Source: a virus
Reading direction: 5' to 3' (one strand)
Virus record (IMG/VR): IMGVR_UViG_3300031521_000082
Location: 1 to 56,272 of that record
Length of the DNA stretch: 56,272 nucleotides
The position numbers and the translations under genes are program-made. Under the pieces are notes generated by a model that worked only from the letters and a program-made list of their open reading frames with translations, searched no databases and was not told the DNA's origin. Of this stretch, positions 1 to 56,272 are shown piece after piece. Positions within the stretch are counted from its first letter, which is position 1. The number at the start of each line of letters is the position of its first letter.

Positions 1-1
1 T

Positions 2-127
2 AAGAGCCGAAAGACTTAAAAAATAAAGTTATTGAATCGGTTAAATCTCTCGATAAGTCGGAAGGTATTTCCAACGTTGATCATGCAGATTTAATTGCTA
101 GAATTAACGAAAAGTTTCCTAACAATG
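2..127. repeat. Terminal direct repeat (left copy), circular overlap
   Basis: These 126 bases are identical to 56147-56272. The repeat lies inside one open reading frame that continues in phase across the join (offset 56145, divisible by three). It therefore looks like the overlap of a circular assembly rather than a biological terminal repeat. Base 1 (t) differs from its counterpart at 56146 (a); this makes the first codon read taa, whereas the right-hand copy reads aaa. Confidence 0.9.
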
Positions 128-1326
128 ACTTTAAGCTCAAAGAAACTTACATTGAATTACCGGACAAAAAGAAGAATGCATTTATCAAATCGATCAGTGA
201 AAATTTTGGGATTAAGGAACAACAAGATACTCCAAAAAGTCACGCTCAACTAAACAAAAATGATTTGATCACGCCGAATAATACTAAGAAATTATTACAA
301 ACATTTACCAGAGAATATGGGGATGCCCCAGTTTTAAAAGAATTTGCTGATGTTTTAGAAAAAAACAAAGGTCAAATACCTATTAGTCGTTTAGATAAGA
401 TTGCTAAAACGTTAAATAAATCCATAGATAACAATACTAACCAACCGTTCTTTACAAAGAAATCTAAAGAAGATTTTGCTAGAGCTTTAGAATTAGATAT
501 GGAGCAAAACCTAAAGGAAAAACAAAAATATTTAGGTAAAGACATGTCTGCTGATTGGAAAAAAAGCAAAGAGATGATGCATGATCTTTTGACGGATTAT
601 CCCTACGAAAATCAACAAAAACTTAAAGACACTGCATATGATTTGGACAACAGTAAAAAAAATCGATTAGTAGCTGAAGAATATTTTGGGACTAAGAAAA
701 ACGAAAAAGGACAAAACGTCTTAAATGATAAAGGGGAAAAACCTCTAACTGAATTAGCGAGTCCGGATGCACAAAAACAATGGTTACAAGAATATATGCA
801 TTCAATGGGATTTAACTCTGACGAAAAGGGTTTTTCGCCTAACAAATTCTATAATAAATACGGTGCTATGCAAGAGCCAATGCAGAAAAAGTTGACCGAA
901 TCACACGGTTCTCACGGTACTTCAAAACTAAATTTGGAAGAATTAATGAACCTAAATGAGGCTCACAAGGGAGCAGTGCGGGAAAAACTGAATACTTCTG
1001 GAACAGAAGGTTCGCGTCAAATTAATGAAACGTTGGGCGCTCTAGGCGGATTGCTTACCAATCCAGAAAAAAGCTTGAAAACGCTGGGTACATCTGCAGC
1101 GAAACAATTAATTTCCGATTCTTTACTATATAATAAAGAGGGGGTAAACGAACTGACGCGACGACCCAAAGCCAAGGATTACTTACCAAATAAAGGTGAT
1201 GTGGTTGAAACTTTACGAGTTGCTAGAAACCCTGGGACTAGACTTGATAGAAAAAGTAAAGATATCCCTGGCACCGAAGAAGATAATGGGAAAAATTTAG
1301 CGGAGATGTTAGATGAATTATTTTAA
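2..1326 (+). CDS. C-terminal part of a 692-residue ejection-type virion protein (5' part at 55393-56272)
   Basis: This is the 3' part of a gene that starts at 55393 and crosses the circular join; the joined protein is about 692 residues. The first in-frame ATG-like codon here (about 265) is internal and should not be taken as the start. The visible part is lysine-rich, hydrophilic and largely helical, with no recognised domain and no signal peptide. It is the last of five consecutive large genes encoding putative internal or ejection proteins, and its 3' end overlaps the endolysin start at 1313 by 14 bases. I infer a virion role from that context, as in P22-like phages, where ejection proteins form one block. 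Function is otherwise unknown. Confidence 0.75.
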   Translation, partial: EPKDLKNKVIESVKSLDKSEGISNVDHADLIARINEKFPNNDFKLKETYIELPDKKKNAFIKSISENFGIKEQQDTPKSHAQLNKNDLITPNNTKKLLQTFTREYGDAPVLKEFADVLEKNKGQIPISRLDKIAKTLNKSIDNNTNQPFFTKKSKEDFARALELDMEQNLKEKQKYLGKDMSADWKKSKEMMHDLLTDYPYENQQKLKDTAYDLDNSKKNRLVAEEYFGTKKNEKGQNVLNDKGEKPLTELASPDAQKQWLQEYMHSMGFNSDEKGFSPNKFYNKYGAMQEPMQKKLTESHGSHGTSKLNLEELMNLNEAHKGAVREKLNTSGTEGSRQINETLGALGGLLTNPEKSLKTLGTSAAKQLISDSLLYNKEGVNELTRRPKAKDYLPNKGDVVETLRVARNPGTRLDRKSKDIPGTEEDNGKNLAEMLDELF

Positions 1327-1900
1327 AAAATATTGGTATTGGCTTTATGGGGTAGCCGCAATTCTTATTATGTTTTGGATTATAAATTCTGACGTAAAAA
1401 CAATGACCGATAACTTCGATGAAGCGTTTAATTTTGTCGTAAAAAACGAGGGGGGATACGCTGATGATGACGATGATAAAGGGGGTGAAACCTTCATGGG
1501 CATCTCAAAAGCAACCTATCCTTCCCTAGACATAAAAAAATTAACGATTGATCAAGTTAAAGATATATACAAAAAAGATTTCTGGAACGCCTCGTTTATC
1601 CCTGCCATCGGACATCGCGAACTCTCAATATACCTATTTGATTGGATGGTACTGTGCGGGGAAGGCCAATTGTCCGTGATATTTCAAAGAGCAATAAACG
1701 CAACGGGCAACTCAATTTTTATTGATGGAGAAATTGGAAAACAAACCCTGACAGCGTATAAAAAAATCAATAATCACGAGGGGTTTCTGTGGGTTTTAAG
1801 AGCTGAAATGATAAGTTATTTTTACGATATTTGCAAAAACGATCCGTCTCAAAAGAAATTTTTAAAAGGTTGGATTGCTCGAGTATTTAAAAAAATATAA
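1313..1900 (+). CDS. SAR-type endolysin, GH108 muramidase
   Basis: A 195-residue lysozyme that cleaves the glycan backbone of peptidoglycan. Residues about 10-26 form an uncleaved-looking hydrophobic segment after a basic N-terminus, as in signal-anchor-release endolysins, which go through Sec and wait tethered in the membrane. The catalytic domain opens with the GH108 signature around E46 (EGGY), followed by D-K-G-G-E-T and M-G-I-S. A C-terminal PG_binding_3-like half carries the D-G-x-I-G-x-x-T motif. The length is normal for the family. It overlaps the end of the ejection gene by 14 bases. An SAR endolysin normally pairs with a pinholin; the best holin candidates here are the small membrane proteins at 11349 and 11814, which lie far away. 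Family assignment is confident; SAR behaviour is inferred from the N-terminus. Confidence 0.88.
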   Translation: MNYFKKYWYWLYGVAAILIMFWIINSDVKTMTDNFDEAFNFVVKNEGGYADDDDDKGGETFMGISKATYPSLDIKKLTIDQVKDIYKKDFWNASFIPAIGHRELSIYLFDWMVLCGEGQLSVIFQRAINATGNSIFIDGEIGKQTLTAYKKINNHEGFLWVLRAEMISYFYDICKNDPSQKKFLKGWIARVFKKI

Positions 1901-1936
1901 CTTATAATTTAACCCATATTACCTTATAATTATTCC

Positions 1937-1953
1937 ATAATAATAACAATAAA
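1937..1953 (+). promoter_or_regulatory. Late-gene upstream motif (ATAATAACAATAAA)
   Basis: The sequence ATAATAATAACAATAAA ends 15 bases before the ATG at 1969, just upstream of an AAGG Shine-Dalgarno site. The same motif recurs before terminase, capsid, portal, tail and ejection genes. It could be a late promoter or an A-rich translation enhancer. Confidence 0.55.
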
Positions 1954-1968
1954 TATAAGGTTTTTTAA

Positions 1969-3792
1969 ATGGATTATACCCACGTCCTACCCCAAACCAT
2001 TGGTACGAATTATGGCACAACCGGTGATGGCGTCATCCTTGGAACTGTTTTCCCACATGTTTTGAGCGGTTCCGCCTACTACACGTATGCCCACGAAATT
2101 ACATATGCCATTCAGCGCGATGAGTGGACAACTCCACCAACAGTGAGCTGGGTGCCGATCCAAGCTCAATTAAATGCTTCCACAGCGGTTCAAATGTTCA
2201 CCTGCTTGGCTACTCCTCCTTCCGGAACGACTGATCCCACCCCAATTCCACAAATGTACTATGCTGTGCGTGACGGTGTTACTGGATTCACGTTTAATGT
2301 GACCACTGCATTGGTTGGAAGTGTTATTTTTAAAGCTGAATATTATACCTCTGCAGGCTGGGCAATCCTCACAACGGCTGTGTTTTCGAATAACTTTATG
2401 ACTGCGACTGGTTTAAGTACTATCACGTTTACCCCTCCATCTAACTGGATTACAAGTACGATTGGATACGCAACACCGCCTGAAAAATGGTTGAGGTTAA
2501 GTTTTGTAGGCACCCCAACAATCACAACCCCTGTTACAGTAACTGGAGGTTGGGAAACAACAACAGCGCTGGCTCCTTCAATTGGGGGTACAACAAACGT
2601 TCCTTTCTATAACCCATATAAGAATTTACTACCTGCAACCGGAGACACATTATATTTAGGATCAACGGATCAACCCTACGGATTTGTAATTACATATCAA
2701 ACCCCGCTCAGCAGTGGAAACGTCACATATAATTATATGAAAGCGAACGGTACGGTTGCAACGTTAACACCAATTTCTGATACTTCAAATGGTTTCACCG
2801 CGTCCAACAACCAATCATATCGGAAAAATACTTTAACTTCGACAGGGACAACTGCAAGCATAGCAGGTGATAGTGCAATTTCAGCGAATGGGTATGCAAC
2901 AGGAACTATAACAAACGTTCCTACTTCTTCCTTGTATGCGGTTACACTTGGGCTTTCAGCAGCAAAAACGGGCACCATGACGTATGCCATTCGCGCGTAT
3001 TGGAATGGAACGGCAGCGGCGTACCAAATTCTTCACAACGGAACAGCAGTATTTACTTCAACACGTTCAGTCGCAGCGAATGACAAATTAACAGTGATGA
3101 AATACAACGATAATATTTACTTTATGGTGAACGATATAAATATTGATCCTTCGTTATCAATGCCTGACACGAACGCACTATTATATGGAGTTGTACAAAC
3201 TCCAACAACTGGAACGATTGTCGAAAATTATAATCTTGTGGACTGGAGCGGAAGGAAAGCCGTACCAGTATTGTTAGCATTTACGACTCCAACAAATTTC
3301 ACTACTTTTGCAACTCAGACAACTGGACTTTTCCCTTGCAATTATTACATCCAGTTCTTGCCACCAACTGATTTTGCATCTGTACCGGCTTCCTTAAGTC
3401 CACTTGCAGTTAACGGTTATGTCATCGGAATTGTTTCACACCCACCTGCAGGCGTTTCAACTCCAGTTCAGTTAATGGATCAAAAAATGCTAACGGTCGG
3501 AGGAGCTGGCAACATATTCTTCCCAACAGGTAGCCAAACGATTGCTGACTTGATGAATATAAAAATTCAAAACGTTGCAAGCTACAGCGGTTCTGCTCAG
3601 TTTCTGTTATTGTTCGAGACCAGTGCTGGCAATACCACGCGTACCGTTACCTACGGATCATTAGCTACCGGGTCAAACATTTTGTCTAGCACGTTCCCGA
3701 ACTCTGGAATGACAGGAATTATTATTGTTCAAGTTGCTGGGGACGCCTCCTGGAACGTTGGGTCACCCGCCTACATTACACTTTCAACTTAG
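1969..3792 (+). CDS. Putative tail fibre or tail-associated structural protein
   Basis: A 607-residue protein rich in Thr, Ser, Gly, Val and Ala, with alternating hydrophobic residues suggesting an almost all-beta fold. No charged coiled coil and no signal peptide are visible. It follows the endolysin, carries the late motif and an AAGG ribosome site, and is followed after 10 bases by the S74 fibre gene, so a distal tail or receptor-binding part is likely. Residues about 310-400 look like a compact beta-sandwich of the carbohydrate-binding kind, but I cannot name a family. Being shared in one operon with the fibre suggests the two assemble together. Function is inferred from composition and place only. 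Confidence 0.6.
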   Translation: MDYTHVLPQTIGTNYGTTGDGVILGTVFPHVLSGSAYYTYAHEITYAIQRDEWTTPPTVSWVPIQAQLNASTAVQMFTCLATPPSGTTDPTPIPQMYYAVRDGVTGFTFNVTTALVGSVIFKAEYYTSAGWAILTTAVFSNNFMTATGLSTITFTPPSNWITSTIGYATPPEKWLRLSFVGTPTITTPVTVTGGWETTTALAPSIGGTTNVPFYNPYKNLLPATGDTLYLGSTDQPYGFVITYQTPLSSGNVTYNYMKANGTVATLTPISDTSNGFTASNNQSYRKNTLTSTGTTASIAGDSAISANGYATGTITNVPTSSLYAVTLGLSAAKTGTMTYAIRAYWNGTAAAYQILHNGTAVFTSTRSVAANDKLTVMKYNDNIYFMVNDINIDPSLSMPDTNALLYGVVQTPTTGTIVENYNLVDWSGRKAVPVLLAFTTPTNFTTFATQTTGLFPCNYYIQFLPPTDFASVPASLSPLAVNGYVIGIVSHPPAGVSTPVQLMDQKMLTVGGAGNIFFPTGSQTIADLMNIKIQNVASYSGSAQFLLLFETSAGNTTRTVTYGSLATGSNILSSTFPNSGMTGIIIVQVAGDASWNVGSPAYITLST

Positions 3793-3802
3793 GAGGTGAA
3801 AA

Positions 3803-6109
3803 ATGGATAGTTTAGATCCTAGCAAACATAATAATTTTACCCCTTTTATAACTCTGACAGCAGAGGAATACGAGGCTGTTAAATACAAAATACCAGCGGG
3901 ACTCATCGTCATTTTGACTGATGGGTCAAGCCCAATGGCAATTAACGGTGCATTAATCCCCTCCTCAGGAGGGGTTATCACATTAGATGAAACGTTTATA
4001 ACTACAACTGACGAAACTGCTAATCTTCCGAACTCTACGAATCTTGGGGCAATCGGTACTACAGGGAATAACGTTTTAATTTCGACAATTGCTACGGGAG
4101 AATCAACCCTTTCCGCTGTTGCTATTCCCACAACGGGGTTGTTAACTGCAACTTCAGGAAACGGACTTCAATTTACAAATAACTATGTGACTGGAAACCA
4201 ACCCTTAACGTTTAATAGCGGTACTTCACCACATAACATTACGGCAAATACGCTTGCATTGACCGGTGCGCAAACGATTTCCTCAACTCTTTCAGTAGGG
4301 GGAACCTCAACGTTAGCGGGTGTTTCGGCAACGACTGTTTCCACAAGTGGGGCAATTTCAAGCGGTGGATTGCTCACAGCAGCGAGTGGTTTTACTCAAT
4401 CATCTGGAGCGCACAATGTCACTACGGGCAACACTGCATCTACTATTAGCACAGGAACTGCAGCATTAAATATTACTGCTTCGACATTAGCATTGACCGG
4501 AAATGAAACTGTATCCGGAACGTTATCGAGTGCAGGGCTTACGACAACAAATGGTTTTACTCAATCAGGAGGGAATTGGTCGCAAACCGCAGGAAATCAC
4601 ACCTATTCTAACAACACCGGAGCGGTATTATTCACTGCTCAAACTGTTGATTTGATTGGTACAGCGGTTGGAATTCAAGGACAATTTACAGTTAATGGTT
4701 CTTCAATTTTAGCTGGAACGTCAGTTACAACTTTATCAGCAAGTGGGGCGGTAACTTCTGGTGGACTGTTAACGGGTTCAAGTGGGTTCAACCTTCAATC
4801 TACAGGTACAATTTCGACTATTAACTGCGGAAGTAATGCGTTAAACGTTACGACTTCAAATTTAAACGTTACAGGAAGTGGTACCTTTTCCGGTACACTT
4901 AGTGCGGGTTCGGTAACATTTACAACTTTAAACGCAACCAATATTACCGCATCTGGAACGCTGGGGGTAAGCGGAACGTCGACTTTAGCAGGTGTTAATG
5001 CGACTTCTGTTTCGACAACCGGAAGTATTACCTCGGGTACAACCCTTACAGCTTCCAATGGATTTGTTCAAAGTGCAGGCTCTCACAATGTTACTACGGG
5101 AAACACTGCTTCAACCATTAGCACGGGTACAGCAGCTCTTAATATAACTGCATCGACCCTAGCATTAACCGGTAATGAGACCATTTCCGGAACGCTAGGT
5201 GTGACGGGCACGGCAACCATGGGTACGGTGAACGCTACATCAGTATCTACCAGTGGGGCTATTTCTGCTGGATCGACCCTTACAGCTTCGAATGGATTTG
5301 TTCAAAGTGCAGGAAGTTTTAGTGTAGTTACCGGCAATAATACAGCCTCAATAAACACCGGAAGTGCCGATTTAAATATTTCCGTTAATACTTTAACTTT
5401 AACCGGAAAACAAACCATCTCCGGAACGCTTGGTGTTTCATCGACTGCTACATTTGCAGGAATTGTAGGAACATCACTTTCAGTTTCAAATGGCTTGGCT
5501 CAAACTGGTGGAGCTTTAAGTTTAGTAACTGGCGGTGCTGGAGGAGTAATTAATACGGGAGCTGCAGCATTAGCCCTTACTGCAGGTTCAGTAAACATGA
5601 GTGCAGCAGCAAGTATTGTAGGCACTCTTACAGTAGGCGGAATTCAAAACTCTGCATACAATCAAGGTGCCGGTTCATTCTTATACTTTGTGAACAACGG
5701 ATCATTCACTGTTAACGCTTTGGGGACGGGATCGATCGTATTAAATTCACCGATTGTATCAATGCCTTCGTTGACTTCAAGCACGGGTACTAACATAGTA
5801 GCAAGCGGAACGAACCTTTATCTTCAGACTTCAAGTCGAGACTTTAAAGACAATATCGTTGACACTACTATTGATACGTCTAAAGTATTTGATTTGAGGA
5901 CTGTTGATTATCAATACAAAGCGACAGGGCAAAAATCTTTTGGTTTTATTGCTGAAGAGGTTGCGGAAGTTCTTCCCGATTTAGTACACTACGAAGAAGA
6001 CAAACCATTTTCAATAAACTATAGTCTTTTAAGTGTTCTGCTGTTAGAAGAGCTAAAAAAAGTAAAAACAGAATTAAAAAGTTTAACCCAAAAAATTAAC
6101 TCTATGTAA
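3803..6109 (+). CDS. Tail fibre with C-terminal peptidase S74 (intramolecular chaperone) domain
   Basis: A 768-residue fibre preceded by an excellent Shine-Dalgarno site (AGGAGGTG). Residues about 140-610 are a repetitive beta-rich shaft built of Thr/Ser/Gly units, with recurring phrases such as STLALTGNETISGTL and TSTLAGV. Residues about 675-768 form a peptidase S74 domain: it begins with S-S-R-D-F-K-D-N, has F-G-F-I-A-E-E-V and L-P-D-L-V, and ends in a helical tail rich in Leu and Lys. In this family the domain trimerises and folds the fibre, then cuts itself off at the Ser near its start, as in phage endosialidases. The next gene starts one base after the stop. The fibre is likely to determine host binding; the receptor is unknown. 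Confidence 0.88.
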   Translation: MDSLDPSKHNNFTPFITLTAEEYEAVKYKIPAGLIVILTDGSSPMAINGALIPSSGGVITLDETFITTTDETANLPNSTNLGAIGTTGNNVLISTIATGESTLSAVAIPTTGLLTATSGNGLQFTNNYVTGNQPLTFNSGTSPHNITANTLALTGAQTISSTLSVGGTSTLAGVSATTVSTSGAISSGGLLTAASGFTQSSGAHNVTTGNTASTISTGTAALNITASTLALTGNETVSGTLSSAGLTTTNGFTQSGGNWSQTAGNHTYSNNTGAVLFTAQTVDLIGTAVGIQGQFTVNGSSILAGTSVTTLSASGAVTSGGLLTGSSGFNLQSTGTISTINCGSNALNVTTSNLNVTGSGTFSGTLSAGSVTFTTLNATNITASGTLGVSGTSTLAGVNATSVSTTGSITSGTTLTASNGFVQSAGSHNVTTGNTASTISTGTAALNITASTLALTGNETISGTLGVTGTATMGTVNATSVSTSGAISAGSTLTASNGFVQSAGSFSVVTGNNTASINTGSADLNISVNTLTLTGKQTISGTLGVSSTATFAGIVGTSLSVSNGLAQTGGALSLVTGGAGGVINTGAAALALTAGSVNMSAAASIVGTLTVGGIQNSAYNQGAGSFLYFVNNGSFTVNALGTGSIVLNSPIVSMPSLTSSTGTNIVASGTNLYLQTSSRDFKDNIVDTTIDTSKVFDLRTVDYQYKATGQKSFGFIAEEVAEVLPDLVHYEEDKPFSINYSLLSVLLLEELKKVKTELKSLTQKINSM
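4219..5640 (+). repeat. Internal repeats in the tail-fibre shaft
   Basis: The shaft-coding region contains several diverged copies of a unit of roughly 80 codons. The clearest pair is at about 4381-4530 and 5071-5200, both encoding N-V-T-T-G-N-T-A-S-T-I-S-T-G-T and then A-L-N-I-T-A-S-T-L-A-L-T-G-N-E-T. Similar halves recur around 5281-5430. Such repeats allow the fibre to lengthen or shorten by recombination. Confidence 0.7.
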
Positions 6110-6110
6110 G

Positions 6111-6674
6111 ATGATCACAGATAAATTTGAACATGTCGCCCCGAAAGGATTACTCTCGATCGGGGTTAAATACAAAATCTTTAACGAATGTCACAATGAA
6201 GATGCGAAGATGTGTCCATTTGTAATTATGACGTTACTTCCAGAATTGGATTTAGATATTACGATTGGGCACTTCATGCGTATATTATTTATCATGGAGT
6301 GTATGTACCAGCACACGCACAAAAAACCATTGATCAAAGATAACTTCGTGTTCACAGAAAATGGGGTGGAGCTTACAATATTTAGGCGTTACACTGCACC
6401 GTTAGGGAAAAGCATTTCGACATTAATTACGCGCGGTACTATCAATAATATTAAGTTTCTACAACAATCTAATTTTTGGGAAGTGAACATGGATAAGAAC
6501 GACCTCGAATATGTAAAAAAGTTTTTAAAAATGTTTAGAAAATATCACCCGTCTGCCCTTTTAATCCAGATTCAAACTTCAAAAATGTATAAAGAGTTAA
6601 GCGATCCAGAGACCTGGAGGCATGTTAAAGACCAGCATTTCCGTGAATTTGCGAAGGAATGGCTCAAACATTAA
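6111..6674 (+). CDS. Hypothetical protein downstream of the tail fibre
   Basis: A 187-residue protein whose ATG begins one base after the fibre stop codon, so it is probably translated by coupling. It is mixed alpha/beta, moderately basic, and contains no membrane segment, signal peptide or metal-binding cluster. The C-terminal third (from about residue 125) is helical and rich in Lys and Trp. I do not recognise the family. A fibre-assembly chaperone would fit the position, because phage fibre genes are often followed by such a gene, but nothing in the sequence proves it. It is followed by two inverted repeats and a terminator, so it closes the operon. Confidence 0.6.
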   Translation: MITDKFEHVAPKGLLSIGVKYKIFNECHNEDAKMCPFVIMTLLPELDLDITIGHFMRILFIMECMYQHTHKKPLIKDNFVFTENGVELTIFRRYTAPLGKSISTLITRGTINNIKFLQQSNFWEVNMDKNDLEYVKKFLKMFRKYHPSALLIQIQTSKMYKELSDPETWRHVKDQHFREFAKEWLKH

Positions 6675-6678
6675 AAAT

Positions 6679-6712
6679 TTATAGCTTCCATTAATTTTCA
6701 TATGTGCTATAA
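6679..6712. repeat. Inverted repeat, copy 1 of 2
   Basis: The arms TTATAGC and GCTATAA flank a 20-base spacer. The spacer shares the words CTTCCAT and CATATGTG with the second copy 66 bases downstream. It could be an operator or an RNA hairpin. Confidence 0.6.
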
Positions 6713-6742
6713 CTTATCTTTAAATAGAAATATTTACGTTAT

Positions 6743-6779
6743 AGTTATAGCTTCCATAATTCCCATATGTGCTATAACT
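6743..6779. repeat. Inverted repeat, copy 2 of 2
   Basis: The arms AGTTATAGC and GCTATAACT (9 bp, perfect) flank a spacer very like that of copy 1. The pair sits between a tail gene and a Rho-independent terminator. A duplicated binding site for a regulator, or tandem RNA stem-loops at a 3' end, are the likely readings. Confidence 0.65.
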
Positions 6780-6790
6780 GTTCACCAAAA

Positions 6791-6814
6791 GAGCCCCGTA
6801 TTCCGGGGCTTTTG
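6791..6814 (+). terminator. Rho-independent terminator after the tail-fibre operon
   Basis: The stem AGCCCCG/CGGGGCT with a short loop is followed by TTTTGCTCATTTT. It separates the fibre operon from the gene at 6916. The rest of 6815-6915 holds no gene and no promoter I can defend. Confidence 0.85.
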
Positions 6815-6915
6815 CTCATTTTAAACTTTAAAATCGTCACTATTTTTTGTAGAAAAATCCTTTTAACACCTGTAGAATTTGTATACGTTTTAGAAAATCA
6901 TAAGAAGGATAAGAA

Positions 6916-7431
6916 ATGACAGAACATAACGATCCAAAAATAAATTTTTCATTCAAACTCATAGATCTATATACTATTTTAGAAAATTTGATTAGTTTAA
7001 ACGACAGTGACTATGATGAAAATATTTCAAATTTTCTTAAAGAAATACATCTTCGATTAGGGGTTACAATTGCTACCCCAGTTATAGAAGAAATTCCTTT
7101 TTCGGTTGAGAAATATGCAGTGCAGCATGCTTTACCAGATTTAAGTGAATTTTACACAAAATTAATGAATATTACTGAACTAAAAACAAGTCTACTTCCC
7201 ATCATTCCAAATAATGACATAACATATTTTCCATTTTACAAAGGTGAGAAAGATGAAACAAAACGACATTTAAGTGCTATTCAATTTCACGAAGCGCAAA
7301 CATGGCGATTCACTTTAGAATTTTTACGTTGTATATATTTTATACTTAACAAACAAAAATTTTGTGATCCGTCAACGTTTAAAGATTCAATTTTGCAATG
7401 GTTATCTCATTTGAAAAAAAACTTAGTATGA
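6916..7431 (+). CDS. Hypothetical protein upstream of GroEL
   Basis: A 171-residue, mostly helical acidic protein, beginning MTEHNDPK after an AAGGAT ribosome site. There is no membrane segment or recognisable motif. Its last 40 residues (rich in Leu, Trp and Lys, ending in W-L-S-H-L-K-K-N) resemble in style the helical proteins of the array at 12636-19759, but I cannot show homology. It is 39 bases upstream of the chaperonin gene and is probably co-transcribed with it, after the terminator at 6791. Function unknown. Confidence 0.6.
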   Translation: MTEHNDPKINFSFKLIDLYTILENLISLNDSDYDENISNFLKEIHLRLGVTIATPVIEEIPFSVEKYAVQHALPDLSEFYTKLMNITELKTSLLPIIPNNDITYFPFYKGEKDETKRHLSAIQFHEAQTWRFTLEFLRCIYFILNKQKFCDPSTFKDSILQWLSHLKKNLV

Positions 7432-7470
7432 GACTTCTAAAATACAAATAATACAATTAGGAAATAAGAA

Positions 7471-9264
7471 ATGATTAAAAAATATTTATACGGGCGTGAC
7501 GCCAGCATAGCCATGTTAAAAGGCATCCACACCCTTTTCCGTTCAGTCTCATCAACGTTCGGCCCATTGGGATCAGTCGTGTATTTGCCTGACGAAAGGG
7601 GCTATTTACACCCAACAAAAGACGGTGTGACAGTCGCTAAATCAATTGGTATTGCTGACCAATTCGAAGAGGTTGGGGCGCAATCTGTAAAAGAGGTCGC
7701 GCTTAAAACCGTTGATCGAGTGGGGGACGGAACAACTTCATCAGTTATATTCATCTATTCATTTTTGCTATCCTGTTTTGGAGTGAATTTGAACGAATTA
7801 AAAGACATTAACGATTGGGAGGAGATCGAAGCAATCTTGCGCGCTTCAACGGAAAAGCTTACCAAATCTGAAATTAAAGAGATTGAGGAGTGGAAAACAT
7901 TTCTAATTAAATACTTAAAAGATTTAACTGTTGATGTAAAAGACGACCTGGAAGTTCTAGTAAAAATCGCGCGCACATCTGCTAACGGGGATGAGAAAAT
8001 TGTCAATTTAATCCGGGATTCACTTGAAAAAATTGGCACGGACGCAAACTTTATTATCGAAAACTCTAATAATATTGAGTCTTCCATCGAAGCGACCGAA
8101 GGGGTATACCTACCCGTGGGCATGACTTCGCCATTCTACTCAACAGTACCGGGGAAAATCCTCTGTGAATTAGAGAACCCTTACGTTATTTTAACTGATT
8201 CAGAAATTGTGGGATGGACGGAAATAAAAGACATAGTTTTAGCAATTCTTAATGATCCCAAAGAGAAAAATCTTAAACAAAATGAGAAATACCGCCCACG
8301 TCCATTTGTTTTAATTTGTAAAGATATCTCCTTTGTTGCTGAAGGGGGGATGGTAACAAACATTAAAAAGTCCGGAGAATACTTCCGCACATGCTGTATT
8401 TCGTTGAAATCGTTAACAAAAGGATCGCACTATTCTGATTCGGATTTATTCGAGGATCTTAGTCAAGTATTTGGTGGACGTTTAATTTCAAAGAACCAAG
8501 GGTTAGAGCTTGGGCCACTAGCAGGGAAAAACTCTGCAAAAATACATGACCTTGGATCATGCGAACGCATAGTTGTGTCGAAAAACAAAACTATCATCTT
8601 CCCTAATCAAGAGAGAAAAGAAGTTTTGGTGAACTACGTTAACAAAATCAAAGACATCGAATCTAAATCTAATACAGTTGAAGAAAAGCGATACCATGCC
8701 AGCAGATGGAAACGAATTTCATCCGGAGTGGCGATAATTACCCTTGGCGCACCCAATCAACAGTCAGCGGTGGAAATGAGAGACCGCCTCGACGATGCGA
8801 TTTGCGCGGTTCAATCCGCAAGAGAAAACGGTGCATTGCCTGGGGCATGTTCCGTCTATGGAAAATTGGCAGACTTATCTTTAATTCATACAATGGTTGA
8901 AGACGTTAATTTAAGTGCAAAACTTTCAGGTATTTTATGTAATTCATTCATGCAAATGATCCGTTGTTTGTTCCATGGTCACAAATTTAATGATGAAAGC
9001 CCGTGGAGCAGTTTCAATCGCGAATTATCCTACAAGGAATGGCTTGGCCCCAATTTAGCGACCGGCAAAGAAACAGTAAACGTTTGGGAAGAAGGCATTA
9101 TCGATTCGGCTGATTCAATAGTTGAAACAATTTCTAACGGTTTAGATTTAGCAGCGCTTTTGCTTAGAACAGAAACGTTAATAGTTCCGGACTGGGAGGA
9201 AATGTTACGTTTGAAAAATTTAATGTCAGTTGGAAACCCGAACGGGCAACAACAACAAGGATAA
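7471..9264 (+). CDS. groEL: Phage-encoded GroEL-type chaperonin
   Basis: A 597-residue group I chaperonin, longer than the usual 540-550. The equatorial domain shows G-P-L-G-S-V at residues 31-36, T-K-D-G-V-T-V-A-K at 49-57 and the catalytic D-G-T-T at 86-89. The apical domain (about 210-400) contains A-E-G-G-M-V. The C-terminal part has G-A-P-N-Q-Q-S-A-V-E-M followed by L-D-D-A-I, where the Asp of GroEL D398 is kept. The usual Gly-Gly-Met tail is replaced by G-N-P-N-G-Q-Q-Q-Q-G. It would fold proteins in an ATP-driven cytoplasmic cage, most plausibly the phage capsid. No groES lies beside it, but two GroES-like genes occur at 45769 and 46310. Phage GroELs are known in some giant phages. Confidence 0.93.
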   Translation: MIKKYLYGRDASIAMLKGIHTLFRSVSSTFGPLGSVVYLPDERGYLHPTKDGVTVAKSIGIADQFEEVGAQSVKEVALKTVDRVGDGTTSSVIFIYSFLLSCFGVNLNELKDINDWEEIEAILRASTEKLTKSEIKEIEEWKTFLIKYLKDLTVDVKDDLEVLVKIARTSANGDEKIVNLIRDSLEKIGTDANFIIENSNNIESSIEATEGVYLPVGMTSPFYSTVPGKILCELENPYVILTDSEIVGWTEIKDIVLAILNDPKEKNLKQNEKYRPRPFVLICKDISFVAEGGMVTNIKKSGEYFRTCCISLKSLTKGSHYSDSDLFEDLSQVFGGRLISKNQGLELGPLAGKNSAKIHDLGSCERIVVSKNKTIIFPNQERKEVLVNYVNKIKDIESKSNTVEEKRYHASRWKRISSGVAIITLGAPNQQSAVEMRDRLDDAICAVQSARENGALPGACSVYGKLADLSLIHTMVEDVNLSAKLSGILCNSFMQMIRCLFHGHKFNDESPWSSFNRELSYKEWLGPNLATGKETVNVWEEGIIDSADSIVETISNGLDLAALLLRTETLIVPDWEEMLRLKNLMSVGNPNGQQQQG

Positions 9265-9303
9265 AAAATGACTCCATGATTAAAGATATAAAGGCGTAAA
9301 TGG

Positions 9304-9332
9304 TTGACGTTTATAAAAAAATATTCTAATAT
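9304..9332 (+). promoter_or_regulatory. Sigma70-type promoter of a small RNA unit
   Basis: The -35 box is TTGACG (9304-9309), followed by exactly 17 bases and the -10 box TAATAT (9327-9332). This is one of the best consensus promoters in the window, yet no gene follows it on this strand before the terminator at 9389-9425. Confidence 0.75.
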
Positions 9333-9338
9333 TTTGGT

Positions 9339-9425
9339 GAGGGTAAACTTTTCTTAGGTTATTCTCCTTTAAGGAAAAATCATGGGAGATAAGGGATAGA
9401 GTTAAATACTTTGTCCCTTATTTTT
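9339..9425 (+). ncRNA. Candidate small RNA (promoter-to-terminator unit)
   Basis: Transcription from the promoter at 9304 should start near 9339 and stop at the hairpin at 9389-9421, giving an RNA of about 85 bases. It contains AAGGAAAAATC followed by ATG and a five-codon frame (M-G-D-K-G, stop), so it could also be a leader-type minigene, but there is no downstream gene on this strand. The gene beyond it (9436-10098) is convergent. A trans-acting phage sRNA is my preferred reading; the start site is inferred. Confidence 0.55.
9389..9425 (+). terminator. Rho-independent terminator of the small RNA
   Basis: The perfect 8-bp arms ATAAGGGA and TCCCTTAT have a 17-base loop and are followed by TTTT. 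The position just before the end of the convergent gene may let it serve that gene too. Confidence 0.75.
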
Positions 9426-9435
9426 ACACACAATC

Positions 9436-10098
9436 CTAATCATCTAGTCGATACGCTACCTTTTTTTCTTTTTCTACTTCTTCCCGAAACTCACTTAAGT
9501 ATTTAAAAATGGTACTGCGATTTGAATTAAATTTCACAGCTATTTCAGAATAAGTAAAACCGGACTTTCTAAGTCTAATCATTCGTTCGGTGTCATAATT
9601 TGTAAAAACAGTAGGGCGTCCCCGAATTTTTCCCGTGGGGTTAGCAGCCCTTAACCCCTCCATCCGATCACGCTTCACATTCCACCACTTAAGATTTTTA
9701 AAGATATACACTAATTTTTTAGCTAACATCTTATACTTAATTTGTTCTGATGACCCTGAAGGGTTAACCTCAAACGTTAAATCTTCTTTGCAAATGTAGA
9801 GGTTAATTTTTTTATCATGTAATCGTTCGATCAATGCATAAAGCTCGTGAACACTTTTAACAATTATATCGATTGAAGAAATAAAAATCGAATCCCCCGC
9901 TTCTGCAAAAAACACTAATTCGTTAAATGTAGGGCGATCCGTTGTATTTTTAATATTATTTTCTTCAAAGACTTTGTTAACCTCTTTATTGATTAAATTC
10001 GGATTACTTTTAACGTATTCAGTAATGGTTTTAAGTTGTTCTTTGGCTTCGTTAGCCAATTTAGGACTTACCCTGACATAAGCAAAATTCAAATTCAT
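9436..10098 (-). CDS. Resolvase/invertase-like protein with altered active site
   Basis: A 220-residue protein with the serine-recombinase N-terminal fold: F-A-Y-V-R-V-S-P (Ser11), D-R-P-T-F-N-E-L around residue 55, and A-G-D-S-I-F-I near 68. A Hin-like helix-turn-helix follows at residues about 178-208 (S-G-F-T-Y-S-E-I-A). In active family members the segment after the central beta-strand reads D-R-L-G-R-S. Here it reads D-I-I-V-K-S (77-82), so the first conserved arginine is lost and the second is Lys. It may be an inactive recombinase reused as a DNA-binding regulator, or a very diverged recombinase. It is directly abutted by the gene at 10099 (stop TAA then ATG), so the two are co-translated. 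Confidence 0.75.
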   Translation of the reverse strand: MNLNFAYVRVSPKLANEAKEQLKTITEYVKSNPNLINKEVNKVFEENNIKNTTDRPTFNELVFFAEAGDSIFISSIDIIVKSVHELYALIERLHDKKINLYICKEDLTFEVNPSGSSEQIKYKMLAKKLVYIFKNLKWWNVKRDRMEGLRAANPTGKIRGRPTVFTNYDTERMIRLRKSGFTYSEIAVKFNSNRSTIFKYLSEFREEVEKEKKVAYRLDD

Positions 10099-10416
10099 TT
10101 AATGCTTACCTACCTCTAATATATTATTTTGATAAACCTTTACGGCTGCAACTTCTTCACACAAACTGGGTGTTAATTCTTTTAAAGAAATATTCGTAAA
10201 GTATATTTTTTTATAGGCCTTTGATCTACTGATCAACACTATTAAAGAGTTAATGTTACTTAAAGGGATTAAATTACGTATACATTTGTATACATTATTT
10301 ATCGACAAACCTTTAATCTGGTTTAGTATTTTTTGCAGCTCACAATCCTCAACGTACACACTTAATAATGTTTTTGAACAAAATACTTCGTTTGGTTTTA
10401 AAACCAAATCTTTCAT
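10099..10416 (-). CDS. Hypothetical protein coupled to the resolvase-like gene
   Basis: A 105-residue protein ending immediately before the resolvase-like start codon, with a GGAGAAG ribosome site. The central part (I-K-G-L-S-I-N-N-V-Y-K-C-I-R-N-L-I-P-L) is compatible with a helix-turn-helix, but I cannot assign it firmly. It contains no membrane segment. As first gene of a two-gene minus-strand operon next to a recombinase-like regulator, it may be a partner or a regulator. Function unknown. Confidence 0.6.
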   Translation of the reverse strand: MKDLVLKPNEVFCSKTLLSVYVEDCELQKILNQIKGLSINNVYKCIRNLIPLSNINSLIVLISRSKAYKKIYFTNISLKELTPSLCEEVAAVKVYQNNILEVGKH

Positions 10417-10759
10417 AACAACTTCTCCAAGTTAATTTAATTTACTATCTCTAAACTTAACCTACTCCAATATTTTGCGTTCATCAACTGAAAAATGCTA
10501 TTTTCTGAAAATAATTTATTTAATATTATATAATTAATAAACACTCAACGTTTTAGACAGATTATACAGAGTAATAGAAAAACTTAGTTAAATTGATATA
10601 TTGAAATAGAGGGGTTAATTTGACAGAAACTAGCTAAAAACAGCGTTTTGGAGGTCGTTTCGCCATACCTATAGACTAATTTTGTCAAAAAAAAACTATG
10701 TCTTTGTAGCGATGAAAAAACATAGTTTATGGGGGTGTTAAAAAAGAGGGTAAATAGGG
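10417..10759. other. Gene-free interval of about 340 bases
   Basis: AT-rich spacer between two minus-strand genes. It must hold the promoter of the 10416 operon, but no boxes stand out on that strand. A TTGACA at 10617-10622 on the plus strand lacks a -10 box at the right distance. The right end carries the terminator of the 10760 gene. Confidence 0.5.
10687..10729 (-). terminator. Rho-independent terminator of the 10760 gene (minus strand)
   Basis: The arms AAACTATG and CATAGTTT (8 bp) flank 20 bases. Read on the minus strand they are followed by a run of T (the A tract at 10687-10695). It lies about 30 bases beyond the stop of the minus-strand gene. Confidence 0.7.
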
Positions 10760-11161
10760 TTAAAAAACTACTTTAATTTTTCCGTCGTTAACTTCATTAA
10801 TTATTTCCCCCGAAGGATCAATTAAAAGAATAGTGTTTTTCATGCGCATGCAAATTTCTAAAGTTTGTTCATAATAGTCAGTTTCAAAAGGTAAGGAGGA
10901 TTTTTGAAAAACAATAGTATCCTTACGATCGGGAGCTTGCGCTACGAGTTCACCAGGTTCGAGGGACGGTAAACCTTCAGAACTGAAAGAAATAAATTTT
11001 GAATGCAATACCATGTCAGCATTATCAATGTCATAATAGTTTAAAAGAAACTTTTGAAAAATTTCATGTTTTAACATCTTATGTTCTCGAACAGATTCGG
11101 GGTCATCCGCCATAAAAAAATGGGGTAAAAGGATGATGGGTGCACTGTTTTTTTTCGACAT
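10760..11161 (-). CDS. Hypothetical protein
   Basis: A 133-residue soluble acidic protein with a ribosome site (CAGGAG) nine bases before the ATG. It begins with a basic stretch then I-I-L-L-P-H-F-F, too short for a membrane segment. The second half is beta-rich and ends in I-K-V-V-F. Its own terminator follows, so it is a single-gene unit divergent from the membrane protein at 11349; the 187 bases between them must contain both promoters. No family recognised. Confidence 0.55.
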   Translation of the reverse strand: MSKKNSAPIILLPHFFMADDPESVREHKMLKHEIFQKFLLNYYDIDNADMVLHSKFISFSSEGLPSLEPGELVAQAPDRKDTIVFQKSSLPFETDYYEQTLEICMRMKNTILLIDPSGEIINEVNDGKIKVVF

Positions 11162-11348
11162 TGGGTTCTCCTGTTTGGGTTACATATATAAATATTGTCA
11201 TAGTTTGAAAACAATTCATAATAAAAATACGTTTATATTTGAACTGGTTACAATGTGTAACCGATTGGGTTTTCACTTGATAATATTTTTTCAGAAATGT
11301 ACCCTCCAACGGAGTAATAGATTTATTTGCACAAATAAGAGGTAGAGA

Positions 11349-11669
11349 ATGGAAATTAAAGGCTGGCAGAAATTAAGCATCGGCGCAAATCTAAATGTGT
11401 TGAAAGAATATATCTTAGCAGTATCAATTAGTGTATTTGCTATAATAGTCATTAGCGCAATAAATATTATTGATAATTTTATAATTCACCCAAACTATAA
11501 TTATTTGAGCTGGCTGAATGTTATATTTGCAGCCATGATTGTTAGTTATGTTCATTATAAAATTTTAAAACTCATACGCACAACACAAACAATTTTATTC
11601 GCGTACGAAACATACCAGAAGAAAGTGGATGAGATTTTAGAGAGAGAAAAAACTTCAAACGTTGATTAG
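11349..11669 (+). CDS. Small membrane protein with two transmembrane segments
   Basis: A 106-residue protein with hydrophobic helices at about residues 20-42 and 52-72, followed by a charged, coiled-coil-like C-terminal tail (Y-E-T-Y-Q-K-K-V-D-E-I-L-E-R-E-K). A GAGG ribosome site precedes the ATG. Two helices and a charged tail are compatible with a holin, and the phage needs one to release its SAR endolysin, but the gene is isolated from the lysis gene at 1313. A superinfection-exclusion membrane protein would look the same. It has its own terminator at 11731. Confidence 0.55.
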   Translation: MEIKGWQKLSIGANLNVLKEYILAVSISVFAIIVISAINIIDNFIIHPNYNYLSWLNVIFAAMIVSYVHYKILKLIRTTQTILFAYETYQKKVDEILEREKTSNVD

Positions 11670-11730
11670 ACTATGTTACACTCGTATACGATTGTTTAGA
11701 CAATTAAATTTTTCATTCGTTTTTTTTTAA

Positions 11731-11756
11731 GGCACTTCCTCTTGAGTGCCTTTTTT
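11731..11756 (+). terminator. Rho-independent terminator
   Basis: GGCACTTCC and its partner GAGTGCC form a hairpin followed by TTTTTT, preceded by a run of T and A that may make it bidirectional. It ends the single-gene unit 11349-11669. Confidence 0.85.
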
Positions 11757-11813
11757 ATTAAGTTATTCAAACATTAAGAAGTAAAAGGGTAATAAAGTGT
11801 AAGAGGTGTAAGC

Positions 11814-11966
11814 ATGAGTAATATTTTACAATTAATAATCGAAGTACTATTGATAAGTGCCCTCTTAGGCTTAGTAAATGTACTTTGGGCATTAAATTCG
11901 CTTCTGCGTTTTGAATTAGAGAAAAGGATAGAAAATGAAAGAAGAAAAAACGATAGCGCAAAATAA
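11814..11966 (+). CDS. 50-residue single-span membrane protein
   Basis: A small gene with a good ribosome site (AGAGGTG, 6 bases before ATG). The product begins MSNILQLIIEVLLIS, has one hydrophobic helix at residues 4-32, then a strongly charged tail (L-R-F-E-L-E-K-R-I-E-N-E-R-R-K-N-D). It overlaps the next gene (11935) by 32 bases in another frame, so the two are probably co-translated and may work together in the membrane. Size and layout fit a phage holin or pinholin, or a small toxin; I cannot decide between them. Confidence 0.6.
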   Translation: MSNILQLIIEVLLISALLGLVNVLWALNSLLRFELEKRIENERRKNDSAK

Positions 11967-12516
11967 AAAAACAAAAACTTTTAAAACAGTTGAGCCAGGT
12001 GTTGAAACAGCTTTCCTAACCAGTAAAAATATACCTGAGGGTTCATCAGGTAAACTGGAACTAACTAAAAAAATTGAAAATTTTGAAGATATAAATTCTG
12101 TTGCAACAATAGAACTGGACGAAAATGGACGGATTACATATTTAAAGGTAAAAAAAGGGGAAGAATCGCCTTTTATTTTAACGAAAAAAAACAATCAAAT
12201 CTATTTACTAGAACGACCACGAATTCAATATCTTACCCCAACCCCTCAAATCGAACTGTTTCAAGAAAACATTACTAAATGTTTAAATCAAATGGACATA
12301 TGTTTTAAATTAATATTGGTAGTGTGCATTTATTTTTTTGGACATTTCATGGCAGCCCATCCATTACCATCCCCTTACGGCATCCTAAACGCATGCAATT
12401 GTATATGTCTGATCATTATCGCTTGGAAGTGTTTTTTTGCCAATAAAAACGCCACACTTGATGAAGTTAAGAAGTTTTTTGAACAACATAGTAAGCCACA
12501 AAATGACTTGAATTAA
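11935..12516 (+). CDS. Hypothetical membrane protein
   Basis: A 193-residue protein with a lysine-rich soluble N-terminal part (about 1-115, including a beta-rich segment A-T-I-E-L-D-E-N-G-R-I-T) and two hydrophobic helices near residues 123-142 and 147-166, followed by a short charged tail. Several cysteines (C-N-C-I-C) lie in the second helix. It overlaps the 50-residue membrane protein gene. No known family. Membrane partners of this type are often exclusion or lysis-control proteins; that is inference. Confidence 0.6.
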   Translation: MKEEKTIAQNKKTKTFKTVEPGVETAFLTSKNIPEGSSGKLELTKKIENFEDINSVATIELDENGRITYLKVKKGEESPFILTKKNNQIYLLERPRIQYLTPTPQIELFQENITKCLNQMDICFKLILVVCIYFFGHFMAAHPLPSPYGILNACNCICLIIIAWKCFFANKNATLDEVKKFFEQHSKPQNDLN

Positions 12517-12567
12517 CCTTAAAAACGTATAAATTAGTATTATCAAAGAGAAGGGAAAGGTAACCAA

Positions 12568-12630
12568 ATGCCTTCCGAAACGCAGCGTAAAACACAGTTT
12601 TACTTACAACTATTAAAAAATAAGGGATAA
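12568..12630 (+). CDS. 20-residue leader-type minigene before the paralogue array
   Basis: ATG with a very good ribosome site (AAGGGAAAGG) opens a frame encoding MPSETQRKTQFYLQLLKNKG and ending in TAA five bases before the ATG of the first array gene. Its stop lies within the GGGATAATAAC sequence that forms the ribosome site of 12636, so translation of the minigene could control the whole operon. It may be a real leader peptide or a chance frame. Confidence 0.4.
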   Translation: MPSETQRKTQFYLQLLKNKG

Positions 12631-12635
12631 TAACA

Positions 12636-13322
12636 ATGTTGAATAAAAAACAATTACAAGCTGATTTTCTAAACACTTTCCCACGTGGTGATGGTGGATA
12701 CTTAAGGATTCCATCTGGCAAACCTTGGGCAAAAGAAATAAATAAACTTAATTTTATTGTATCGCAGCAATATATATATTTTAATCAACGGTGGGAAAAG
12801 TTAATTAAATTATTTGAAGAATTTCTAGCTTCAATGGAATCAGAAGATAACCAGGGAGAAATAGGCGAAGCAGAACGTTACTGTATCATGTGGTGCAAAA
12901 AAATGATTGATATTTTCAAATTTGGGCTTGAACTTCAGCCTGAAATTGATGCAATGATTATTAATAAAAATATTTCCCCTGAAGCAGGTATTCGGAATGC
13001 GGTTAAACCCGATAACTTAAACGATAATTTGATTAGTGAATCTAAAATTATACATGGATATAAATTACTTTATGAAGCAGTAAAAATTTTTACTCGTATG
13101 GTGCATAGAGCGCAATGGGATTTAGATTACTTACAATTTTTGAAAGATGAGAAAACAGTTGTAGAAAATGATTCTAACGTGAAAAATCATCCTAAATATA
13201 CTGAATTTTTACTATCAAAAGATAAAGATAGAGGCTTAGCAGAAAATTTGGATGAATATAATGAACTAATTTTAGAATGGGGAGTTGTCTACAATTCCAA
13301 TAAAGAGGCAAGTAATGACTGA
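12636..13322 (+). CDS. Array protein 1, helical paralogue family
   Basis: A 228-residue helical protein, first of the operon running to 19759. It carries the array signature twice in outline: P-W-A-K-E-I-N-K near residue 30 matches the W-x-x-E-V-N start of other members, and residues about 82-105 (E-R-Y-C-I-M-W-C-K-K-M-I-D) match the core [LI]-x-x-W-C-x-x-[ML]-[IV]. The C-terminal half (130-228) is an additional helical region. There are no membrane segments or metal motifs. It overlaps the next gene by 8 bases. No similarity to a named family is recognised; cytoplasmic location is inferred from the lack of export signals. Confidence 0.7.
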   Translation: MLNKKQLQADFLNTFPRGDGGYLRIPSGKPWAKEINKLNFIVSQQYIYFNQRWEKLIKLFEEFLASMESEDNQGEIGEAERYCIMWCKKMIDIFKFGLELQPEIDAMIINKNISPEAGIRNAVKPDNLNDNLISESKIIHGYKLLYEAVKIFTRMVHRAQWDLDYLQFLKDEKTVVENDSNVKNHPKYTEFLLSKDKDRGLAENLDEYNELILEWGVVYNSNKEASND

Positions 13323-14052
13323 AGAAAAAGATTTGGTAAAAGAATTCGAAAAAAATAAACATTTAGCGCTCCAGCTTTTGGCTGAAATCGGCGCATGTAA
13401 AATAACCCCACTATCTTGCATTCCATTACAAGACTTTGAAAAATTCAAAAAACTTATTTTTTTACAGGTTTGGCTTAAGGAGAATAGGGATAAATACATA
13501 CCCTTACATAATCATTCGGGATTCGAAGCGGGACGATTTTCAATTCACCTTATACACTTAGACAAGTGGATTGATGAAATGGTAAAAAGTGTTGTGATCT
13601 TAGAAAATCCGCACACTATTAATACGCATATTAAGGAAGAAACAGTGACAGAAGAGAACGATGCAGAACCATCTGAAAACAAAAGTCTACTTTTAAGAGA
13701 ATCATTTTGGTGTAGAGAATTTAACAAAACAATCCTTAGCATTAGAAAGAAAATAGAAGACAAAAATTCTAAGTTTTACGAAGAACGTTACCAAATAAAA
13801 AATGATTTATTGACTTATGCTACCTCTAGTTGTTGGTCAGCTTTTAGATCTGATGTAGAAGGTAAATTATTGATTCACTGGTGCGAAAATACTTTGATTG
13901 TACTTGAGTTAGCTCATTTTTTTCCGGAATCTTTTGACCAATGTTTAAAATGCGTAACATATAATAAAAACTTTCAAAAACAAAGCGGTGTGGGTCACGC
14001 GGCGGAAGCTCAATACGCGTTTACAATGTTAATGGATTTAGATGGGAAATAA
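13315..14052 (+). CDS. Array protein 2, two-domain paralogue
   Basis: A 245-residue protein. I choose the ATG at 13315 because an AGAGG ribosome site lies 8 bases upstream and because array members typically begin MT-D/E; the longer frame from 13285 has no such site. The N-terminal half (about 1-105) and C-terminal half (about 130-245) look like two diverged copies of the array fold, joined by an acidic linker (E-E-T-V-T-E-E-N-D-A-E). The second copy has L-L-I-H-W-C-E-N-T-L-I-V-L-E-L, the canonical core. It overlaps array gene 1 and is followed after 2 bases by array gene 3. Confidence 0.7.
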   Translation: MTEEKDLVKEFEKNKHLALQLLAEIGACKITPLSCIPLQDFEKFKKLIFLQVWLKENRDKYIPLHNHSGFEAGRFSIHLIHLDKWIDEMVKSVVILENPHTINTHIKEETVTEENDAEPSENKSLLLRESFWCREFNKTILSIRKKIEDKNSKFYEERYQIKNDLLTYATSSCWSAFRSDVEGKLLIHWCENTLIVLELAHFFPESFDQCLKCVTYNKNFQKQSGVGHAAEAQYAFTMLMDLDGK

Positions 14053-14054
14053 AA

Positions 14055-14360
14055 ATGACTGATTGGCAACACAGAGTAAATACTATTTGGGATATTTTGG
14101 CGAATCCCGATCAACCCCCAATTAATTGGGAAGAACTGAATAAGACAATTCAAGTGTTAGAAAATGATTTAAAAGAAAATAACTTCGATGATTTACCTTC
14201 TAATCGAAAACCCTTTTTAGCTTTGTTTTGCGGGCACTTAATCCCTTTAACTACACTGATGATAAATGGAAACGGGTTGATTAAAAACGAGAGTGAATTA
14301 GAAGTTATACAAGAATTGTATAACAAAGCAAACGTGGCGTATGCGATGTTAAAATGTTGA
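14055..14360 (+). CDS. Array protein 3
   Basis: A 101-residue single-domain member beginning M-T-D-W-Q-H-R-V-N, then N-N-F-D-D-L-P, then a core where Trp is replaced by Phe (F-L-A-L-F-C-G-H-L-I). The Phe-Cys variant and the C-terminal helix are closest to array protein 16 (19409). All predicted structure is helical. It starts 2 bases after the previous stop, so the genes are translated as a coupled set. Confidence 0.65.
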   Translation: MTDWQHRVNTIWDILANPDQPPINWEELNKTIQVLENDLKENNFDDLPSNRKPFLALFCGHLIPLTTLMINGNGLIKNESELEVIQELYNKANVAYAMLKC

Positions 14361-14396
14361 AAAGTATTAAAAATATTAGTTTTGTGGGAGCCCTGA

Positions 14397-14633
14397 ATGA
14401 CTGATTGGAAATTGCAACTCGATGAAATATTAAAACTCATGGGTAATCTTAATGCAAATAGGAGTGAGGTTAAAGAGATAGTGGAGAAACTTCAACAGTT
14501 TTCAAAAAATTTAGAAGAGGGTAAATATACAAACCTTACTAAAGATGAAGTAAGAGGATTAAACGAATGGTGTAAAACCTTTGCACAATATTTACAGAGA
14601 GCAATTGCTCTTGGAGACATAAAGTATAATTAA
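14397..14633 (+). CDS. Array protein 4, short form
   Basis: At 78 residues, this is the shortest clear member: M-T-D-W-K-L-Q-L-D-E-I-L at the start, G-K-Y-T-N-L-T-K-D-E in the middle and the core L-N-E-W-C-K-T-F at about residues 58-65. It stops soon after the core helix, so the last helix of longer members is missing. It may be a minimal or truncated unit. A GGAGCC ribosome site lies upstream. Confidence 0.65.
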   Translation: MTDWKLQLDEILKLMGNLNANRSEVKEIVEKLQQFSKNLEEGKYTNLTKDEVRGLNEWCKTFAQYLQRAIALGDIKYN

Positions 14634-14652
14634 ACAATAAGGAATAGGTAAG

Positions 14653-14991
14653 ATGAATGAAAAAGAAATTTTGGACAGGATGGAAGTTGTTTATCAATAT
14701 ATGCTCGACAATGCCGGGGAACCTTATTACTACGATGATTTAAAAAAAATGGTTTTAACGATTAACCAAGATTTAATCGACGAAAAAATTGTAGGCTTAA
14801 CTCGTTTTCAAAAAATACATTTATTGAATTGGATTTGTAATTTGGTCAACGCGTGCGAATTTGCTTTAGTAATTTACGAAGATCCTAAAATGCATGATGA
14901 AAGGCGGGTAATGCTTGATGAAATGATAGACGATCTTTTGGAGCAATCGCGTAAGAATTTTAACTTGCTTAAGAACGCTAGGGAAAAATGA
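14653..14991 (+). CDS. Array protein 5
   Basis: A 112-residue member, clearly paralogous to array protein 6: both have E-V-Y or V-V-Y then P-Y-Y-Y-D-D, a variable G-L segment, K-I-H-L-x-N-W and V-N-A-C-E, and end in K-N-F-N-L. Here the core is H-L-L-N-W-I-C-N-L-V-N-A-C-E. A double AAGGA/AGG ribosome site precedes the ATG. It overlaps array gene 6 by 4 bases (ATGA). Confidence 0.68.
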   Translation: MNEKEILDRMEVVYQYMLDNAGEPYYYDDLKKMVLTINQDLIDEKIVGLTRFQKIHLLNWICNLVNACEFALVIYEDPKMHDERRVMLDEMIDDLLEQSRKNFNLLKNAREK

Positions 14992-15368
14992 TTAATCAAA
15001 AAGAACTACCACCAAAGATTAAACAAGTTTTAAAGCCAAAAATTGTTGAGCGGATGTTAGAAGTATATGCATTAATGAAAAAGGATTACAACCACCCTTA
15101 TTATTATGATGATATAAAAAGTAAAGCTCTATCAATTGTCATCGACCTTCGTAAAGGAAAATTTGAGGGGTTATCAGACACCCTAAAAATACATTTAAAT
15201 AATTGGGTTTACCAAATAGTTAATGCTTGTGAGGTGGCTATTTTGATTCGGGAAGAGACATTTGACGCGGAAGAACTTTTAAAGATTAAACAAAATATGC
15301 TTGATCTGCTGCAGGAATCACATAAAAACTTTAACCTCATCAAGAACGAAGAGGAACAAAATGACTGA
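14988..15368 (+). CDS. Array protein 6
   Basis: A 126-residue paralogue of array protein 5. R-M-L-E-V-Y near residue 20, P-Y-Y-Y-D-D-I-K at about 38-45, then D-L-R-K-G-K-F-E-G-L-S and the core H-L-N-N-W-V-Y-Q-I-V-N-A-C-E. The same pattern, with R-L-E-D-V-Y and K-W-C-Q-L-M-N-L-C-C-D, is found in array proteins 13 and 14, which links the sub-families. It is acidic and helical, and is followed by an 8-base overlap with gene 7. Confidence 0.68.
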   Translation: MINQKELPPKIKQVLKPKIVERMLEVYALMKKDYNHPYYYDDIKSKALSIVIDLRKGKFEGLSDTLKIHLNNWVYQIVNACEVAILIREETFDAEELLKIKQNMLDLLQESHKNFNLIKNEEEQND

Positions 15369-15888
15369 TAAAATTGACCTCAAAACATGTAATCGTTACC
15401 TAGGGGAATCCCCTTACAAACATGACATTTCTTTAGTAATAGAAAATACACTGTTGGTGTCAGTTAATAGTATTTTAAAAACTCAATATCAAAACATTAT
15501 TTCAAACGTTGAAGATTTTGATAGAGAGATTTTATCACCGATTGACGAACATGCGAGGCCCATGGCATGGTTGCTGTATGGGTATGGGAATAAGAAACCA
15601 GAAAAACGACTTCTTTTTACCCAATTTTTCAATCATACAGTAAAACTTCTAAGGGAAGGTTGGATACTTGGAAAAGAAATCGGTCATACCATTGATGAAA
15701 ACAATATTCCATGGGAGAGAATTCGCAAAATAAAAGGGTTATCTGACATGGGATATAACCTTGCCAAAGGTATTAAAACCATGGAAGAAAAATATTCTTT
15801 TGAAAAAAACATTTTTCCTCCGGTCGATCCTGAATTATTCAAATGGATAAATCAACTCACGCAGCCAGGATATGATCCACTACCCTAA
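15361..15888 (+). CDS. Array protein 7
   Basis: A 175-residue protein. The ATG at 15361 is preferred over the upstream frame start at 15301 because GAGGAAC lies just upstream and the product then begins MTDKIDL like its neighbours. It is helical, with R-L-L-F-T-Q-F-F-N-H-T-V-K-L-L at about residues 80-94 resembling a diverged core without the Trp-Cys pair, followed by G-K-E-I as in array protein 8. Membership is likely but weaker than for others. It ends 36 bases before gene 8. Confidence 0.6.
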   Translation: MTDKIDLKTCNRYLGESPYKHDISLVIENTLLVSVNSILKTQYQNIISNVEDFDREILSPIDEHARPMAWLLYGYGNKKPEKRLLFTQFFNHTVKLLREGWILGKEIGHTIDENNIPWERIRKIKGLSDMGYNLAKGIKTMEEKYSFEKNIFPPVDPELFKWINQLTQPGYDPLP

Positions 15889-15924
15889 TTAATAAACAGT
15901 AAATACAATTAAAGAAAGTGATCA

Positions 15925-16365
15925 ATGAAACAAAATAAAGATTTTTGGAACGGCTATATTTCAAATATGCTGAAAGAACAATTTAGTTTTTGGGATGGGA
16001 AACACGAATGGATTATGAAACTCGATAACATTTTACATTTATTTCACGCAAAAATTATTCAAAATTCTAGAAATTTCAACAAATATGCAGCCCCTCTTTA
16101 CGAGTTAAAAGAGGAAGCAGAAAGTAAACTTAACGGTGATTCAAGCTTCAAGAGTAATGAAAGACTATTAATTCAATGGTGTAACCATATGATCAATGTC
16201 TTAAGTATGGGTGAAAAAATTGCTTTAAAACTTGGGAAAAAAATTAGGTATGGTTTAATAGATTACAACGATGGTATTTGGGATCTCGAACAAGAAATTG
16301 CATTCGCAAATCAATATATTTGGATGATGAGAATTGATAAGCGAAACGAAGATGTAAAGGATTAA
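15925..16365 (+). CDS. Array protein 8
   Basis: A 146-residue member: H-E-W-I-M-K-L-D-N-I-L near residue 25 corresponds to the W-x-x-E-V-N helix, and residues about 79-97 give the canonical core R-L-L-I-Q-W-C-N-H-M-I-N-V-L. It is closest in the core to array protein 1. The C-terminal helix carries W-D-L-E-Q-E-I. It starts after a spacer with AAAGAAAGTG as ribosome site and ends 2 bases before gene 9. Confidence 0.66.
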   Translation: MKQNKDFWNGYISNMLKEQFSFWDGKHEWIMKLDNILHLFHAKIIQNSRNFNKYAAPLYELKEEAESKLNGDSSFKSNERLLIQWCNHMINVLSMGEKIALKLGKKIRYGLIDYNDGIWDLEQEIAFANQYIWMMRIDKRNEDVKD

Positions 16366-16367
16366 AA

Positions 16368-16829
16368 ATGGAAAGTAATAAAAACCCTAAAAGGATGATG
16401 GACTTGCCACCATATAAATTATTTCCCAATACGGAGTGGAGGCATGAAGTAAACGAGATTATTAAATTTCTGAACGAAAATTTTAATCTTACTTCTCAAA
16501 ATATTACATTTCTAATAGAGTCAATAGATCGTTTACTTGATAAAGTAATAACATTAAAATATAACGATTTGCACCCCAAAGAAGGTGGACTATTACTTGC
16601 ATGGGGTATCGCTTTAAAAACTTTTTTACGTGTAGTTAACCACCCAGTGTATCGGTTCTTAAACATTAAATGGAATAGTAAATTTTTTACTATGAGAGAG
16701 ACTTATCATAAGGCTGTTGCATATTCATTATGGCTGCTAGCGCGCACGACCGCTATAGGATTATGTGAGAACGCAAAGTTTAGAAAGAAAGAAACCGATA
16801 AACCAAAAGAAGATGTGATGGAAGCATGA
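16368..16829 (+). CDS. Array protein 9
   Basis: A 153-residue member beginning with an extra N-terminal 15 residues, then F-P-N-T-E-W-R-H-E-V-N-E-I-I, which is the same opening as array proteins 11-13 (T-G-W-R-K-D-L-N, I-G-W-R-H-E-V-N). The core is G-L-L-L-A-W-G-I-A-L, where Cys is replaced by Gly. It ends in a lysine-rich tail. An ATGA-type junction with the minigene at 16830 follows. Confidence 0.66.
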   Translation: MESNKNPKRMMDLPPYKLFPNTEWRHEVNEIIKFLNENFNLTSQNITFLIESIDRLLDKVITLKYNDLHPKEGGLLLAWGIALKTFLRVVNHPVYRFLNIKWNSKFFTMRETYHKAVAYSLWLLARTTAIGLCENAKFRKKETDKPKEDVMEA

Positions 16830-16874
16830 ATGACCGATTTATGTAAAAGACTTAAAAAAAGGGAGGGTAAATAA
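16830..16874 (+). CDS. 14-codon minigene, possible array remnant
   Basis: ATG encodes MTDLCKRLKKREGK and stops in a TAATG junction with gene 10. The MTD start matches array genes 3, 4 and 7, and the AGGGAGGG at its end is the ribosome site of the next gene. It may be a remnant of a deleted array member that was kept for translational coupling, or a chance frame. Confidence 0.35.
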   Translation: MTDLCKRLKKREGK

Positions 16875-17269
16875 TGGATAACTTATATATTTATAAAAAA
16901 ATTGATGAATTAATACGTAATTCAAACAAAATATTGGATGTGGATGTGTTTGACTGTATGTGTCCTCTATCCCTATCATATATTGGGATTAACCTTTTAG
17001 ATGGGAGTGGGTTCAAAACTATATTTGAAGAAGTGAAAGATAAGCTTAATGCCAGAATCGAGGTCAAGTATGCTCCTAAAACTAAATATGACGTTCAGGA
17101 AGGCGCATACAGATTTATGGCGGGACATTCTACATGTGAACACACACCTTTTAACGCATTGAAAAAATATGCGTACGAAAAGGGTAAGGATTACTCACAA
17201 ATTTTAAGAGCAGGTTCAATATTAGTACGAGACTATTACCTGGAAAAACACTCAGAGATTAAGGAATAA
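16874..17269 (+). CDS. Array-operon protein 10, not obviously in the family
   Basis: A 131-residue protein with the strongest ribosome site of the operon (GGGAGGG). It lacks the Trp-Cys core and is different in style: a Cys-containing N-terminal half (D-C-M-C-P-L) and a C-terminal helical half with A-G-H-S-T-C-E-H-T-P. The Cys/His residues could bind a metal, but spacing does not match a finger I know. It is probably an unrelated protein carried within the array. Confidence 0.6.
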   Translation: MDNLYIYKKIDELIRNSNKILDVDVFDCMCPLSLSYIGINLLDGSGFKTIFEEVKDKLNARIEVKYAPKTKYDVQEGAYRFMAGHSTCEHTPFNALKKYAYEKGKDYSQILRAGSILVRDYYLEKHSEIKE

Positions 17270-17271
17270 CT

Positions 17272-17646
17272 ATGAAAAAAGAACTACACGAGGCTGACTA
17301 TACTTTTATTTTCTCACCCAATACAGGTTGGAGGAAAGATCTAAATTTATTATTAAAAGATTGGCTTTGTTCATCAAATGCTGAACTGAATGAGAAAGTG
17401 AATGAGTTTTTAAACAAGATTAAAAATAAAGAATTTGGGAAAGAATCAATCGAATGTCCTTATGACATTTTAACAGAATGGTCTGAAAACTCATTAATTT
17501 GTATAAAGCATTTAGCCCAGAGAAGGATAACTGGTCAACCAAATATTAGTATTTTGGAAGAAGTTGCAAAGGCACACGTGAGTGCAAGTGAAGCTTTTCT
17601 ACGGCTCCAAGAATGTTACAAACCAGAAATTAAATATTTTGCGTAA
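17272..17646 (+). CDS. Array protein 11
   Basis: A 124-residue member nearly alignable end to end with array protein 12: N-T-G-W-R-K-D-L-N, F-L-N-K-I-K-N-K-E, P-Y-D-I-L-T-E-W then E-N-S-L-I. The two genes remain similar at DNA level as well (for example gattaaaaataaagaat in both), so the duplication is fairly recent. It starts 2 bases after gene 10. Confidence 0.7.
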   Translation: MKKELHEADYTFIFSPNTGWRKDLNLLLKDWLCSSNAELNEKVNEFLNKIKNKEFGKESIECPYDILTEWSENSLICIKHLAQRRITGQPNISILEEVAKAHVSASEAFLRLQECYKPEIKYFA

Positions 17647-17653
17647 TATAACA

Positions 17654-18046
17654 ATGAAATATAAAGGAATAACCATTGACAAGGAACTATTTCGGATCGA
17701 TTATATTTTTCAATTCACACAAAATACGGGGTGGAGAAAAGATCTGAATGCATTATTAAAAGAATGGGTTAACGTATCCAACGCTGAATTGTTTGAGAAA
17801 GTGACGGGGTTTTTAAACAAGATTAAAAATAAAGAATATAAGAACGAACCTACCGAATTCCCATATGACATTTTAACAGAATGGGCTGAAAATTCCTTGA
17901 TATGGTTAAAGCATTTAGTCGAGAGAGATAAAACTGGTGAACCCAATATTAATGGTTTGGAAGAATTTGTAAACGCATCAAGCCGGGCAGGAAATGCATT
18001 TCGATACCTGCAAGAATTTTATGAAATAGAAAAGTTATATATTTGA
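17654..18046 (+). CDS. Array protein 12
   Basis: A 130-residue sister of array protein 11. I place the start at 17654 rather than 17582: the longer frame would overlap gene 11 by 65 bases, and the product from 17654 begins M-K-Y-K-G-I-T-I-D-K-E-L in line with its sister. The core is D-I-L-T-E-W-A-E-N-S-L-I-W-L-K-H. The start codon of gene 13 follows the stop codon directly. Confidence 0.68.
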   Translation: MKYKGITIDKELFRIDYIFQFTQNTGWRKDLNALLKEWVNVSNAELFEKVTGFLNKIKNKEYKNEPTEFPYDILTEWAENSLIWLKHLVERDKTGEPNINGLEEFVNASSRAGNAFRYLQEFYEIEKLYI

Positions 18047-18793
18047 ATGGAACCAATGATTAAACAATTTGAACCTTTATTGCCAGATATCGGTTGGCGC
18101 CATGAAGTAAATAACATAAGAATTCTTTACAAGAATAGTAATGATTATGATTTTTTCCTTTCAAAGGTTCATAAACTTATGCTCGATGTTAAACACCATA
18201 GGATTAAAAAGCTTTCAAACTATGAAAGAACTAATTTAAAGGAATGGGGGGAAAACTGGATGCGTATCTGGACTTTCCTTAAAAATAACGATTACATGAC
18301 CACACATCCTGACATTTATAGGTTAGATTATTGGCAATACTGTGCAAATATGGCTTGTACGAACTTGTTAAATTTAAATCCTAAAAAGCCACATCATATT
18401 GTGCAACGTTTAGAAGATGTTTATACCTATTGGCATGCCCCGAAAGTAACAGCGTGGTCATTTGAAAGGGTAAAAAATAAAATTTTAAGAGTTCAGATTG
18501 ACAGAGGCAATGGCGTTATTCCACGCCTTTCTCCCAAGCAGAAATCCTTCTTAGTAAAATGGTGTCAATTGATGAATCTTTGTTGTGACATGGGAATTCA
18601 ATTATGTTTCATAATCAAGGAAGAAAAATATTGTTTTGAAGATATACTTAAATTAGGAATTAAAAGTCGAACTGTTTCGTCTGTAAAATGTGAGATACGT
18701 GAAAGAATAGAAGCTAATTATCACAAGTCACTCGATGTGCTTACAGAATTAAAAGAGTTGGATTCTAATCAAGATATTGTCCCGACGTCATAA
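18047..18793 (+). CDS. Array protein 13, fusion of two array domains
   Basis: A 248-residue two-domain protein. Domain 1 (about 1-115) starts I-G-W-R-H-E-V-N-N-I and has the core N-L-K-E-W-G-E-N-W-M. Domain 2 (about 118-245) starts I-V-Q-R-L-E-D-V-Y-T-Y-W-H and has the core F-L-V-K-W-C-Q-L-M-N-L-C-C-D-M-G. Domain 2 is a close duplicate of the single-domain gene 14. Domain fusion inside the array shows that the fold works in tandem. Confidence 0.72.
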   Translation: MEPMIKQFEPLLPDIGWRHEVNNIRILYKNSNDYDFFLSKVHKLMLDVKHHRIKKLSNYERTNLKEWGENWMRIWTFLKNNDYMTTHPDIYRLDYWQYCANMACTNLLNLNPKKPHHIVQRLEDVYTYWHAPKVTAWSFERVKNKILRVQIDRGNGVIPRLSPKQKSFLVKWCQLMNLCCDMGIQLCFIIKEEKYCFEDILKLGIKSRTVSSVKCEIRERIEANYHKSLDVLTELKELDSNQDIVPTS

Positions 18794-18813
18794 ATATTAA
18801 TTGAGGAATAGTT

Positions 18814-19218
18814 GTGAATACAGATAATATTATACAACGTTTAGAAGAAATATATAAGTATTGGCATGAACCAAAGGTAACAAGTTGGGCATTTGGAAGG
18901 GTAAAGAGTGAAATTTTAAATTTTCAGGTTGATTTAGGCAATGGCGTTATTACCCCACTATCTAGCGACCCTGATAGGTTATTATTTAAATGGATTCAAG
19001 TTATGAAACTTTGCTGTGACTTAGGCATGGGATTATGTAAAACAATTAATGAAGATAAAATTCATTTTGATCAAAAAATTAAATTGGGAATTAAATGTCA
19101 ATTTTTATTTACTATTAAACGTGAGTTTCGGGCAAAAATAGAAGCTAATTTTCAAAAGACATTGGAATTGTTTAAGGAATTAAAAGAGTTGGATGCAATA
19201 AATAAGGAGAAAACATAA
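18814..19218 (+). CDS. Array protein 14
   Basis: A 134-residue protein starting with GTG behind a TTGAGGAATA ribosome site. Nearly the whole protein aligns with domain 2 of array protein 13: R-L-E-E-I-Y-K-Y-W-H-E-P-K-V-T, G-N-G-V-I, L-G-I-K and E-A-N-F-Q-K-T-L. At DNA level acaacgtttagaaga is shared exactly. This is the youngest duplication in the array. Its stop overlaps gene 15 (TAATG). Confidence 0.7.
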   Translation: MNTDNIIQRLEEIYKYWHEPKVTSWAFGRVKSEILNFQVDLGNGVITPLSSDPDRLLFKWIQVMKLCCDLGMGLCKTINEDKIHFDQKIKLGIKCQFLFTIKREFRAKIEANFQKTLELFKELKELDAINKEKT

Positions 19219-19409
19219 TGCAACCAGTAACCACAAAAATGACACACAAACTCACTATCCGTTCGATTAAAGATGATATGGACTCTGAAGCGGCGGATGC
19301 CCTAGCTAAGGCTATGATTAGGGCTCTAAATGAGGGAGCTGCCAATGCTTTGAGTGCTGAAAATAAAGATTCAAACAGTGAAATAAACGACAAAGAAATG
19401 GAATTGTAA
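19218..19409 (+). CDS. Small acidic protein within the array operon
   Basis: A 63-residue protein rich in Ala, Asp and Glu, beginning M-Q-P-V-T-T-K-M-T-H-K-L and ending in a charged tail. It has no Trp-Cys core and does not belong to the family. It is coupled on both sides (TAATG junctions with genes 14 and 16). Size and acidity would fit a small regulatory or mimic protein, but no function can be read. Confidence 0.5.
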   Translation: MQPVTTKMTHKLTIRSIKDDMDSEAADALAKAMIRALNEGAANALSAENKDSNSEINDKEMEL

Positions 19410-19759
19410 TGATGACTGAAGACTGGGTAAAAGAAATAAGCTACCTATATCTTAGATGGGTAGAAACTTCGTTGGGTACATTACCTTTAAATAATTCCTC
19501 AACCGAAAAAATAAGCGCATTAAATGAGATTAGTGATAAATTGCAAAAATTATCTGATGCTTATCCAGAGGGTAAGACTTTAAAGCCAGAGATTGCACCC
19601 TTTTTTTCTTTGTTTTGCCACGACCTGAAAAGGCTCATTTCTCTACAAAAAAAAATGATAACTCCTGAGGGCGAAGAGTACTCCTCGATGCTGTTTAATT
19701 GCTTTTTAAAGAATGTGGTTGCGCATTACAATTTGTTAATGACTGAAGGGTTGAAATGA
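19409..19759 (+). CDS. Array protein 16, last member
   Basis: A 116-residue member starting M-M-T-E-D-W-V-K-E-I; the second ATG (19412) may be the true start, matching the MT-x-D/E-W style. The core has Phe in place of Trp (F-F-S-L-F-C-H-D-L), as in array protein 3, followed by a helix ending N-L-L-M-T-E-G. It closes the operon; a weak A/T-rich hairpin and then the terminator at 20146 follow. Confidence 0.62.
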   Translation: MMTEDWVKEISYLYLRWVETSLGTLPLNNSSTEKISALNEISDKLQKLSDAYPEGKTLKPEIAPFFSLFCHDLKRLISLQKKMITPEGEEYSSMLFNCFLKNVVAHYNLLMTEGLK

Positions 19760-20145
19760 TCTTGTAGTCAAATAGTATTAACTACCGCCAAAAGAGATTT
19801 GTGGAACAAAAGATTAAGGTATGATATGATATGTATGGAGACGTACTAGAAAAAAGAACTTTCTTTTTTAACAAAACCAGTCAATTTCCATTCTTTCGTG
19901 ATCTTTTTTTAGGCGTGATCAGACCCAAAATCCCATCTTTTTTTACCCGTTAAATCCCTTTAAATCACGCAGGAATTACCCTTCTTGCATAGCCATGTGG
20001 CTTAGTTTCACCCAGTGTTTCCGCGGCTGGTTAGCGTTTAAATGCATCTATGTTGATAGTTGATTAATTAAAATATTGGTGTTAATGTGTTGGTGATTCT
20101 ACATTTTTGAAAGCATTCAAGTGGAGTCTTTATTATTTTATACTC

Positions 20146-20184
20146 AAAGGGCTTGTGTTGTTACTATCGCAGCCCTTTATTATT
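20146..20184 (+). terminator. Rho-independent terminator
   Basis: AAAGGGCT and AGCCCTTT (8 bp, perfect) flank 17 bases, followed by ATTATT. It is the first convincing stop signal after the array operon, nearly 390 bases downstream of its last gene. Confidence 0.65.
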
Positions 20185-20373
20185 CCCCATCGTCTATCAA
20201 TCATTCTTTTATAAACACTTATGCTTCAAATACTGGGGTATTTTCTGGTGGGATACTTATTTTATAAGCCATCGATTCAATACTATATTTACTGATGCAT
20301 TCTTTATTCCATCGACTGATGAACAAACAGTCACACATGAAAACCAATTAACTATGGTGCCATGAAAACTATG

Positions 20374-20431
20374 CCCCGGGGGTATGAAGAAGTAGGGGGT
20401 GGGGGGTCGTATCGTAAATACCCCCCTCGAG
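20374..20431. other. G-rich hairpin
   Basis: Two G tracts of five and one of six lie within about 30 bases, and the last can pair with ATACCCCCC at 20418-20426. The segment stands out sharply in an AT-rich spacer. It could form a strong hairpin or, less surely, a G-quadruplex. Confidence 0.5.
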
Positions 20432-20543
20432 TGCATTAATAATATATGGAATTTTAGCAATTAATCTTGCAGCAATTTTTGAGCAATGTTATAAAACTTT
20501 ATCGGGGCAATAAGACATCACACTAAAGCTCTTTTATACTTCT

Positions 20544-20580
20544 AGAACTAGGCATTGATATTCCCCTAGTTCTTTTTTTT
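20544..20580 (+). terminator. Rho-independent terminator upstream of the ATPase gene
   Basis: AGAACTAGG and CCTAGTTCT (9 bp, perfect) with a 12-base-class loop are followed by eight T. It insulates the ATPase gene at 20598 from upstream transcription and may end a short RNA that starts near 20500. Confidence 0.85.
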
Positions 20581-20597
20581 AACTTACTGGATCTGAT

Positions 20598-21425
20598 ATG
20601 ATTATACGAATTACTTTAGATAACTTCCTAAGCTTTAATGATGAGCAATCTTTATATCTTCTTCCTACTGAATCGTACCAAGAATTAGAATCCATACCAT
20701 ATTGTAAATCAAACGATTTTCATATTCTTTCCCAAGCTTTGATTATGGGTGCAAACGGTTCTGGTAAATCTAACCTCTACAAAGCGTTACAGTTTTTGAA
20801 ACAATTTGTGAAGTTTAGAAACGGTACACTTATGAAGTCTTTACCACAAGTTTATTGCAAAATATCCGATGAGAACATGCTCAAAACAACTGTTTTAGAA
20901 TTTGCATTCTTAATAAATGAAGATATCTACGAATATAAAATATCTAAACTACAAAACTGTGTTTATCAAGAAGGTTTATATGTTAACGGTGAATTTGTAA
21001 GTGGAGATGCATTTTTTATCCTATTTGATTGGATTGAAAATAACCTGCATCTCTATGATCAACAATACTTTGATTCGTTACCAGTCCCTGATCTTTCCAC
21101 TCCTAACTTAGTGAAAATAGATGAGATTAAAAATATTTTATTTTCAAAAACCAAACCTACTATGAACAGTGTCATTTACATTGACAATTTTGACGATGGT
21201 ATAGATCATGCAACATCTTGTGAAATCGTATCGGACTACGTTAAAAACGTAACCAGTGATTCTAGGAACCAATTAATTGTTAATTCACATGCGAACCCTT
21301 TGATGGATAATGCTTTAATCGACCGCGATGAGATTTTTGTTTTAGAAGTAAACTCTAAGCACGAGTCCAAAATTATTGGTGTTGGTAATTACAGGTTACC
21401 AGCTAGAACGAAAAAAAGAGGTTGA
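20598..21425 (+). CDS. AAA_15/AAA_21-like ATP-binding protein, moron candidate
   Basis: A 275-residue ABC/SMC-like ATPase with a typical opening (I-I-R-I-T-L-D-N-F-L-S-F), Walker A G-A-N-G-S-G-K-S at residues 51-58, a Walker B-like strand V-I-Y-I-D-N (192-197) followed by F-D-D-G-I-D-H, and a switch-like His231 (N-S-H-A-N). Most family members are 350-450 residues and have Asp-Glu at the end of Walker B; here the Glu is Asn and the protein is short. Related ATPases act in abortive infection and in Septu/Gabija-like and retron defence, usually with a nuclease or toxin; none is adjacent. It stands alone behind a terminator and ahead of a tRNA-like element, the usual place for a lysogenic-conversion gene. 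Defence function is inference. Confidence 0.75.
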   Translation: MIIRITLDNFLSFNDEQSLYLLPTESYQELESIPYCKSNDFHILSQALIMGANGSGKSNLYKALQFLKQFVKFRNGTLMKSLPQVYCKISDENMLKTTVLEFAFLINEDIYEYKISKLQNCVYQEGLYVNGEFVSGDAFFILFDWIENNLHLYDQQYFDSLPVPDLSTPNLVKIDEIKNILFSKTKPTMNSVIYIDNFDDGIDHATSCEIVSDYVKNVTSDSRNQLIVNSHANPLMDNALIDRDEIFVLEVNSKHESKIIGVGNYRLPARTKKRG

Positions 21426-21457
21426 CCATTTCCCATCAATCCTTATATAATTTTTAC

Positions 21458-21561
21458 TGGCTGGTATCCAAGTGGTCAAAGGGGTTTCACTAAAGTATTT
21501 TTAAAACGATGCACTGGTGTTACGAGTAAATTCTTCGGGGGTTCAAATCCCCCCCAGCTAA
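21458..21561 (+). tRNA. tRNA-like element, long (class II or degenerate); possible att site
   Basis: The acceptor arms TGGCTGG and CCAGCTA pair over 7 bp (one G-T), the D-arm AAGTGGTCAAAGG looks normal and the T-arm GGGGGTTCAAATCCCCC is perfect. The middle is abnormal: no 5-bp anticodon stem with a proper loop can be drawn in 21486-21535, so the amino acid cannot be assigned. Its length of 104 bases exceeds ordinary class II tRNAs. The 3' end also resembles the end of tmRNA genes (TTCAAATCCC...CCAGCT), a common integration target. It may be a decayed tRNA or an attP-type remnant. Confidence 0.5.
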
Positions 21562-21658
21562 CCTTCTTTTTCCCACTTTCTCTTGAATCTTCCTTTTAAT
21601 TCGCATACACTTTTATTGTTATCTCATGGTAACGTTTATTATTATTAAAACATTGTCT

Positions 21659-21697
21659 AAAGGTGTTCAGCTTATGCACGGCTTGACACCTTTTTTT
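21659..21697 (+). terminator. Tandem terminator, copy 1
   Basis: AAAGGTGT and ACACC with a 20-base loop are followed by seven T. The loop contains GCTTATGC and GGCTTG, both repeated in the second copy 110 bases downstream. Confidence 0.75.
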
Positions 21698-21768
21698 ATT
21701 TACGCTATTCTGTAATTGTTTTTATTAGTAAAGTCCTTACTAGTATAGAATTATTATTTTATGTTCTT

Positions 21769-21810
21769 AAAGGTGTTTTGCTTATGCTTGGGCTTGACAC
21801 CTTTTTTTTT
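21769..21810 (+). terminator. Tandem terminator, copy 2
   Basis: The same hairpin as copy 1 with matching loop words (GCTTATGC, GGCTTG) and nine T. Conservation of the loop, not only the stem, suggests an RNA with a specific job. The rest of 21562-21871 holds no gene. Confidence 0.78.
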
Positions 21811-21840
21811 ACCCTTTATTCTCACTGTATGTCTAAGTCA

Positions 21841-21853
21841 AAAATAACAATAA
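21841..21853 (+). promoter_or_regulatory. Late-gene upstream motif before terminase
   Basis: AAAATAACAATAA ends 18 bases before the TTG start of the terminase gene. It matches the motif before the other virion genes. Confidence 0.5.
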
Positions 21854-21871
21854 TATTAATTGGACTGAAGG

Positions 21872-23593
21872 TTGAGTGAGAATCTATTTAAGTTAAACAG
21901 AGAAATTAAGCGTGTAAAATCGACCTACAATGGTATCGAAAAACTATTAAATGGTGCAATCGATCCAATTGTTCAAGAGTTGAAAGAAATGTACCGCGAA
22001 GACATGGGCTTGTTCTGTGAAGATTTCTGGCCGCTTGCTGGTACCACAACTGCATTGATCAAAGGTTATGCCTGGGACGGTCGCGTACAGCATTTCGATG
22101 CACTTCTTAAACGACAGATAAAGTTTCTTCTTTGGACTGAACCTCCTAAGGAGGGAAAGTCGACTTTCTTTAACGTACTTGCACCAGTTTATAGTTGGGT
22201 GCGTGATCCCACGGAAAAAATCCTTTCAACATGTTACGCGCCGCGTTGGGCTTATCGCGACAATCGGTATATGCAACAGCTGATTATGAGTGAAGAATTC
22301 CAGTATATATTCGGATCCGACTTTCACCTTATCCGTAAATCGAGGGATGAAACTACTAACAATAGAATGGGGCAACGTGTTGCTTCCCATGTGGACGGGC
22401 AAATAACCTCATCGGGTGGTACTATCCTATTATTTGATGATCCCAATTCAATCTCTGATAAACGAAGTCCCGACCAAATGCAAAAGCCTGCTGACCTCTG
22501 GGATTCTACGTTTATTCACCGTATGATAAACCCTGCGCGAACGGTTTTCTTTATTGGGCAACATAGGGTGGGAGCTAACGATCTGTATGGTCACGTTGAA
22601 CGAATTAATTACCCTGGCATGGTGTGTGTGCACATGCCGTTTTCGTATGTCTCTAGTAAAAAATGTGTAACGTATCTACCAGGTAGTAATAAAATTTTCT
22701 GGCAGGATCCTAGGACTGAAGAAGGGGAGTACATCAACCCAATTCGGCATACACCTAAAGACCATGAGGACGTGAAGCGTACGATGTTGGATGCAGATTA
22801 TGCTGCGCTGTATCAATGTGAACCATACCCAACCGTTGGAGGAATCTTCCGGCGTGAATGGTTTAAGGTTTGGAACTCTCCACGATTACCCGATTTTGAA
22901 TTTATCGTATCAAGTTGGGATACAGCAATCTCCACGGCTTCGAACGCTTCGTATTCCGCGTGTACCATTTATGGAGTGTTCAAAAACGACAAAGGCATGC
23001 ACAGTGTAATGTTCTTAAACTCGTGGCATGGAAGGTTAGAGTGGACTGAACTACGGAAGATGGCAGTTCGCCTTGGTAAAAATATTTTCGACTCGGATTA
23101 CGACAGACCGCACGGCGGATCATACGAGAGTGATTTTATTGTGGTGGAAGCCAAAGCGAATGGGCCATGTCTGGCTGACGAACTTCGGTTAGCGGGTTTA
23201 AATGCTATTAATTATAATCCACCTAAAACGGGTTCTAAACAATACGGTAAATCTGAGTCAGGTAAAATCATTCGAGCTCGTTTAAGAAGCGCATTCGTTG
23301 AAGCGGGGAGAGTTTATGTGAAAGGGAGATTCCCCTATGAAGGACAATTGGATTTCGTTGCAGAGAAATTCATTGAGATTTGTTTGATGTTCCCGAATGG
23401 CCCCACTGAAAGCCGGGATATTATGGATACATTTTCCATGGCACTTGATTTCCTATCGAAGAGGAAGATGTTACTAACCAAAGAGGAAGAGCATGTGATT
23501 TCCGGTCAACACCAGATGATTGAGCTTTCAAAATCGTTTAGGGCAAACGATGCGTCTAATCAGATGATACAGGATATCCCTACGTATATGTAA
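21872..23593 (+). CDS. terL: Large terminase subunit (DNA-packaging ATPase/nuclease)
   Basis: A 573-residue packaging motor. The ATPase domain has a Walker A-like E-P-P-K-E-G-K-S at residues 90-97 and a Walker B I-L-L-F-D-D at 185-190. The nuclease domain begins with the acidic motif S-S-W-D-T-A (Asp349), with F-I-V-V-E-A-K-A-N-G as the second metal-binding segment. Length fits the family. It starts with TTG, supported by a GAAGG ribosome site eight bases upstream. It stands alone: no small terminase was recognised next to it; the HTH protein at 45474 is one candidate. It is convergent with the Rep-like gene, only 5 bases apart. Confidence 0.93.
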   Translation: MSENLFKLNREIKRVKSTYNGIEKLLNGAIDPIVQELKEMYREDMGLFCEDFWPLAGTTTALIKGYAWDGRVQHFDALLKRQIKFLLWTEPPKEGKSTFFNVLAPVYSWVRDPTEKILSTCYAPRWAYRDNRYMQQLIMSEEFQYIFGSDFHLIRKSRDETTNNRMGQRVASHVDGQITSSGGTILLFDDPNSISDKRSPDQMQKPADLWDSTFIHRMINPARTVFFIGQHRVGANDLYGHVERINYPGMVCVHMPFSYVSSKKCVTYLPGSNKIFWQDPRTEEGEYINPIRHTPKDHEDVKRTMLDADYAALYQCEPYPTVGGIFRREWFKVWNSPRLPDFEFIVSSWDTAISTASNASYSACTIYGVFKNDKGMHSVMFLNSWHGRLEWTELRKMAVRLGKNIFDSDYDRPHGGSYESDFIVVEAKANGPCLADELRLAGLNAINYNPPKTGSKQYGKSESGKIIRARLRSAFVEAGRVYVKGRFPYEGQLDFVAEKFIEICLMFPNGPTESRDIMDTFSMALDFLSKRKMLLTKEEEHVISGQHQMIELSKSFRANDASNQMIQDIPTYM

Positions 23594-23598
23594 TTGTG

Positions 23599-24633
23599 TC
23601 ACCCCACACAGCGAATGTTTAATTTAGAAATCAAAGAACCAATCGATTTCTGCGCGTGCATCGTGATTGAAGTTTCGACTACGGTTTGGCGTAATTGTTT
23701 TTTAACTTCGGGCGCGGCTGGTTTGTTCTTAATCGCTGAAATTAAATAATTAGCTAAGCAAAACAAATTTCTAAAGAACTTAGGTTCTACTTTTTTAAAA
23801 TAAGTATAAATGTAGAAATCGATCTTTTTCTCCAACCGTAACTCTTTCGTGCCAAGCCTCTTTCTAACAATACTCACCAAGAAATTAAAATGCTCTGACG
23901 AGATCGAGTGCAGTCGGTTTGATGCCACCGAACGTCGAATTGAGAGATCAAAGTTTACTTTCTTAATCTTTTTTTCTAAAAATTTCTGTTTTCTGTAATA
24001 GTTTATATTTAATAATTTATTATTAATCTTCTGTGTCGGTTTTTCATAAAGGTCGTTCACAGCCCGTTTAATCTGCCTGTATTTCAAGGTTACTCTTTCC
24101 GCGATTCGATAGGTTGTGTAATTGAACTGCCCTTTTTTACCATTAGACTTAGAAAACAACCCTTTCTTATGTAGAGCTTTTGCGTGTTTTGCATATGTTG
24201 TTCTGTGCATGCCGTTTTGAGCAGAGACATAGCCCATTTTCGCATGCTTGAGATTTGAGTAGGCTTGGGATGAGCAAAAGGAGTAAATTTGAGAAATCGA
24301 TAAGTTTAAGTTTTTTGGAATGTCACTCCGAATATACGCGACATTACCGGAATCCATTCTGTCTAAGTTTAGCTCAACTCCTGAGATTTTAACCCCGTCG
24401 TGTTTAATTTTTATGTAATTCTCACGTGCTAAGATATTCAAGTGTTCTCGAAGTTGGGAAGGGAGTTTCATTCCTTCAACTGAAAATTTTCGTCTGTACG
24501 CGCAATGAATAGTTTCGATTTCGATAAATTTATCAAAATGAATTAAATTTAGGAGTAAAAGAATTTTTTTACTTGATAAAGACAAGTCTTTTATAGTAAA
24601 GATATCGGAGTTAATTATTTTAAACTTTAACAA
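23599..24633 (-). CDS. Winged-helix DNA-binding protein, putative replication initiator
   Basis: A 344-residue basic protein. Residues about 15-100 form a first winged-helix-like region, and residues about 133-180 a second one with a clear helix-turn-helix (S-A-Q-N-G-M-H-R-T-T-Y-A-K-H-A-K-A-L then K-K-G-L-F), typical of Rep or phage O-type replication proteins. The C-terminal part is lysine-rich and helical. It is last in the operon ssb - 24627 - this gene, with a 7-base overlap. I infer a role in replication initiation from fold and the SSB neighbour; a transcription regulator is the alternative. No helicase or polymerase is seen anywhere in the genome. Confidence 0.6.
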   Translation of the reverse strand: MLKFKIINSDIFTIKDLSLSSKKILLLLNLIHFDKFIEIETIHCAYRRKFSVEGMKLPSQLREHLNILARENYIKIKHDGVKISGVELNLDRMDSGNVAYIRSDIPKNLNLSISQIYSFCSSQAYSNLKHAKMGYVSAQNGMHRTTYAKHAKALHKKGLFSKSNGKKGQFNYTTYRIAERVTLKYRQIKRAVNDLYEKPTQKINNKLLNINYYRKQKFLEKKIKKVNFDLSIRRSVASNRLHSISSEHFNFLVSIVRKRLGTKELRLEKKIDFYIYTYFKKVEPKFFRNLFCLANYLISAIKNKPAAPEVKKQLRQTVVETSITMHAQKSIGSLISKLNIRCVG

Positions 24634-24902
24634 AATAACTTCTCCTTTTTTTTAGAATCCTTTCTTGAGGGTTCCTTTCTTGAAGTGAAGTTAATTGTTT
24701 TAAGATTTTTATATGCCTCTCCAAGCGCAAACAAAAGTTGGTTTTTTAATAATTTACTATCTCTTAGATTAGAGGGGTTAGATTTTTTTAACAAAAATTT
24801 AATTTCATTCATAATGTTTAAAAGCCCTGGGTTGTAATTCATCAGGGTTTTTTTTATGCCATTTTCTAACAAATGTCCAGTATTAAAAAGGTAGGTCGTC
24901 AT
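24627..24902 (-). CDS. Hypothetical protein between ssb and the Rep-like gene
   Basis: A 91-residue basic helical protein with a lysine-rich tail (S-R-K-E-P-S-R-K-D-S-K-K-K-E-K). It overlaps ssb by 20 bases and the Rep-like gene by 7, so the three form a tight operon. No family recognised; a small replication accessory protein would fit the context. Confidence 0.55.
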   Translation of the reverse strand: MTTYLFNTGHLLENGIKKTLMNYNPGLLNIMNEIKFLLKKSNPSNLRDSKLLKNQLLFALGEAYKNLKTINFTSRKEPSRKDSKKKEKLFC

Positions 24903-25329
24903 GAATAATGTTCGCTTTTTTATTGTTATTGTTTGAATTGTTCAATGATTTTGCGGGTATTTCGCTGTCTTCACTAGCGTTATTTTTAAAGATGATGAGT
25001 TCGCCTTTGAAGCGTGGGACTATAATTTCAACGGTGACGCGTTTACCACCGTCTTTATCTTTCCATTCTCGGGATTGAAGTTGTCCTTCAACATAGACCT
25101 TCACCCCTTTGTCGATAATGTCTTTACCATACTCAATCATGTTTTCGTTAAAAACAACGACCTTATGCCATTCCGTCTTTTCTTTCTTTTGGTTGGTCGC
25201 TTTATCAAACCAAATTTCATTGGTAGCAACCATAAAAGACATACGGCGTGTTCCGTCATCTTGTTGTGTAAGTTTGGGAGGCTGAGCCACATTCCCTATA
25301 ATTGTAATTTTATTTAAAAAATACGCCAT
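24883..25329 (-). CDS. ssb: Single-stranded DNA-binding protein
   Basis: A 148-residue SSB. The OB fold occupies residues about 1-112 (N-K-I-T-I-I-G-N-V at the start, E-W-H-K-V-V-V-F-N in the middle, V-Y-V-E-G-Q-L-Q-S-R-E-W-K-D near 87-101). A short Asn-rich linker leads to the acidic tip D-D-L-P-F, which in bacterial SSBs recruits host repair and replication enzymes. The protein coats single-stranded phage DNA during replication or recombination, probably alongside the Erf protein at 42147. First gene of the minus-strand replication operon. Confidence 0.93.
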   Translation of the reverse strand: MAYFLNKITIIGNVAQPPKLTQQDDGTRRMSFMVATNEIWFDKATNQKKEKTEWHKVVVFNENMIEYGKDIIDKGVKVYVEGQLQSREWKDKDGGKRVTVEIIVPRFKGELIIFKNNASEDSEIPAKSLNNSNNNNKKANIIHDDLPF

Positions 25330-25360
25330 TTTTGTTCTTATTTTTGATTATGAATAAGTG

Positions 25361-25381
25361 TAAACTATTTGCTATAGTTTA
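25361..25381. promoter_or_regulatory. Perfect palindrome in the divergent ssb promoter region
   Basis: TAAACTAT and ATAGTTTA (8-bp perfect arms, 5-base spacer) sit midway between the divergent starts of ssb (25329) and 25411. This is a good operator candidate for a dimeric repressor controlling both directions. Confidence 0.55.
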
Positions 25382-25410
25382 GAAATAAAAATAAGAAAAA
25401 AGGTAACAAA

Positions 25411-25917
25411 ATGAACGCCAAAGCAAAAATTCTTGACCCAACAGACCAACCAACCGTTAAGATGGATAAGAAAAAACACTTTGAAATGATGGCAGAACTG
25501 GTTAGTCGTGTAACCCCAGGGATGTACGTTGAACCCTTCGATTACCGACCATTTGGATTAGAAAAAGATGTTCCCAACGTTTTAAATACGTTTTTCATTC
25601 ATATGCCATTGTCGTTTTCGATTTCGCAAAGTAACCAAATGGTCAAAGACACTCCTGTTAAGCGTACTTTTATTGGATTTCTGGTTGAACCCCCACGCTA
25701 TGACTTTATCAAACCATCAAATGAAATCAATATTGAACGGGAATGCTTCTATCACTGGAAAAGAGAAATCGTAAACAACGAAAATTACCAAAGTTATGTG
25801 AATTTCGCCAGCAAATATAACTGGTATATCTTTTCTGAATACCAAGAAAGTCACTTTTTCGCAAAAATAAAAATGCTGTGTAACTTCGATGGAAAAGACG
25901 GTCACAAACGATATTAG
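25411..25917 (+). CDS. Hypothetical protein divergent from ssb
   Basis: A 168-residue soluble protein with an AAGG ribosome site. It is mixed alpha/beta and aromatic-rich in its second half (Y-W-Y/F clusters such as S-K-Y-N-W-Y-I-F-S-E-Y). No membrane segment, metal motif or known domain. It shares the palindrome-bearing promoter region with ssb, so it is probably an early gene. Function unknown. Confidence 0.6.
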   Translation: MNAKAKILDPTDQPTVKMDKKKHFEMMAELVSRVTPGMYVEPFDYRPFGLEKDVPNVLNTFFIHMPLSFSISQSNQMVKDTPVKRTFIGFLVEPPRYDFIKPSNEINIERECFYHWKREIVNNENYQSYVNFASKYNWYIFSEYQESHFFAKIKMLCNFDGKDGHKRY

Positions 25918-25932
25918 TTTGGGAGAAATTGA

Positions 25933-26361
25933 ATGAAAGAAGGAGGCGCACGTCCTAATTTAGCTATGTTGAACATGATTAATGCTCAAAATAAGTTCAA
26001 TACTGCTAATTTATCTTTTATGGCTAATATCAACACAATCGAAGATATAAAATACGCATATAAAATGTGCTTTAATCTGATTTCCAGAAAGAAAATCACC
26101 CCTCATTTGCTCAAAGAACTTTTGGAATGTTTGGCTATGTATGCAAAACTCATTCGAGAAATGACTATTGTGGATATTTCGTCTAAATTAATAGACTTAG
26201 AATCGGATGCAAAGAAAATATGCCAAATCCATTCGTTACCACAAACAATTAGAGAAGAGAAAATACAAGAAGATAAGACTGTTGACACTGATTTTTACGC
26301 CAGTGCTATGCGAAGAATCAAAAAAAATAATTTTATTGAGCATTCTGACTACGAAGATTAA
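25933..26361 (+). CDS. Hypothetical helical protein
   Basis: A 142-residue mostly helical protein 15 bases after the preceding gene, with a GGGAGAAATTG ribosome region. It has leucine- and lysine-rich helices and an acidic C-terminus (H-S-D-Y-E-D). No family recognised. It is probably co-transcribed with 25411 and translated in early infection. Confidence 0.58.
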   Translation: MKEGGARPNLAMLNMINAQNKFNTANLSFMANINTIEDIKYAYKMCFNLISRKKITPHLLKELLECLAMYAKLIREMTIVDISSKLIDLESDAKKICQIHSLPQTIREEKIQEDKTVDTDFYASAMRRIKKNNFIEHSDYED

Positions 26362-26422
26362 TTTTTTGGTTGAATCACATGCAAAATAACTTTATTACTC
26401 TAGTAGGCATGTCAAAAAAATA

Positions 26423-26452
26423 CTCCTCTATCCACGCGCTACGATAGGGGAG
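26423..26452 (+). promoter_or_regulatory. RBS-occluding hairpin
   Basis: CTCCTCTATC pairs with GATAGGGGAG over 10 bp (one G-T) around a 10-base loop. The 3' arm contains the GGGGAG ribosome site of the gene at 26459, so the hairpin would block translation until opened. There is no T tract, so it is not a terminator. Confidence 0.6.
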
Positions 26453-26458
26453 ACGAAA

Positions 26459-26953
26459 ATGCCATTAAAAGCTTCTCTCGATCACTCCACACATTTTAGA
26501 GCACTTTATTACCTTGAACGATGGTATTGGAGAGACGGTGTTATATGCCCCTATTGTAAGGGCTATCACGTTTCTACTCACCACACCGTTAAAACATCCC
26601 GCTGGCAGTGTATACCGTGCAAAAAATCATTTACAGTAACAGTTGGAACCATTTTTCACAAATCCCAATTACCTTTAAACATGTGGTTGTATATGATTGA
26701 CCTAATCACAACGAAACCCAATGTGTCTGCGTATCAATTATCCCGGGATTTGGGAATAAACAAAAACACATGTTTACGTGCTGCTAAATTGATTCGAAAA
26801 GCATTGAAAAATCATGAATTTCCCTTTATTTACAAATTTGTTCGCAACAACGATGTAGATATTGGACCTATGCCTGATCTAGTCGGGGGTAAAATTCCAA
26901 AATACACAACTAAACGAATTTTAGAACTTTATAAGAAATTAAAACTTGATTAA
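26459..26953 (+). CDS. Stand-alone zinc-ribbon/HTH protein derived from an IS1595-type transposase
   Basis: A 164-residue protein that matches the N-terminal part of IS1595-family transposases. It has a zinc ribbon with C-P-Y-C at residues 30-33 and C-I-P-C at 51-54, then F-T-V-T-V-G-T-I-F-H-K-S with L-P-L-N-M-W, then an HTH (V-S-A-Y-Q-L-S-R-D-L-G-I-N-K-N-T). A full transposase continues with a DDE nuclease domain to about 300 residues; here the protein ends after a short basic tail and no DDE remnant or terminal repeats follow. It is therefore likely a domesticated DNA-binding regulator. A hairpin covers its ribosome site. Late-gene activator is an attractive guess only. Confidence 0.75.
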   Translation: MPLKASLDHSTHFRALYYLERWYWRDGVICPYCKGYHVSTHHTVKTSRWQCIPCKKSFTVTVGTIFHKSQLPLNMWLYMIDLITTKPNVSAYQLSRDLGINKNTCLRAAKLIRKALKNHEFPFIYKFVRNNDVDIGPMPDLVGGKIPKYTTKRILELYKKLKLD

Positions 26954-27001
26954 CTGTTTATCATATGTGTATATTTCTTTTACCTGTAATGGAGTTATAT
27001 T

Positions 27002-27487
27002 ATGATTGAAAAAACTAACACTGTGTCAAAAAATTCTACAAACGATCGACGCCCTTTTAAGAAGTTCCCACCTAAAAATTTGCTTACAAAACCTAAAAAC
27101 AAAATTCTTTTCCCATATCGTACGGATCAAGGCACAAAACTTTACTTTGAGCGCTTAAAAAAGATTTTCCCGGTATTTGCTAGCACTGATGTACTACCGC
27201 TCCAAATTGACGTGCATAAACACATTAAAGAGCGTTTAAAGAATGAAGATTTAGAATTTTCTTCACGCAAAGTCCTTATTATTATTCGGAATTATGTTAA
27301 TACGTTGAAATACAAGTACGCTTTAGCCACAAACGATTACCGATACGATTTAGACGGCAACAAAGAGGAAAAAATATCTGCTAAGACGAAAAAAGATGCG
27401 TTGGATGCCATGAAATACTTTTTGCATTGGAATAAAATTGACCAAGAAAAAGCTAAAAAAGGTGTAACTGAAACCAAAAAAGTTTAA
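27002..27487 (+). CDS. ProQ/FinO-family RNA chaperone
   Basis: A 161-residue basic protein. The ProQ/FinO domain covers residues about 46-140: F-P-V-F and P-L-Q-I-D-V near 56-71, L-E-F-S-S-R-K-V-L near 84-92, and Y-R-Y-D-L-D-G at 113-119, followed by a helix with A-L-D-A-M-K. A 40-residue basic N-terminal extension and a lysine-rich C-terminal tail are typical. Members bind hairpins with 3' tails of sRNAs and mRNAs and affect stability and pairing. The genome contains several terminator-ended RNA units that could be clients. It is followed by tRNA-Glu. Confidence 0.8.
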   Translation: MIEKTNTVSKNSTNDRRPFKKFPPKNLLTKPKNKILFPYRTDQGTKLYFERLKKIFPVFASTDVLPLQIDVHKHIKERLKNEDLEFSSRKVLIIIRNYVNTLKYKYALATNDYRYDLDGNKEEKISAKTKKDALDAMKYFLHWNKIDQEKAKKGVTETKKV

Positions 27488-27548
27488 TATAATAGTATTT
27501 ATTTATAGCTAATTTAACTAGTTATATACATAATAGTATTACTATTTT

Positions 27549-27623
27549 GTCCCCTTCTTCTAGAGGTTAGGATGCTACCCTTTCACGGTGGCGACACGGG
27601 TTCGAATCCCGTAGGGGATACCA
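27549..27623 (+). tRNA. tRNA-Glu (UUC)
   Basis: A full cloverleaf of 75 bases with encoded CCA. Acceptor GTCCCCT pairs with AGGGGAT; the anticodon stem CTACC/GGTGG holds the loop CTTTCAC with anticodon TTC; the T-arm is ACGGGTTCGAATCCCGT. It is close to gammaproteobacterial tRNA-Glu. It may serve translation in an AT-rich host or be an integration-site copy. Confidence 0.92.
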
Positions 27624-27694
27624 AAATACAATTGTAAAAATATATTTAACACTATAAACTTAAAAATGACGCACTTCGTCACCTTTGTTTGATA

Positions 27695-27720
27695 GAGGGG
27701 GGGGGAAACCCCCCTTTTAT
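27695..27720. terminator. Bidirectional terminator
   Basis: A run of G pairs with CCCCCC around GAAA, followed by TTTT. It lies between tRNA-Glu and the convergent AAA gene. The poly-G run is nine bases long and prone to sequencing error. Confidence 0.75.
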
Positions 27721-28671
27721 TTAAAGTCTACGAACGGGAAGATCGCTAAAATTTAGTCCTTTAGGGGCACCCGCTCTTAACATCATTAAATCTAAATTTG
27801 ATTCCAATTGATCAGCGTTTTTAACTCGAACGGTATTTTTCCATTCCCGATCAAGATACCATTGGGTAAGGAGACGTTTCAAGTCACCAAGCGGACGTAT
27901 TGAGGTAATAACGATTCTAAGTGATGACGACTTGAAACCAGAATCAATTAATTGTCGCAGTTTTACTTCTAGGATATCGCGAAAACCGTAGTTATCTAGC
28001 CCATCAATTACTATTAATGTGTGGAATCCGCTATATACTTCGGATGTTTCATGTAAAATCGAATTAGGATCTAAAAACTTAACTTTATGGGATCGCTTTT
28101 CTAATTCACCCATTACAATTTTTGCAGCCAAAGTTTTCCCCGTACCTGGTTTGCCGTGGATGTAAAGCAGTTTTGGCCCGCGATTTTCCAATGGGATTTC
28201 TTCGGTTGGGGCAGAAAAAAATCTTAAAGCTTTCATAATTGTTACCGCTTCTGGGATGGTTGATCCATCCCTATCTTTAACTAAAAAATTATCAAACATT
28301 GACGGTAAAATGTAAGGTGTTTTAATTTTAGCTATTCGGTTGGAAGACACTAACTCCATATCTGGAACTGCGCCGGGTCTTGTTCTTCTAATGGTTTCCA
28401 AAAACATACGTGCATTATCTGTATTGAAAAGGGCGCTGGCTAAATCAGTTTTCTGAACATAGGTTAACGTATCATTGGCGATTACTCGTTCCAGCGCTCT
28501 CTCCAAATAATGGTGTTGAATTGGAATTTGATTTTCCTGCGCTGGGGGAAGAACGATTTCCTCGAAGGAGCCGTCCGAATCGGAATCGACGTCAAACGGG
28601 TTCTGCAACGCTGCGTTTAGATGATTTGAAAGGGTCAAAAACCCTAAAATACTTAATATTTTTAACTTCAT
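27721..28671 (-). CDS. AAA+ ATPase with an N-terminal secretion signal
   Basis: A 316-residue protein. The start is fixed by AAGGA seven bases upstream. Residues 1-20 form a textbook Sec signal (M-K-L-K, then I-L-S-I-L-G-F-L-T-L, cleavage after L-N-A). The mature part has an acidic linker, a helical region and a P-loop domain: Walker A G-K-P-G-T-G-K-T at 173-180, Walker B T-L-I-V-I-D-G at 218-224, and a sensor-1-like I-V-I-T-S at 252-256. The acidic residue after the Walker B Asp is Gly. An exported ATPase is unusual, because the periplasm lacks ATP; delivery to another cell, or anchoring by an uncleaved signal, are possible. It neighbours a membrane protein gene (28702). Confidence 0.78.
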   Translation of the reverse strand: MKLKILSILGFLTLSNHLNAALQNPFDVDSDSDGSFEEIVLPPAQENQIPIQHHYLERALERVIANDTLTYVQKTDLASALFNTDNARMFLETIRRTRPGAVPDMELVSSNRIAKIKTPYILPSMFDNFLVKDRDGSTIPEAVTIMKALRFFSAPTEEIPLENRGPKLLYIHGKPGTGKTLAAKIVMGELEKRSHKVKFLDPNSILHETSEVYSGFHTLIVIDGLDNYGFRDILEVKLRQLIDSGFKSSSLRIVITSIRPLGDLKRLLTQWYLDREWKNTVRVKNADQLESNLDLMMLRAGAPKGLNFSDLPVRRL

Positions 28672-28701
28672 ACTTAATCCTTAACTAATTTAAAAGACAA
28701 T

Positions 28702-29139
28702 TTAACCCTTTTTTTCTTTTACTTCACTAACAAAAAGTGCTTTGTGTCCTTTGAATCCCGCATAAAACGCAATTGCAAAAAACCCCCATTTTGGAGTTTG
28801 ATTATTAATTTGTGCACCCAAAAATAAAATAATCCCGTTTAAAAAAATATGGTAAATTAATCCAATTGCTAGTCCGACCAGAGGACGAAATATAAACCAA
28901 GGTAGCCATTCCGAATTAAACTTTTTATCAATTGCATAGTTGACATAAAAACCTCTTATACAATAAATAGTTGCGCCAAATAGTCCGAAAAGACTACTAA
29001 CAAGCATTGATTTTATTTCTAGTGGTAACATAATCTTTCCTAACCCCGTTATAATTCCCAACAAACATAAAACAAATAGTACACAAAGTGTCGCACATAA
29101 AAAAATTGGTTCAAATTTTATTTTGAAATTACTTAGCAT
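28702..29139 (-). CDS. Polytopic membrane protein
   Basis: A 145-residue protein with four predicted membrane helices at about residues 12-32, 44-63, 83-104 and 115-133, and a lysine-rich C-terminus. It lies 30 bases upstream of the exported ATPase in the same direction and was probably transcribed with it. No known family; it might be a membrane partner of the ATPase or a holin-like protein. Confidence 0.6.
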   Translation of the reverse strand: MLSNFKIKFEPIFLCATLCVLFVLCLLGIITGLGKIMLPLEIKSMLVSSLFGLFGATIYCIRGFYVNYAIDKKFNSEWLPWFIFRPLVGLAIGLIYHIFLNGIILFLGAQINNQTPKWGFFAIAFYAGFKGHKALFVSEVKEKKG

Positions 29140-29187
29140 TAAAAACTCCTTTTTAAATTAGAATGCTTTAAATATTTATTAACTATT

Positions 29188-29210
29188 TTATCCACAAAAT
29201 CTGGGGATAA
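29188..29210. other. Candidate replication origin with DnaA boxes
   Basis: TTATCCACA (29188-29196) is a perfect DnaA box. TGGGGATAA (29202-29210) is an inverted box with one mismatch, five bases away. The flank 29160-29187 is extremely AT-rich. The pair lies in a 147-base spacer between two minus-strand genes. Origin function is inferred. Confidence 0.45.
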
Positions 29211-29224
29211 CTGTGTGTACAATG

Positions 29225-29255
29225 GAAAAATATGCCCATAAAACCTATATGGGCA
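29225..29255 (-). terminator. Rho-independent terminator (minus strand)
   Basis: TGCCCATA and TATGGGCA (8-bp perfect arms) are followed on the minus strand by a T-rich tract (ATTTTTCC). It ends the gene at 29287 and lies next to the candidate origin. Confidence 0.7.
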
Positions 29256-29286
29256 AAGACTTTTGTAATGTTTGCAAAAAATTTAA

Positions 29287-29664
29287 TCAACTTTTGTAAA
29301 ATTTCTTTTTCCTTCGCATAAGGGGGTGGTGAGCTTTTCGTGAAAACTCTTTTAAATTAGGATTTTTTTCATTGAAGTTTTCGTGACATTTTTTGACTAT
29401 GGACTCAAATTCCGCAATGTGCGGTTTTTCTAATTCTTCGTTCAGATCAGTTAATCGCTCATCGGTTAATTGATTTTTTGACTTTTTTTGATCAGTCCAA
29501 ACCCAGTTGGAAGCACATTCTTTTGAGTTCGGCATTAAGTGGTGACTATATTTATAGTTGTTTTTGTTTGCCCGGCGCCGAAGTTTTCGTTTCATGGCAT
29601 AGTAGATTTCTCTGTAGCCGATAAAAATGGGTGGGATGAGAAGTAGAAAAAATAACGTCGACAT
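29287..29664 (-). CDS. Hypothetical basic protein with N-terminal membrane anchor
   Basis: A 125-residue protein with a hydrophobic segment at residues 3-20 followed by a very basic stretch (K-R-K-L-R-R-R-A-N-K-N-N). This gives an N-out, C-in anchor, so the rest, including the basic tail (R-R-K-K-K-F-Y-K-S), should be cytoplasmic. This argues against an inner-membrane spanin. A late motif lies ten bases upstream and a terminator follows, so it is a single-gene late unit. Function unknown. Confidence 0.6.
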   Translation of the reverse strand: MSTLFFLLLIPPIFIGYREIYYAMKRKLRRRANKNNYKYSHHLMPNSKECASNWVWTDQKKSKNQLTDERLTDLNEELEKPHIAEFESIVKKCHENFNEKNPNLKEFSRKAHHPLMRRKKKFYKS

Positions 29665-29673
29665 GGAGCCTCA

Positions 29674-29689
29674 CTTTTTATTGTTATGT
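29674..29689 (-). promoter_or_regulatory. Late-gene upstream motif (minus strand)
   Basis: On the minus strand it reads ACATAACAATAAAAAG and ends about ten bases before the start at 29664. A GTGAGG ribosome site follows directly. Confidence 0.5.
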
Positions 29690-29960
29690 TAAAAGGCTAA
29701 CAAATTGAAAAATTTTAAACAATACTATTTTTAAAGACTATTTTGCTTGTTCTTAAAAAATAATTTGCTATATTGGAAATTTTTAAATATCATTTATATG
29801 TGAGTACGGTTTTTCTGCTCATAATTCCTCAATTTATTGGGTTTAATCGCTAAAACGTTATAAGAAAAATAAAACTGCACTGGCAATCTTTTTAACGGTC
29901 GAACCCATTTTTTCTTTCACTTTCACTTAATTTGTCATAAAATATTATTAGATAATAACC

Positions 29961-29980
29961 AAATAATAAAAACAATAAAG
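29961..29980 (+). promoter_or_regulatory. Late-gene upstream motif before the head operon
   Basis: AAATAATAAAAACAATAAAG leads straight into an AAAGG ribosome site nine bases before the ATG at 29989. It is one of the two best-conserved copies (with 30841). Confidence 0.55.
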
Positions 29981-29988
29981 GTTAAAAA

Positions 29989-30780
29989 ATGGCAAACTTC
30001 GCTCCGAATGGGCTCACCCCCATTTTCTCTTACTCTACTTCAGCCTTAGCCCAAGCGGGTTTGGCAGAATTTCCTTATGCTTCACAGTATTTCCATGGTT
30101 TCGCGGGCGACGTCCTGTCACCAGCGATTTTTACCTTAGCTGGAACTGTCACTGACTGGGTACAGCAAACACCATTAGGTCAGGTTGTGCCGTATCCAAT
30201 TAAACTAAATCAAGGTGTTCCCGGCGGTGGTTCCGTTGACGCTCCAATCCTTGGAGTAGCGGTCAGCTTTAGATATCAACCACTGGGGTTGAATGGGCAA
30301 TGGACTTACTCTTCAAACTGGGTCTTGGGCACAGCGATTCAACCCAACTCAACTGTTTATGTTCAAGTTCAAACTGATATCCAAAATATTTTCAAAGTTC
30401 AAGCTGGTTCAAGCGCGTCAGCCGATTTTTCTGTGTCTGTTACCGGTGATTATTTGTTTAGCTTCTGGGATCTCAATAACATTAACCAGTATTCGCCCGC
30501 CCTTCCGGTTTACAATGACCAAAACTTTGCGAACAACTTAAAATTTGGTTTGGGTAATACCAATTTGAATGGAACGTCGACTAACTATTTAGATGTCAAT
30601 CAACCGGCAAGCACAACAGGTGAAGGTACAGTTAAAAGTCAGCCCTTTACGATTATGGGCACCACAAACGGCTCTCAATACTCAAATGCTGCTTTGCAAT
30701 ACACAGAAACGAACCAATGGCTTACTGTTCGTATTAACTGGGCTTATCAACAAATTTACGTATATGCACAAAACCCATAA
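29989..30780 (+). CDS. Putative capsid-associated (decoration) protein
   Basis: A 263-residue beta-rich protein low in charged residues, beginning MANFAPNGLTPIF. No membrane segments. It lies directly upstream of the major capsid gene, each with its own late motif. Such a place and composition are typical of a head decoration or cement protein, or of a minor capsid protein, but I recognise no family signature. High expression is suggested by the good motif and ribosome site. Confidence 0.55.
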   Translation: MANFAPNGLTPIFSYSTSALAQAGLAEFPYASQYFHGFAGDVLSPAIFTLAGTVTDWVQQTPLGQVVPYPIKLNQGVPGGGSVDAPILGVAVSFRYQPLGLNGQWTYSSNWVLGTAIQPNSTVYVQVQTDIQNIFKVQAGSSASADFSVSVTGDYLFSFWDLNNINQYSPALPVYNDQNFANNLKFGLGNTNLNGTSTNYLDVNQPASTTGEGTVKSQPFTIMGTTNGSQYSNAALQYTETNQWLTVRINWAYQQIYVYAQNP

Positions 30781-30840
30781 GGAATAATTTACTACTTACT
30801 AAATTTGACAAAACAACAATAATTGTCAATTAAACATGAA

Positions 30841-30865
30841 AAACAATAATAAAAACAATAAAAGG
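30841..30865 (+). promoter_or_regulatory. Late-gene upstream motif before the capsid gene
   Basis: CAATAATAAAAACAATAA followed by AAAGG, ten bases before the ATG. Just upstream, TTGACA (30805) and TTGTCAA (30823) form an inverted repeat that could be an operator. Confidence 0.55.
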
Positions 30866-30872
30866 AATTGTC

Positions 30873-31796
30873 ATGTTACTTACCACTACCGCAATGCTCA
30901 TGGGGTTGACGCAACCCGGGTTTGACTTTATACAAGACGTCTACCCTACAGCATACAAAGAATATGAAGCAATTGTAGAAGATATCCCAACTGAACGTCG
31001 CTACGTCCCAACAATGGAAGTTAGAATGATGGGGCCAAGTCAGTTGACACAAGAGGGTGCACCATCATACGCTGATACTGTTAGTCAAAAGGGCGTAAAA
31101 ACCTTTTATATCAACACTTATACATTGATGATTAATCCCACTTACACCATCCTAAGCGACAACCTGTATAAAAGTATGACAGTGCCACAATATGGAACTG
31201 GATTTATGCAATCCCATATTGAACGCCAAAATCAGGAAGCGTTTGCGATTCTGAACGAAGGTTGGACTTATAATAATGTGGGCTGGGATAACATGCCATA
31301 CTTCTCGGAACTCCACCCTTACGATTACGGTGTTCAGTCAAATACATTACCATATGCTTCACCGTTACATGAGCAATCAGCCAACAGAATTATGAGCCGT
31401 ATTTGGTATATGAAGGCTTATAACGGTATCGCGATTCCTGAAAATCAGGCTAAATCATTGGTTGTTGCGCCACCTCTTTTGCCTCAAGCGTCTATTTTAG
31501 CTTTGTCCCCAACTCGAACCGGAACGGCTTCGTTAGAACTCAACCCTGTCAATGTGCTAAGCTATTTTGACAAAAACATATTAGCTTCGAGATATATCCT
31601 TCCAAACGCATATTTCTTCACAACTCACGTCACCGGACTTAAAAGGTATGTTCGTGAAGGGTTGAAAACATTACAGGCACCCGATCCACAAAACTGGTCG
31701 TTAATCATTTCGTCTTCAATGCGTTATGTCACCGACTTTGACAACTGGCGTTCAATGTTTGCGGCTCGTGCACCACTAGTATCATCAATGATTTAA
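30873..31796 (+). CDS. Major capsid protein, Mu gpT-like
   Basis: A 307-residue protein that would form the icosahedral head shell. The pattern fits Mu-like gpT capsid proteins of the HK97 fold: a helical N-terminal segment ending in an aspartate/glutamate-rich strand, R-Y-V-P-T-M-E-V around residue 48, S-Q-K-G-V-K-T-F-Y-I near 71, I-E-R-Q-N-Q-E-A-F near 115, and a characteristic N-M-P-Y-F-S-E-L-H-P around 137-146 (the F-x-x-x-H-P element). The C-terminus ends with F-D-N-W-R-S-M-F. It has a late motif and AAAGG. The phage GroEL and GroES-like proteins may assist its folding. No protease gene was recognised, so maturation may be protease-free. Confidence 0.75.
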   Translation: MLLTTTAMLMGLTQPGFDFIQDVYPTAYKEYEAIVEDIPTERRYVPTMEVRMMGPSQLTQEGAPSYADTVSQKGVKTFYINTYTLMINPTYTILSDNLYKSMTVPQYGTGFMQSHIERQNQEAFAILNEGWTYNNVGWDNMPYFSELHPYDYGVQSNTLPYASPLHEQSANRIMSRIWYMKAYNGIAIPENQAKSLVVAPPLLPQASILALSPTRTGTASLELNPVNVLSYFDKNILASRYILPNAYFFTTHVTGLKRYVREGLKTLQAPDPQNWSLIISSSMRYVTDFDNWRSMFAARAPLVSSMI

Positions 31797-31809
31797 AGGG
31801 GGAAATTGT

Positions 31810-32694
31810 ATGGACTATGGAGACCAAATTGCGATAAACGCCACCCCTGGAACGGATTTTCGATTAGGAATTCGAGCCGGTGATTTTCAGACTCCTGGCC
31901 CATTCACAACTCGGGGTGTGCAAATCGCCAATACGTATACCTATTCCTTTAGTATTGGGAAAAGAAGTGAAAACATAATTACATATACTATGAATGGGGA
32001 TGGCTACATCCCCCTTTCTACCCTCCTTACAGGTGTAGTCACAGCTTCAGTTGGAACGAATGTTTTAAATTTTAACATTCCAAGAACTTTCAATATCCAA
32101 ACTGAAAGCGGCGGTACACTTAATAATGTATTAATAAGTGGTTATGAATTTTACGATAGACCAATGACTGCTGGTGCAAACAGTATCGGGGCAAACAACT
32201 TTTCAGCTGTCCGCCCTTTTAAATCTCTGACTTCTATATATGTAAGTTGTTCAGCATACCCTCAAACCATTACGATTGGGACTCTTCCATACATTGATGT
32301 TCCATATACAGTTGAAACTGCGGCTACTTTGGGAAGCACACAACTTCAAATTTTATCGGTTACAGGAGCTACAGGGTTTAAATATTATGCGCCCGCTGCC
32401 GCATCATTACCGTATTCTGTAACGTATAATTTGGCTATTACTTATCCTACGGCTGATCCACAAACTCTTAACGGAAACGTGCTTCGACCAGTGATTAATA
32501 TTGCAGGATTCAGCGATGTACCAACCGGGGAATCCGTTTCGATTTGGTATGCGACCGACAACTACCAATACGCATTGGCGCAGGCTGGAAATACTCCACA
32601 ATTAACGTGGGAAAACCCTTATCCAAACGATATTGATAAAGTAATTGGGCCAGCCGAACCGTACAAAATTGGTTGGACGGATTGGAAAGGATAA
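31810..32694 (+). CDS. Structural protein A of a three-gene set with GW C-terminus
   Basis: A 294-residue beta-rich protein 13 bases after the capsid gene, behind AAAGGGGG. It ends Y-K-I-G-W-T-D-W-K-G; the next two proteins end G-W-K-G-W-V-G and D-V-G-W-T-D-R-I-R, each after an acidic or proline-rich stretch. The shared tail suggests common docking to one partner. Composition is typical of a virion surface protein. No named family. It starts a tight run of overlapping or abutting genes that continues to 35385. Confidence 0.6.
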   Translation: MDYGDQIAINATPGTDFRLGIRAGDFQTPGPFTTRGVQIANTYTYSFSIGKRSENIITYTMNGDGYIPLSTLLTGVVTASVGTNVLNFNIPRTFNIQTESGGTLNNVLISGYEFYDRPMTAGANSIGANNFSAVRPFKSLTSIYVSCSAYPQTITIGTLPYIDVPYTVETAATLGSTQLQILSVTGATGFKYYAPAAASLPYSVTYNLAITYPTADPQTLNGNVLRPVINIAGFSDVPTGESVSIWYATDNYQYALAQAGNTPQLTWENPYPNDIDKVIGPAEPYKIGWTDWKG

Positions 32695-32697
32695 ACA

Positions 32698-33672
32698 ATG
32701 CAAACATCTTCACAAATTTTAGATAAATTAGCCAATTCCTATGCTTATGGTGGAACTAACATTCCAGACGGATTAAGACAAGGCGACGCAGTTTCGGACA
32801 CTGTCAGTCCGGGTATTCCAACAGGTATGGTTCATCCCAGCTATATTTTTGTACCAGCAGTTGAAACACTAAGTACGTTTAGTTTAAGTGGATCTATAGG
32901 TAGCGGAACCGTATGCCAATTCCTTTTGGCTACCGCTGGAAATCAGTTGCCGGCGACAAAAATTACGCAGATTGAAAATTCAGAAACTGTGTTACAACTC
33001 AATTCACCGTTGAGCTTAGCTTGGGATTCAACGCCCAATATTTCAGGAACATTTTATGTTTCTGGGTACGATCGTTATTTACGAAAAATGTCTTTCGCAC
33101 GAACTTTTGCTTCAGTAGGATCGGGGAACTTTTATCATGGGATTTATTATGTAACGAATGTTAGTTTTGTTCCAAGTGCTACACTTTCTTCTGGCGTTCT
33201 AATCAACCTTAGCACGTCGACATTAATGGAATTACCCTATACAGATTATGGTTTTGCTGGGAACCTAATTAGCGTGGTAGGCAGCATTCAAGGGCAGCCC
33301 GCTCAACCGTATTATTTAGCGGCCGATGGTGCTGATTCTACATTTTATTATAAAAATGGTTTTATCTATTACCCTGCTTCATGGAAAAACAATGTAACTC
33401 AATTTACGGGAAAGCCACGTCCTTTAATTAATTTAGCGCTACCTGGATCCGATACATTGATTCAAAACTTTGTGGTTAACCAGTTAGTAAATGGTTTTGA
33501 AAATACCAAAGGGCAGCTTGCAGAATATGCTGGTACCCCCAATCTTTCTAATTCATGGGATCCTTCAACTGGATTGTACCCTTCGGACTCGCAACCACAA
33601 TTTCAGCCCACCGAAGAAAGTATTTTTGGACGGGCGAACAATATTACCGGATGGAAAGGATGGGTTGGATAA
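32698..33672 (+). CDS. Structural protein B of the GW set
   Basis: A 324-residue beta-rich protein 3 bases after protein A. Its N-terminus (Y-G-G-T-N-I-P-D-G) resembles that of protein C (V-D-G-T-N-I-Y-G-G), and its C-terminus is G-W-K-G-W-V-G. The middle shows strands separated by Gly/Asn/Ser turns. Head or tail decoration is likely. It abuts the next gene directly (stop TAA then ATG). Confidence 0.6.
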   Translation: MQTSSQILDKLANSYAYGGTNIPDGLRQGDAVSDTVSPGIPTGMVHPSYIFVPAVETLSTFSLSGSIGSGTVCQFLLATAGNQLPATKITQIENSETVLQLNSPLSLAWDSTPNISGTFYVSGYDRYLRKMSFARTFASVGSGNFYHGIYYVTNVSFVPSATLSSGVLINLSTSTLMELPYTDYGFAGNLISVVGSIQGQPAQPYYLAADGADSTFYYKNGFIYYPASWKNNVTQFTGKPRPLINLALPGSDTLIQNFVVNQLVNGFENTKGQLAEYAGTPNLSNSWDPSTGLYPSDSQPQFQPTEESIFGRANNITGWKGWVG

Positions 33673-34734
33673 ATGGATTTTTCAATTATTGACGGCTTTT
33701 TAGCCTCAAATACGGTCGATGGAACAAACATCTACGGCGGTAACGTTCGGTCGATGGATGCAACGTTGCCAGGAGGTATGGGCAATACCCCTGGTGTCGG
33801 GGTGGGACAAGCTATGTCCACGCGTATTTTTATGACTTTTTCTGATTTTACAGCTGTTTCAGCGTCCACATATACAAATAATCAAATTGTGGTTCCCGCG
33901 AATTCATCGGTATTTTTTCCCGTTGGATCGTACGTTACCCCTGCTGATGCAAACGGTGTAAACTTCGGAAATGCATTTACCGATATCAATGGTAATACGT
34001 ACATGCGGTTTCGGAGTGCGTGTAAATTATTTATAAACTTGAACGGAGCCTCAACTTTTACAGGGGTTACAGTACAAATTTCTTATAAAGATTACTATGG
34101 CAATCCTGGAGTAATGGATATTTCAACGATTACGCCAGTAGCGGGTAAAACTTATTTTATTTTACCACGCCCAGTATATGAGTTGTATTCGTTTAAATTT
34201 ATTAATACTTCAGGAACTTCTAATACCTATAATATAGGTGTTTATCCAGAGTTTGAATTAGCCTACTACGATCTGAATAAACAATGTAATTTATTATCGT
34301 TAAGTTATTCCTTCCCATATTCAAGTACTGTTGTTGATCAAAACCCTAATACTATTAAAATTTTTAGTGGATATTCAGCAACCGCTCCTGCCAATTGGGT
34401 TGACACCGCTTTTACTTATACGCCGGGAGCAGAGTTAAAAACACCAATTACCGCTTCGAGTGGTCAAGTTCGACCAACCATTAATTTTTCTGCGTATGTG
34501 AGTGGCTTAGCAAATACTTATCCGTCTTTAACGACTGATAATCTTTTGGAAGGTTCATCGGCTTCTGTGATTCAAAATGTATTTGGTTATGGGCGCTCGT
34601 TGCCTAACTATTTTACAGATATTATAGATTTAACACTGCCAACAGATCCCGAACCAGCTACATACGTAAATTATTTTGAAACGGTAATTGGACAGCCTTT
34701 ATATGATGTTGGTTGGACAGACAGGATACGATAA
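33673..34734 (+). CDS. Structural protein C of the GW set
   Basis: A 353-residue beta-rich protein with the T-N-I-Y-G-G-N-V-R N-terminal element and the tail D-V-G-W-T-D-R-I-R. It probably shares ancestry with proteins A and B; similarity elsewhere is weak by eye. The start codon follows the stop of B with no gap, and the next gene follows its own stop in the same way, so all are expected to be translated in similar amounts. Confidence 0.6.
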   Translation: MDFSIIDGFLASNTVDGTNIYGGNVRSMDATLPGGMGNTPGVGVGQAMSTRIFMTFSDFTAVSASTYTNNQIVVPANSSVFFPVGSYVTPADANGVNFGNAFTDINGNTYMRFRSACKLFINLNGASTFTGVTVQISYKDYYGNPGVMDISTITPVAGKTYFILPRPVYELYSFKFINTSGTSNTYNIGVYPEFELAYYDLNKQCNLLSLSYSFPYSSTVVDQNPNTIKIFSGYSATAPANWVDTAFTYTPGAELKTPITASSGQVRPTINFSAYVSGLANTYPSLTTDNLLEGSSASVIQNVFGYGRSLPNYFTDIIDLTLPTDPEPATYVNYFETVIGQPLYDVGWTDRIR

Positions 34735-35385
34735 ATGTTAAATTATTTAATATATCAAGAATTTAAGTTACCACAACCCAACCCAACATATTTGGTTAAT
34801 GCGTTGTCTCTAACCCCAAATCCTAATCAAACCACGATTTACCCTAGGGGTTTGCCGGTGGACGGGAATATCAACAATTGCCGAACCTTAACGTTTACTC
34901 TGGGGGCTGCGACAGCTGCGGATACTGTAATCACGATTATTGGGAGTATTTTTAACGGCTCTCAATTCACTGAAACAGTGACTATTGCGGCTGGTGATAC
35001 AACGGAAAATTCGGTTAATAGACCCTACGAGATATATAGCATTATACCAAATGTATCGGTTCCAACTGTACTTTCAGTTGGGTTTGGGGACGGATATTCT
35101 GCTTTGTGCCAAATGAACGGCTCTAAAACCGATCATTTCGTTACATTTGGTTCGGGAAATCCTGGTGTCACGGTTTACGGTTCGATGACACCGTTTATCA
35201 ATGAAAAAACCACGTTAGCGATGTTAAAGGAGTTTCCATTGTCGACTACATTAACAAATATTTCAACGTCGATGACAGCTCCAGAGTATAATTTGTTGCC
35301 ATTGGGCTTTTGTAGAGCATATATAGCAGCGAATGCAAACGTGGACGTGGAATATCGTATTGGATTCCAGAATTTACGCGGTTAA
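34735..35385 (+). CDS. Putative virion structural protein
   Basis: A 216-residue beta-rich protein containing a V-D-G-N-I-N-N-C-R element and several T-V-T-I-A strands, ending in F-Q-N-L-R-G. It directly follows protein C. It may be a short outer-head or tail-associated protein. No family recognised. Confidence 0.55.
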   Translation: MLNYLIYQEFKLPQPNPTYLVNALSLTPNPNQTTIYPRGLPVDGNINNCRTLTFTLGAATAADTVITIIGSIFNGSQFTETVTIAAGDTTENSVNRPYEIYSIIPNVSVPTVLSVGFGDGYSALCQMNGSKTDHFVTFGSGNPGVTVYGSMTPFINEKTTLAMLKEFPLSTTLTNISTSMTAPEYNLLPLGFCRAYIAANANVDVEYRIGFQNLRG

Positions 35386-35402
35386 CTAGAAAGGAAATAA
35401 TT

Positions 35403-35741
35403 ATGGATTTAAAGAAAACTTTTGGCTACGGCGGTAGCAAACCTTCCGATTTTGACAAAAGATTATACAATAAAATCAACAAGGCTTTTGGAGATATGGA
35501 TGATTCAGACCAAGTCGTGGACTATTATAAAAAAGGTGGGGACGTAAAATGCCAACCCCACGCTGACGGAGATGAGATTAAAATTAAACACCCGGGTGCA
35601 TTGCACCGTGAAATGGGAATACCAGAAGATAAAAAAATTCCTATGTCTAAATTGGAAGCTGAAAAATCTAAAGCTAAACGTGAAGGGGATAAAAAGCTCA
35701 TGAAACGTGTGGTTTTCGCTGAAAACTTTAGGGGTAAATAG
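35403..35741 (+). CDS. Small virion-type protein with GALH and KKGGDV motifs
   Basis: A 112-residue basic protein with AAAGGAAA upstream. It contains Y-K-K-G-G-D-V at about residues 42-48 and K-H-P-G-A-L-H-R-E-M-G-I-P around 62-74, followed by K-K-I-P and L-E-A-E-K-S-K-A. The G-A-L-H-x-x-x-G-I-P segment is widespread in phage and giant-virus proteins of unknown role. The K-x-G-G-x-V element recurs in other putative virion proteins here (42872, 50876, 54533). Likely a minor structural protein. Confidence 0.6.
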   Translation: MDLKKTFGYGGSKPSDFDKRLYNKINKAFGDMDDSDQVVDYYKKGGDVKCQPHADGDEIKIKHPGALHREMGIPEDKKIPMSKLEAEKSKAKREGDKKLMKRVVFAENFRGK

Positions 35742-35746
35742 CCCGT

Positions 35747-36859
35747 ATGGCATTGCTTAATCCCACTTATGCTTTTAACTCGATTACAGCTAGAAAACTG
35801 CTGGACGAGGCATTTTTGCTTTGTGGGATACCCCCTGAAAAGATTGGAAATGTACTGATAAATTCAGGTATTTTTTCAATTAATATGGTGATAACTGACT
35901 GGATAAACGACGGCGTCATTCAATTTAACGAAACTCAAACTTTAGTTAAACTTCAGAATGGGTTAACACGATATACACTTCCACGACAATTCTACGATGT
36001 TTACGATTTCAACTTAGCAACTATGGGTCGCCGTTCAGTTGGTATTCCCTTTACCTCGGCGGGCGGAAACGCAGTAGCGGTGTTCGATGGAAACTTGAAT
36101 ACAGCCTGTACCCAAACTTCACCCAACGGTTCAATCGGAATAGATTTTGACCCACAGCCGGAAGCTAAACCGATCCGTGTTGATTTTTTTGGTATTTTGT
36201 CGAATGCGGATACTTTTTATCAAATTGTGGTGGAAGGGTCGAACGACAATACAAACTGGATTACTTTACATGCTTTTGACCGTCCATATTTTTTCAAAGG
36301 TGATCCATTTGAGTCCCAAACACAGTGGTTTCAGCTCGATCAGCCACAAATCGTAAGGTATTTAAGGATTCGGGAAACTGGGGGCAATACATTAAATATT
36401 CGAGAACTATATTTCGAACAATACATTCAAACGATTTACCGTAAAAATGTTGGTCGATCAACGTATATGCAGCTAACTTCTCGATCTCAAGAATCGTCAC
36501 CATCGTTGTATTCTTTGGAAAAACAGAGTGAAAATGTGGTGGTGAACATTTACCAATCGCCAGCAAATTTACCGGTCGATCAAGAATGGACTGAAAACGC
36601 TGAATATCAAAATTTTGCTTTGTTGCGCGCGGTTGAATATCCCTTGGATGTAAATTTTTTACTCGATAAAATATTGGTTAATAGACTCTTTTACCCCGCA
36701 TTGGTATGGGGGGTTGCTAAAGATTTAGCGCCCAAAGTGAACCGGGCTGATCTTGTACCAGTCTTTTTGGGATTAGCCACATCCAGTTACGAAAAAGCTA
36801 AAACAAATAACAATGATTTGGGCGGATTGAACGTCACTCGACAAACTTACTCAGCTTAA
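35747..36859 (+). CDS. P22 gp4-like tail accessory protein with a discoidin domain insertion
   Basis: A 370-residue protein. The N-terminal helical part (A-R-K-L-L-D-E-A-F-L-L-C-G, about 15-27, and D-W-I-N-D-G near 51-56) and the C-terminal helical part match the P22 gp4 type of head-completion protein that extends the portal. Between them, residues about 105-225 form an F5/8 type C (discoidin-like) domain: A-V-F-D-G-N-L-N-T-A, I-R-V-D-F-F-G, I-V-V-E-G-S-N-D-N, and V-R-Y-L-R-I-R-E-T-G-G-N. Discoidin domains bind carbohydrates or lipids, so this neck protein may also contact the host or decorate the neck. Overlap with neighbours is nil (5 bases after 35741). Confidence 0.72.
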   Translation: MALLNPTYAFNSITARKLLDEAFLLCGIPPEKIGNVLINSGIFSINMVITDWINDGVIQFNETQTLVKLQNGLTRYTLPRQFYDVYDFNLATMGRRSVGIPFTSAGGNAVAVFDGNLNTACTQTSPNGSIGIDFDPQPEAKPIRVDFFGILSNADTFYQIVVEGSNDNTNWITLHAFDRPYFFKGDPFESQTQWFQLDQPQIVRYLRIRETGGNTLNIRELYFEQYIQTIYRKNVGRSTYMQLTSRSQESSPSLYSLEKQSENVVVNIYQSPANLPVDQEWTENAEYQNFALLRAVEYPLDVNFLLDKILVNRLFYPALVWGVAKDLAPKVNRADLVPVFLGLATSSYEKAKTNNNDLGGLNVTRQTYSA

Positions 36860-36894
36860 GTTATAATAATTTATAATAATAAGAAAGAACGATC

Positions 36895-37167
36895 ATGGCT
36901 TTTAATATATTTGGGCCCACCCCTATTTCTGTGACAATGGACGACTTTTCCCCCAGTGGTAAATGCGATTTAACCGGATTAATATTTCTACATAAAGATC
37001 TCGTACCAGTTATGGAATGGGCCGGTGACACCTTATATGATACAGGGCTTTTAGCGGAAAAATCCCTTTGTGATGAGCCTCAACCATATTTTAAAACTCC
37101 TCGTATTTTTATGGATCCCGAACCTGTCTTAAACGCTCGTCCTTTCCCTACTGGAACCTTAAAATAA
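36895..37167 (+). CDS. Small hypothetical virion-operon protein
   Basis: A 90-residue proline-rich protein behind a motif-like ATAATAATAAG sequence and an AAAG ribosome region. It contains no helices of note and ends P-F-P-T-G-T-L-K. It overlaps the next start by one base (TAATG). It may be a small tail-completion protein; no family recognised. Confidence 0.5.
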   Translation: MAFNIFGPTPISVTMDDFSPSGKCDLTGLIFLHKDLVPVMEWAGDTLYDTGLLAEKSLCDEPQPYFKTPRIFMDPEPVLNARPFPTGTLK

Positions 37168-37889
37168 TGGCATATTTCAACACATATGATCTCGTTTGCA
37201 CCCAAACAAGTGGTAATAACAATTCACCGCAAACACAAAACATTTTGGTCAGTGCGTTGCCAGGTTATAATGCTTCATCTACTTTAATTGTAAGGAGATT
37301 AAGTGCTTCAAAATTGACAGGTACAACGGGACAAACCACGACCTGTACGATTGCTTTCAATTCTACTCCTTGTTTTTGTGTGACAGGCACCGATTTTGGC
37401 AACACCAATTTTGAAAAAAATTTTATCGCTTATCGGAATCCTTTTTCCAATAATTCTGGTACCCAAATTGAAGTGGTCACGACTCAACCGCAAACTGAAA
37501 CGGTTGTTGTTTCTATGGATTATCAATTTATACCATCCACAAATGCAATATTTAACAACCAAACGTCTTTATTTTTAGCGGTAAATACGTCCGCAAATGT
37601 TCCGACGACACTATATACGAATACGACTTCACAAACGCAATATATAAAGAATATAAATGTATACTATCCAAACTTTACTACATCAGATACGTTGATTCTT
37701 GCAAGAACACACGGTACAACGCAATCAGTTATTAGTGGGGAGACTATATTTTATACAAGTTCAATCTATGAAACATTTGAAGGGTGTATTCTTGCTCCAG
37801 GAGATATTTTAACGTCAACAGTTTTAGGCACAGGATCAAGCGTTGGAAACTACAATATAAATTTAGTCGACATTGAGACGCAACCATGA
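37167..37889 (+). CDS. Putative virion structural protein
   Basis: A 240-residue protein, Thr/Asn/Ser-rich and beta in character, low in charge except for a few acidic residues at the end (V-D-I-E-T-Q-P). It overlaps the next gene by four bases (ATGA). Composition resembles the beta-rich proteins of the GW set, and a tail or neck location is likely. Not recognised. Confidence 0.55.
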   Translation: MAYFNTYDLVCTQTSGNNNSPQTQNILVSALPGYNASSTLIVRRLSASKLTGTTGQTTTCTIAFNSTPCFCVTGTDFGNTNFEKNFIAYRNPFSNNSGTQIEVVTTQPQTETVVVSMDYQFIPSTNAIFNNQTSLFLAVNTSANVPTTLYTNTTSQTQYIKNINVYYPNFTTSDTLILARTHGTTQSVISGETIFYTSSIYETFEGCILAPGDILTSTVLGTGSSVGNYNINLVDIETQP

Positions 37890-38542
37890 TTCCTCTATAT
37901 ACATATGAAGGTTTGATTGATTATATGATTTCAGTATCAGCGCGCCCTAACGATACTGAATTGATTTCGCAAATGCCAAATTTTGTTTTATTAGCACAAT
38001 TAAAACTGGGAAGAAGGTTAAATATATTTGGCACGCAAAAAATATTAACAGGGATTTTACCTAATAATCAAAACACGATCCAACTACCAAATTTATATCT
38101 TAGAAGTATTTCTTTAACGTTATTTGATCCTAGATACGATAATCAAGCAAATATATTGACTTATCGATTACCTGAATATGTTATGCGGATTCAGAACGGA
38201 TCAACCTTACGGGATATGCCATTGGATTATACAGAAATCGATGTAAATACCTTATTTCTTGCGCCCTTCCCACCTGATCTTACCCCTTATCCTGGGTTTA
38301 GTTTTCAGTTAATTTTCCATGAAATTTATCAAGCGTTAACACCTACCAATCAGACAAATTATCTGACAGAACGCATGATGGATTTGTTAGTGGATGCTTC
38401 GTTAAAAGAAATGTATATATTTTTGAAAGATTCCTATTACATCGAGATGTATTCAAATAACGTTGAAAAAGGTATTGCAGAAGCGATGGCGCAAGACGAT
38501 TTGAACCGATCTGATCGCGGATCGAACCCTGATATTAACTAA
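37886..38542 (+). CDS. Putative head-tail adaptor protein
   Basis: A 218-residue protein whose helical N-terminus matches the adaptor type seen in many podoviruses: Y-E-G-L-I-D-Y-M near residue 6, P-N-D-T-E-L then I-S-Q-M-P-N-F-V-L-L-A-Q-L-K-L-G-R-R-L-N (about 24-46, a paraphrase of the I-P-x-F-I-x-L-A-E-x-x-L-x-R-x-L pattern). The middle is beta and the C-terminus helical (D-L-L-V-D-A-S-L-K-E). It follows the gp4-like gene by three genes, agreeing with a role in joining head and tail. Two hairpin terminators follow. Confidence 0.62.
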   Translation: MIPLYTYEGLIDYMISVSARPNDTELISQMPNFVLLAQLKLGRRLNIFGTQKILTGILPNNQNTIQLPNLYLRSISLTLFDPRYDNQANILTYRLPEYVMRIQNGSTLRDMPLDYTEIDVNTLFLAPFPPDLTPYPGFSFQLIFHEIYQALTPTNQTNYLTERMMDLLVDASLKEMYIFLKDSYYIEMYSNNVEKGIAEAMAQDDLNRSDRGSNPDIN

Positions 38543-38591
38543 ATACCAAAGACGTATTGACAATAAAAAACATATTGATTATCATAAAATC

Positions 38592-38624
38592 AATAAAGCT
38601 TTGCTTTAAGCATTTTGCTTTATT
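38592..38624. terminator. Terminator-like hairpin
   Basis: AATAAAGC and GCTTTATT (8-bp arms) flank 17 bases, immediately upstream of the stronger hairpin at 38625. It may be a backup or an anti-terminator partner. Confidence 0.5.
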
Positions 38625-38674
38625 AGGACGAAGTAACGTGTGATTAACCACACAGCACGTTACCTCGTCCTTTT
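38625..38674. terminator. Strong bidirectional terminator
   Basis: AGGACGAaGTAACGTG pairs with CACGTTACcTCGTCCT in a long stem with one internal mismatch, followed by TTTTCTTTT. It lies between the convergent adaptor and VRR-NUC genes. Confidence 0.85.
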
Positions 38675-38697
38675 CTTTTATTTCTTCTTAATAAAAT

Positions 38698-39087
38698 CTA
38701 AATATTTATATTGGTCAATAGCCCCCATTCTTTTAGTATGTAAACACCATCATTGCTGGTATAGGCTATAGCAAATTTAATATCTAGGTTTTCCATGTTT
38801 TCTTTAAAGGTTTTTTGGGCTTCCGACAACACACCTTTTTTCGCTTTAAATTCAATAAATCCAACGCTTTTGTTCCACAAAAAACAATAATCGGGAACTC
38901 CCGCTAGCTTTCCCATTCTCTTTAATTTTGCTCCAAAAATCGGGTTGTTATTGGCTGAAATTTCATTTGGTATGTGAAAAAAGACAAATTTATTTGAGGT
39001 TAAGTTTTGAAACGTTTGAACGATTTTTACAAATTCTATGCATGTATCATCTTCAGAGTGTTGTCTTTTTTTTTTAGTTGGTATCAT
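38698..39087 (-). CDS. VRR-NUC domain nuclease
   Basis: A 129-residue single-domain nuclease. The VRR-NUC pattern is complete: F-F-H-I-P-N-E near residue 40, then L-K-R-M-G-K-L-A-G-V-P-D-Y-C-F around 54-68 and G-F-I-E-F-K-A-K-K-G around 75-84 with the catalytic Asp, Glu and Lys, followed by L-S-E-A-Q-K-T-F. In phages such enzymes resolve branched DNA or act in recombination and packaging, in line with the Erf protein at 42147. It is inverted inside the plus-strand virion block, suggesting insertion as a separate unit. Confidence 0.85.
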   Translation of the reverse strand: MIPTKKKRQHSEDDTCIEFVKIVQTFQNLTSNKFVFFHIPNEISANNNPIFGAKLKRMGKLAGVPDYCFLWNKSVGFIEFKAKKGVLSEAQKTFKENMENLDIKFAIAYTSNDGVYILKEWGLLTNINI

Positions 39088-39116
39088 TTTTTGTAATTTT
39101 TTTTTATACTATATTT

Positions 39117-39132
39117 ATATAATAACAATAAT
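39117..39132 (+). promoter_or_regulatory. Late-gene upstream motif
   Basis: ATATAATAACAATAAT ends about nine bases before the ATG at 39141. There is no clear Shine-Dalgarno sequence between them, which favours a direct role of the motif. Confidence 0.5.
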
Positions 39133-39140
39133 TTTTACCA

Positions 39141-40139
39141 ATGTCATTTTTACCGTATAGCCAAATAAACAACGGCATTTCCCCAGCATATAGCTATTTC
39201 AATATCATTGATTTTCAGACAGTGGGGGAACAAAATTCGTTAGTTTTCCCCGGCACTTTTTTACCCAGTACCTATTATTTTTCTGCGTACATGAGGATCA
39301 CGAACCCAGCCGGAATAACGGGTTGCAAAGTTGTTTTACCTGAAGAAAGCTATGGTGCCCCTGGGAACGCTGCTATTTTTTATAATGTTGGGGCGGAAAG
39401 CGTAACTATTGTTACATCGGTAATGGCTGAAATCGTGACACTAGCACCTTCTAGTGTTTGGGTGGTTGTTCTATCCATTAATAATACATGGAACGCTTTT
39501 CAAATTGGGGCAACAGCTTCACAAATTAACGCGGAAGCATTGGCTGGTTATGGGTTAGTAGCTTTGAATTCAAAACTAAATTTGAATTTACCTATAATAA
39601 ATAAATCGGCTACATTTGTGATTGACTCAACTTATAGAGCTAGTTTGGTCAATTGGACTGGGGGTTCAGAAACGGTTACATTATCTGATGCGACGACTCT
39701 TCCTACTGGGTTTTTCTTCTATTATAAAAACAACTCATCCTCACTTTTTACGTTTACATGCTCCGGTTCCCAAACAATCGATGGGCAAACTAATCTAATT
39801 CTTTCCCCTTTTCAATCCTGTATGATTTACACGGATGCGCTGAATTGGTTTACTGAAGGTTTAGGATCTTCCATTAATAGTGAAGGTGTGAAATTAACAC
39901 CTAATGGAATTCAAGTCGTGTCTGGGAGCGCTACTGTGCCCTCCTATTCCTTTATTTCCGCCCAAAATACTGGACTTTATCTAGAAGGATCAACGAATAT
40001 TGGCATGACAGTTTCGGGTTCAAAAGTTTTTGAGGTGACAACTTCAGGAATCAACCAGAACACAACAACATCGCCCGTTAATTTCTACCAAGTTAACAAC
40101 ATTCCTTGGCAATATCTTTCACAAATTATAAGTTTATAA
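39141..40139 (+). CDS. Putative tail or neck fibre protein
   Basis: A 332-residue beta-rich protein. The pattern changes along the chain: an N-terminal domain (1-125), a linker helix with A-S-Q-I-N-A-E-A-L-A-G-Y-G-L-V near residue 128-142, then Gly/Ser/Thr repeats (S-G-S-Q-T-I-D-G-Q-T-N-L) and G-I-N-Q-N-T-T-T at the end. This resembles short phage fibres and tail knobs that bind the cell surface. It overlaps nothing and is 1 base before the gp10-like gene, so both are translated together. Family not certain. Confidence 0.6.
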   Translation: MSFLPYSQINNGISPAYSYFNIIDFQTVGEQNSLVFPGTFLPSTYYFSAYMRITNPAGITGCKVVLPEESYGAPGNAAIFYNVGAESVTIVTSVMAEIVTLAPSSVWVVVLSINNTWNAFQIGATASQINAEALAGYGLVALNSKLNLNLPIINKSATFVIDSTYRASLVNWTGGSETVTLSDATTLPTGFFFYYKNNSSSLFTFTCSGSQTIDGQTNLILSPFQSCMIYTDALNWFTEGLGSSINSEGVKLTPNGIQVVSGSATVPSYSFISAQNTGLYLEGSTNIGMTVSGSKVFEVTTSGINQNTTTSPVNFYQVNNIPWQYLSQIISL

Positions 40140-40140
40140 T

Positions 40141-41682
40141 ATGGCAGCTTCTGATCAAAAATACGGAAATATAATTCAGTCTTTACAGACCGCTCCTGGG
40201 GTCAATCGAGATACCCCCCGGCTAGATGGTAATACATATCTTGATCTTTTATGGGCAAGATTTTATGCCAAAAATGTTCGTAAAATGGGTGGAATGGAAA
40301 AATTTGTGGATGGTAACGACGACCCCGTTCGGGCGATGTTTCAATCCTCCATAGAGGATTTCGTACGAATATTTCAATTTCGAGACAGCGGTGTAACCCA
40401 ATATGATGTTTTGGCGAATGGGACTAAAACAGCAGAAATTAATCGAACACCTGTTGGTTGGGTTATACCATCTCCTGGTACACCCTCATATACTTTTTCG
40501 GTTACTTCGTATACTTTATATGCAGAAGATACTGGTGAATCCTCCGAAGTAATTATTTTTGTTGCACCACCGAATTCAGAAAACCCATCCCAAACAATTG
40601 AGGCACCAGTTTATTTTGCGCCTGCAAATTCTGATTCATCCTTTGAACCTGCGGGTATATCCACTTCGGGTGGAGTGATCACGTTTTCACCCTATATATT
40701 TGTGTATGGTAATAACGGCGTGGTTAAAACAAACGATGGGAAATCCCCTTTAGTTTGGACAACGGTGGGAACAGACGTAACGTTTCAAAATATTGTTACC
40801 AATTCAAAACTTTTAGGTGCAGCGAACTCTAGGGCTGGATTATTGTTGTGGTCGATTGACACCCTTTTTATTGGGCAACCCAATCCAAATGGGCCTGGAT
40901 TTGTTTATTCTACAATTGCACCAGAAATTTCTTTGTTAAGTCCTAATTCCATAGTGGCCGCCCATAATAATACCTACCTGTGGATTGGAAACGACCAGAT
41001 ATATTTATACAACGGGGCGTCAAATATAGTGACAAACTTTCAAAATCACAATTATTTTTACGATAACATTAATACTAAATACAAAGGTAAAATTTGGGGA
41101 TTGTATGTTGGAAACTTTCAAGAAATTTGGTTTTTTAATGTACAAGAAGGCTTTACAGAACCAAATCATCTTTTTATTTATAATATGCAAGAGGACAGTT
41201 GGAGCGACACGCCCTTAGCTAGAACCAGTGGTTTGAAAAAAAAGTTTTTGGATTATCCTTTACTTGCAGATTCCAACCCAAACCCGCTTTCTCCAACAAT
41301 TCAATATTCTGTGTGGGAACACGAGAAAGGTTTTGATTTAGTAAATGATGGTGTCTCTTACCCGATTAAATCATACTTTCAGACTCGACTTTTTGACACG
41401 TTTAGCGAAAATCCACAAATTAATCTAAACATGATTACTCGAAAATTTGAACCTGACATTATCCAACGCGGGGATATAACAGTAGAAGTTTTGACCTATA
41501 AATATCCGAAGTCGGAACCCGTTATTTCGCAAAGTTTTACCTTGAAAGAATTAGATGATCAAGTTGACCTATCAAACCAAGGACGATATGTTTCATACCG
41601 TTTTACATCAAATACACTTGGCGGTTTTTATCAAATGGGCAAAAACCAAATCAACTACCAGTTGGGAAGCGTTCGTCCATGA
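40141..41682 (+). CDS. P22 gp10-like packaged-DNA stabilisation (tail hub) protein
   Basis: A 513-residue protein. The opening Y-G-N-I-I-Q-S-L-Q-T-A-P-G-V-N-R-D-T, followed by Y-L-D-L-L-W-A-R-F-Y and K-N-V-R-K-M-G-G-M-E-K-F, is the style of gp10-type hub proteins, which close the portal after packaging. The rest reads as a beta-propeller (repeated W-I-G-N, L-W-S-I-D, I-Y-N-M-Q-E-D-S-W-S). Length is close to P22 gp10 (472). It overlaps the following gene by four bases (ATGA). Together with the gp4-like protein it points to a P22-type tail. Confidence 0.7.
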   Translation: MAASDQKYGNIIQSLQTAPGVNRDTPRLDGNTYLDLLWARFYAKNVRKMGGMEKFVDGNDDPVRAMFQSSIEDFVRIFQFRDSGVTQYDVLANGTKTAEINRTPVGWVIPSPGTPSYTFSVTSYTLYAEDTGESSEVIIFVAPPNSENPSQTIEAPVYFAPANSDSSFEPAGISTSGGVITFSPYIFVYGNNGVVKTNDGKSPLVWTTVGTDVTFQNIVTNSKLLGAANSRAGLLLWSIDTLFIGQPNPNGPGFVYSTIAPEISLLSPNSIVAAHNNTYLWIGNDQIYLYNGASNIVTNFQNHNYFYDNINTKYKGKIWGLYVGNFQEIWFFNVQEGFTEPNHLFIYNMQEDSWSDTPLARTSGLKKKFLDYPLLADSNPNPLSPTIQYSVWEHEKGFDLVNDGVSYPIKSYFQTRLFDTFSENPQINLNMITRKFEPDIIQRGDITVEVLTYKYPKSEPVISQSFTLKELDDQVDLSNQGRYVSYRFTSNTLGGFYQMGKNQINYQLGSVRP

Positions 41683-41930
41683 ACATTACGAGTGAGAAAA
41701 TTACGTTACCGTTTGGGATTTCATTTCAAATATGGGTTGAGCGTTTGATCCAAAGTTACCCCACTCTCAATATTCCTTTGGCTTTCCCCACCTCTAATTG
41801 GTGGGGGTGGGCTGAACAATTAATTCAACTTCCAGAATTCAAAAATGCGCCGATTCCTTCAAAAAAAGTATACAAAGAAAAAGAGAGTTGGCGGCAGTGG
41901 GCACTTTTTCTTATTCAGAGTTTTCAATAG
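41679..41930 (+). CDS. Small Trp-rich protein with three similar segments
   Basis: An 83-residue protein built of three similar segments: F-Q-I-W-V-E-R-L-I-Q-S, W-W-G-W-A-E-Q-L-I-Q-L and W-R-Q-W-A-L-F-L-I-Q-S. Amphipathic, Trp-bearing helices of this kind could bind membranes or the hub protein. It is coupled to the gp10-like gene and its 3' end overlaps the convergent gene at 41911 by 20 bases. A needle or small tail protein is possible. Confidence 0.55.
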   Translation: MNITSEKITLPFGISFQIWVERLIQSYPTLNIPLAFPTSNWWGWAEQLIQLPEFKNAPIPSKKVYKEKESWRQWALFLIQSFQ

Positions 41931-42144
41931 ATGTTAATGCGATTTGCTGAACCACTTTAAAATCTTCAGTTAAGTCATCAACTAATTTATTAACAATAAA
42001 TAAAGTTGAATTATACGTTTGAATTTTTGCCTGGATTTCAAGAATAGTATTGTACTTTTTTTCTTTAACCAAAAGCTCTTTATTTGTCTCGATTTCTTTT
42101 TTCAACCAATCAACGACATGCCGTATCAAATACCTTTCATTCAT
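41911..42144 (-). CDS. Small coiled-coil protein downstream of erf
   Basis: A 77-residue helical protein with heptad-like spacing (L-K-K-E-I-E-T-N-K-E-L-L-V-K-E-K). Its ATG lies 2 bases after the Erf stop, so it is translated together with Erf and may be its partner. No known family. Confidence 0.5.
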   Translation of the reverse strand: MNERYLIRHVVDWLKKEIETNKELLVKEKKYNTILEIQAKIQTYNSTLFIVNKLVDDLTEDFKVVQQIALTSIENSE

Positions 42145-42146
42145 GA

Positions 42147-42818
42147 CTAAATTATTACCTTATTTACTATGTTATATTCAGTTAAATAGTTTAAACATTC
42201 GGTTCTTAAATTTTCAGGAAATTTTGGATGGTTGATCGAATTATAAAACTTTTGTCCATATTCCGTTTGTTTATTAGGGTTAGCTGCGTTTTCAGCCAAC
42301 CAAACTTTTAACTCATCTCTTTTATTTTGAGCGCGATCATTTAATACGGACTCGTCAAGGGGGGGCGGAGCAGAATGTTTTTCTTCTTTAGTATTTTGAA
42401 CTGGTTCTTCATCGTTACCCCCTTCTGCAATAAGGAATATTTGGGTGAAAAAGTTTTTAAAGGCATAAGTCATGGCATTTTGGATTGGGCGATCACCATC
42501 GGGAGCAGACCCAACCGCTGTGGATACTATAGAGGAATTATCAATAGCTGAAGTTAAAGTATACTCTACTGTGGCTAGCCACAACGAATTTTCATGGACA
42601 ACACTTTTAGTTTGAAACGTTAATGTTATGTTATTTTCAATCAGCATAGGAAGGATCGATTGAACGATAATTTCGGTCGAGCGACCTGGAATATTGCGTG
42701 TTTTAAAACTAATTTTTAGATCTTTGGGAATACCTTTTTGGGCAATCTTCCGCATTACTTCGATTAAACTTTTTTGAATTTGAGGAGCAGATATTTTTGT
42801 TTCTTCTTTTTGTGCCAT
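42147..42818 (-). CDS. erf: Erf-family single-strand annealing recombinase
   Basis: A 223-residue protein of the Erf superfamily. Residues about 10-140 form the annealing core: I-Q-K-S-L-I-E-V near 14, L-W-L-A-T-V-E-Y-T-L-T near 84, and the signature G-S-A-P-D-G-D-R-P-I-Q-N-A-M-T-Y-A-F-K-N-F-F near 103-124, where the family has G-x-A-x-D-x-G-D-K-x-x-x-K-A-x-T-Y-A. A variable acidic linker (N-D-E-E-P) leads to a helical C-terminus. Erf of P22 promotes annealing and circularisation of phage DNA. It lies downstream of the portal gene on the same strand, an unusual mix of late and recombination genes. Confidence 0.85.
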   Translation of the reverse strand: MAQKEETKISAPQIQKSLIEVMRKIAQKGIPKDLKISFKTRNIPGRSTEIIVQSILPMLIENNITLTFQTKSVVHENSLWLATVEYTLTSAIDNSSIVSTAVGSAPDGDRPIQNAMTYAFKNFFTQIFLIAEGGNDEEPVQNTKEEKHSAPPPLDESVLNDRAQNKRDELKVWLAENAANPNKQTEYGQKFYNSINHPKFPENLRTECLNYLTEYNIVNKVII

Positions 42819-42871
42819 ATTCTTATCCTTTTTTTAGGAAGGGAGGTTTTATCCCCCCTATCTTATTTTTT

Positions 42872-43219
42872 TTATTTAAAGATCGAGCCGTAAATATCCA
42901 TTATTTGATTGGTTACGTCTTTACCAGCACTTACTTCGCCACCATTTTTTTTACGAATACGATAATTATCGGCACCACCAGTCCATTCCATATGGACTTG
43001 ACCTCCAGCACTTTTCTCAACGGGAGTGTTTGCATTTTGACCTTCAGCCCAACTTGGCATCGTGGCAACTGTTGAAACATCCCCACCTACGGCGTGTTTG
43101 GATCGGGTGTTTCCATTGATAAAGTTTTCAGTGGTTAGCTCGTGATCACTAACAAAACTATTAAGAGAGGTTTCGTATTTCATGCCTTTTGGGGATAAAA
43201 AGAAAGAATTAGCTGACAT
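42872..43219 (-). CDS. Small virion-type protein with repeated GG-x-V motifs
   Basis: A 115-residue protein behind a late motif. It contains three G-G-x-V units (A-V-G-G-D-V-S, A-G-G-Q-V, N-G-G-E-V-S), the same element seen in the proteins at 35403 and 50876. It lacks a recognised fold and ends in a short amphipathic helix (I-M-D-I-Y-G-S-I-F-K). Probably a minor virion protein or assembly factor; it lies directly downstream of the portal. Confidence 0.55.
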   Translation of the reverse strand: MSANSFFLSPKGMKYETSLNSFVSDHELTTENFINGNTRSKHAVGGDVSTVATMPSWAEGQNANTPVEKSAGGQVHMEWTGGADNYRIRKKNGGEVSAGKDVTNQIMDIYGSIFK

Positions 43220-43227
43220 TTTTTTGC

Positions 43228-43247
43228 CTTATTATTGTTTTTATTAC
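43228..43247 (-). promoter_or_regulatory. Late-gene upstream motif (minus strand)
   Basis: On the minus strand it reads GGTAATAAAAACAATAATAAGG, directly before the start at 43219, and overlaps no other gene. It closely matches the 29961 and 30841 copies. Confidence 0.55.
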
Positions 43248-43252
43248 CTATT

Positions 43253-45409
43253 TTAACTGATTTCTTGGGGAGAGCCCAACAAATTATTTTCATCCGATAA
43301 ACTAATATCGTACTCCTCCAGTTGAGGTGGCTCAATTTCTGGTATTTGGGAGGCCCCTTGCAACTCTAGCTTTGATTTTTCGATCAAAAACTTTAATTGA
43401 GCTTCGTAAATGGCTGCGATTTCAATGTTTTTTTGCTTAGTGACTTCCCCTTTTTCTTTTAACAATTCAAATTCAGCTTTAACTTTCTCTCTCATTTCTT
43501 CACTAATCAATTTTTGTTTAGCTAAGTCAGCTTCACTTTGAGCTTTTTCCGCTTTCAACATCAACTCTTTATTGTTTATCTCATGTTTATTTTGCAAATC
43601 TTGTTGCAAAAGTTGGTTTTGAGCCTGCGACTGCTGTTGAGCTTGAGCTTGAGCTTGTTGTTCAGCCTCCATCTGTTGCTGCTGCTGTTGTTGAATCACT
43701 TCTTCAGGAAGCAAAAGCTCGTTTATATCGTCAATTTTCATAATCTTATACAATCTTTCATAAATCGCATGCATATTGTGAATTTGTGGATTTTGCATGG
43801 CATTTTCAAGCACTGCTTGCATACGAATTAATTGGGATGCAGAATTCGCCATCGTGGGGTCGACAGCCGATACTATTTGAATAAGTGGGGAATACACTTC
43901 TCCATACGTAAATGGAAAATCTGGAATGATAAGTTTATCTTTCCAGTCTTCGCGCAAAATCTTGTGAAGAATTCTAAACATTTGATTTAAACCGAATTGG
44001 AAATTCTGCATAACAACTGACATCGGTTTGGTTTCTTTGTCCATTAAAGCCAGTAAAAAATTCCCTTGAACATTGGCTGGAAGGTTTTCCAATGTAACAG
44101 TTGAGAGTCCAGCGACTCTATTAATTTGTTCGCGAGTTTGGTTTAAAAAATCATTATACATAGGGTTAGGCTGCGCAAACTGGAGGGGTACTAAGGCTTC
44201 ACGGGCACTTGCGGAGCTGATCGGAAGTTGGTTGACCGCCCCATATTTTAGATTAATAGTCGACTGTTGAAGTGCTAGATCCTTCGACATAATAATGGTT
44301 TGCGAATTGGCAAGTCCTAGAGAAGAAGTTAAATCTCTAAATATTGTAGTAGCGGTGTTATGCAGTCCAATACAAGTTTGAGCCAGCCCCATACCCCAAA
44401 AATCGATTCCGTCTAAAAAGGTAAAATTAAACATGCTTTGACGTTTTTTTACTTCGCCATCTACAATATCCCACATTTCGTCCAAAGCCATTACCGTTCC
44501 CGTTTCTTTGTGAATATGAAGGGTATAAGGGTAATAAATAAAATTTTTAGCTGGATCGTCCGATAGAATAGCCGGATCCTGGTTATTTGCTGCACATTCC
44601 CAAAACTGAATTTCAACAAATGTATAGTATTTAACTTGATCGGAGGTTTTTGTAATATCGTCAATGCTTGAAATTCGTTGCTCAACTTCTCTTACTGACT
44701 GCGTGTCCATCCCTGAATCAGTACCGTTATCGGGGTAAACAGTCACATCTCGAAAAATTCCTTTGGACTGGTAAATGTTTAATTCTTCTTCGGATAACAT
44801 ATAAACATGACCAATCCATCTTGCCGCTTCCAAGGACGGTTCGTTAGGATTAACTAAAATATTTTCAGGGGGAATCATGCGAACTGTGGGACGGTTTAAT
44901 ATTGGATCAAAGAAAACTTTGCAAATTGCTGACCCCGTTAAAAATGCTGATCCAATTGCCTTTTTTAACTCTGGAATCCATTCGCTCCACTCACAGTTAA
45001 ATTTATTGTTGATGTCTTCCTCGATAATTTGGGCATACTCGTCTAATTGTTTAATGAGTTGATTCCCTTCTGGGGAGGCGTTTATTAAATTCCGATTTCG
45101 TATTTCTGTGGTTGCGATTTTATAAGGAGATAAAATTTCAGCTGTGAACTCATTTTTAAGTTGTATCCATGTTTGTAAAAAGGTTGGGTCAACAATGGAT
45201 GACTCCATATTGTTCGATTTACTGCCACTTTTGTCGCGATATTGGGTTAATCCCAATGCATTTAATGATGTTTTGATCATTTGCATGAAATTATTTCGAG
45301 CGGCGTACTCATCTTCAGTTCGAATCCTTTGCTCTCTACCAAGACTAGAAATGTAGGAAGGAGATAGGATATTAGCTAAATTTTCGGAATTTAGGTCGTT
45401 GGATTCCAT
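43253..45409 (-). CDS. Portal protein
   Basis: A 718-residue portal ring subunit; the size is close to P22 gp1 (725). N-terminal residues 1-110 are helical with N-N-F-M-Q-M-I-K. The central wing contains R-M-I-P-P-E-N-I-L-V-N-P (about 175-186) and W-E-C-A, and the crown region follows I-R-M-Q-A-V-L-E-N-A. Residues about 565-680 form a long Gln/Ala-rich helix (Q-Q-Q-Q-Q-M-E-A-E-Q-Q) typical of the P22 barrel. The portal is the DNA entry channel, meeting TerL (21872) and the gp4-like protein. It lies on the minus strand apart from the head genes, beneath a late motif, and shares its divergent promoter region with the gene at 45474. Confidence 0.82.
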   Translation of the reverse strand: MESNDLNSENLANILSPSYISSLGREQRIRTEDEYAARNNFMQMIKTSLNALGLTQYRDKSGSKSNNMESSIVDPTFLQTWIQLKNEFTAEILSPYKIATTEIRNRNLINASPEGNQLIKQLDEYAQIIEEDINNKFNCEWSEWIPELKKAIGSAFLTGSAICKVFFDPILNRPTVRMIPPENILVNPNEPSLEAARWIGHVYMLSEEELNIYQSKGIFRDVTVYPDNGTDSGMDTQSVREVEQRISSIDDITKTSDQVKYYTFVEIQFWECAANNQDPAILSDDPAKNFIYYPYTLHIHKETGTVMALDEMWDIVDGEVKKRQSMFNFTFLDGIDFWGMGLAQTCIGLHNTATTIFRDLTSSLGLANSQTIIMSKDLALQQSTINLKYGAVNQLPISSASAREALVPLQFAQPNPMYNDFLNQTREQINRVAGLSTVTLENLPANVQGNFLLALMDKETKPMSVVMQNFQFGLNQMFRILHKILREDWKDKLIIPDFPFTYGEVYSPLIQIVSAVDPTMANSASQLIRMQAVLENAMQNPQIHNMHAIYERLYKIMKIDDINELLLPEEVIQQQQQQQMEAEQQAQAQAQQQSQAQNQLLQQDLQNKHEINNKELMLKAEKAQSEADLAKQKLISEEMREKVKAEFELLKEKGEVTKQKNIEIAAIYEAQLKFLIEKSKLELQGASQIPEIEPPQLEEYDISLSDENNLLGSPQEIS

Positions 45410-45430
45410 GTTGATTGGCTCATTTTAATT

Positions 45431-45445
45431 TGTTATTGTTATTGG
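45431..45445 (-). promoter_or_regulatory. Late-gene upstream motif before the portal gene (minus strand)
   Basis: On the minus strand it reads CCAATAACAATAACA, ending 21 bases before the portal ATG. There is no clear Shine-Dalgarno site before the ATG. Confidence 0.5.
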
Positions 45446-45463
45446 AATAAGAATAGCAATAAA
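45444..45463 (+). promoter_or_regulatory. Motif-like sequence before the HTH gene
   Basis: GGAATAAGAATAGCAATAAA lies back-to-back with the portal motif, facing the opposite direction. It is less conserved than other copies. Confidence 0.4.
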
Positions 45464-45473
45464 TGCGTGAAAA

Positions 45474-45797
45474 TTGAAATCGAATCCAAAAAAAAAGTAT
45501 CCCCAACCCTATACGGAAAAACCGCGCAATCGTGCTTTAAGTAAAAAAGCTGACGAAGCTAGCCCTATTCTATTATCGGTGGAAGAAGCCGCAGAATACA
45601 CAGGTTTCAAACGGGATACCTTATATCAAAAAAGAATCTTCATGGATCACATCCAGCTAAGTGGATGGAATGGAAAAATCTATTTTCCCTTGGATTCATT
45701 GGAAAAATTCGTTCGAAGCAACGTCGTTTATGGCAAAGTAAAAAAAATTTATAATAATAAGGATAGTCATGGCCAAAACAGAAACACAAAAAATTGA
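45474..45797 (+). CDS. Excisionase/HTH_17-type DNA-binding protein
   Basis: A 107-residue basic protein. The start is a TTG at 45474; no ATG fits, and a tiny frame (ATG at 45463, four codons) overlaps it. Residues about 35-80 form a MerR/excisionase-like winged helix: S-V-E-E-A-A-E-Y-T-G-F-K-R-D-T-L-Y-Q-K and I-Y-F-P-L-D-S-L-E-K-F. Such proteins act as excisionases or small terminase-like DNA binders. The position before the head-assembly genes favours a small terminase or late regulator, and the presence of an integrase favours Xis; I cannot decide. It overlaps the next gene by 29 bases. Confidence 0.65.
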   Translation: MKSNPKKKYPQPYTEKPRNRALSKKADEASPILLSVEEAAEYTGFKRDTLYQKRIFMDHIQLSGWNGKIYFPLDSLEKFVRSNVVYGKVKKIYNNKDSHGQNRNTKN

Positions 45798-46317
45798 GCA
45801 CACCTATAGAAATTTTTTATCACCCGAAAGACGTGTGATTTTTCCGGTCACGGAAAGAGACGTGCCAGGTGGCGTTTACGATCCCCTACCGTATTTTAAG
45901 AAAGGATGGCAGAACAAAAATCGTAAGCCATTTGATTCCGATTTGACATCAAAATTAATGATGGAGCATATTTCCACCGATGGTTTTGAGCCAGCACAAT
46001 ACAAAATGTTATTGTTGGAATATGACGCGACAAACGAATCCTATTATAATTTACCCGATAACGATTCGTTACAACTTTTTGATAACACAAACGATATGCG
46101 AACAACATGGGTCATCGGTAAAGTGTTAAAACTTGGACGCGGTTGTTTCGCTTCAGATCAATTTTCCTTAGGTGCCGAATGCACGGTGGGAGACTGGATT
46201 ATGTGTTCCCTTGCAAACGGCGACCGCTTCAGAATGAAAAACGTACCTCTTTTACTGGTAAATGATGTAAATTTTATTGGTTTAATTGATGATCCAAGAG
46301 GCTTTACGAATGCGTAA
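45769..46317 (+). CDS. GroES-like co-chaperonin, copy 1
   Basis: A 182-residue protein. Its C-terminal half (about 112-180) follows the GroES beta-barrel pattern: W-V-I-G-K-V-L-K-L-G-R-G-C-F, then a loop, V-G-D-W-I-M-C-S, G-D-R-F-R, V-P-L-L-L-V-N-D-V-N-F-I-G-L-I-D-D-P. The N-terminal 110 residues, with F-K-K-G-W-Q-N-K-N-R, are an extension not found in bacterial GroES. Such proteins in other phages cap GroEL during capsid folding (compare T4 gp31 by role). It is one of two tandem copies; a phage GroEL is at 7471. The mobile loop cannot be judged by eye. Confidence 0.68.
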   Translation: MAKTETQKIEHTYRNFLSPERRVIFPVTERDVPGGVYDPLPYFKKGWQNKNRKPFDSDLTSKLMMEHISTDGFEPAQYKMLLLEYDATNESYYNLPDNDSLQLFDNTNDMRTTWVIGKVLKLGRGCFASDQFSLGAECTVGDWIMCSLANGDRFRMKNVPLLLVNDVNFIGLIDDPRGFTNA

Positions 46318-46789
46318 AACTTCGGAATTTTTTCCGTTATTGAACCCCCATGATTCAAACGGTTTATTCGAACCAATGGATTTTTGGGAAAAGAATGCGT
46401 GGCAAAACAAAAATCGTCGAATATGGACAGCGGAAGAAATTGAAGAACTTTGCCCAGAAGAAAGTAGGGACTTTGTCAAAAATCTAACCATTTCTGATAC
46501 ATATGTTTTGTTATTAAATTTCAACAGAGATATCGCTGAAAATCAAATAATCAACCCTGATAAATACACTAGGACAACTGCATATATTGGTAAAATAATT
46601 CAAATGGGAAAAGAAGTTTTTACTAAAAGAAATTTCCCCCAGGGTGCATCGGCAACGTATAATGACTGGGTAACTTATATGCCATTGGAAGGGAGAGCCC
46701 GTAAAGCTAAAAAAAATGTTTTCACAATAATTAAAGACAAACATATTTCCGGCCTAGTGCAAGACCCGTCCGAATTCAACTATTATTAA
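46310..46789 (+). CDS. GroES-like co-chaperonin, copy 2
   Basis: A protein of about 159 residues. I prefer the ATG at 46310, with an AGAGG ribosome site eight bases upstream, over 46286. The N-terminal F-W-E-K-N-A-W-Q-N-K-N-R matches copy 1 (F-K-K-G-W-Q-N-K-N-R), and the C-terminal part repeats the pattern: A-Y-I-G-K-I-I-Q-M-G, N-D-W-V-T-Y-M, V-F-T-I-I-K-D-K-H-I-S-G-L-V-Q-D-P. The two are clear paralogues about 25-30 percent alike by eye. Two different caps could form a mixed ring or serve different substrates. It overlaps copy 1 by 8 bases. Confidence 0.66.
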   Translation: MRKTSEFFPLLNPHDSNGLFEPMDFWEKNAWQNKNRRIWTAEEIEELCPEESRDFVKNLTISDTYVLLLNFNRDIAENQIINPDKYTRTTAYIGKIIQMGKEVFTKRNFPQGASATYNDWVTYMPLEGRARKAKKNVFTIIKDKHISGLVQDPSEFNYY

Positions 46790-46801
46790 TAGGTAAACAA
46801 A

Positions 46802-47674
46802 ATGAATAACAATAATGAATTTTTAGACTACGAAGAAATAGAGTTTCCGGCTCCAAATTGGGAAATGAAGGATGAACCCGAAGCTGTTCAAGAGCAAACT
46901 CAAAAAAAACCCAAACCTTCCCAAGCTGATCGTTTGCGCAGACAAAATGACGAGCTAGTTCAAGAATTAAACCGATTAAAAAATGAAAATCTTTCTTTAA
47001 ATAAAAAAGTTTTAGATGTTGAAACAACTAAACTTGAACTTCTAAATACTAATGTTTCGTGGGCTAAAAAGTTGGCAGTCGAAGACAACGATTCTCAAAC
47101 TGAAATGGATGCTGAAAAACATTTAAAAAAAATAGAACGTGAATTTAACGAGTTGGAGAGAGAAAAAGATAGGATTGCTCAACAAGAACAAAACTACCAT
47201 AGATCTTCTGTATCAAGTGAATCCGAAAGACTGATGAGTGATTTCTTAGCTAGGAATCCATTAATAAACTTTAAAGATCCCACCAATCCAAATTATTCAC
47301 CAAAAGCATACCAAATTGCGCAGGACGCGTCCGAACGGTTATCCATGAAATATAAAATGTCAGGGCGTGGAGAAGAAGAATTTTCAGAAGGGTATTTTCA
47401 CGAGCTGGAGCAACAATTTAAAAAGGAGATCGGCATGGTCGATAATGCATCAAATAATTACAATAGAAGAAATTTTAGTAGCCCGGTCAGTAACAATAAC
47501 ATAAATCAAAATTACAGTTATGGTCGGGAACCACAATTATCAAGGGAAGCTCAAGAAACAATGAACGGTTTTATGGCTCTTGCTAAAACGGATGAGCAAA
47601 AAAAAATGTTGCGAAAACGATATATGGATGCCGCTCGAAACAATTACCAAAATCCAAATATTAATTCATTTTAG
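46802..47674 (+). CDS. Putative scaffolding protein
   Basis: A 290-residue acidic protein. Residues about 35-135 form a long coiled coil (Q-A-D-R-L-R-R-Q-N-D-E-L-V-Q-E-L-N-R-L), then a loop with S-S-V-S-S-E-S-E, and a C-terminal helical domain ending with R-K-R-Y-M-D-A-A-R. This layout (acidic N-terminus, coiled coil, basic C-terminal hook) is that of phage scaffolds, which guide capsid assembly and leave the head. It lies between the GroES-like genes and a hypothetical gene, far from the capsid gene. Confidence 0.62.
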   Translation: MNNNNEFLDYEEIEFPAPNWEMKDEPEAVQEQTQKKPKPSQADRLRRQNDELVQELNRLKNENLSLNKKVLDVETTKLELLNTNVSWAKKLAVEDNDSQTEMDAEKHLKKIEREFNELEREKDRIAQQEQNYHRSSVSSESERLMSDFLARNPLINFKDPTNPNYSPKAYQIAQDASERLSMKYKMSGRGEEEFSEGYFHELEQQFKKEIGMVDNASNNYNRRNFSSPVSNNNINQNYSYGREPQLSREAQETMNGFMALAKTDEQKKMLRKRYMDAARNNYQNPNINSF

Positions 47675-47683
47675 GAGAGTAAA

Positions 47684-48277
47684 ATGTACGACATTGCAGA
47701 AAATGAAATTGACGAATTTTTAAATTCAATCAAAGCAAAAGACCCACGCGCTGCTTTTATAAACGCGCAAGTTCATGATTACAAAAAACCAAAAAACGTT
47801 CCTGGTACTGACATTAATCCGGAGAATATCCCCGACGGAATGATTTATGGTGAGGTTGAATTTCACAATTCATCGGAAGGTATCTTGTATCAAAATGTTG
47901 AGGCACATCGAGACGCTGGCTGGGAGGACGTGTATATTTATAATCATCCTGAATTGACTTCGGTTTCAAAACGTACTCGAGAGCAATTGGATAAAACAGG
48001 GTACCAAAGAAGGAATAAAAATCAATATGAAGATTTTGACCCCGATGAACATTTAATCAAAAGAAAAGGGTTACTGATGATGCAAAAAGATCTGAACGCG
48101 CAGAGAGCTTATGAATATGATTTGCATGAAGTTACTCGGTCAAATAAAAAAAATATCACGCAAGATGGTTTTAACTCATTGAATAATGAGTTTGGTATGA
48201 AAATAAAAATTGAGCGTGATACCCAAGAAAACTTGCCTCGGATGAATACGCCCAAATTATTTGACCACACAATGTAA
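47684..48277 (+). CDS. Hypothetical protein after the scaffold
   Basis: A 197-residue charged protein with a GGAG ribosome site. It is mostly helical with a beta-rich segment near residues 45-75 (G-M-I-Y-G-E-V-E-F-H-N), and it is Asp/Lys/Asn-rich. No family recognised; a head-assembly role is possible from context. A terminator follows. Confidence 0.55.
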   Translation: MYDIAENEIDEFLNSIKAKDPRAAFINAQVHDYKKPKNVPGTDINPENIPDGMIYGEVEFHNSSEGILYQNVEAHRDAGWEDVYIYNHPELTSVSKRTREQLDKTGYQRRNKNQYEDFDPDEHLIKRKGLLMMQKDLNAQRAYEYDLHEVTRSNKKNITQDGFNSLNNEFGMKIKIERDTQENLPRMNTPKLFDHTM

Positions 48278-48283
48278 AGAAAT

Positions 48284-48310
48284 CCCCCCCTCTAAAGGAG
48301 GGGGAAGATT
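48284..48310. terminator. Bidirectional terminator between scaffold operon and integrase
   Basis: CCCCCTC and GAGGGGG form a stem over a short loop (TAAAG), flanked by AAAT and ATTTTT. It closes both converging units. Confidence 0.8.
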
Positions 48311-48311
48311 T

Positions 48312-49484
48312 TTAGAGCCCTAAATTTTTTAAATACTGCGACCACCACACCATCATTTCTTTTCGTTCGGATAAATATTGAGCATGGTTATAGGAAGCTC
48401 TTACCTTATTTCTATCACAATGGGAAAGCTGTTTCTCGATCACGTCGGGCTTAAAACCGTTTTCGTTTAAAATAGTCGAAGCGGTTGCTCGAAAGCCGTG
48501 TCCAGTAACTTTTGAGTGGTATCCCATTCTATAAAAACTATACAACATCGTGTTTTCACTCATGGGTTTTAAAAAATTATTTACCTGTGGGAATATATAT
48601 TTACTTTTCCCTGTTATGTCCTTCATTTGATTTAATATTTGCAAGCATTCTTCAGACAAATGCACAATGTGAAAACGATTGTTTTTCATTCTCTCTGCGG
48701 GAATTCGCCATTCTGCCTGATCAAAATTAATTTCTTCCCATAAAGCGCCGCGCAGTTCACCGGTGCGGACAAACGTTAACATGAGAAATTTAATAGCTAA
48801 TTTAACGTGTGCGGAACCGTCAAATTCATTTAACTTTTGGATAAATTCTGGCAATTCGATTTCAGATAAATGCTTATAGTGTGTCACTGGCGATGTTTTT
48901 AGAGCGCCTTTTAAATCAGAAGTTGGATTGGAAACGGCTTTCCCACTTGAAATAGCATATCGAAAAATTTCACCACAAATTTGTAGTGCACGATGCGATA
49001 ATACGGTAGCTCCTCTATTTTCGATTTTTTGCAAAAATGATAATACAGTCATAGGTTGTATTTGAGTTATGGGTTTTGACCCAATACCTGGAAAAACATC
49101 ATTAACTAGGATTTGCCATACATTTTTTGAATGTTTTGGAGACCAGTTTAATTCCTTTTTCTTGTACCAATCCCGCGCTACCAACTCAAAAGTATTTTTG
49201 TACAGGGCTTCCCGTTCCATTTTTAATGTTTTTTGAACTTCAATTGGATCTTCGTTATTAGCTAAAATTCTTTTTGCGTGATCCCTTTTGTCACGTGCTT
49301 GAGCAATCGATACTGACGGATACACACCCAATGATAGGCACTTTTCTTTTCCCATAAAAAAATACTTCATTCTCCAATATTTGCTATCATTTGGATTAAC
49401 CAACAAATACAAGCCTTCTGCGTCATAAACTTTGTAGGATTTTTCTTTTGCACGTGATTTTTTAATAATTCCTTCGGTAATCAT
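48312..49484 (-). CDS. int: P4-type tyrosine integrase
   Basis: About 390 residues from the ATG at 49484, chosen over 49550 because AAAGGAG lies 9 bases upstream and the product then begins like P4 integrases (M-I-T-E-G then K-E-K-S-Y-K-V-Y-D-A-E-G-L-Y-L). An N-terminal arm-binding DUF4102 domain (about 20-90) contains W-R-M-K-Y and L-G-V-Y-P. The catalytic domain has T-G-E-L-R (Arg245), H-G-F-R (His329, Arg332), L-S-H-C-D (His355) and a Tyr at 365 (S-Y-N-H-A). P4-type enzymes usually insert into tRNA or tmRNA 3' ends, so this is evidence for lysogeny. The gene sits within the late region with no obvious attP beside it. Confidence 0.93.
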   Translation of the reverse strand: MITEGIIKKSRAKEKSYKVYDAEGLYLLVNPNDSKYWRMKYFFMGKEKCLSLGVYPSVSIAQARDKRDHAKRILANNEDPIEVQKTLKMEREALYKNTFELVARDWYKKKELNWSPKHSKNVWQILVNDVFPGIGSKPITQIQPMTVLSFLQKIENRGATVLSHRALQICGEIFRYAISSGKAVSNPTSDLKGALKTSPVTHYKHLSEIELPEFIQKLNEFDGSAHVKLAIKFLMLTFVRTGELRGALWEEINFDQAEWRIPAERMKNNRFHIVHLSEECLQILNQMKDITGKSKYIFPQVNNFLKPMSENTMLYSFYRMGYHSKVTGHGFRATASTILNENGFKPDVIEKQLSHCDRNKVRASYNHAQYLSERKEMMVWWSQYLKNLGL

Positions 49485-49600
49485 ATGGGGTAACTCCTTT
49501 TTACTATCTCTATTAATTAAATTTATACCCCAATATATTTCATCGGTCAACGCATTTTTTAAACATGGTCATTTTAGGAAAAAATCAGTAAAATATTATG

Positions 49601-49620
49601 TATAAAAATAACAATAAAAG
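49601..49620 (+). promoter_or_regulatory. Late-gene upstream motif before the ejection block
   Basis: TATAAAAATAACAATAAAAG ends 10 bases before the ATG at 49630. The AAAG at the end may act as ribosome site. Confidence 0.55.
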
Positions 49621-49629
49621 AGTTCAAAA

Positions 49630-50868
49630 ATGCACAATTACGAAGACACACCTGACGAAGTTATTGCTCACTTTTCCCCACAAGAATTAGAAATTTTAAC
49701 GATGATTCAAGGGGGTGATCATAAGGACGATCGCACAGGGCTTGCGTCCTTTGCACCGTTATTAAAAATTTTGATGCATCCAGAGGTGACTAAAAACCTC
49801 CATTCTTTGAACAATTTCCGTCCAAAAGAAGAAGGTATAGGCAAGTTAATTGCCGATCAAGGGCGTTTTGGAGATAGTAAAGCTGCGGTTTTACCCCGTC
49901 CAATAGCAGAACTTTTTGACGAAATAATGAACAAAGGTGAGCCTTCGATTAATCCTCACACTGGTAAAAGGGAATATTGGGGATTGAGTGATCTTTTCGG
50001 AGGCATTAAAAATGTTGTGTCTTCAGTCCTTCCCTCTATTGGTGGGTTAGTTTCAAAAGCCGCCCCTATGATTGGTGGATTGGCGCAAGAAGGAATATCT
50101 AAGCTTGGTAACATGGCTGGCATGGGGGACTTGGGTAATCAAGTCGGGTCGGCAATTGGGGGCGCTGTAAATAACATTGCTTCATCTGGTGGGCAATCCC
50201 TACAAAACGGTTCGTTTGATCCAACCTCATTTTTGAAAAACGCAGCCGGTCAAGTGGGAACTGCTGTTGCTCCACTTATATCTCAAGGAATTCAAACCCT
50301 TGCTCCAATGGCGGGGAACGCGGCGCAAGGAGGGTTAGCAGCGCTTGCGGGAGAAGCCGGTATTCCCCCAGAATTAACAGACTCAATAGGTGGACTGGTC
50401 AACAAAGGTGTGACTTCATTGGGAAATATGGCTGCCCCAGTAGCTGGTGATTTAGTGCGTCATCTTTCAAACAATCTTATGGGTGGAAGTGCCCCAACAG
50501 AGGGGCTAGCACAAGCGGGGATGACAAGTTCAGGAAACCAAGTCTTAAATAATTATGGAAACACTCCTGTGGGAGCAGGCGTTGGAACCGCACTAACATC
50601 TGGAGGAGCAGGCATGTCGCCCCAAGAATCCATGATGACTGGAACACAGGCAGGGATAAACCAAATGCAAAACCCACTTTCGAGAGCAGCTGCGCAAGGC
50701 GGTTTTAACAGCTACAACGCATATCGAAACGGTGCGTCCCCAATGAATTCTGTACGTACTGGTTTAGGTATGGTCGATCCCGAACTGCGAACAGCTGCAC
50801 AAAACCAAGGACTTAACATAATGCGAAATATGGGTCGAAGAGCATTTAACCGTCAATCCCGTGTATAG
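49630..50868 (+). CDS. Putative ejection (internal virion) protein 1
   Basis: A 412-residue protein. The N-terminus (P-D-E-V-I-A-H-F-S-P-Q-E-L-E-I-L) matches that of the next protein. Residues about 115-330 are a Gly/Ala-rich helical stretch (I-G-G-L-V-S-K-A-A-P-M-I-G-G-L-A-Q-E-G-I) like a membrane-active glycine zipper. Podovirus ejection proteins are stored inside the head and form a conduit across the envelope, and such segments fit that job. It starts the block that runs to 1326. Confidence 0.6.
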   Translation: MHNYEDTPDEVIAHFSPQELEILTMIQGGDHKDDRTGLASFAPLLKILMHPEVTKNLHSLNNFRPKEEGIGKLIADQGRFGDSKAAVLPRPIAELFDEIMNKGEPSINPHTGKREYWGLSDLFGGIKNVVSSVLPSIGGLVSKAAPMIGGLAQEGISKLGNMAGMGDLGNQVGSAIGGAVNNIASSGGQSLQNGSFDPTSFLKNAAGQVGTAVAPLISQGIQTLAPMAGNAAQGGLAALAGEAGIPPELTDSIGGLVNKGVTSLGNMAAPVAGDLVRHLSNNLMGGSAPTEGLAQAGMTSSGNQVLNNYGNTPVGAGVGTALTSGGAGMSPQESMMTGTQAGINQMQNPLSRAAAQGGFNSYNAYRNGASPMNSVRTGLGMVDPELRTAAQNQGLNIMRNMGRRAFNRQSRV

Positions 50869-50875
50869 GTGAATA

Positions 50876-52408
50876 ATGGAAGAAAATATTCCTTTAGAAA
50901 TGGGTATGCTGAACCCTTCAATGGATGAAATTCCGGTCGAAGAGGATGATCTCATTGCGCATATGGATAAAAAAGAAATTGAAATGTTATCCAGCATCCA
51001 ACCTTCAGGTATTGTTCGGAATAATCCATGGAAAATACCGGAATTGCACGAACTATGGGATATGATTCAATCGCAGCCAGAAGTCAAAGAAGAGGTACGC
51101 GGAACAATACAAGAACATATTATGTCTGATAGCGGTGAAAAAGATCATTTGGCTGCGGCAGATAAAAAAGAACTACATCAAAAACCACAAAAACTTCATA
51201 ACGAATTGTTTGGGGAATCTCGAGTTGCAGAAGCAATCGGTCACCAGGGAACAAATGGTGATAACGAAATTGTGCTAATGCGTAAAGGACTTTTGACTTT
51301 TTTATGGGATAGCGTCCCACCCGGATACGAAAAAAAATATATCAACGTCAACGAACATACGGGTTTTCCAGAATTTGGCTTATGGTCAGGAATTCTAGGA
51401 GGTTTAGGCGCTGTCGTTGGATCTGTTGTACCAGGAATCGGTACGATGTTGGGTGCATCCATTGGCTCGGGGGCAGGAGCGCTAGGTGAACATGTTTTTT
51501 CTTCAAATGATAAAAAACCTGAAAGAAATGCATCGCCAGAAAATCCAAATGATTATTACATGGATGATGAGGATGAGGAAGAAGACACGGCGAACCGTGC
51601 AAATTATGATTCATTAATCGATTCGGGTGCGACGGTAATTAATAGTCTTTTAGGTGGAAAGAAAGATACTGAAAATCCTTATGTTGGAGCGGGTAAGAAA
51701 TTATTAAAAAGTATGTTTGGTTCAGAAGAACCTGAACAAAAACTGAATCGTGCAAATTCAATTGATCGTTCGAATATGGCTAAATATTATAAAAAGTTGG
51801 AGGAAGCCACGCGCGAAAAACGTGAATTCAACACAGGTTTATACACTGATTTCATGGCTAGGTACCATCCGAAAAGTAAAAAAATTAACGCTTCTCTTGT
51901 GCATGCGCCAGAAAAAAATGAAAAGGTTTTTCCACAATCACCCAACCAATATAAAGAAGGGGGGGAAGTCATTCGACACATAAAGCCTATTCGTAAATCT
52001 CTTTATTTAAAAGGGGATGAGTCAGGGCAAGCAGATAATATTTATGTCAAAGTCCCAGAACACACCTTTATTATAGATGCTCAGACGGTAAGTCTCATAG
52101 GGGATGGTAACTCAGAAAACGGAAAGCTAAGACTGGATGAGATGATAAAACAAATTCCTAGTTTCAAGGTTGAAAACCTCAGAGATGTTGACTGTGCGTT
52201 AGCTGCAGGCGAATACGCTATTACTCCTGATAAAGTTGCTGGTTATGGTAACGGAGACATCAGAAAAGGAATTGAGATTCTTAAAAGTTTTGTAAAAGAA
52301 ATCAAAAAATACAAGAAACTTGAGGTTAAAACAATACCTAAACCTACTAAGAATTTGTTTGCATACCTTAAAAAAAACATAATGATTGGATTGAAAAATG
52401 ACGCCTGA
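50876..52408 (+). CDS. Putative ejection protein 2, with GG-x-V and GEYAI motifs
   Basis: A 510-residue protein paralogous to the previous one in its N-terminus (E-D-D-L-I-A-H-M-D-K-K-E-I-E-M-L). Residues about 170-205 carry a glycine zipper (G-G-L-G-A-V-V-G-S-V-V-P-G-I-G). A C-terminal domain contains Y-K-E-G-G-E-V, L-I-G-D-G-N-S-E-N-G, and A-A-G-E-Y-A-I-T-P-D-K-V, known from many phage minor structural proteins. Likely packaged in the head. Its stop overlaps the following start by 11 bases. Confidence 0.6.
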   Translation: MEENIPLEMGMLNPSMDEIPVEEDDLIAHMDKKEIEMLSSIQPSGIVRNNPWKIPELHELWDMIQSQPEVKEEVRGTIQEHIMSDSGEKDHLAAADKKELHQKPQKLHNELFGESRVAEAIGHQGTNGDNEIVLMRKGLLTFLWDSVPPGYEKKYINVNEHTGFPEFGLWSGILGGLGAVVGSVVPGIGTMLGASIGSGAGALGEHVFSSNDKKPERNASPENPNDYYMDDEDEEEDTANRANYDSLIDSGATVINSLLGGKKDTENPYVGAGKKLLKSMFGSEEPEQKLNRANSIDRSNMAKYYKKLEEATREKREFNTGLYTDFMARYHPKSKKINASLVHAPEKNEKVFPQSPNQYKEGGEVIRHIKPIRKSLYLKGDESGQADNIYVKVPEHTFIIDAQTVSLIGDGNSENGKLRLDEMIKQIPSFKVENLRDVDCALAAGEYAITPDKVAGYGNGDIRKGIEILKSFVKEIKKYKKLEVKTIPKPTKNLFAYLKKNIMIGLKNDA

Positions 52409-54536
52409 AGAACGCTTAGCCGCACTCCAAAAAAAATTTGACGATGCATACGATTCTTACATAAAAATTGCGAACACGGAAAATGCATCCCCACAATTAA
52501 AATCTCAGGCAACTCACTCTTTCTTAGCGGCTCACAATGATTTGGAAGCTGAAAAAAATATATTAGGTTTACCTTCAAAAGATGAAGAGGTTAAAAAACT
52601 TAATGAAAGATCGCTTCAGGCACAAAGAGAAGCAGATAATGCTAAAAAGTTATTGGATAAAGCGTCTGAAGAAAAAGATAAAACTAAAAAAGAAGCTGAA
52701 GAAGCAAAAAAAAGAACTGACGAATTAATTAGGAAATCTATTTTAGCGCATGAAGAAGCTAATAAAGCCATCGAAAAAACTAATTCTTTGCTTAGACCTT
52801 CTGCTGCGCGCGCACCAACCAAACCCATTGAGGATTTCAGTTCTGCGGTGGCAGCTGCAAAAGAAGAAGCACAACAGAAAATCGCTCAATCGCGTCAACA
52901 ATCTGCAACTTCGAAAGAAGATAATCTTGCACGGCAAGAAGCGCATGCTTTGGAACGCGAGGCAAAAAAAGAGGCCAACCAAGCTGCGGGAACTAGGGCA
53001 GCCACGGAAGGAAGAGATGCTTCAAAAGCTATGCGTGAAATTACTGGTATGGGTCAACCAAGGGCAGCTCAAACTGCAGGCCCTATTCCGGACGTTGAGG
53101 AAATGTCGGATGCCCCTTTGTCCGATCCTAATAACGATGATAGCTTATTTAATGAAGCAAAAGCAGCGACTGGGAGGGCTGATCCAAATTTGGTTGCACC
53201 CTCCTTGGCTACGTTACCCACTCAAAATTCTTCAAACATGCGAAGGTTCGGTTCTTTGGTGGGAGCACTTCCACCAACCCAACAACAACGGGTAACCAAC
53301 CCTTACACGCAGCCCATTGCACGTTCAAATCCTACTGAAGTTGAGGCAATTAGAGACGCGGAAGCTCGAGAAAAACTTGCTCAAGAAAACGCGACGATCA
53401 ACGCTTTTCCATCACAACAATTACACTATGATCCACAAGATTTAGATGAAAATGTTGATACGCAGGCTGCTATCCGTGATCAACTTTTGCAAACATTGTT
53501 TCAATCGTTGAAAATCCCTTATCCAGAATTACCTTTGGAACAAATTTTTGCTGATGAAAGCGCAACGAAGCTTAAATCGGATCAACAACTAATGGATTTT
53601 CTACGTCACCAATTTGATCTCGATGACGTGAAAAAAATGCAAGACTACAGCACAGGAATTAAAAATACTGAAAATGAAGTAGGCAATACCTTAAGAGATC
53701 TGGTCAGACAAGATACGATTTCTGAACAGACGAATCCTTATATTAAAGCTGGTACCGAAAACATTACAGGCGATGCGCTTAAAGAATTCTCCAACCCACA
53801 GGTACAAGAGAGGATGGATTTTTTGCGTCGAATCGCTTTAGAACAGTTCAAAGAAGCGGCGGAAGAACGAAAAAAAGAATTTACGTCGAATCTTCACAGA
53901 CAATTTCCAGGGCATTCTTTTTTCAATAGTGCGCGTGTTGCGGCAGAAAAGAAATTCATGGACGCAGAGTTACGCCGTGAAAAGGATTTAGAAGATCGCC
54001 TTCTGAACGAAAGGTTTAACGCAGAAGAAGCGGAACGAAACCGTGCTGAAAGGATTCTTGCGGGTAATAGACAAAATAATTTGTCTGGTGCTGAAACTGC
54101 TTCCAAGGTTGCATCCATGGCTAACGTGGCTCGAAATAGCGCCGCGCAATCTCTTATGAGTCATGCCCGCGAGAAACGTCAAAACCATTTGCAAGGTATT
54201 AACACTATTCGTGGTTTGGGTGGGGAAGAAACCGCAAGGACACAAGAGAAAATGAATGTCATGAATGCACAACGGGCGAATGCGGCAGCTAATAGCAGGA
54301 ACCTTCCAGCTCAATTGTTAGCCATGACGAACGAAGCTCCATACCCCGGTTTACCGTATGATCAAGCACCTACTTATGTTGCGCCTCCTATTCGTTCGAG
54401 AGCAGGAGAAATGTACGCACAAACTAAAATGAATTCAGGTGCTGGAACTCCTTCATCTGGTGGTTCGGACTTATTAAATACCGGGGTAAACGCTGCTTCG
54501 ACTATTTTACAAAACGTTTTGGGGACAAGAAAATGA
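52398..54536 (+). CDS. Putative ejection protein 3, coiled coil
   Basis: A 712-residue protein. Residues about 1-150 form a long charged coiled coil (Q-A-Q-R-E-A-D-N-A-K-K-L-L). A disordered, Ala/Gln-rich region follows, then a second helical zone near 440-580 with many E-R-K and R-R-E repeats. Size and helical content match P22 gp16- or gp20-type or T7 internal-core proteins by role, but there is no recognised domain. It overlaps its neighbours on both sides (11 and 4 bases). Confidence 0.58.
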   Translation: MTPEERLAALQKKFDDAYDSYIKIANTENASPQLKSQATHSFLAAHNDLEAEKNILGLPSKDEEVKKLNERSLQAQREADNAKKLLDKASEEKDKTKKEAEEAKKRTDELIRKSILAHEEANKAIEKTNSLLRPSAARAPTKPIEDFSSAVAAAKEEAQQKIAQSRQQSATSKEDNLARQEAHALEREAKKEANQAAGTRAATEGRDASKAMREITGMGQPRAAQTAGPIPDVEEMSDAPLSDPNNDDSLFNEAKAATGRADPNLVAPSLATLPTQNSSNMRRFGSLVGALPPTQQQRVTNPYTQPIARSNPTEVEAIRDAEAREKLAQENATINAFPSQQLHYDPQDLDENVDTQAAIRDQLLQTLFQSLKIPYPELPLEQIFADESATKLKSDQQLMDFLRHQFDLDDVKKMQDYSTGIKNTENEVGNTLRDLVRQDTISEQTNPYIKAGTENITGDALKEFSNPQVQERMDFLRRIALEQFKEAAEERKKEFTSNLHRQFPGHSFFNSARVAAEKKFMDAELRREKDLEDRLLNERFNAEEAERNRAERILAGNRQNNLSGAETASKVASMANVARNSAAQSLMSHAREKRQNHLQGINTIRGLGGEETARTQEKMNVMNAQRANAAANSRNLPAQLLAMTNEAPYPGLPYDQAPTYVAPPIRSRAGEMYAQTKMNSGAGTPSSGGSDLLNTGVNAASTILQNVLGTRK

Positions 54537-55393
54537 GATTAAAATTAAAAAATGGTGGGATCGCTGAATCCCTTTTAAATATTACTCGTAATAATTTCAT
54601 GAGTCCGCCAGTCCATAATGCTCAAACTCAAGCGCCAGAAGACGACGAAGAGTTAAACAATAATTTTGACAGAACTTTGGGCGCTACAATGCTTGCTCAA
54701 CCTTTAAGTGGTACGACTGCATTGCAAAATTATGGACAAGGTTATCTGGCTGCGGATCAACAAAGAAACGAGCAATTAAAGCAAAAACAAGCATACACGA
54801 TGCACGGCGAAGAATTGAAGCAAAAGATGGTCAACACCTTGATTGCCGTGGATGAATATAAACAAAACCTCGAATTTAAAAACCGGGAGTTAGATGTTTC
54901 TGCATCCCAGAAAAATAGGCAGTTGGATGAAATGGAAAGACACAATTTGGCATCCGAAGAAATTACAAATAATAAAGCGATGCAAAAAAATATGTCTGAT
55001 CAAATGTCACCGATTGATAAAATAATAAGTGAAGGGGAAGAGGCGAAGAATGCGTTGCAGACCTATGCAAGAATGAAGCAAAATCCTGATGTTGTACCCC
55101 AATTAAACCATACCTTAAGTGGTAATTACAAAATTACCCAAGGAACTAATTCTACAATAAAAAAATTATTAGGAAGCCCAACTTCAGAAGACTTTATTAA
55201 AGAAGCAGAGCTTTCCCATTACCCAACACGATTGTCGGGTAGCATAGCAAATGCTTTGAAAAATAAAAATGTTGATCCAAAAACTATTGATTTAAAAGTT
55301 AAGGAATTTAGAAAAGCAGTAGCCGAAAAAATGCCCAAAAATATTAAGGATATTGATGCAATCGCTAAAAAAATATTAGGAGGGGTTGAATAA
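54533..55393 (+). CDS. Putative ejection protein 4
   Basis: A 286-residue helical protein beginning M-R-L-K-L-K-N-G-G-I-A-E-S-L; the N-terminal K-x-G-G-x element is shared with other virion proteins here. The central part is Gln/Lys-rich coiled coil (N-E-Q-L-K-Q-K-Q-A-Y), and the C-terminus has V-K-E-F-R-K-A-V. Coupled to its neighbours by an ATGA overlap upstream and a TAATG junction downstream. Function inferred from position. Confidence 0.55.
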   Translation: MRLKLKNGGIAESLLNITRNNFMSPPVHNAQTQAPEDDEELNNNFDRTLGATMLAQPLSGTTALQNYGQGYLAADQQRNEQLKQKQAYTMHGEELKQKMVNTLIAVDEYKQNLEFKNRELDVSASQKNRQLDEMERHNLASEEITNNKAMQKNMSDQMSPIDKIISEGEEAKNALQTYARMKQNPDVVPQLNHTLSGNYKITQGTNSTIKKLLGSPTSEDFIKEAELSHYPTRLSGSIANALKNKNVDPKTIDLKVKEFRKAVAEKMPKNIKDIDAIAKKILGGVE

Positions 55394-56272
55394 TGGGCAA
55401 AAAGATTGGAGCTGCAGCGAGGGGAGGCTTGAAAGGATTAGCTTCATACCTTGATACCATTACTGCTTTATACGATATCCCTGTCGGTGTTTACGACAAA
55501 ATTATGAACGAACCGGGAAAATCTCATCCTGACAGAACTAAACGATGGTTCGAAAAATGGGTTGAAAAAAAAATAGATGAGGCTACGGGATATAAATACC
55601 ATCCAGCGGAATTAACGGATGCTGAAAAGAACATTGAAGAAAAAGCCAATATAATTGCTGGTGCTGCATCTCCTAAACGTTGGGGACAGAAAGCAGCGTT
55701 AGCGTTAGCTACTGATTATGCAGGTAAAAAATTAGCTGAAAATGTTGACCAGTCAACAAAGGGTGGAAGAGCAGTAACAGCGTTAGCCCCCCTTGCAGTG
55801 CCCACAGCTGTTTCGAGCGCTGGAAAAACAGTTAAAAACACCTTAAAAAATAAAATCATAGATAAGCTTGACCCTGAACTTGTGGAATTAGCAAAAAAAG
55901 GAGATTTTAACCCCGTTGTGACAGCTTTGATGGATTCAAAAAACCCTTCAGCAAAACGCTGGCAAGGTTATTTGAACAACATCATTCAACAAAGCGGGGG
56001 TGAAAGCGGCAAGGTTGGTATTGAAAAATTTTTAGATCAGATGGCTGAACAAACTACTGGGAAAAAACGAAAATCAAAATTGAATGAGGAAAACGCGGCA
56101 GCGAAAGTTTTAGACGAGTCAGTTTCTGGATTGAATGAGAAATGGAAAGAGCCGAAAGACTTAAAAAATAAAGTTATTGAATCGGTTAAATCTCTCGATA
56201 AGTCGGAAGGTATTTCCAACGTTGATCATGCAGATTTAATTGCTAGAATTAACGAAAAGTTTCCTAACAATG
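55393..56272 (+). CDS. N-terminal part of the 692-residue ejection-type protein (continues at 2-1326)
   Basis: The ATG overlaps the stop of the previous gene (TAATG). The frame is open to the end of the window and continues in phase at the left edge, so the whole protein has about 692 residues. It begins MGKKIGAAARGGLKGL, and the first 40 residues (L-A-S-Y-L-D-T-I-T-A-L-Y-D-I-P-V-G-V-Y) could form an amphipathic membrane-binding helix. A second Ala-rich stretch (A-V-T-A-L-A-P-L-A-V-P-T-A-V) lies near residue 130. The rest is Lys/Asn-rich and helical. It is the last gene before the endolysin. Confidence 0.72.
   Translation, partial: MGKKIGAAARGGLKGLASYLDTITALYDIPVGVYDKIMNEPGKSHPDRTKRWFEKWVEKKIDEATGYKYHPAELTDAEKNIEEKANIIAGAASPKRWGQKAALALATDYAGKKLAENVDQSTKGGRAVTALAPLAVPTAVSSAGKTVKNTLKNKIIDKLDPELVELAKKGDFNPVVTALMDSKNPSAKRWQGYLNNIIQQSGGESGKVGIEKFLDQMAEQTTGKKRKSKLNEENAAAKVLDESVSGLNEKWKEPKDLKNKVIESVKSLDKSEGISNVDHADLIARINEKFPNN
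56147..56272. repeat. Terminal direct repeat (right copy), circular overlap
   Basis: Identical to 2-127. See the left copy. The exactness and length (about one assembly k-mer) point to a closed circular molecule of about 56,145 bases rather than to defined phage ends. Confidence 0.9.

Follow-up and report, generated by a model that had tools for sequence, protein, structure and literature searches.

A tandem operon of divergent viral paralogues with a predicted four-helix unit

Sixteen open reading frames (m1-m16), all on the + strand and either overlapping or separated by no more than 44 bases, fill positions 12636-19759 of the phage genome IMGVR_UViG_3300031521_000082, and thirteen of them (m1-m9 and m11-m14) are, on sequence comparison, one paralogous family with 14 units, as m13 is double. 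The window, i.e. the whole stretch of 56,272 nucleotides that was analysed, covers this genome, and about 13% of it (about one eighth of 56 kb) is taken up by the array. Purine-rich stretches lie upstream of many array genes. The open reading frames of the initial annotation and the three core motifs that it quoted (in m2, m8 and m13) were all recovered, and its count of about thirteen tandem paralogues was borne out, with 13 supported members and one probable one. The array genes are listed below, where fractions of 300 are shuffles scoring as well against the leave-one-out family HMM.

m1, 12636..13322, + strand: 228 aa; a family unit is recognised at residues ~31-107 and none in the C-terminal half; core RYCIMWCKKMIDIF; 1/300; m1-m8 phmmer E(Z=1) 7e-6
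m2, 13315..14052, + strand: 245 aa from the ATG at 13315, overlapping the end of m1; family core KLLIHWCENTLI in the C half; 0/300
m3, 14055..14360, + strand: 101 aa, single unit; 31.5 bits, 0/300
m4, 14397..14633, + strand: 78 aa, shortened unit ending after helix 3 (helices 1-3); 36.3 bits, 0/300
m5, 14653..14991, + strand: 112 aa, single unit; 44% identity with m6; 0/300 without m5 and m6
m6, 14988..15368, + strand: 126 aa, single unit; 0/300; m6-m13 E(Z=1) 1.7e-9
m7, 15361..15888, + strand: 175 aa, divergent unit; 0/300; m7-m8 E(Z=1) 2.9e-6
m8, 15925..16365, + strand: 146 aa, unit with an additional helix at the N-terminus; core RLLIQWCNHMI; 0/300
m9, 16368..16829, + strand: 153 aa, single unit; 0/300
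m10, 16874..17269, + strand: 131 aa, inside the operon, outside the family; 190/300, unlinked by phmmer
m11, 17272..17646, + strand: 124 aa, single unit; 61% identity with m12; 1/300 without m11 and m12
m12, 17654..18046, + strand: 130 aa, single unit; 0/300 without m11 and m12
m13, 18047..18793, + strand: 248 aa, one protein with two units; core FLVKWCQLMN
m14, 18814..19218, + strand: 134 aa, starting at GTG; single unit whose twin is the m13 C unit (52% identity); 0/300 without both
m15, 19218..19409, + strand: 63 aa, inside the operon, outside the family; 70/300
m16, 19409..19759, + strand: 116 aa, probable divergent member; 13/300

Three lines of evidence carry the family. All-against-all phmmer comparison with a cut-off of E(Z=1)<1e-3 gave matches for 21 of 120 array-array pairs versus 9 of 1888 pairs between array and other proteins, and single linkage of these matches joined 14 of the 16 array genes. 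We then scored each gene with a family HMM from which it had been removed, together with its close twin for m5/m6, m11/m12 and m13C/m14, and set the score against 300 shuffles: m1-m9, m11, m12, the N unit of m13 and m14 beat at least 299 of them. Two control sets were scored in this way: for six further window proteins 55-290 of the 300 shuffles did as well, and for ten small sister-phage proteins 7-184. Finally, the motif [LC]xxW[CGISAV], derived from the array itself, occurs in 12 of the 16 array genes versus 19 of 191 other proteins (mean 1.7 and maximum 6 in the shuffled array).

The m16 gene was marginal in the HMM test and is a probable member, given its phmmer match to m4 (E(Z=1) 3.9e-4) and an hhalign value of 43% with the m3+m4 profile, a profile that also bridges both large sub-families (88.8% and 87.2%). 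We excluded m10 and m15, which failed the shuffle test and were unlinked in the phmmer comparison. A conserved core gene at 25933-26361 was likewise set aside: it and its orthologues had been weak candidates in early iterations, but it failed against shuffles (84/300). Both the double and the shortened forms of the initial annotation were re-examined, and m4 is indeed shortened. Doubling is clear in m13, whose N unit resembles m9, m11 and m12 and whose C unit resembles m14, m5 and m6; in m2 the second unit is weak (12/300 for the N half alone, with a weak second core), and in m1 it is unsupported, 168 of 300 shuffles being as good as the C half.

The family is new as judged by these searches, being absent from every library and collection used; lineage-specific arrays of viral paralogues are an already known kind. 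The initial annotation had taken clear matches of single genes to known families as evidence against its proposal, and none was significant in Pfam, PHROGs, NCBIfam or PADLOC, the last two scanned with part of the array genes. The best library E-value was 0.0005, to PHROG 2306 over 30 residues of m13, and all Pfam scores were under the curated cut-offs. Among the libraries scanned there was no match to known counter-defence families, and among the families scanned none of an AcrID1- or AcrIIIB1-like kind. Two single-protein scans of viral contigs yielded no array homologue, and there was no useful match either by tblastn of four array members against 50,697 phage records or by searching with the DNA of the entire array. 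No convincing relative of the array, for which a search of metagenomic phages had been suggested, came from these collections or from two sister phages.

Predicted structures point to one helical fold, as had been proposed. The AlphaFold2 model of m13 (pLDDT 65) has helices at residues 17-30, 34-49, 58-80 and 90-108, followed by 115-129, 133-151, 163-203 and 208-240, and that of m8 (pLDDT 63) at residues 28-47, 51-71, 77-103 and 121-140. A four-helix unit with the same helix order is therefore predicted with moderate confidence in the m13 N unit, the m13 C unit and m8, which represent three sub-groups; the basis is these two models of pLDDT 63-65, and four-helix bundles are common. Foldseek gave no match at E<=0.001, with m13 searched against the PDB and both m13 and m8 against BFVD; matches to PDB sequence profiles all fell short of significance, and VIA-align Z values of up to 10.7 fall in the range stated for helical bundles that match by chance. 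No fold stands out. No Bcl-2 family chain was prominent among the Foldseek and VIA-align matches listed, though a Bcl-2 fold is still conceivable; that fold has more helices than the four-helix unit predicted here. Net charges in the array scatter from -7 to +8, giving no sign of a shared surface that would mimic or bind nucleic acids.

In the three closest pairs, dN/dS is raised (0.3-0.8) and below 1 by point estimate: 0.77 [0.48-1.29] for m13C/m14, which retain 52% identity at a dS of 0.43, 0.49 [0.28-0.85] for m11/m12, and 0.30, with an upper bound below 1, for m5/m6. The values for m13C/m14 and m11/m12 indicate that protein change is fast. The conserved core under a variable surface that had been expected was not seen in these pairs: identities at hydrophobic and polar columns are similar (0.62/0.61, 0.55/0.50 and 0.48/0.42), and polar change is not enriched relative to hydrophobic change.

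The phage origin suggested initially is confirmed by TerL, chaperonin, portal-like and capsid-like genes. An integrase gene is also present, and the phage is likely temperate. Downstream of the operon, after 838 bases with no assigned gene, lies the following neighbour:

AbiLi-like AAA ATPase gene, 20598..21425, + strand: PADLOC AbiLi (PDLC02335) 1.6e-33, Pfam AAA_21 2e-10

This ATPase is encoded beside the array and is unrelated to it in sequence; it provides context and stands outside the family. Given the integrase and the AbiLi match, it is plausible that this is an accessory region in a phage that is likely temperate. A tRNA was the sole match of an Rfam scan, promoter and terminator scans did not exceed chance, and bacterial genomes scanned with portal and capsid alignments for a host or prophage gave no match. 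The putative host is an alphaproteobacterium.

Relatives sought in IMG/VR with TerL, portal and capsid amounted to two records, and the chaperonin as sole query added none. The virion gene module is common to all three phages. Array members lie outside this module, the array is not conserved alongside capsid, portal and tail genes in the sisters, and neither sister has a convincing array homologue; this is how accessory genes behave. Small tandem paralogue clusters do occur in both sisters, in one (G001) at L005:813-2396 and 3403-4234 and in the other (G002) at L012:12836-13682, adjoining TerL, which suggests that amplification of small accessory genes has recurred in this phage group. These clusters are apparently unrelated to the array: weak hints of a link by HMM and hhalign (L005:2927-3328, 21% with m3+m4 and 12/300; L007:15675-16058, 7/300) were not accepted after testing ten proteins. 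In both sisters there is, in addition, a Cas9-like gene along with CRISPR-like repeats that are degenerate.

We tentatively favour, at slightly less than an even chance, an origin of the array by tandem duplication and divergence of an accessory four-helix gene whose products would be protein-binding modulators of host or defence proteins. One small gene for the unit would have been repeatedly duplicated in tandem and would then have diverged strongly, with one internal fusion giving m13 and one truncation giving m4. Its descendants would be soluble helical bundles made together from one transcription unit, each of which may bind a different cellular protein, either a host regulator or a part of a resident defence system. 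In favour are the paralogy, the shared predicted helix order, the accessory behaviour of the array, the small-gene clusters of the sisters, the fast protein change, the AbiLi-like gene downstream and the integrase. Against it count the dN/dS values, which do not exceed 1, the absence of polar enrichment in close pairs, the scattered net charges, the lack of matches to counter-defence families in the libraries scanned and the moderate confidence of the models. The binding of varying host targets put forward initially is a plausible proposal. A bolder form, possible though somewhat unlikely, is that of an undescribed superfamily with 14 four-helix units in one operon, whose members would neutralise different host defence or regulatory proteins and would thereby be the phage equivalent of the Bcl-2-like repertoire of poxviruses.

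Alternatively, the products might assemble with each other into a hetero-oligomeric complex, serving as a scaffold or as an intracellular structure built by the phage, duplication then reflecting subunit specialisation. Co-directional overlapping genes favour joint expression, the helical unit has a conserved LxxW core, and the m13 chain combines one unit from each of two sub-families. However, extreme divergence and absence from both sisters disfavour a conserved core machine, and the copy number is specific to the array phage, so that we hold this unlikely. Service to the lysogen, through superinfection exclusion or host defence, the paralogues each being directed at a different part of the invader, would fit the integrase and the ATPase gene just downstream as a prophage accessory region, but it too seems rather improbable, as PADLOC had no convincing model match for any scanned array protein and the 838 bases separate operon and ATPase gene. 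It is very unlikely that the amplification was mostly neutral, with copies arising by recombination, many decaying and little function left: despite the shortened m4, the unrelated m10 and m15 inside the array and a dN/dS interval for m13C/m14 that includes 1, all 16 frames are open across 7.1 kb even though divergence marks most copies as very old, and the upper bounds of dN/dS for m5/m6 and m11/m12 are below 1.

Even without a function, the array represents an undescribed family in about 13% of a genome that is invisible to all family libraries used. If its members do bind different cellular proteins, the operon would amount to a collection of binders, shaped by phage evolution on one shared scaffold and ready for use, and delivery of such a set from one transcription unit would recall two known systems. 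Sulfolobales viruses have small early anti-defence genes in clusters, with several uncharacterised anti-CRISPR paralogues per genome (PMC11065993). The likeness to the array lies in the clustering of small genes and in the several paralogues within one genome, whereas the array belongs to a bacterial phage and lacks an AcrID1- or AcrIIIB1-like match among the families scanned. We know of no Sulfolobales virus operon with as many paralogue copies. The poxvirus Bcl-2-like family (e.g. vaccinia A49) comprises one helical fold in several diverged copies per virus with differing functions (PMC4358236). Both that family and the array are diverged copies of one helical shape (predicted for the array) in one virus; in contrast, the poxvirus proteins belong to a eukaryotic virus, while the array has a predicted four-helix unit, one tight operon and no sequence relation to them. 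If the favoured reading is true, a small bacterial virus would use the strategy of one fold for many targets known from large eukaryotic viruses.

The array at 12636-19759, which has duplicated and diverged inside one transcription-sized unit, is filled by 16 ORFs (m1-m16), all on the plus strand, with overlaps or gaps of at most 44 bases. Pairwise comparison revealed clear pairs (m11/m12, 61% identity; the C-terminal unit of the double-unit protein m13 with m14, 52%; m5/m6, 44%) and a network of faint similarities among the remaining ones. The initial annotation had proposed about thirteen paralogues, and three controlled tests uphold 13 genes with 14 units. In an all-against-all comparison, 21 of 120 array pairs matched at E(Z=1)<1e-3, against 9 of 1888 pairings of an array protein with other small proteins of the three phages. 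When each gene was scored against a profile omitting it, with 300 shuffles of its own sequence as controls, m1-m9, m11, m12, the N-terminal unit of m13, and m14 outscored at least 299 shuffles, and m16 was marginal. Six non-array window proteins clearly failed the family-profile shuffle test, and ten small sister-phage proteins were unconvincing (7 to 184 of 300 shuffles equally good). The third test, the weakest because its motif [LC]xxW[CGISAV] was itself drawn from the array, found that motif in 12 of the 16 array genes and in 19 of 191 proteins outside the array; in shuffled versions of the array sequences the mean was 1.7 and the maximum 6. The two large sub-families show no match by direct hhalign (0.5%), and a profile of m3 and m4 links to both (probability 88.8% and 87.2%). 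The three controlled tests show the web of faint similarities to be real. Two further ORFs, m10 and m15, failed the leave-one-out profile test and were rejected as family members.

AlphaFold2 models of moderate confidence were obtained for m13 (pLDDT 65, pTM 0.56) and m8 (pLDDT 63, pTM 0.59). The m13 model has eight helices in two sets of four (17-30, 34-49, 58-80, 90-108; 115-129, 133-151, 163-203, 208-240), and a single run thus covers both large sub-families. In m8, representing a third sub-group (m1, m2, m7, m8), an extra N-terminal helix precedes helices 28-47, 51-71, 77-103 and 121-140. A four-helix order is common to the models of the three sub-groups, and the motifs seen by the initial annotation fall into place: WxxEVN at the start of helix 1, GxxxxL in the loop preceding helix 3, and the core LxxWC inside helix 3. 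The family unit is predicted to be a soluble one of four helices. Four-helix bundles are widespread, so the common fold adds only modest weight to the sequence evidence. Foldseek gave no significant match for m13 in the PDB or for either model in BFVD, and VIA-align scores did not exceed what has been reported for helical bundles matching by chance. The family had no significant match in Pfam, PHROGs or PDB sequences, and the phage records searched gave none either; NCBIfam and PADLOC likewise yielded nothing for those members that were scanned. Lineage-specific viral paralogue arrays are already on record as a type of locus; what looks unusual is so many copies in a phage of 56 kb, and their arrangement as an operon.

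The window phage (56,272 bases, an IMG/VR virus record) also encodes a GH108 lysozyme and a resolvase, together with:

7471-9264, chaperonin (PHROG 5725, E 6e-86)
20598-21425, AbiLi-like ATPase (PADLOC profile), 838 bases downstream of the array
21872-23593, large terminase (PHROG 38, E 4.6e-48)
27549-27623, tRNA-Glu (TTC anticodon), the sole tRNA
48312-49550, tyrosine integrase

The lone tRNA-Glu, in a genome that also encodes a tyrosine integrase, is possibly related to the attachment site. The AbiLi-like ATPase has 275 aa, its profile 326 positions, and the match starts at profile position 49, so the protein is perhaps shortened or divergent; the 838 bases preceding it (19760-20597) have no assigned gene and no Rfam match. 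Both a right-end and a left-end protein match one 764-aa sister-phage protein, and the genome in the window may therefore be permuted and lack a short stretch; its ends gave no in-frame join.

Relatives were sought in viral_contigs, phage records and bacterial genomes (the last with two structural proteins as queries). The two sister phages are G001 (IMGVR_UViG_3300042876_000735, 59,936 b) and G002 (IMGVR_UViG_3300021440_000005, 56,416 b), with identities to the window of 48% and 54% for terminase, 58% and 57% for the portal-like protein, and 57% and 60% for capsid, respectively. Roseobacter, Pelagibacter and Caulobacter phages are among the capsid relatives (24-27% identity), and a sister phage's second GroEL shows 68% identity with the Azospirillum one (comparison among plasmid-borne genes), which together suggest an alphaproteobacterial host. 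The sister phages carry:

G001 L005:4661-6612, chaperone locus
G001 L005:8498-10761, degenerate CRISPR-like array, at least 22 diverged repeat copies, several with 66-base spacing
G001 L005:15589-18738, minus strand, Cas9-like protein, 1049 aa (HNH_4 E 2.5e-14; weak RuvC_III, Cas9_a)
G002 L012:1-3131, chaperone locus
G002 L011:12181-15300, plus strand, Cas9-like protein, 1039 aa (HNH_4 E 1.4e-6)
G002 L011:18322-18766, degenerate CRISPR-like array, 7 copies, 64-67 spacing
G002 L011:18493-18522 and 18690-18719, self-matching spacers (matched sites L010:15979-15999 and 3553-3573)

The chaperone load is unusual: all three phages have a divergent GroEL, G001 adds a GroES-like ORF and a second GroEL of alphaproteobacterial type, and G002 has ORFs that look DnaK- and DnaJ-like. 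Unlike both sisters, whose CRISPR-like arrays share records with the Cas9-like genes (the G001 gene adjoining TerL), the window phage has no Cas9-like gene. Two of the seven G002 spacers match its own genome, at 21/21 positions in the portal-like gene and 20/21 in another (42 and 34 bits; shuffled maximum 28), and could serve control of its own late genes or reflect a target shared with rivals.

Virion genes, TerL and chaperonin correspond one to one across the three phages, and no counterpart of the array was found in either sister. G001 has one tandem cluster of three paralogues (L005:813-2396) and another of two (L005:3403-4234), and G002 one of two at L012:12836-13682, adjoining TerL; sequence comparison relates none of these clusters to the array. 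This group therefore packs its variable regions with lineage-specific small-paralogue clusters, the window being the extreme case.

In a crude test of the closest pairs, dN/dS was 0.77 [0.48-1.29] for m13C/m14, 0.49 [0.28-0.85] for m11/m12 and 0.30 [0.05-0.60] for m5/m6, with no sign of positive selection; sister-phage tandem accessory paralogues gave 0.20-0.50. The array therefore changes fast, with purifying selection acting at least partly. The expected conserved core with a variable surface did not appear, identity being near-equal at hydrophobic and polar columns of these pairs, and no orthologous array was found in any close relative (viral_contigs and phage records searched).

The products might otherwise form a complex with one another, being encoded side by side, the array might protect the lysogen, in a phage that has an integrase, or the copies might be in decay. 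We lean, at slightly under an even chance, towards array products that would act as four-helix binders of host or defence proteins. This binder reading was reached by elimination and analogy: the array genes stand outside the conserved virion module, show no enzyme signature, and differ in net charge, which ranges from -7 to +8, and viral paralogues on one fold offer parallels. Vaccinia Bcl-2-like proteins form such a family, one fold serving differing functions (PMC4358236), and among archaeal viruses, with clustered early genes, one genome may carry several uncharacterised anti-CRISPR paralogues (PMC11065993).
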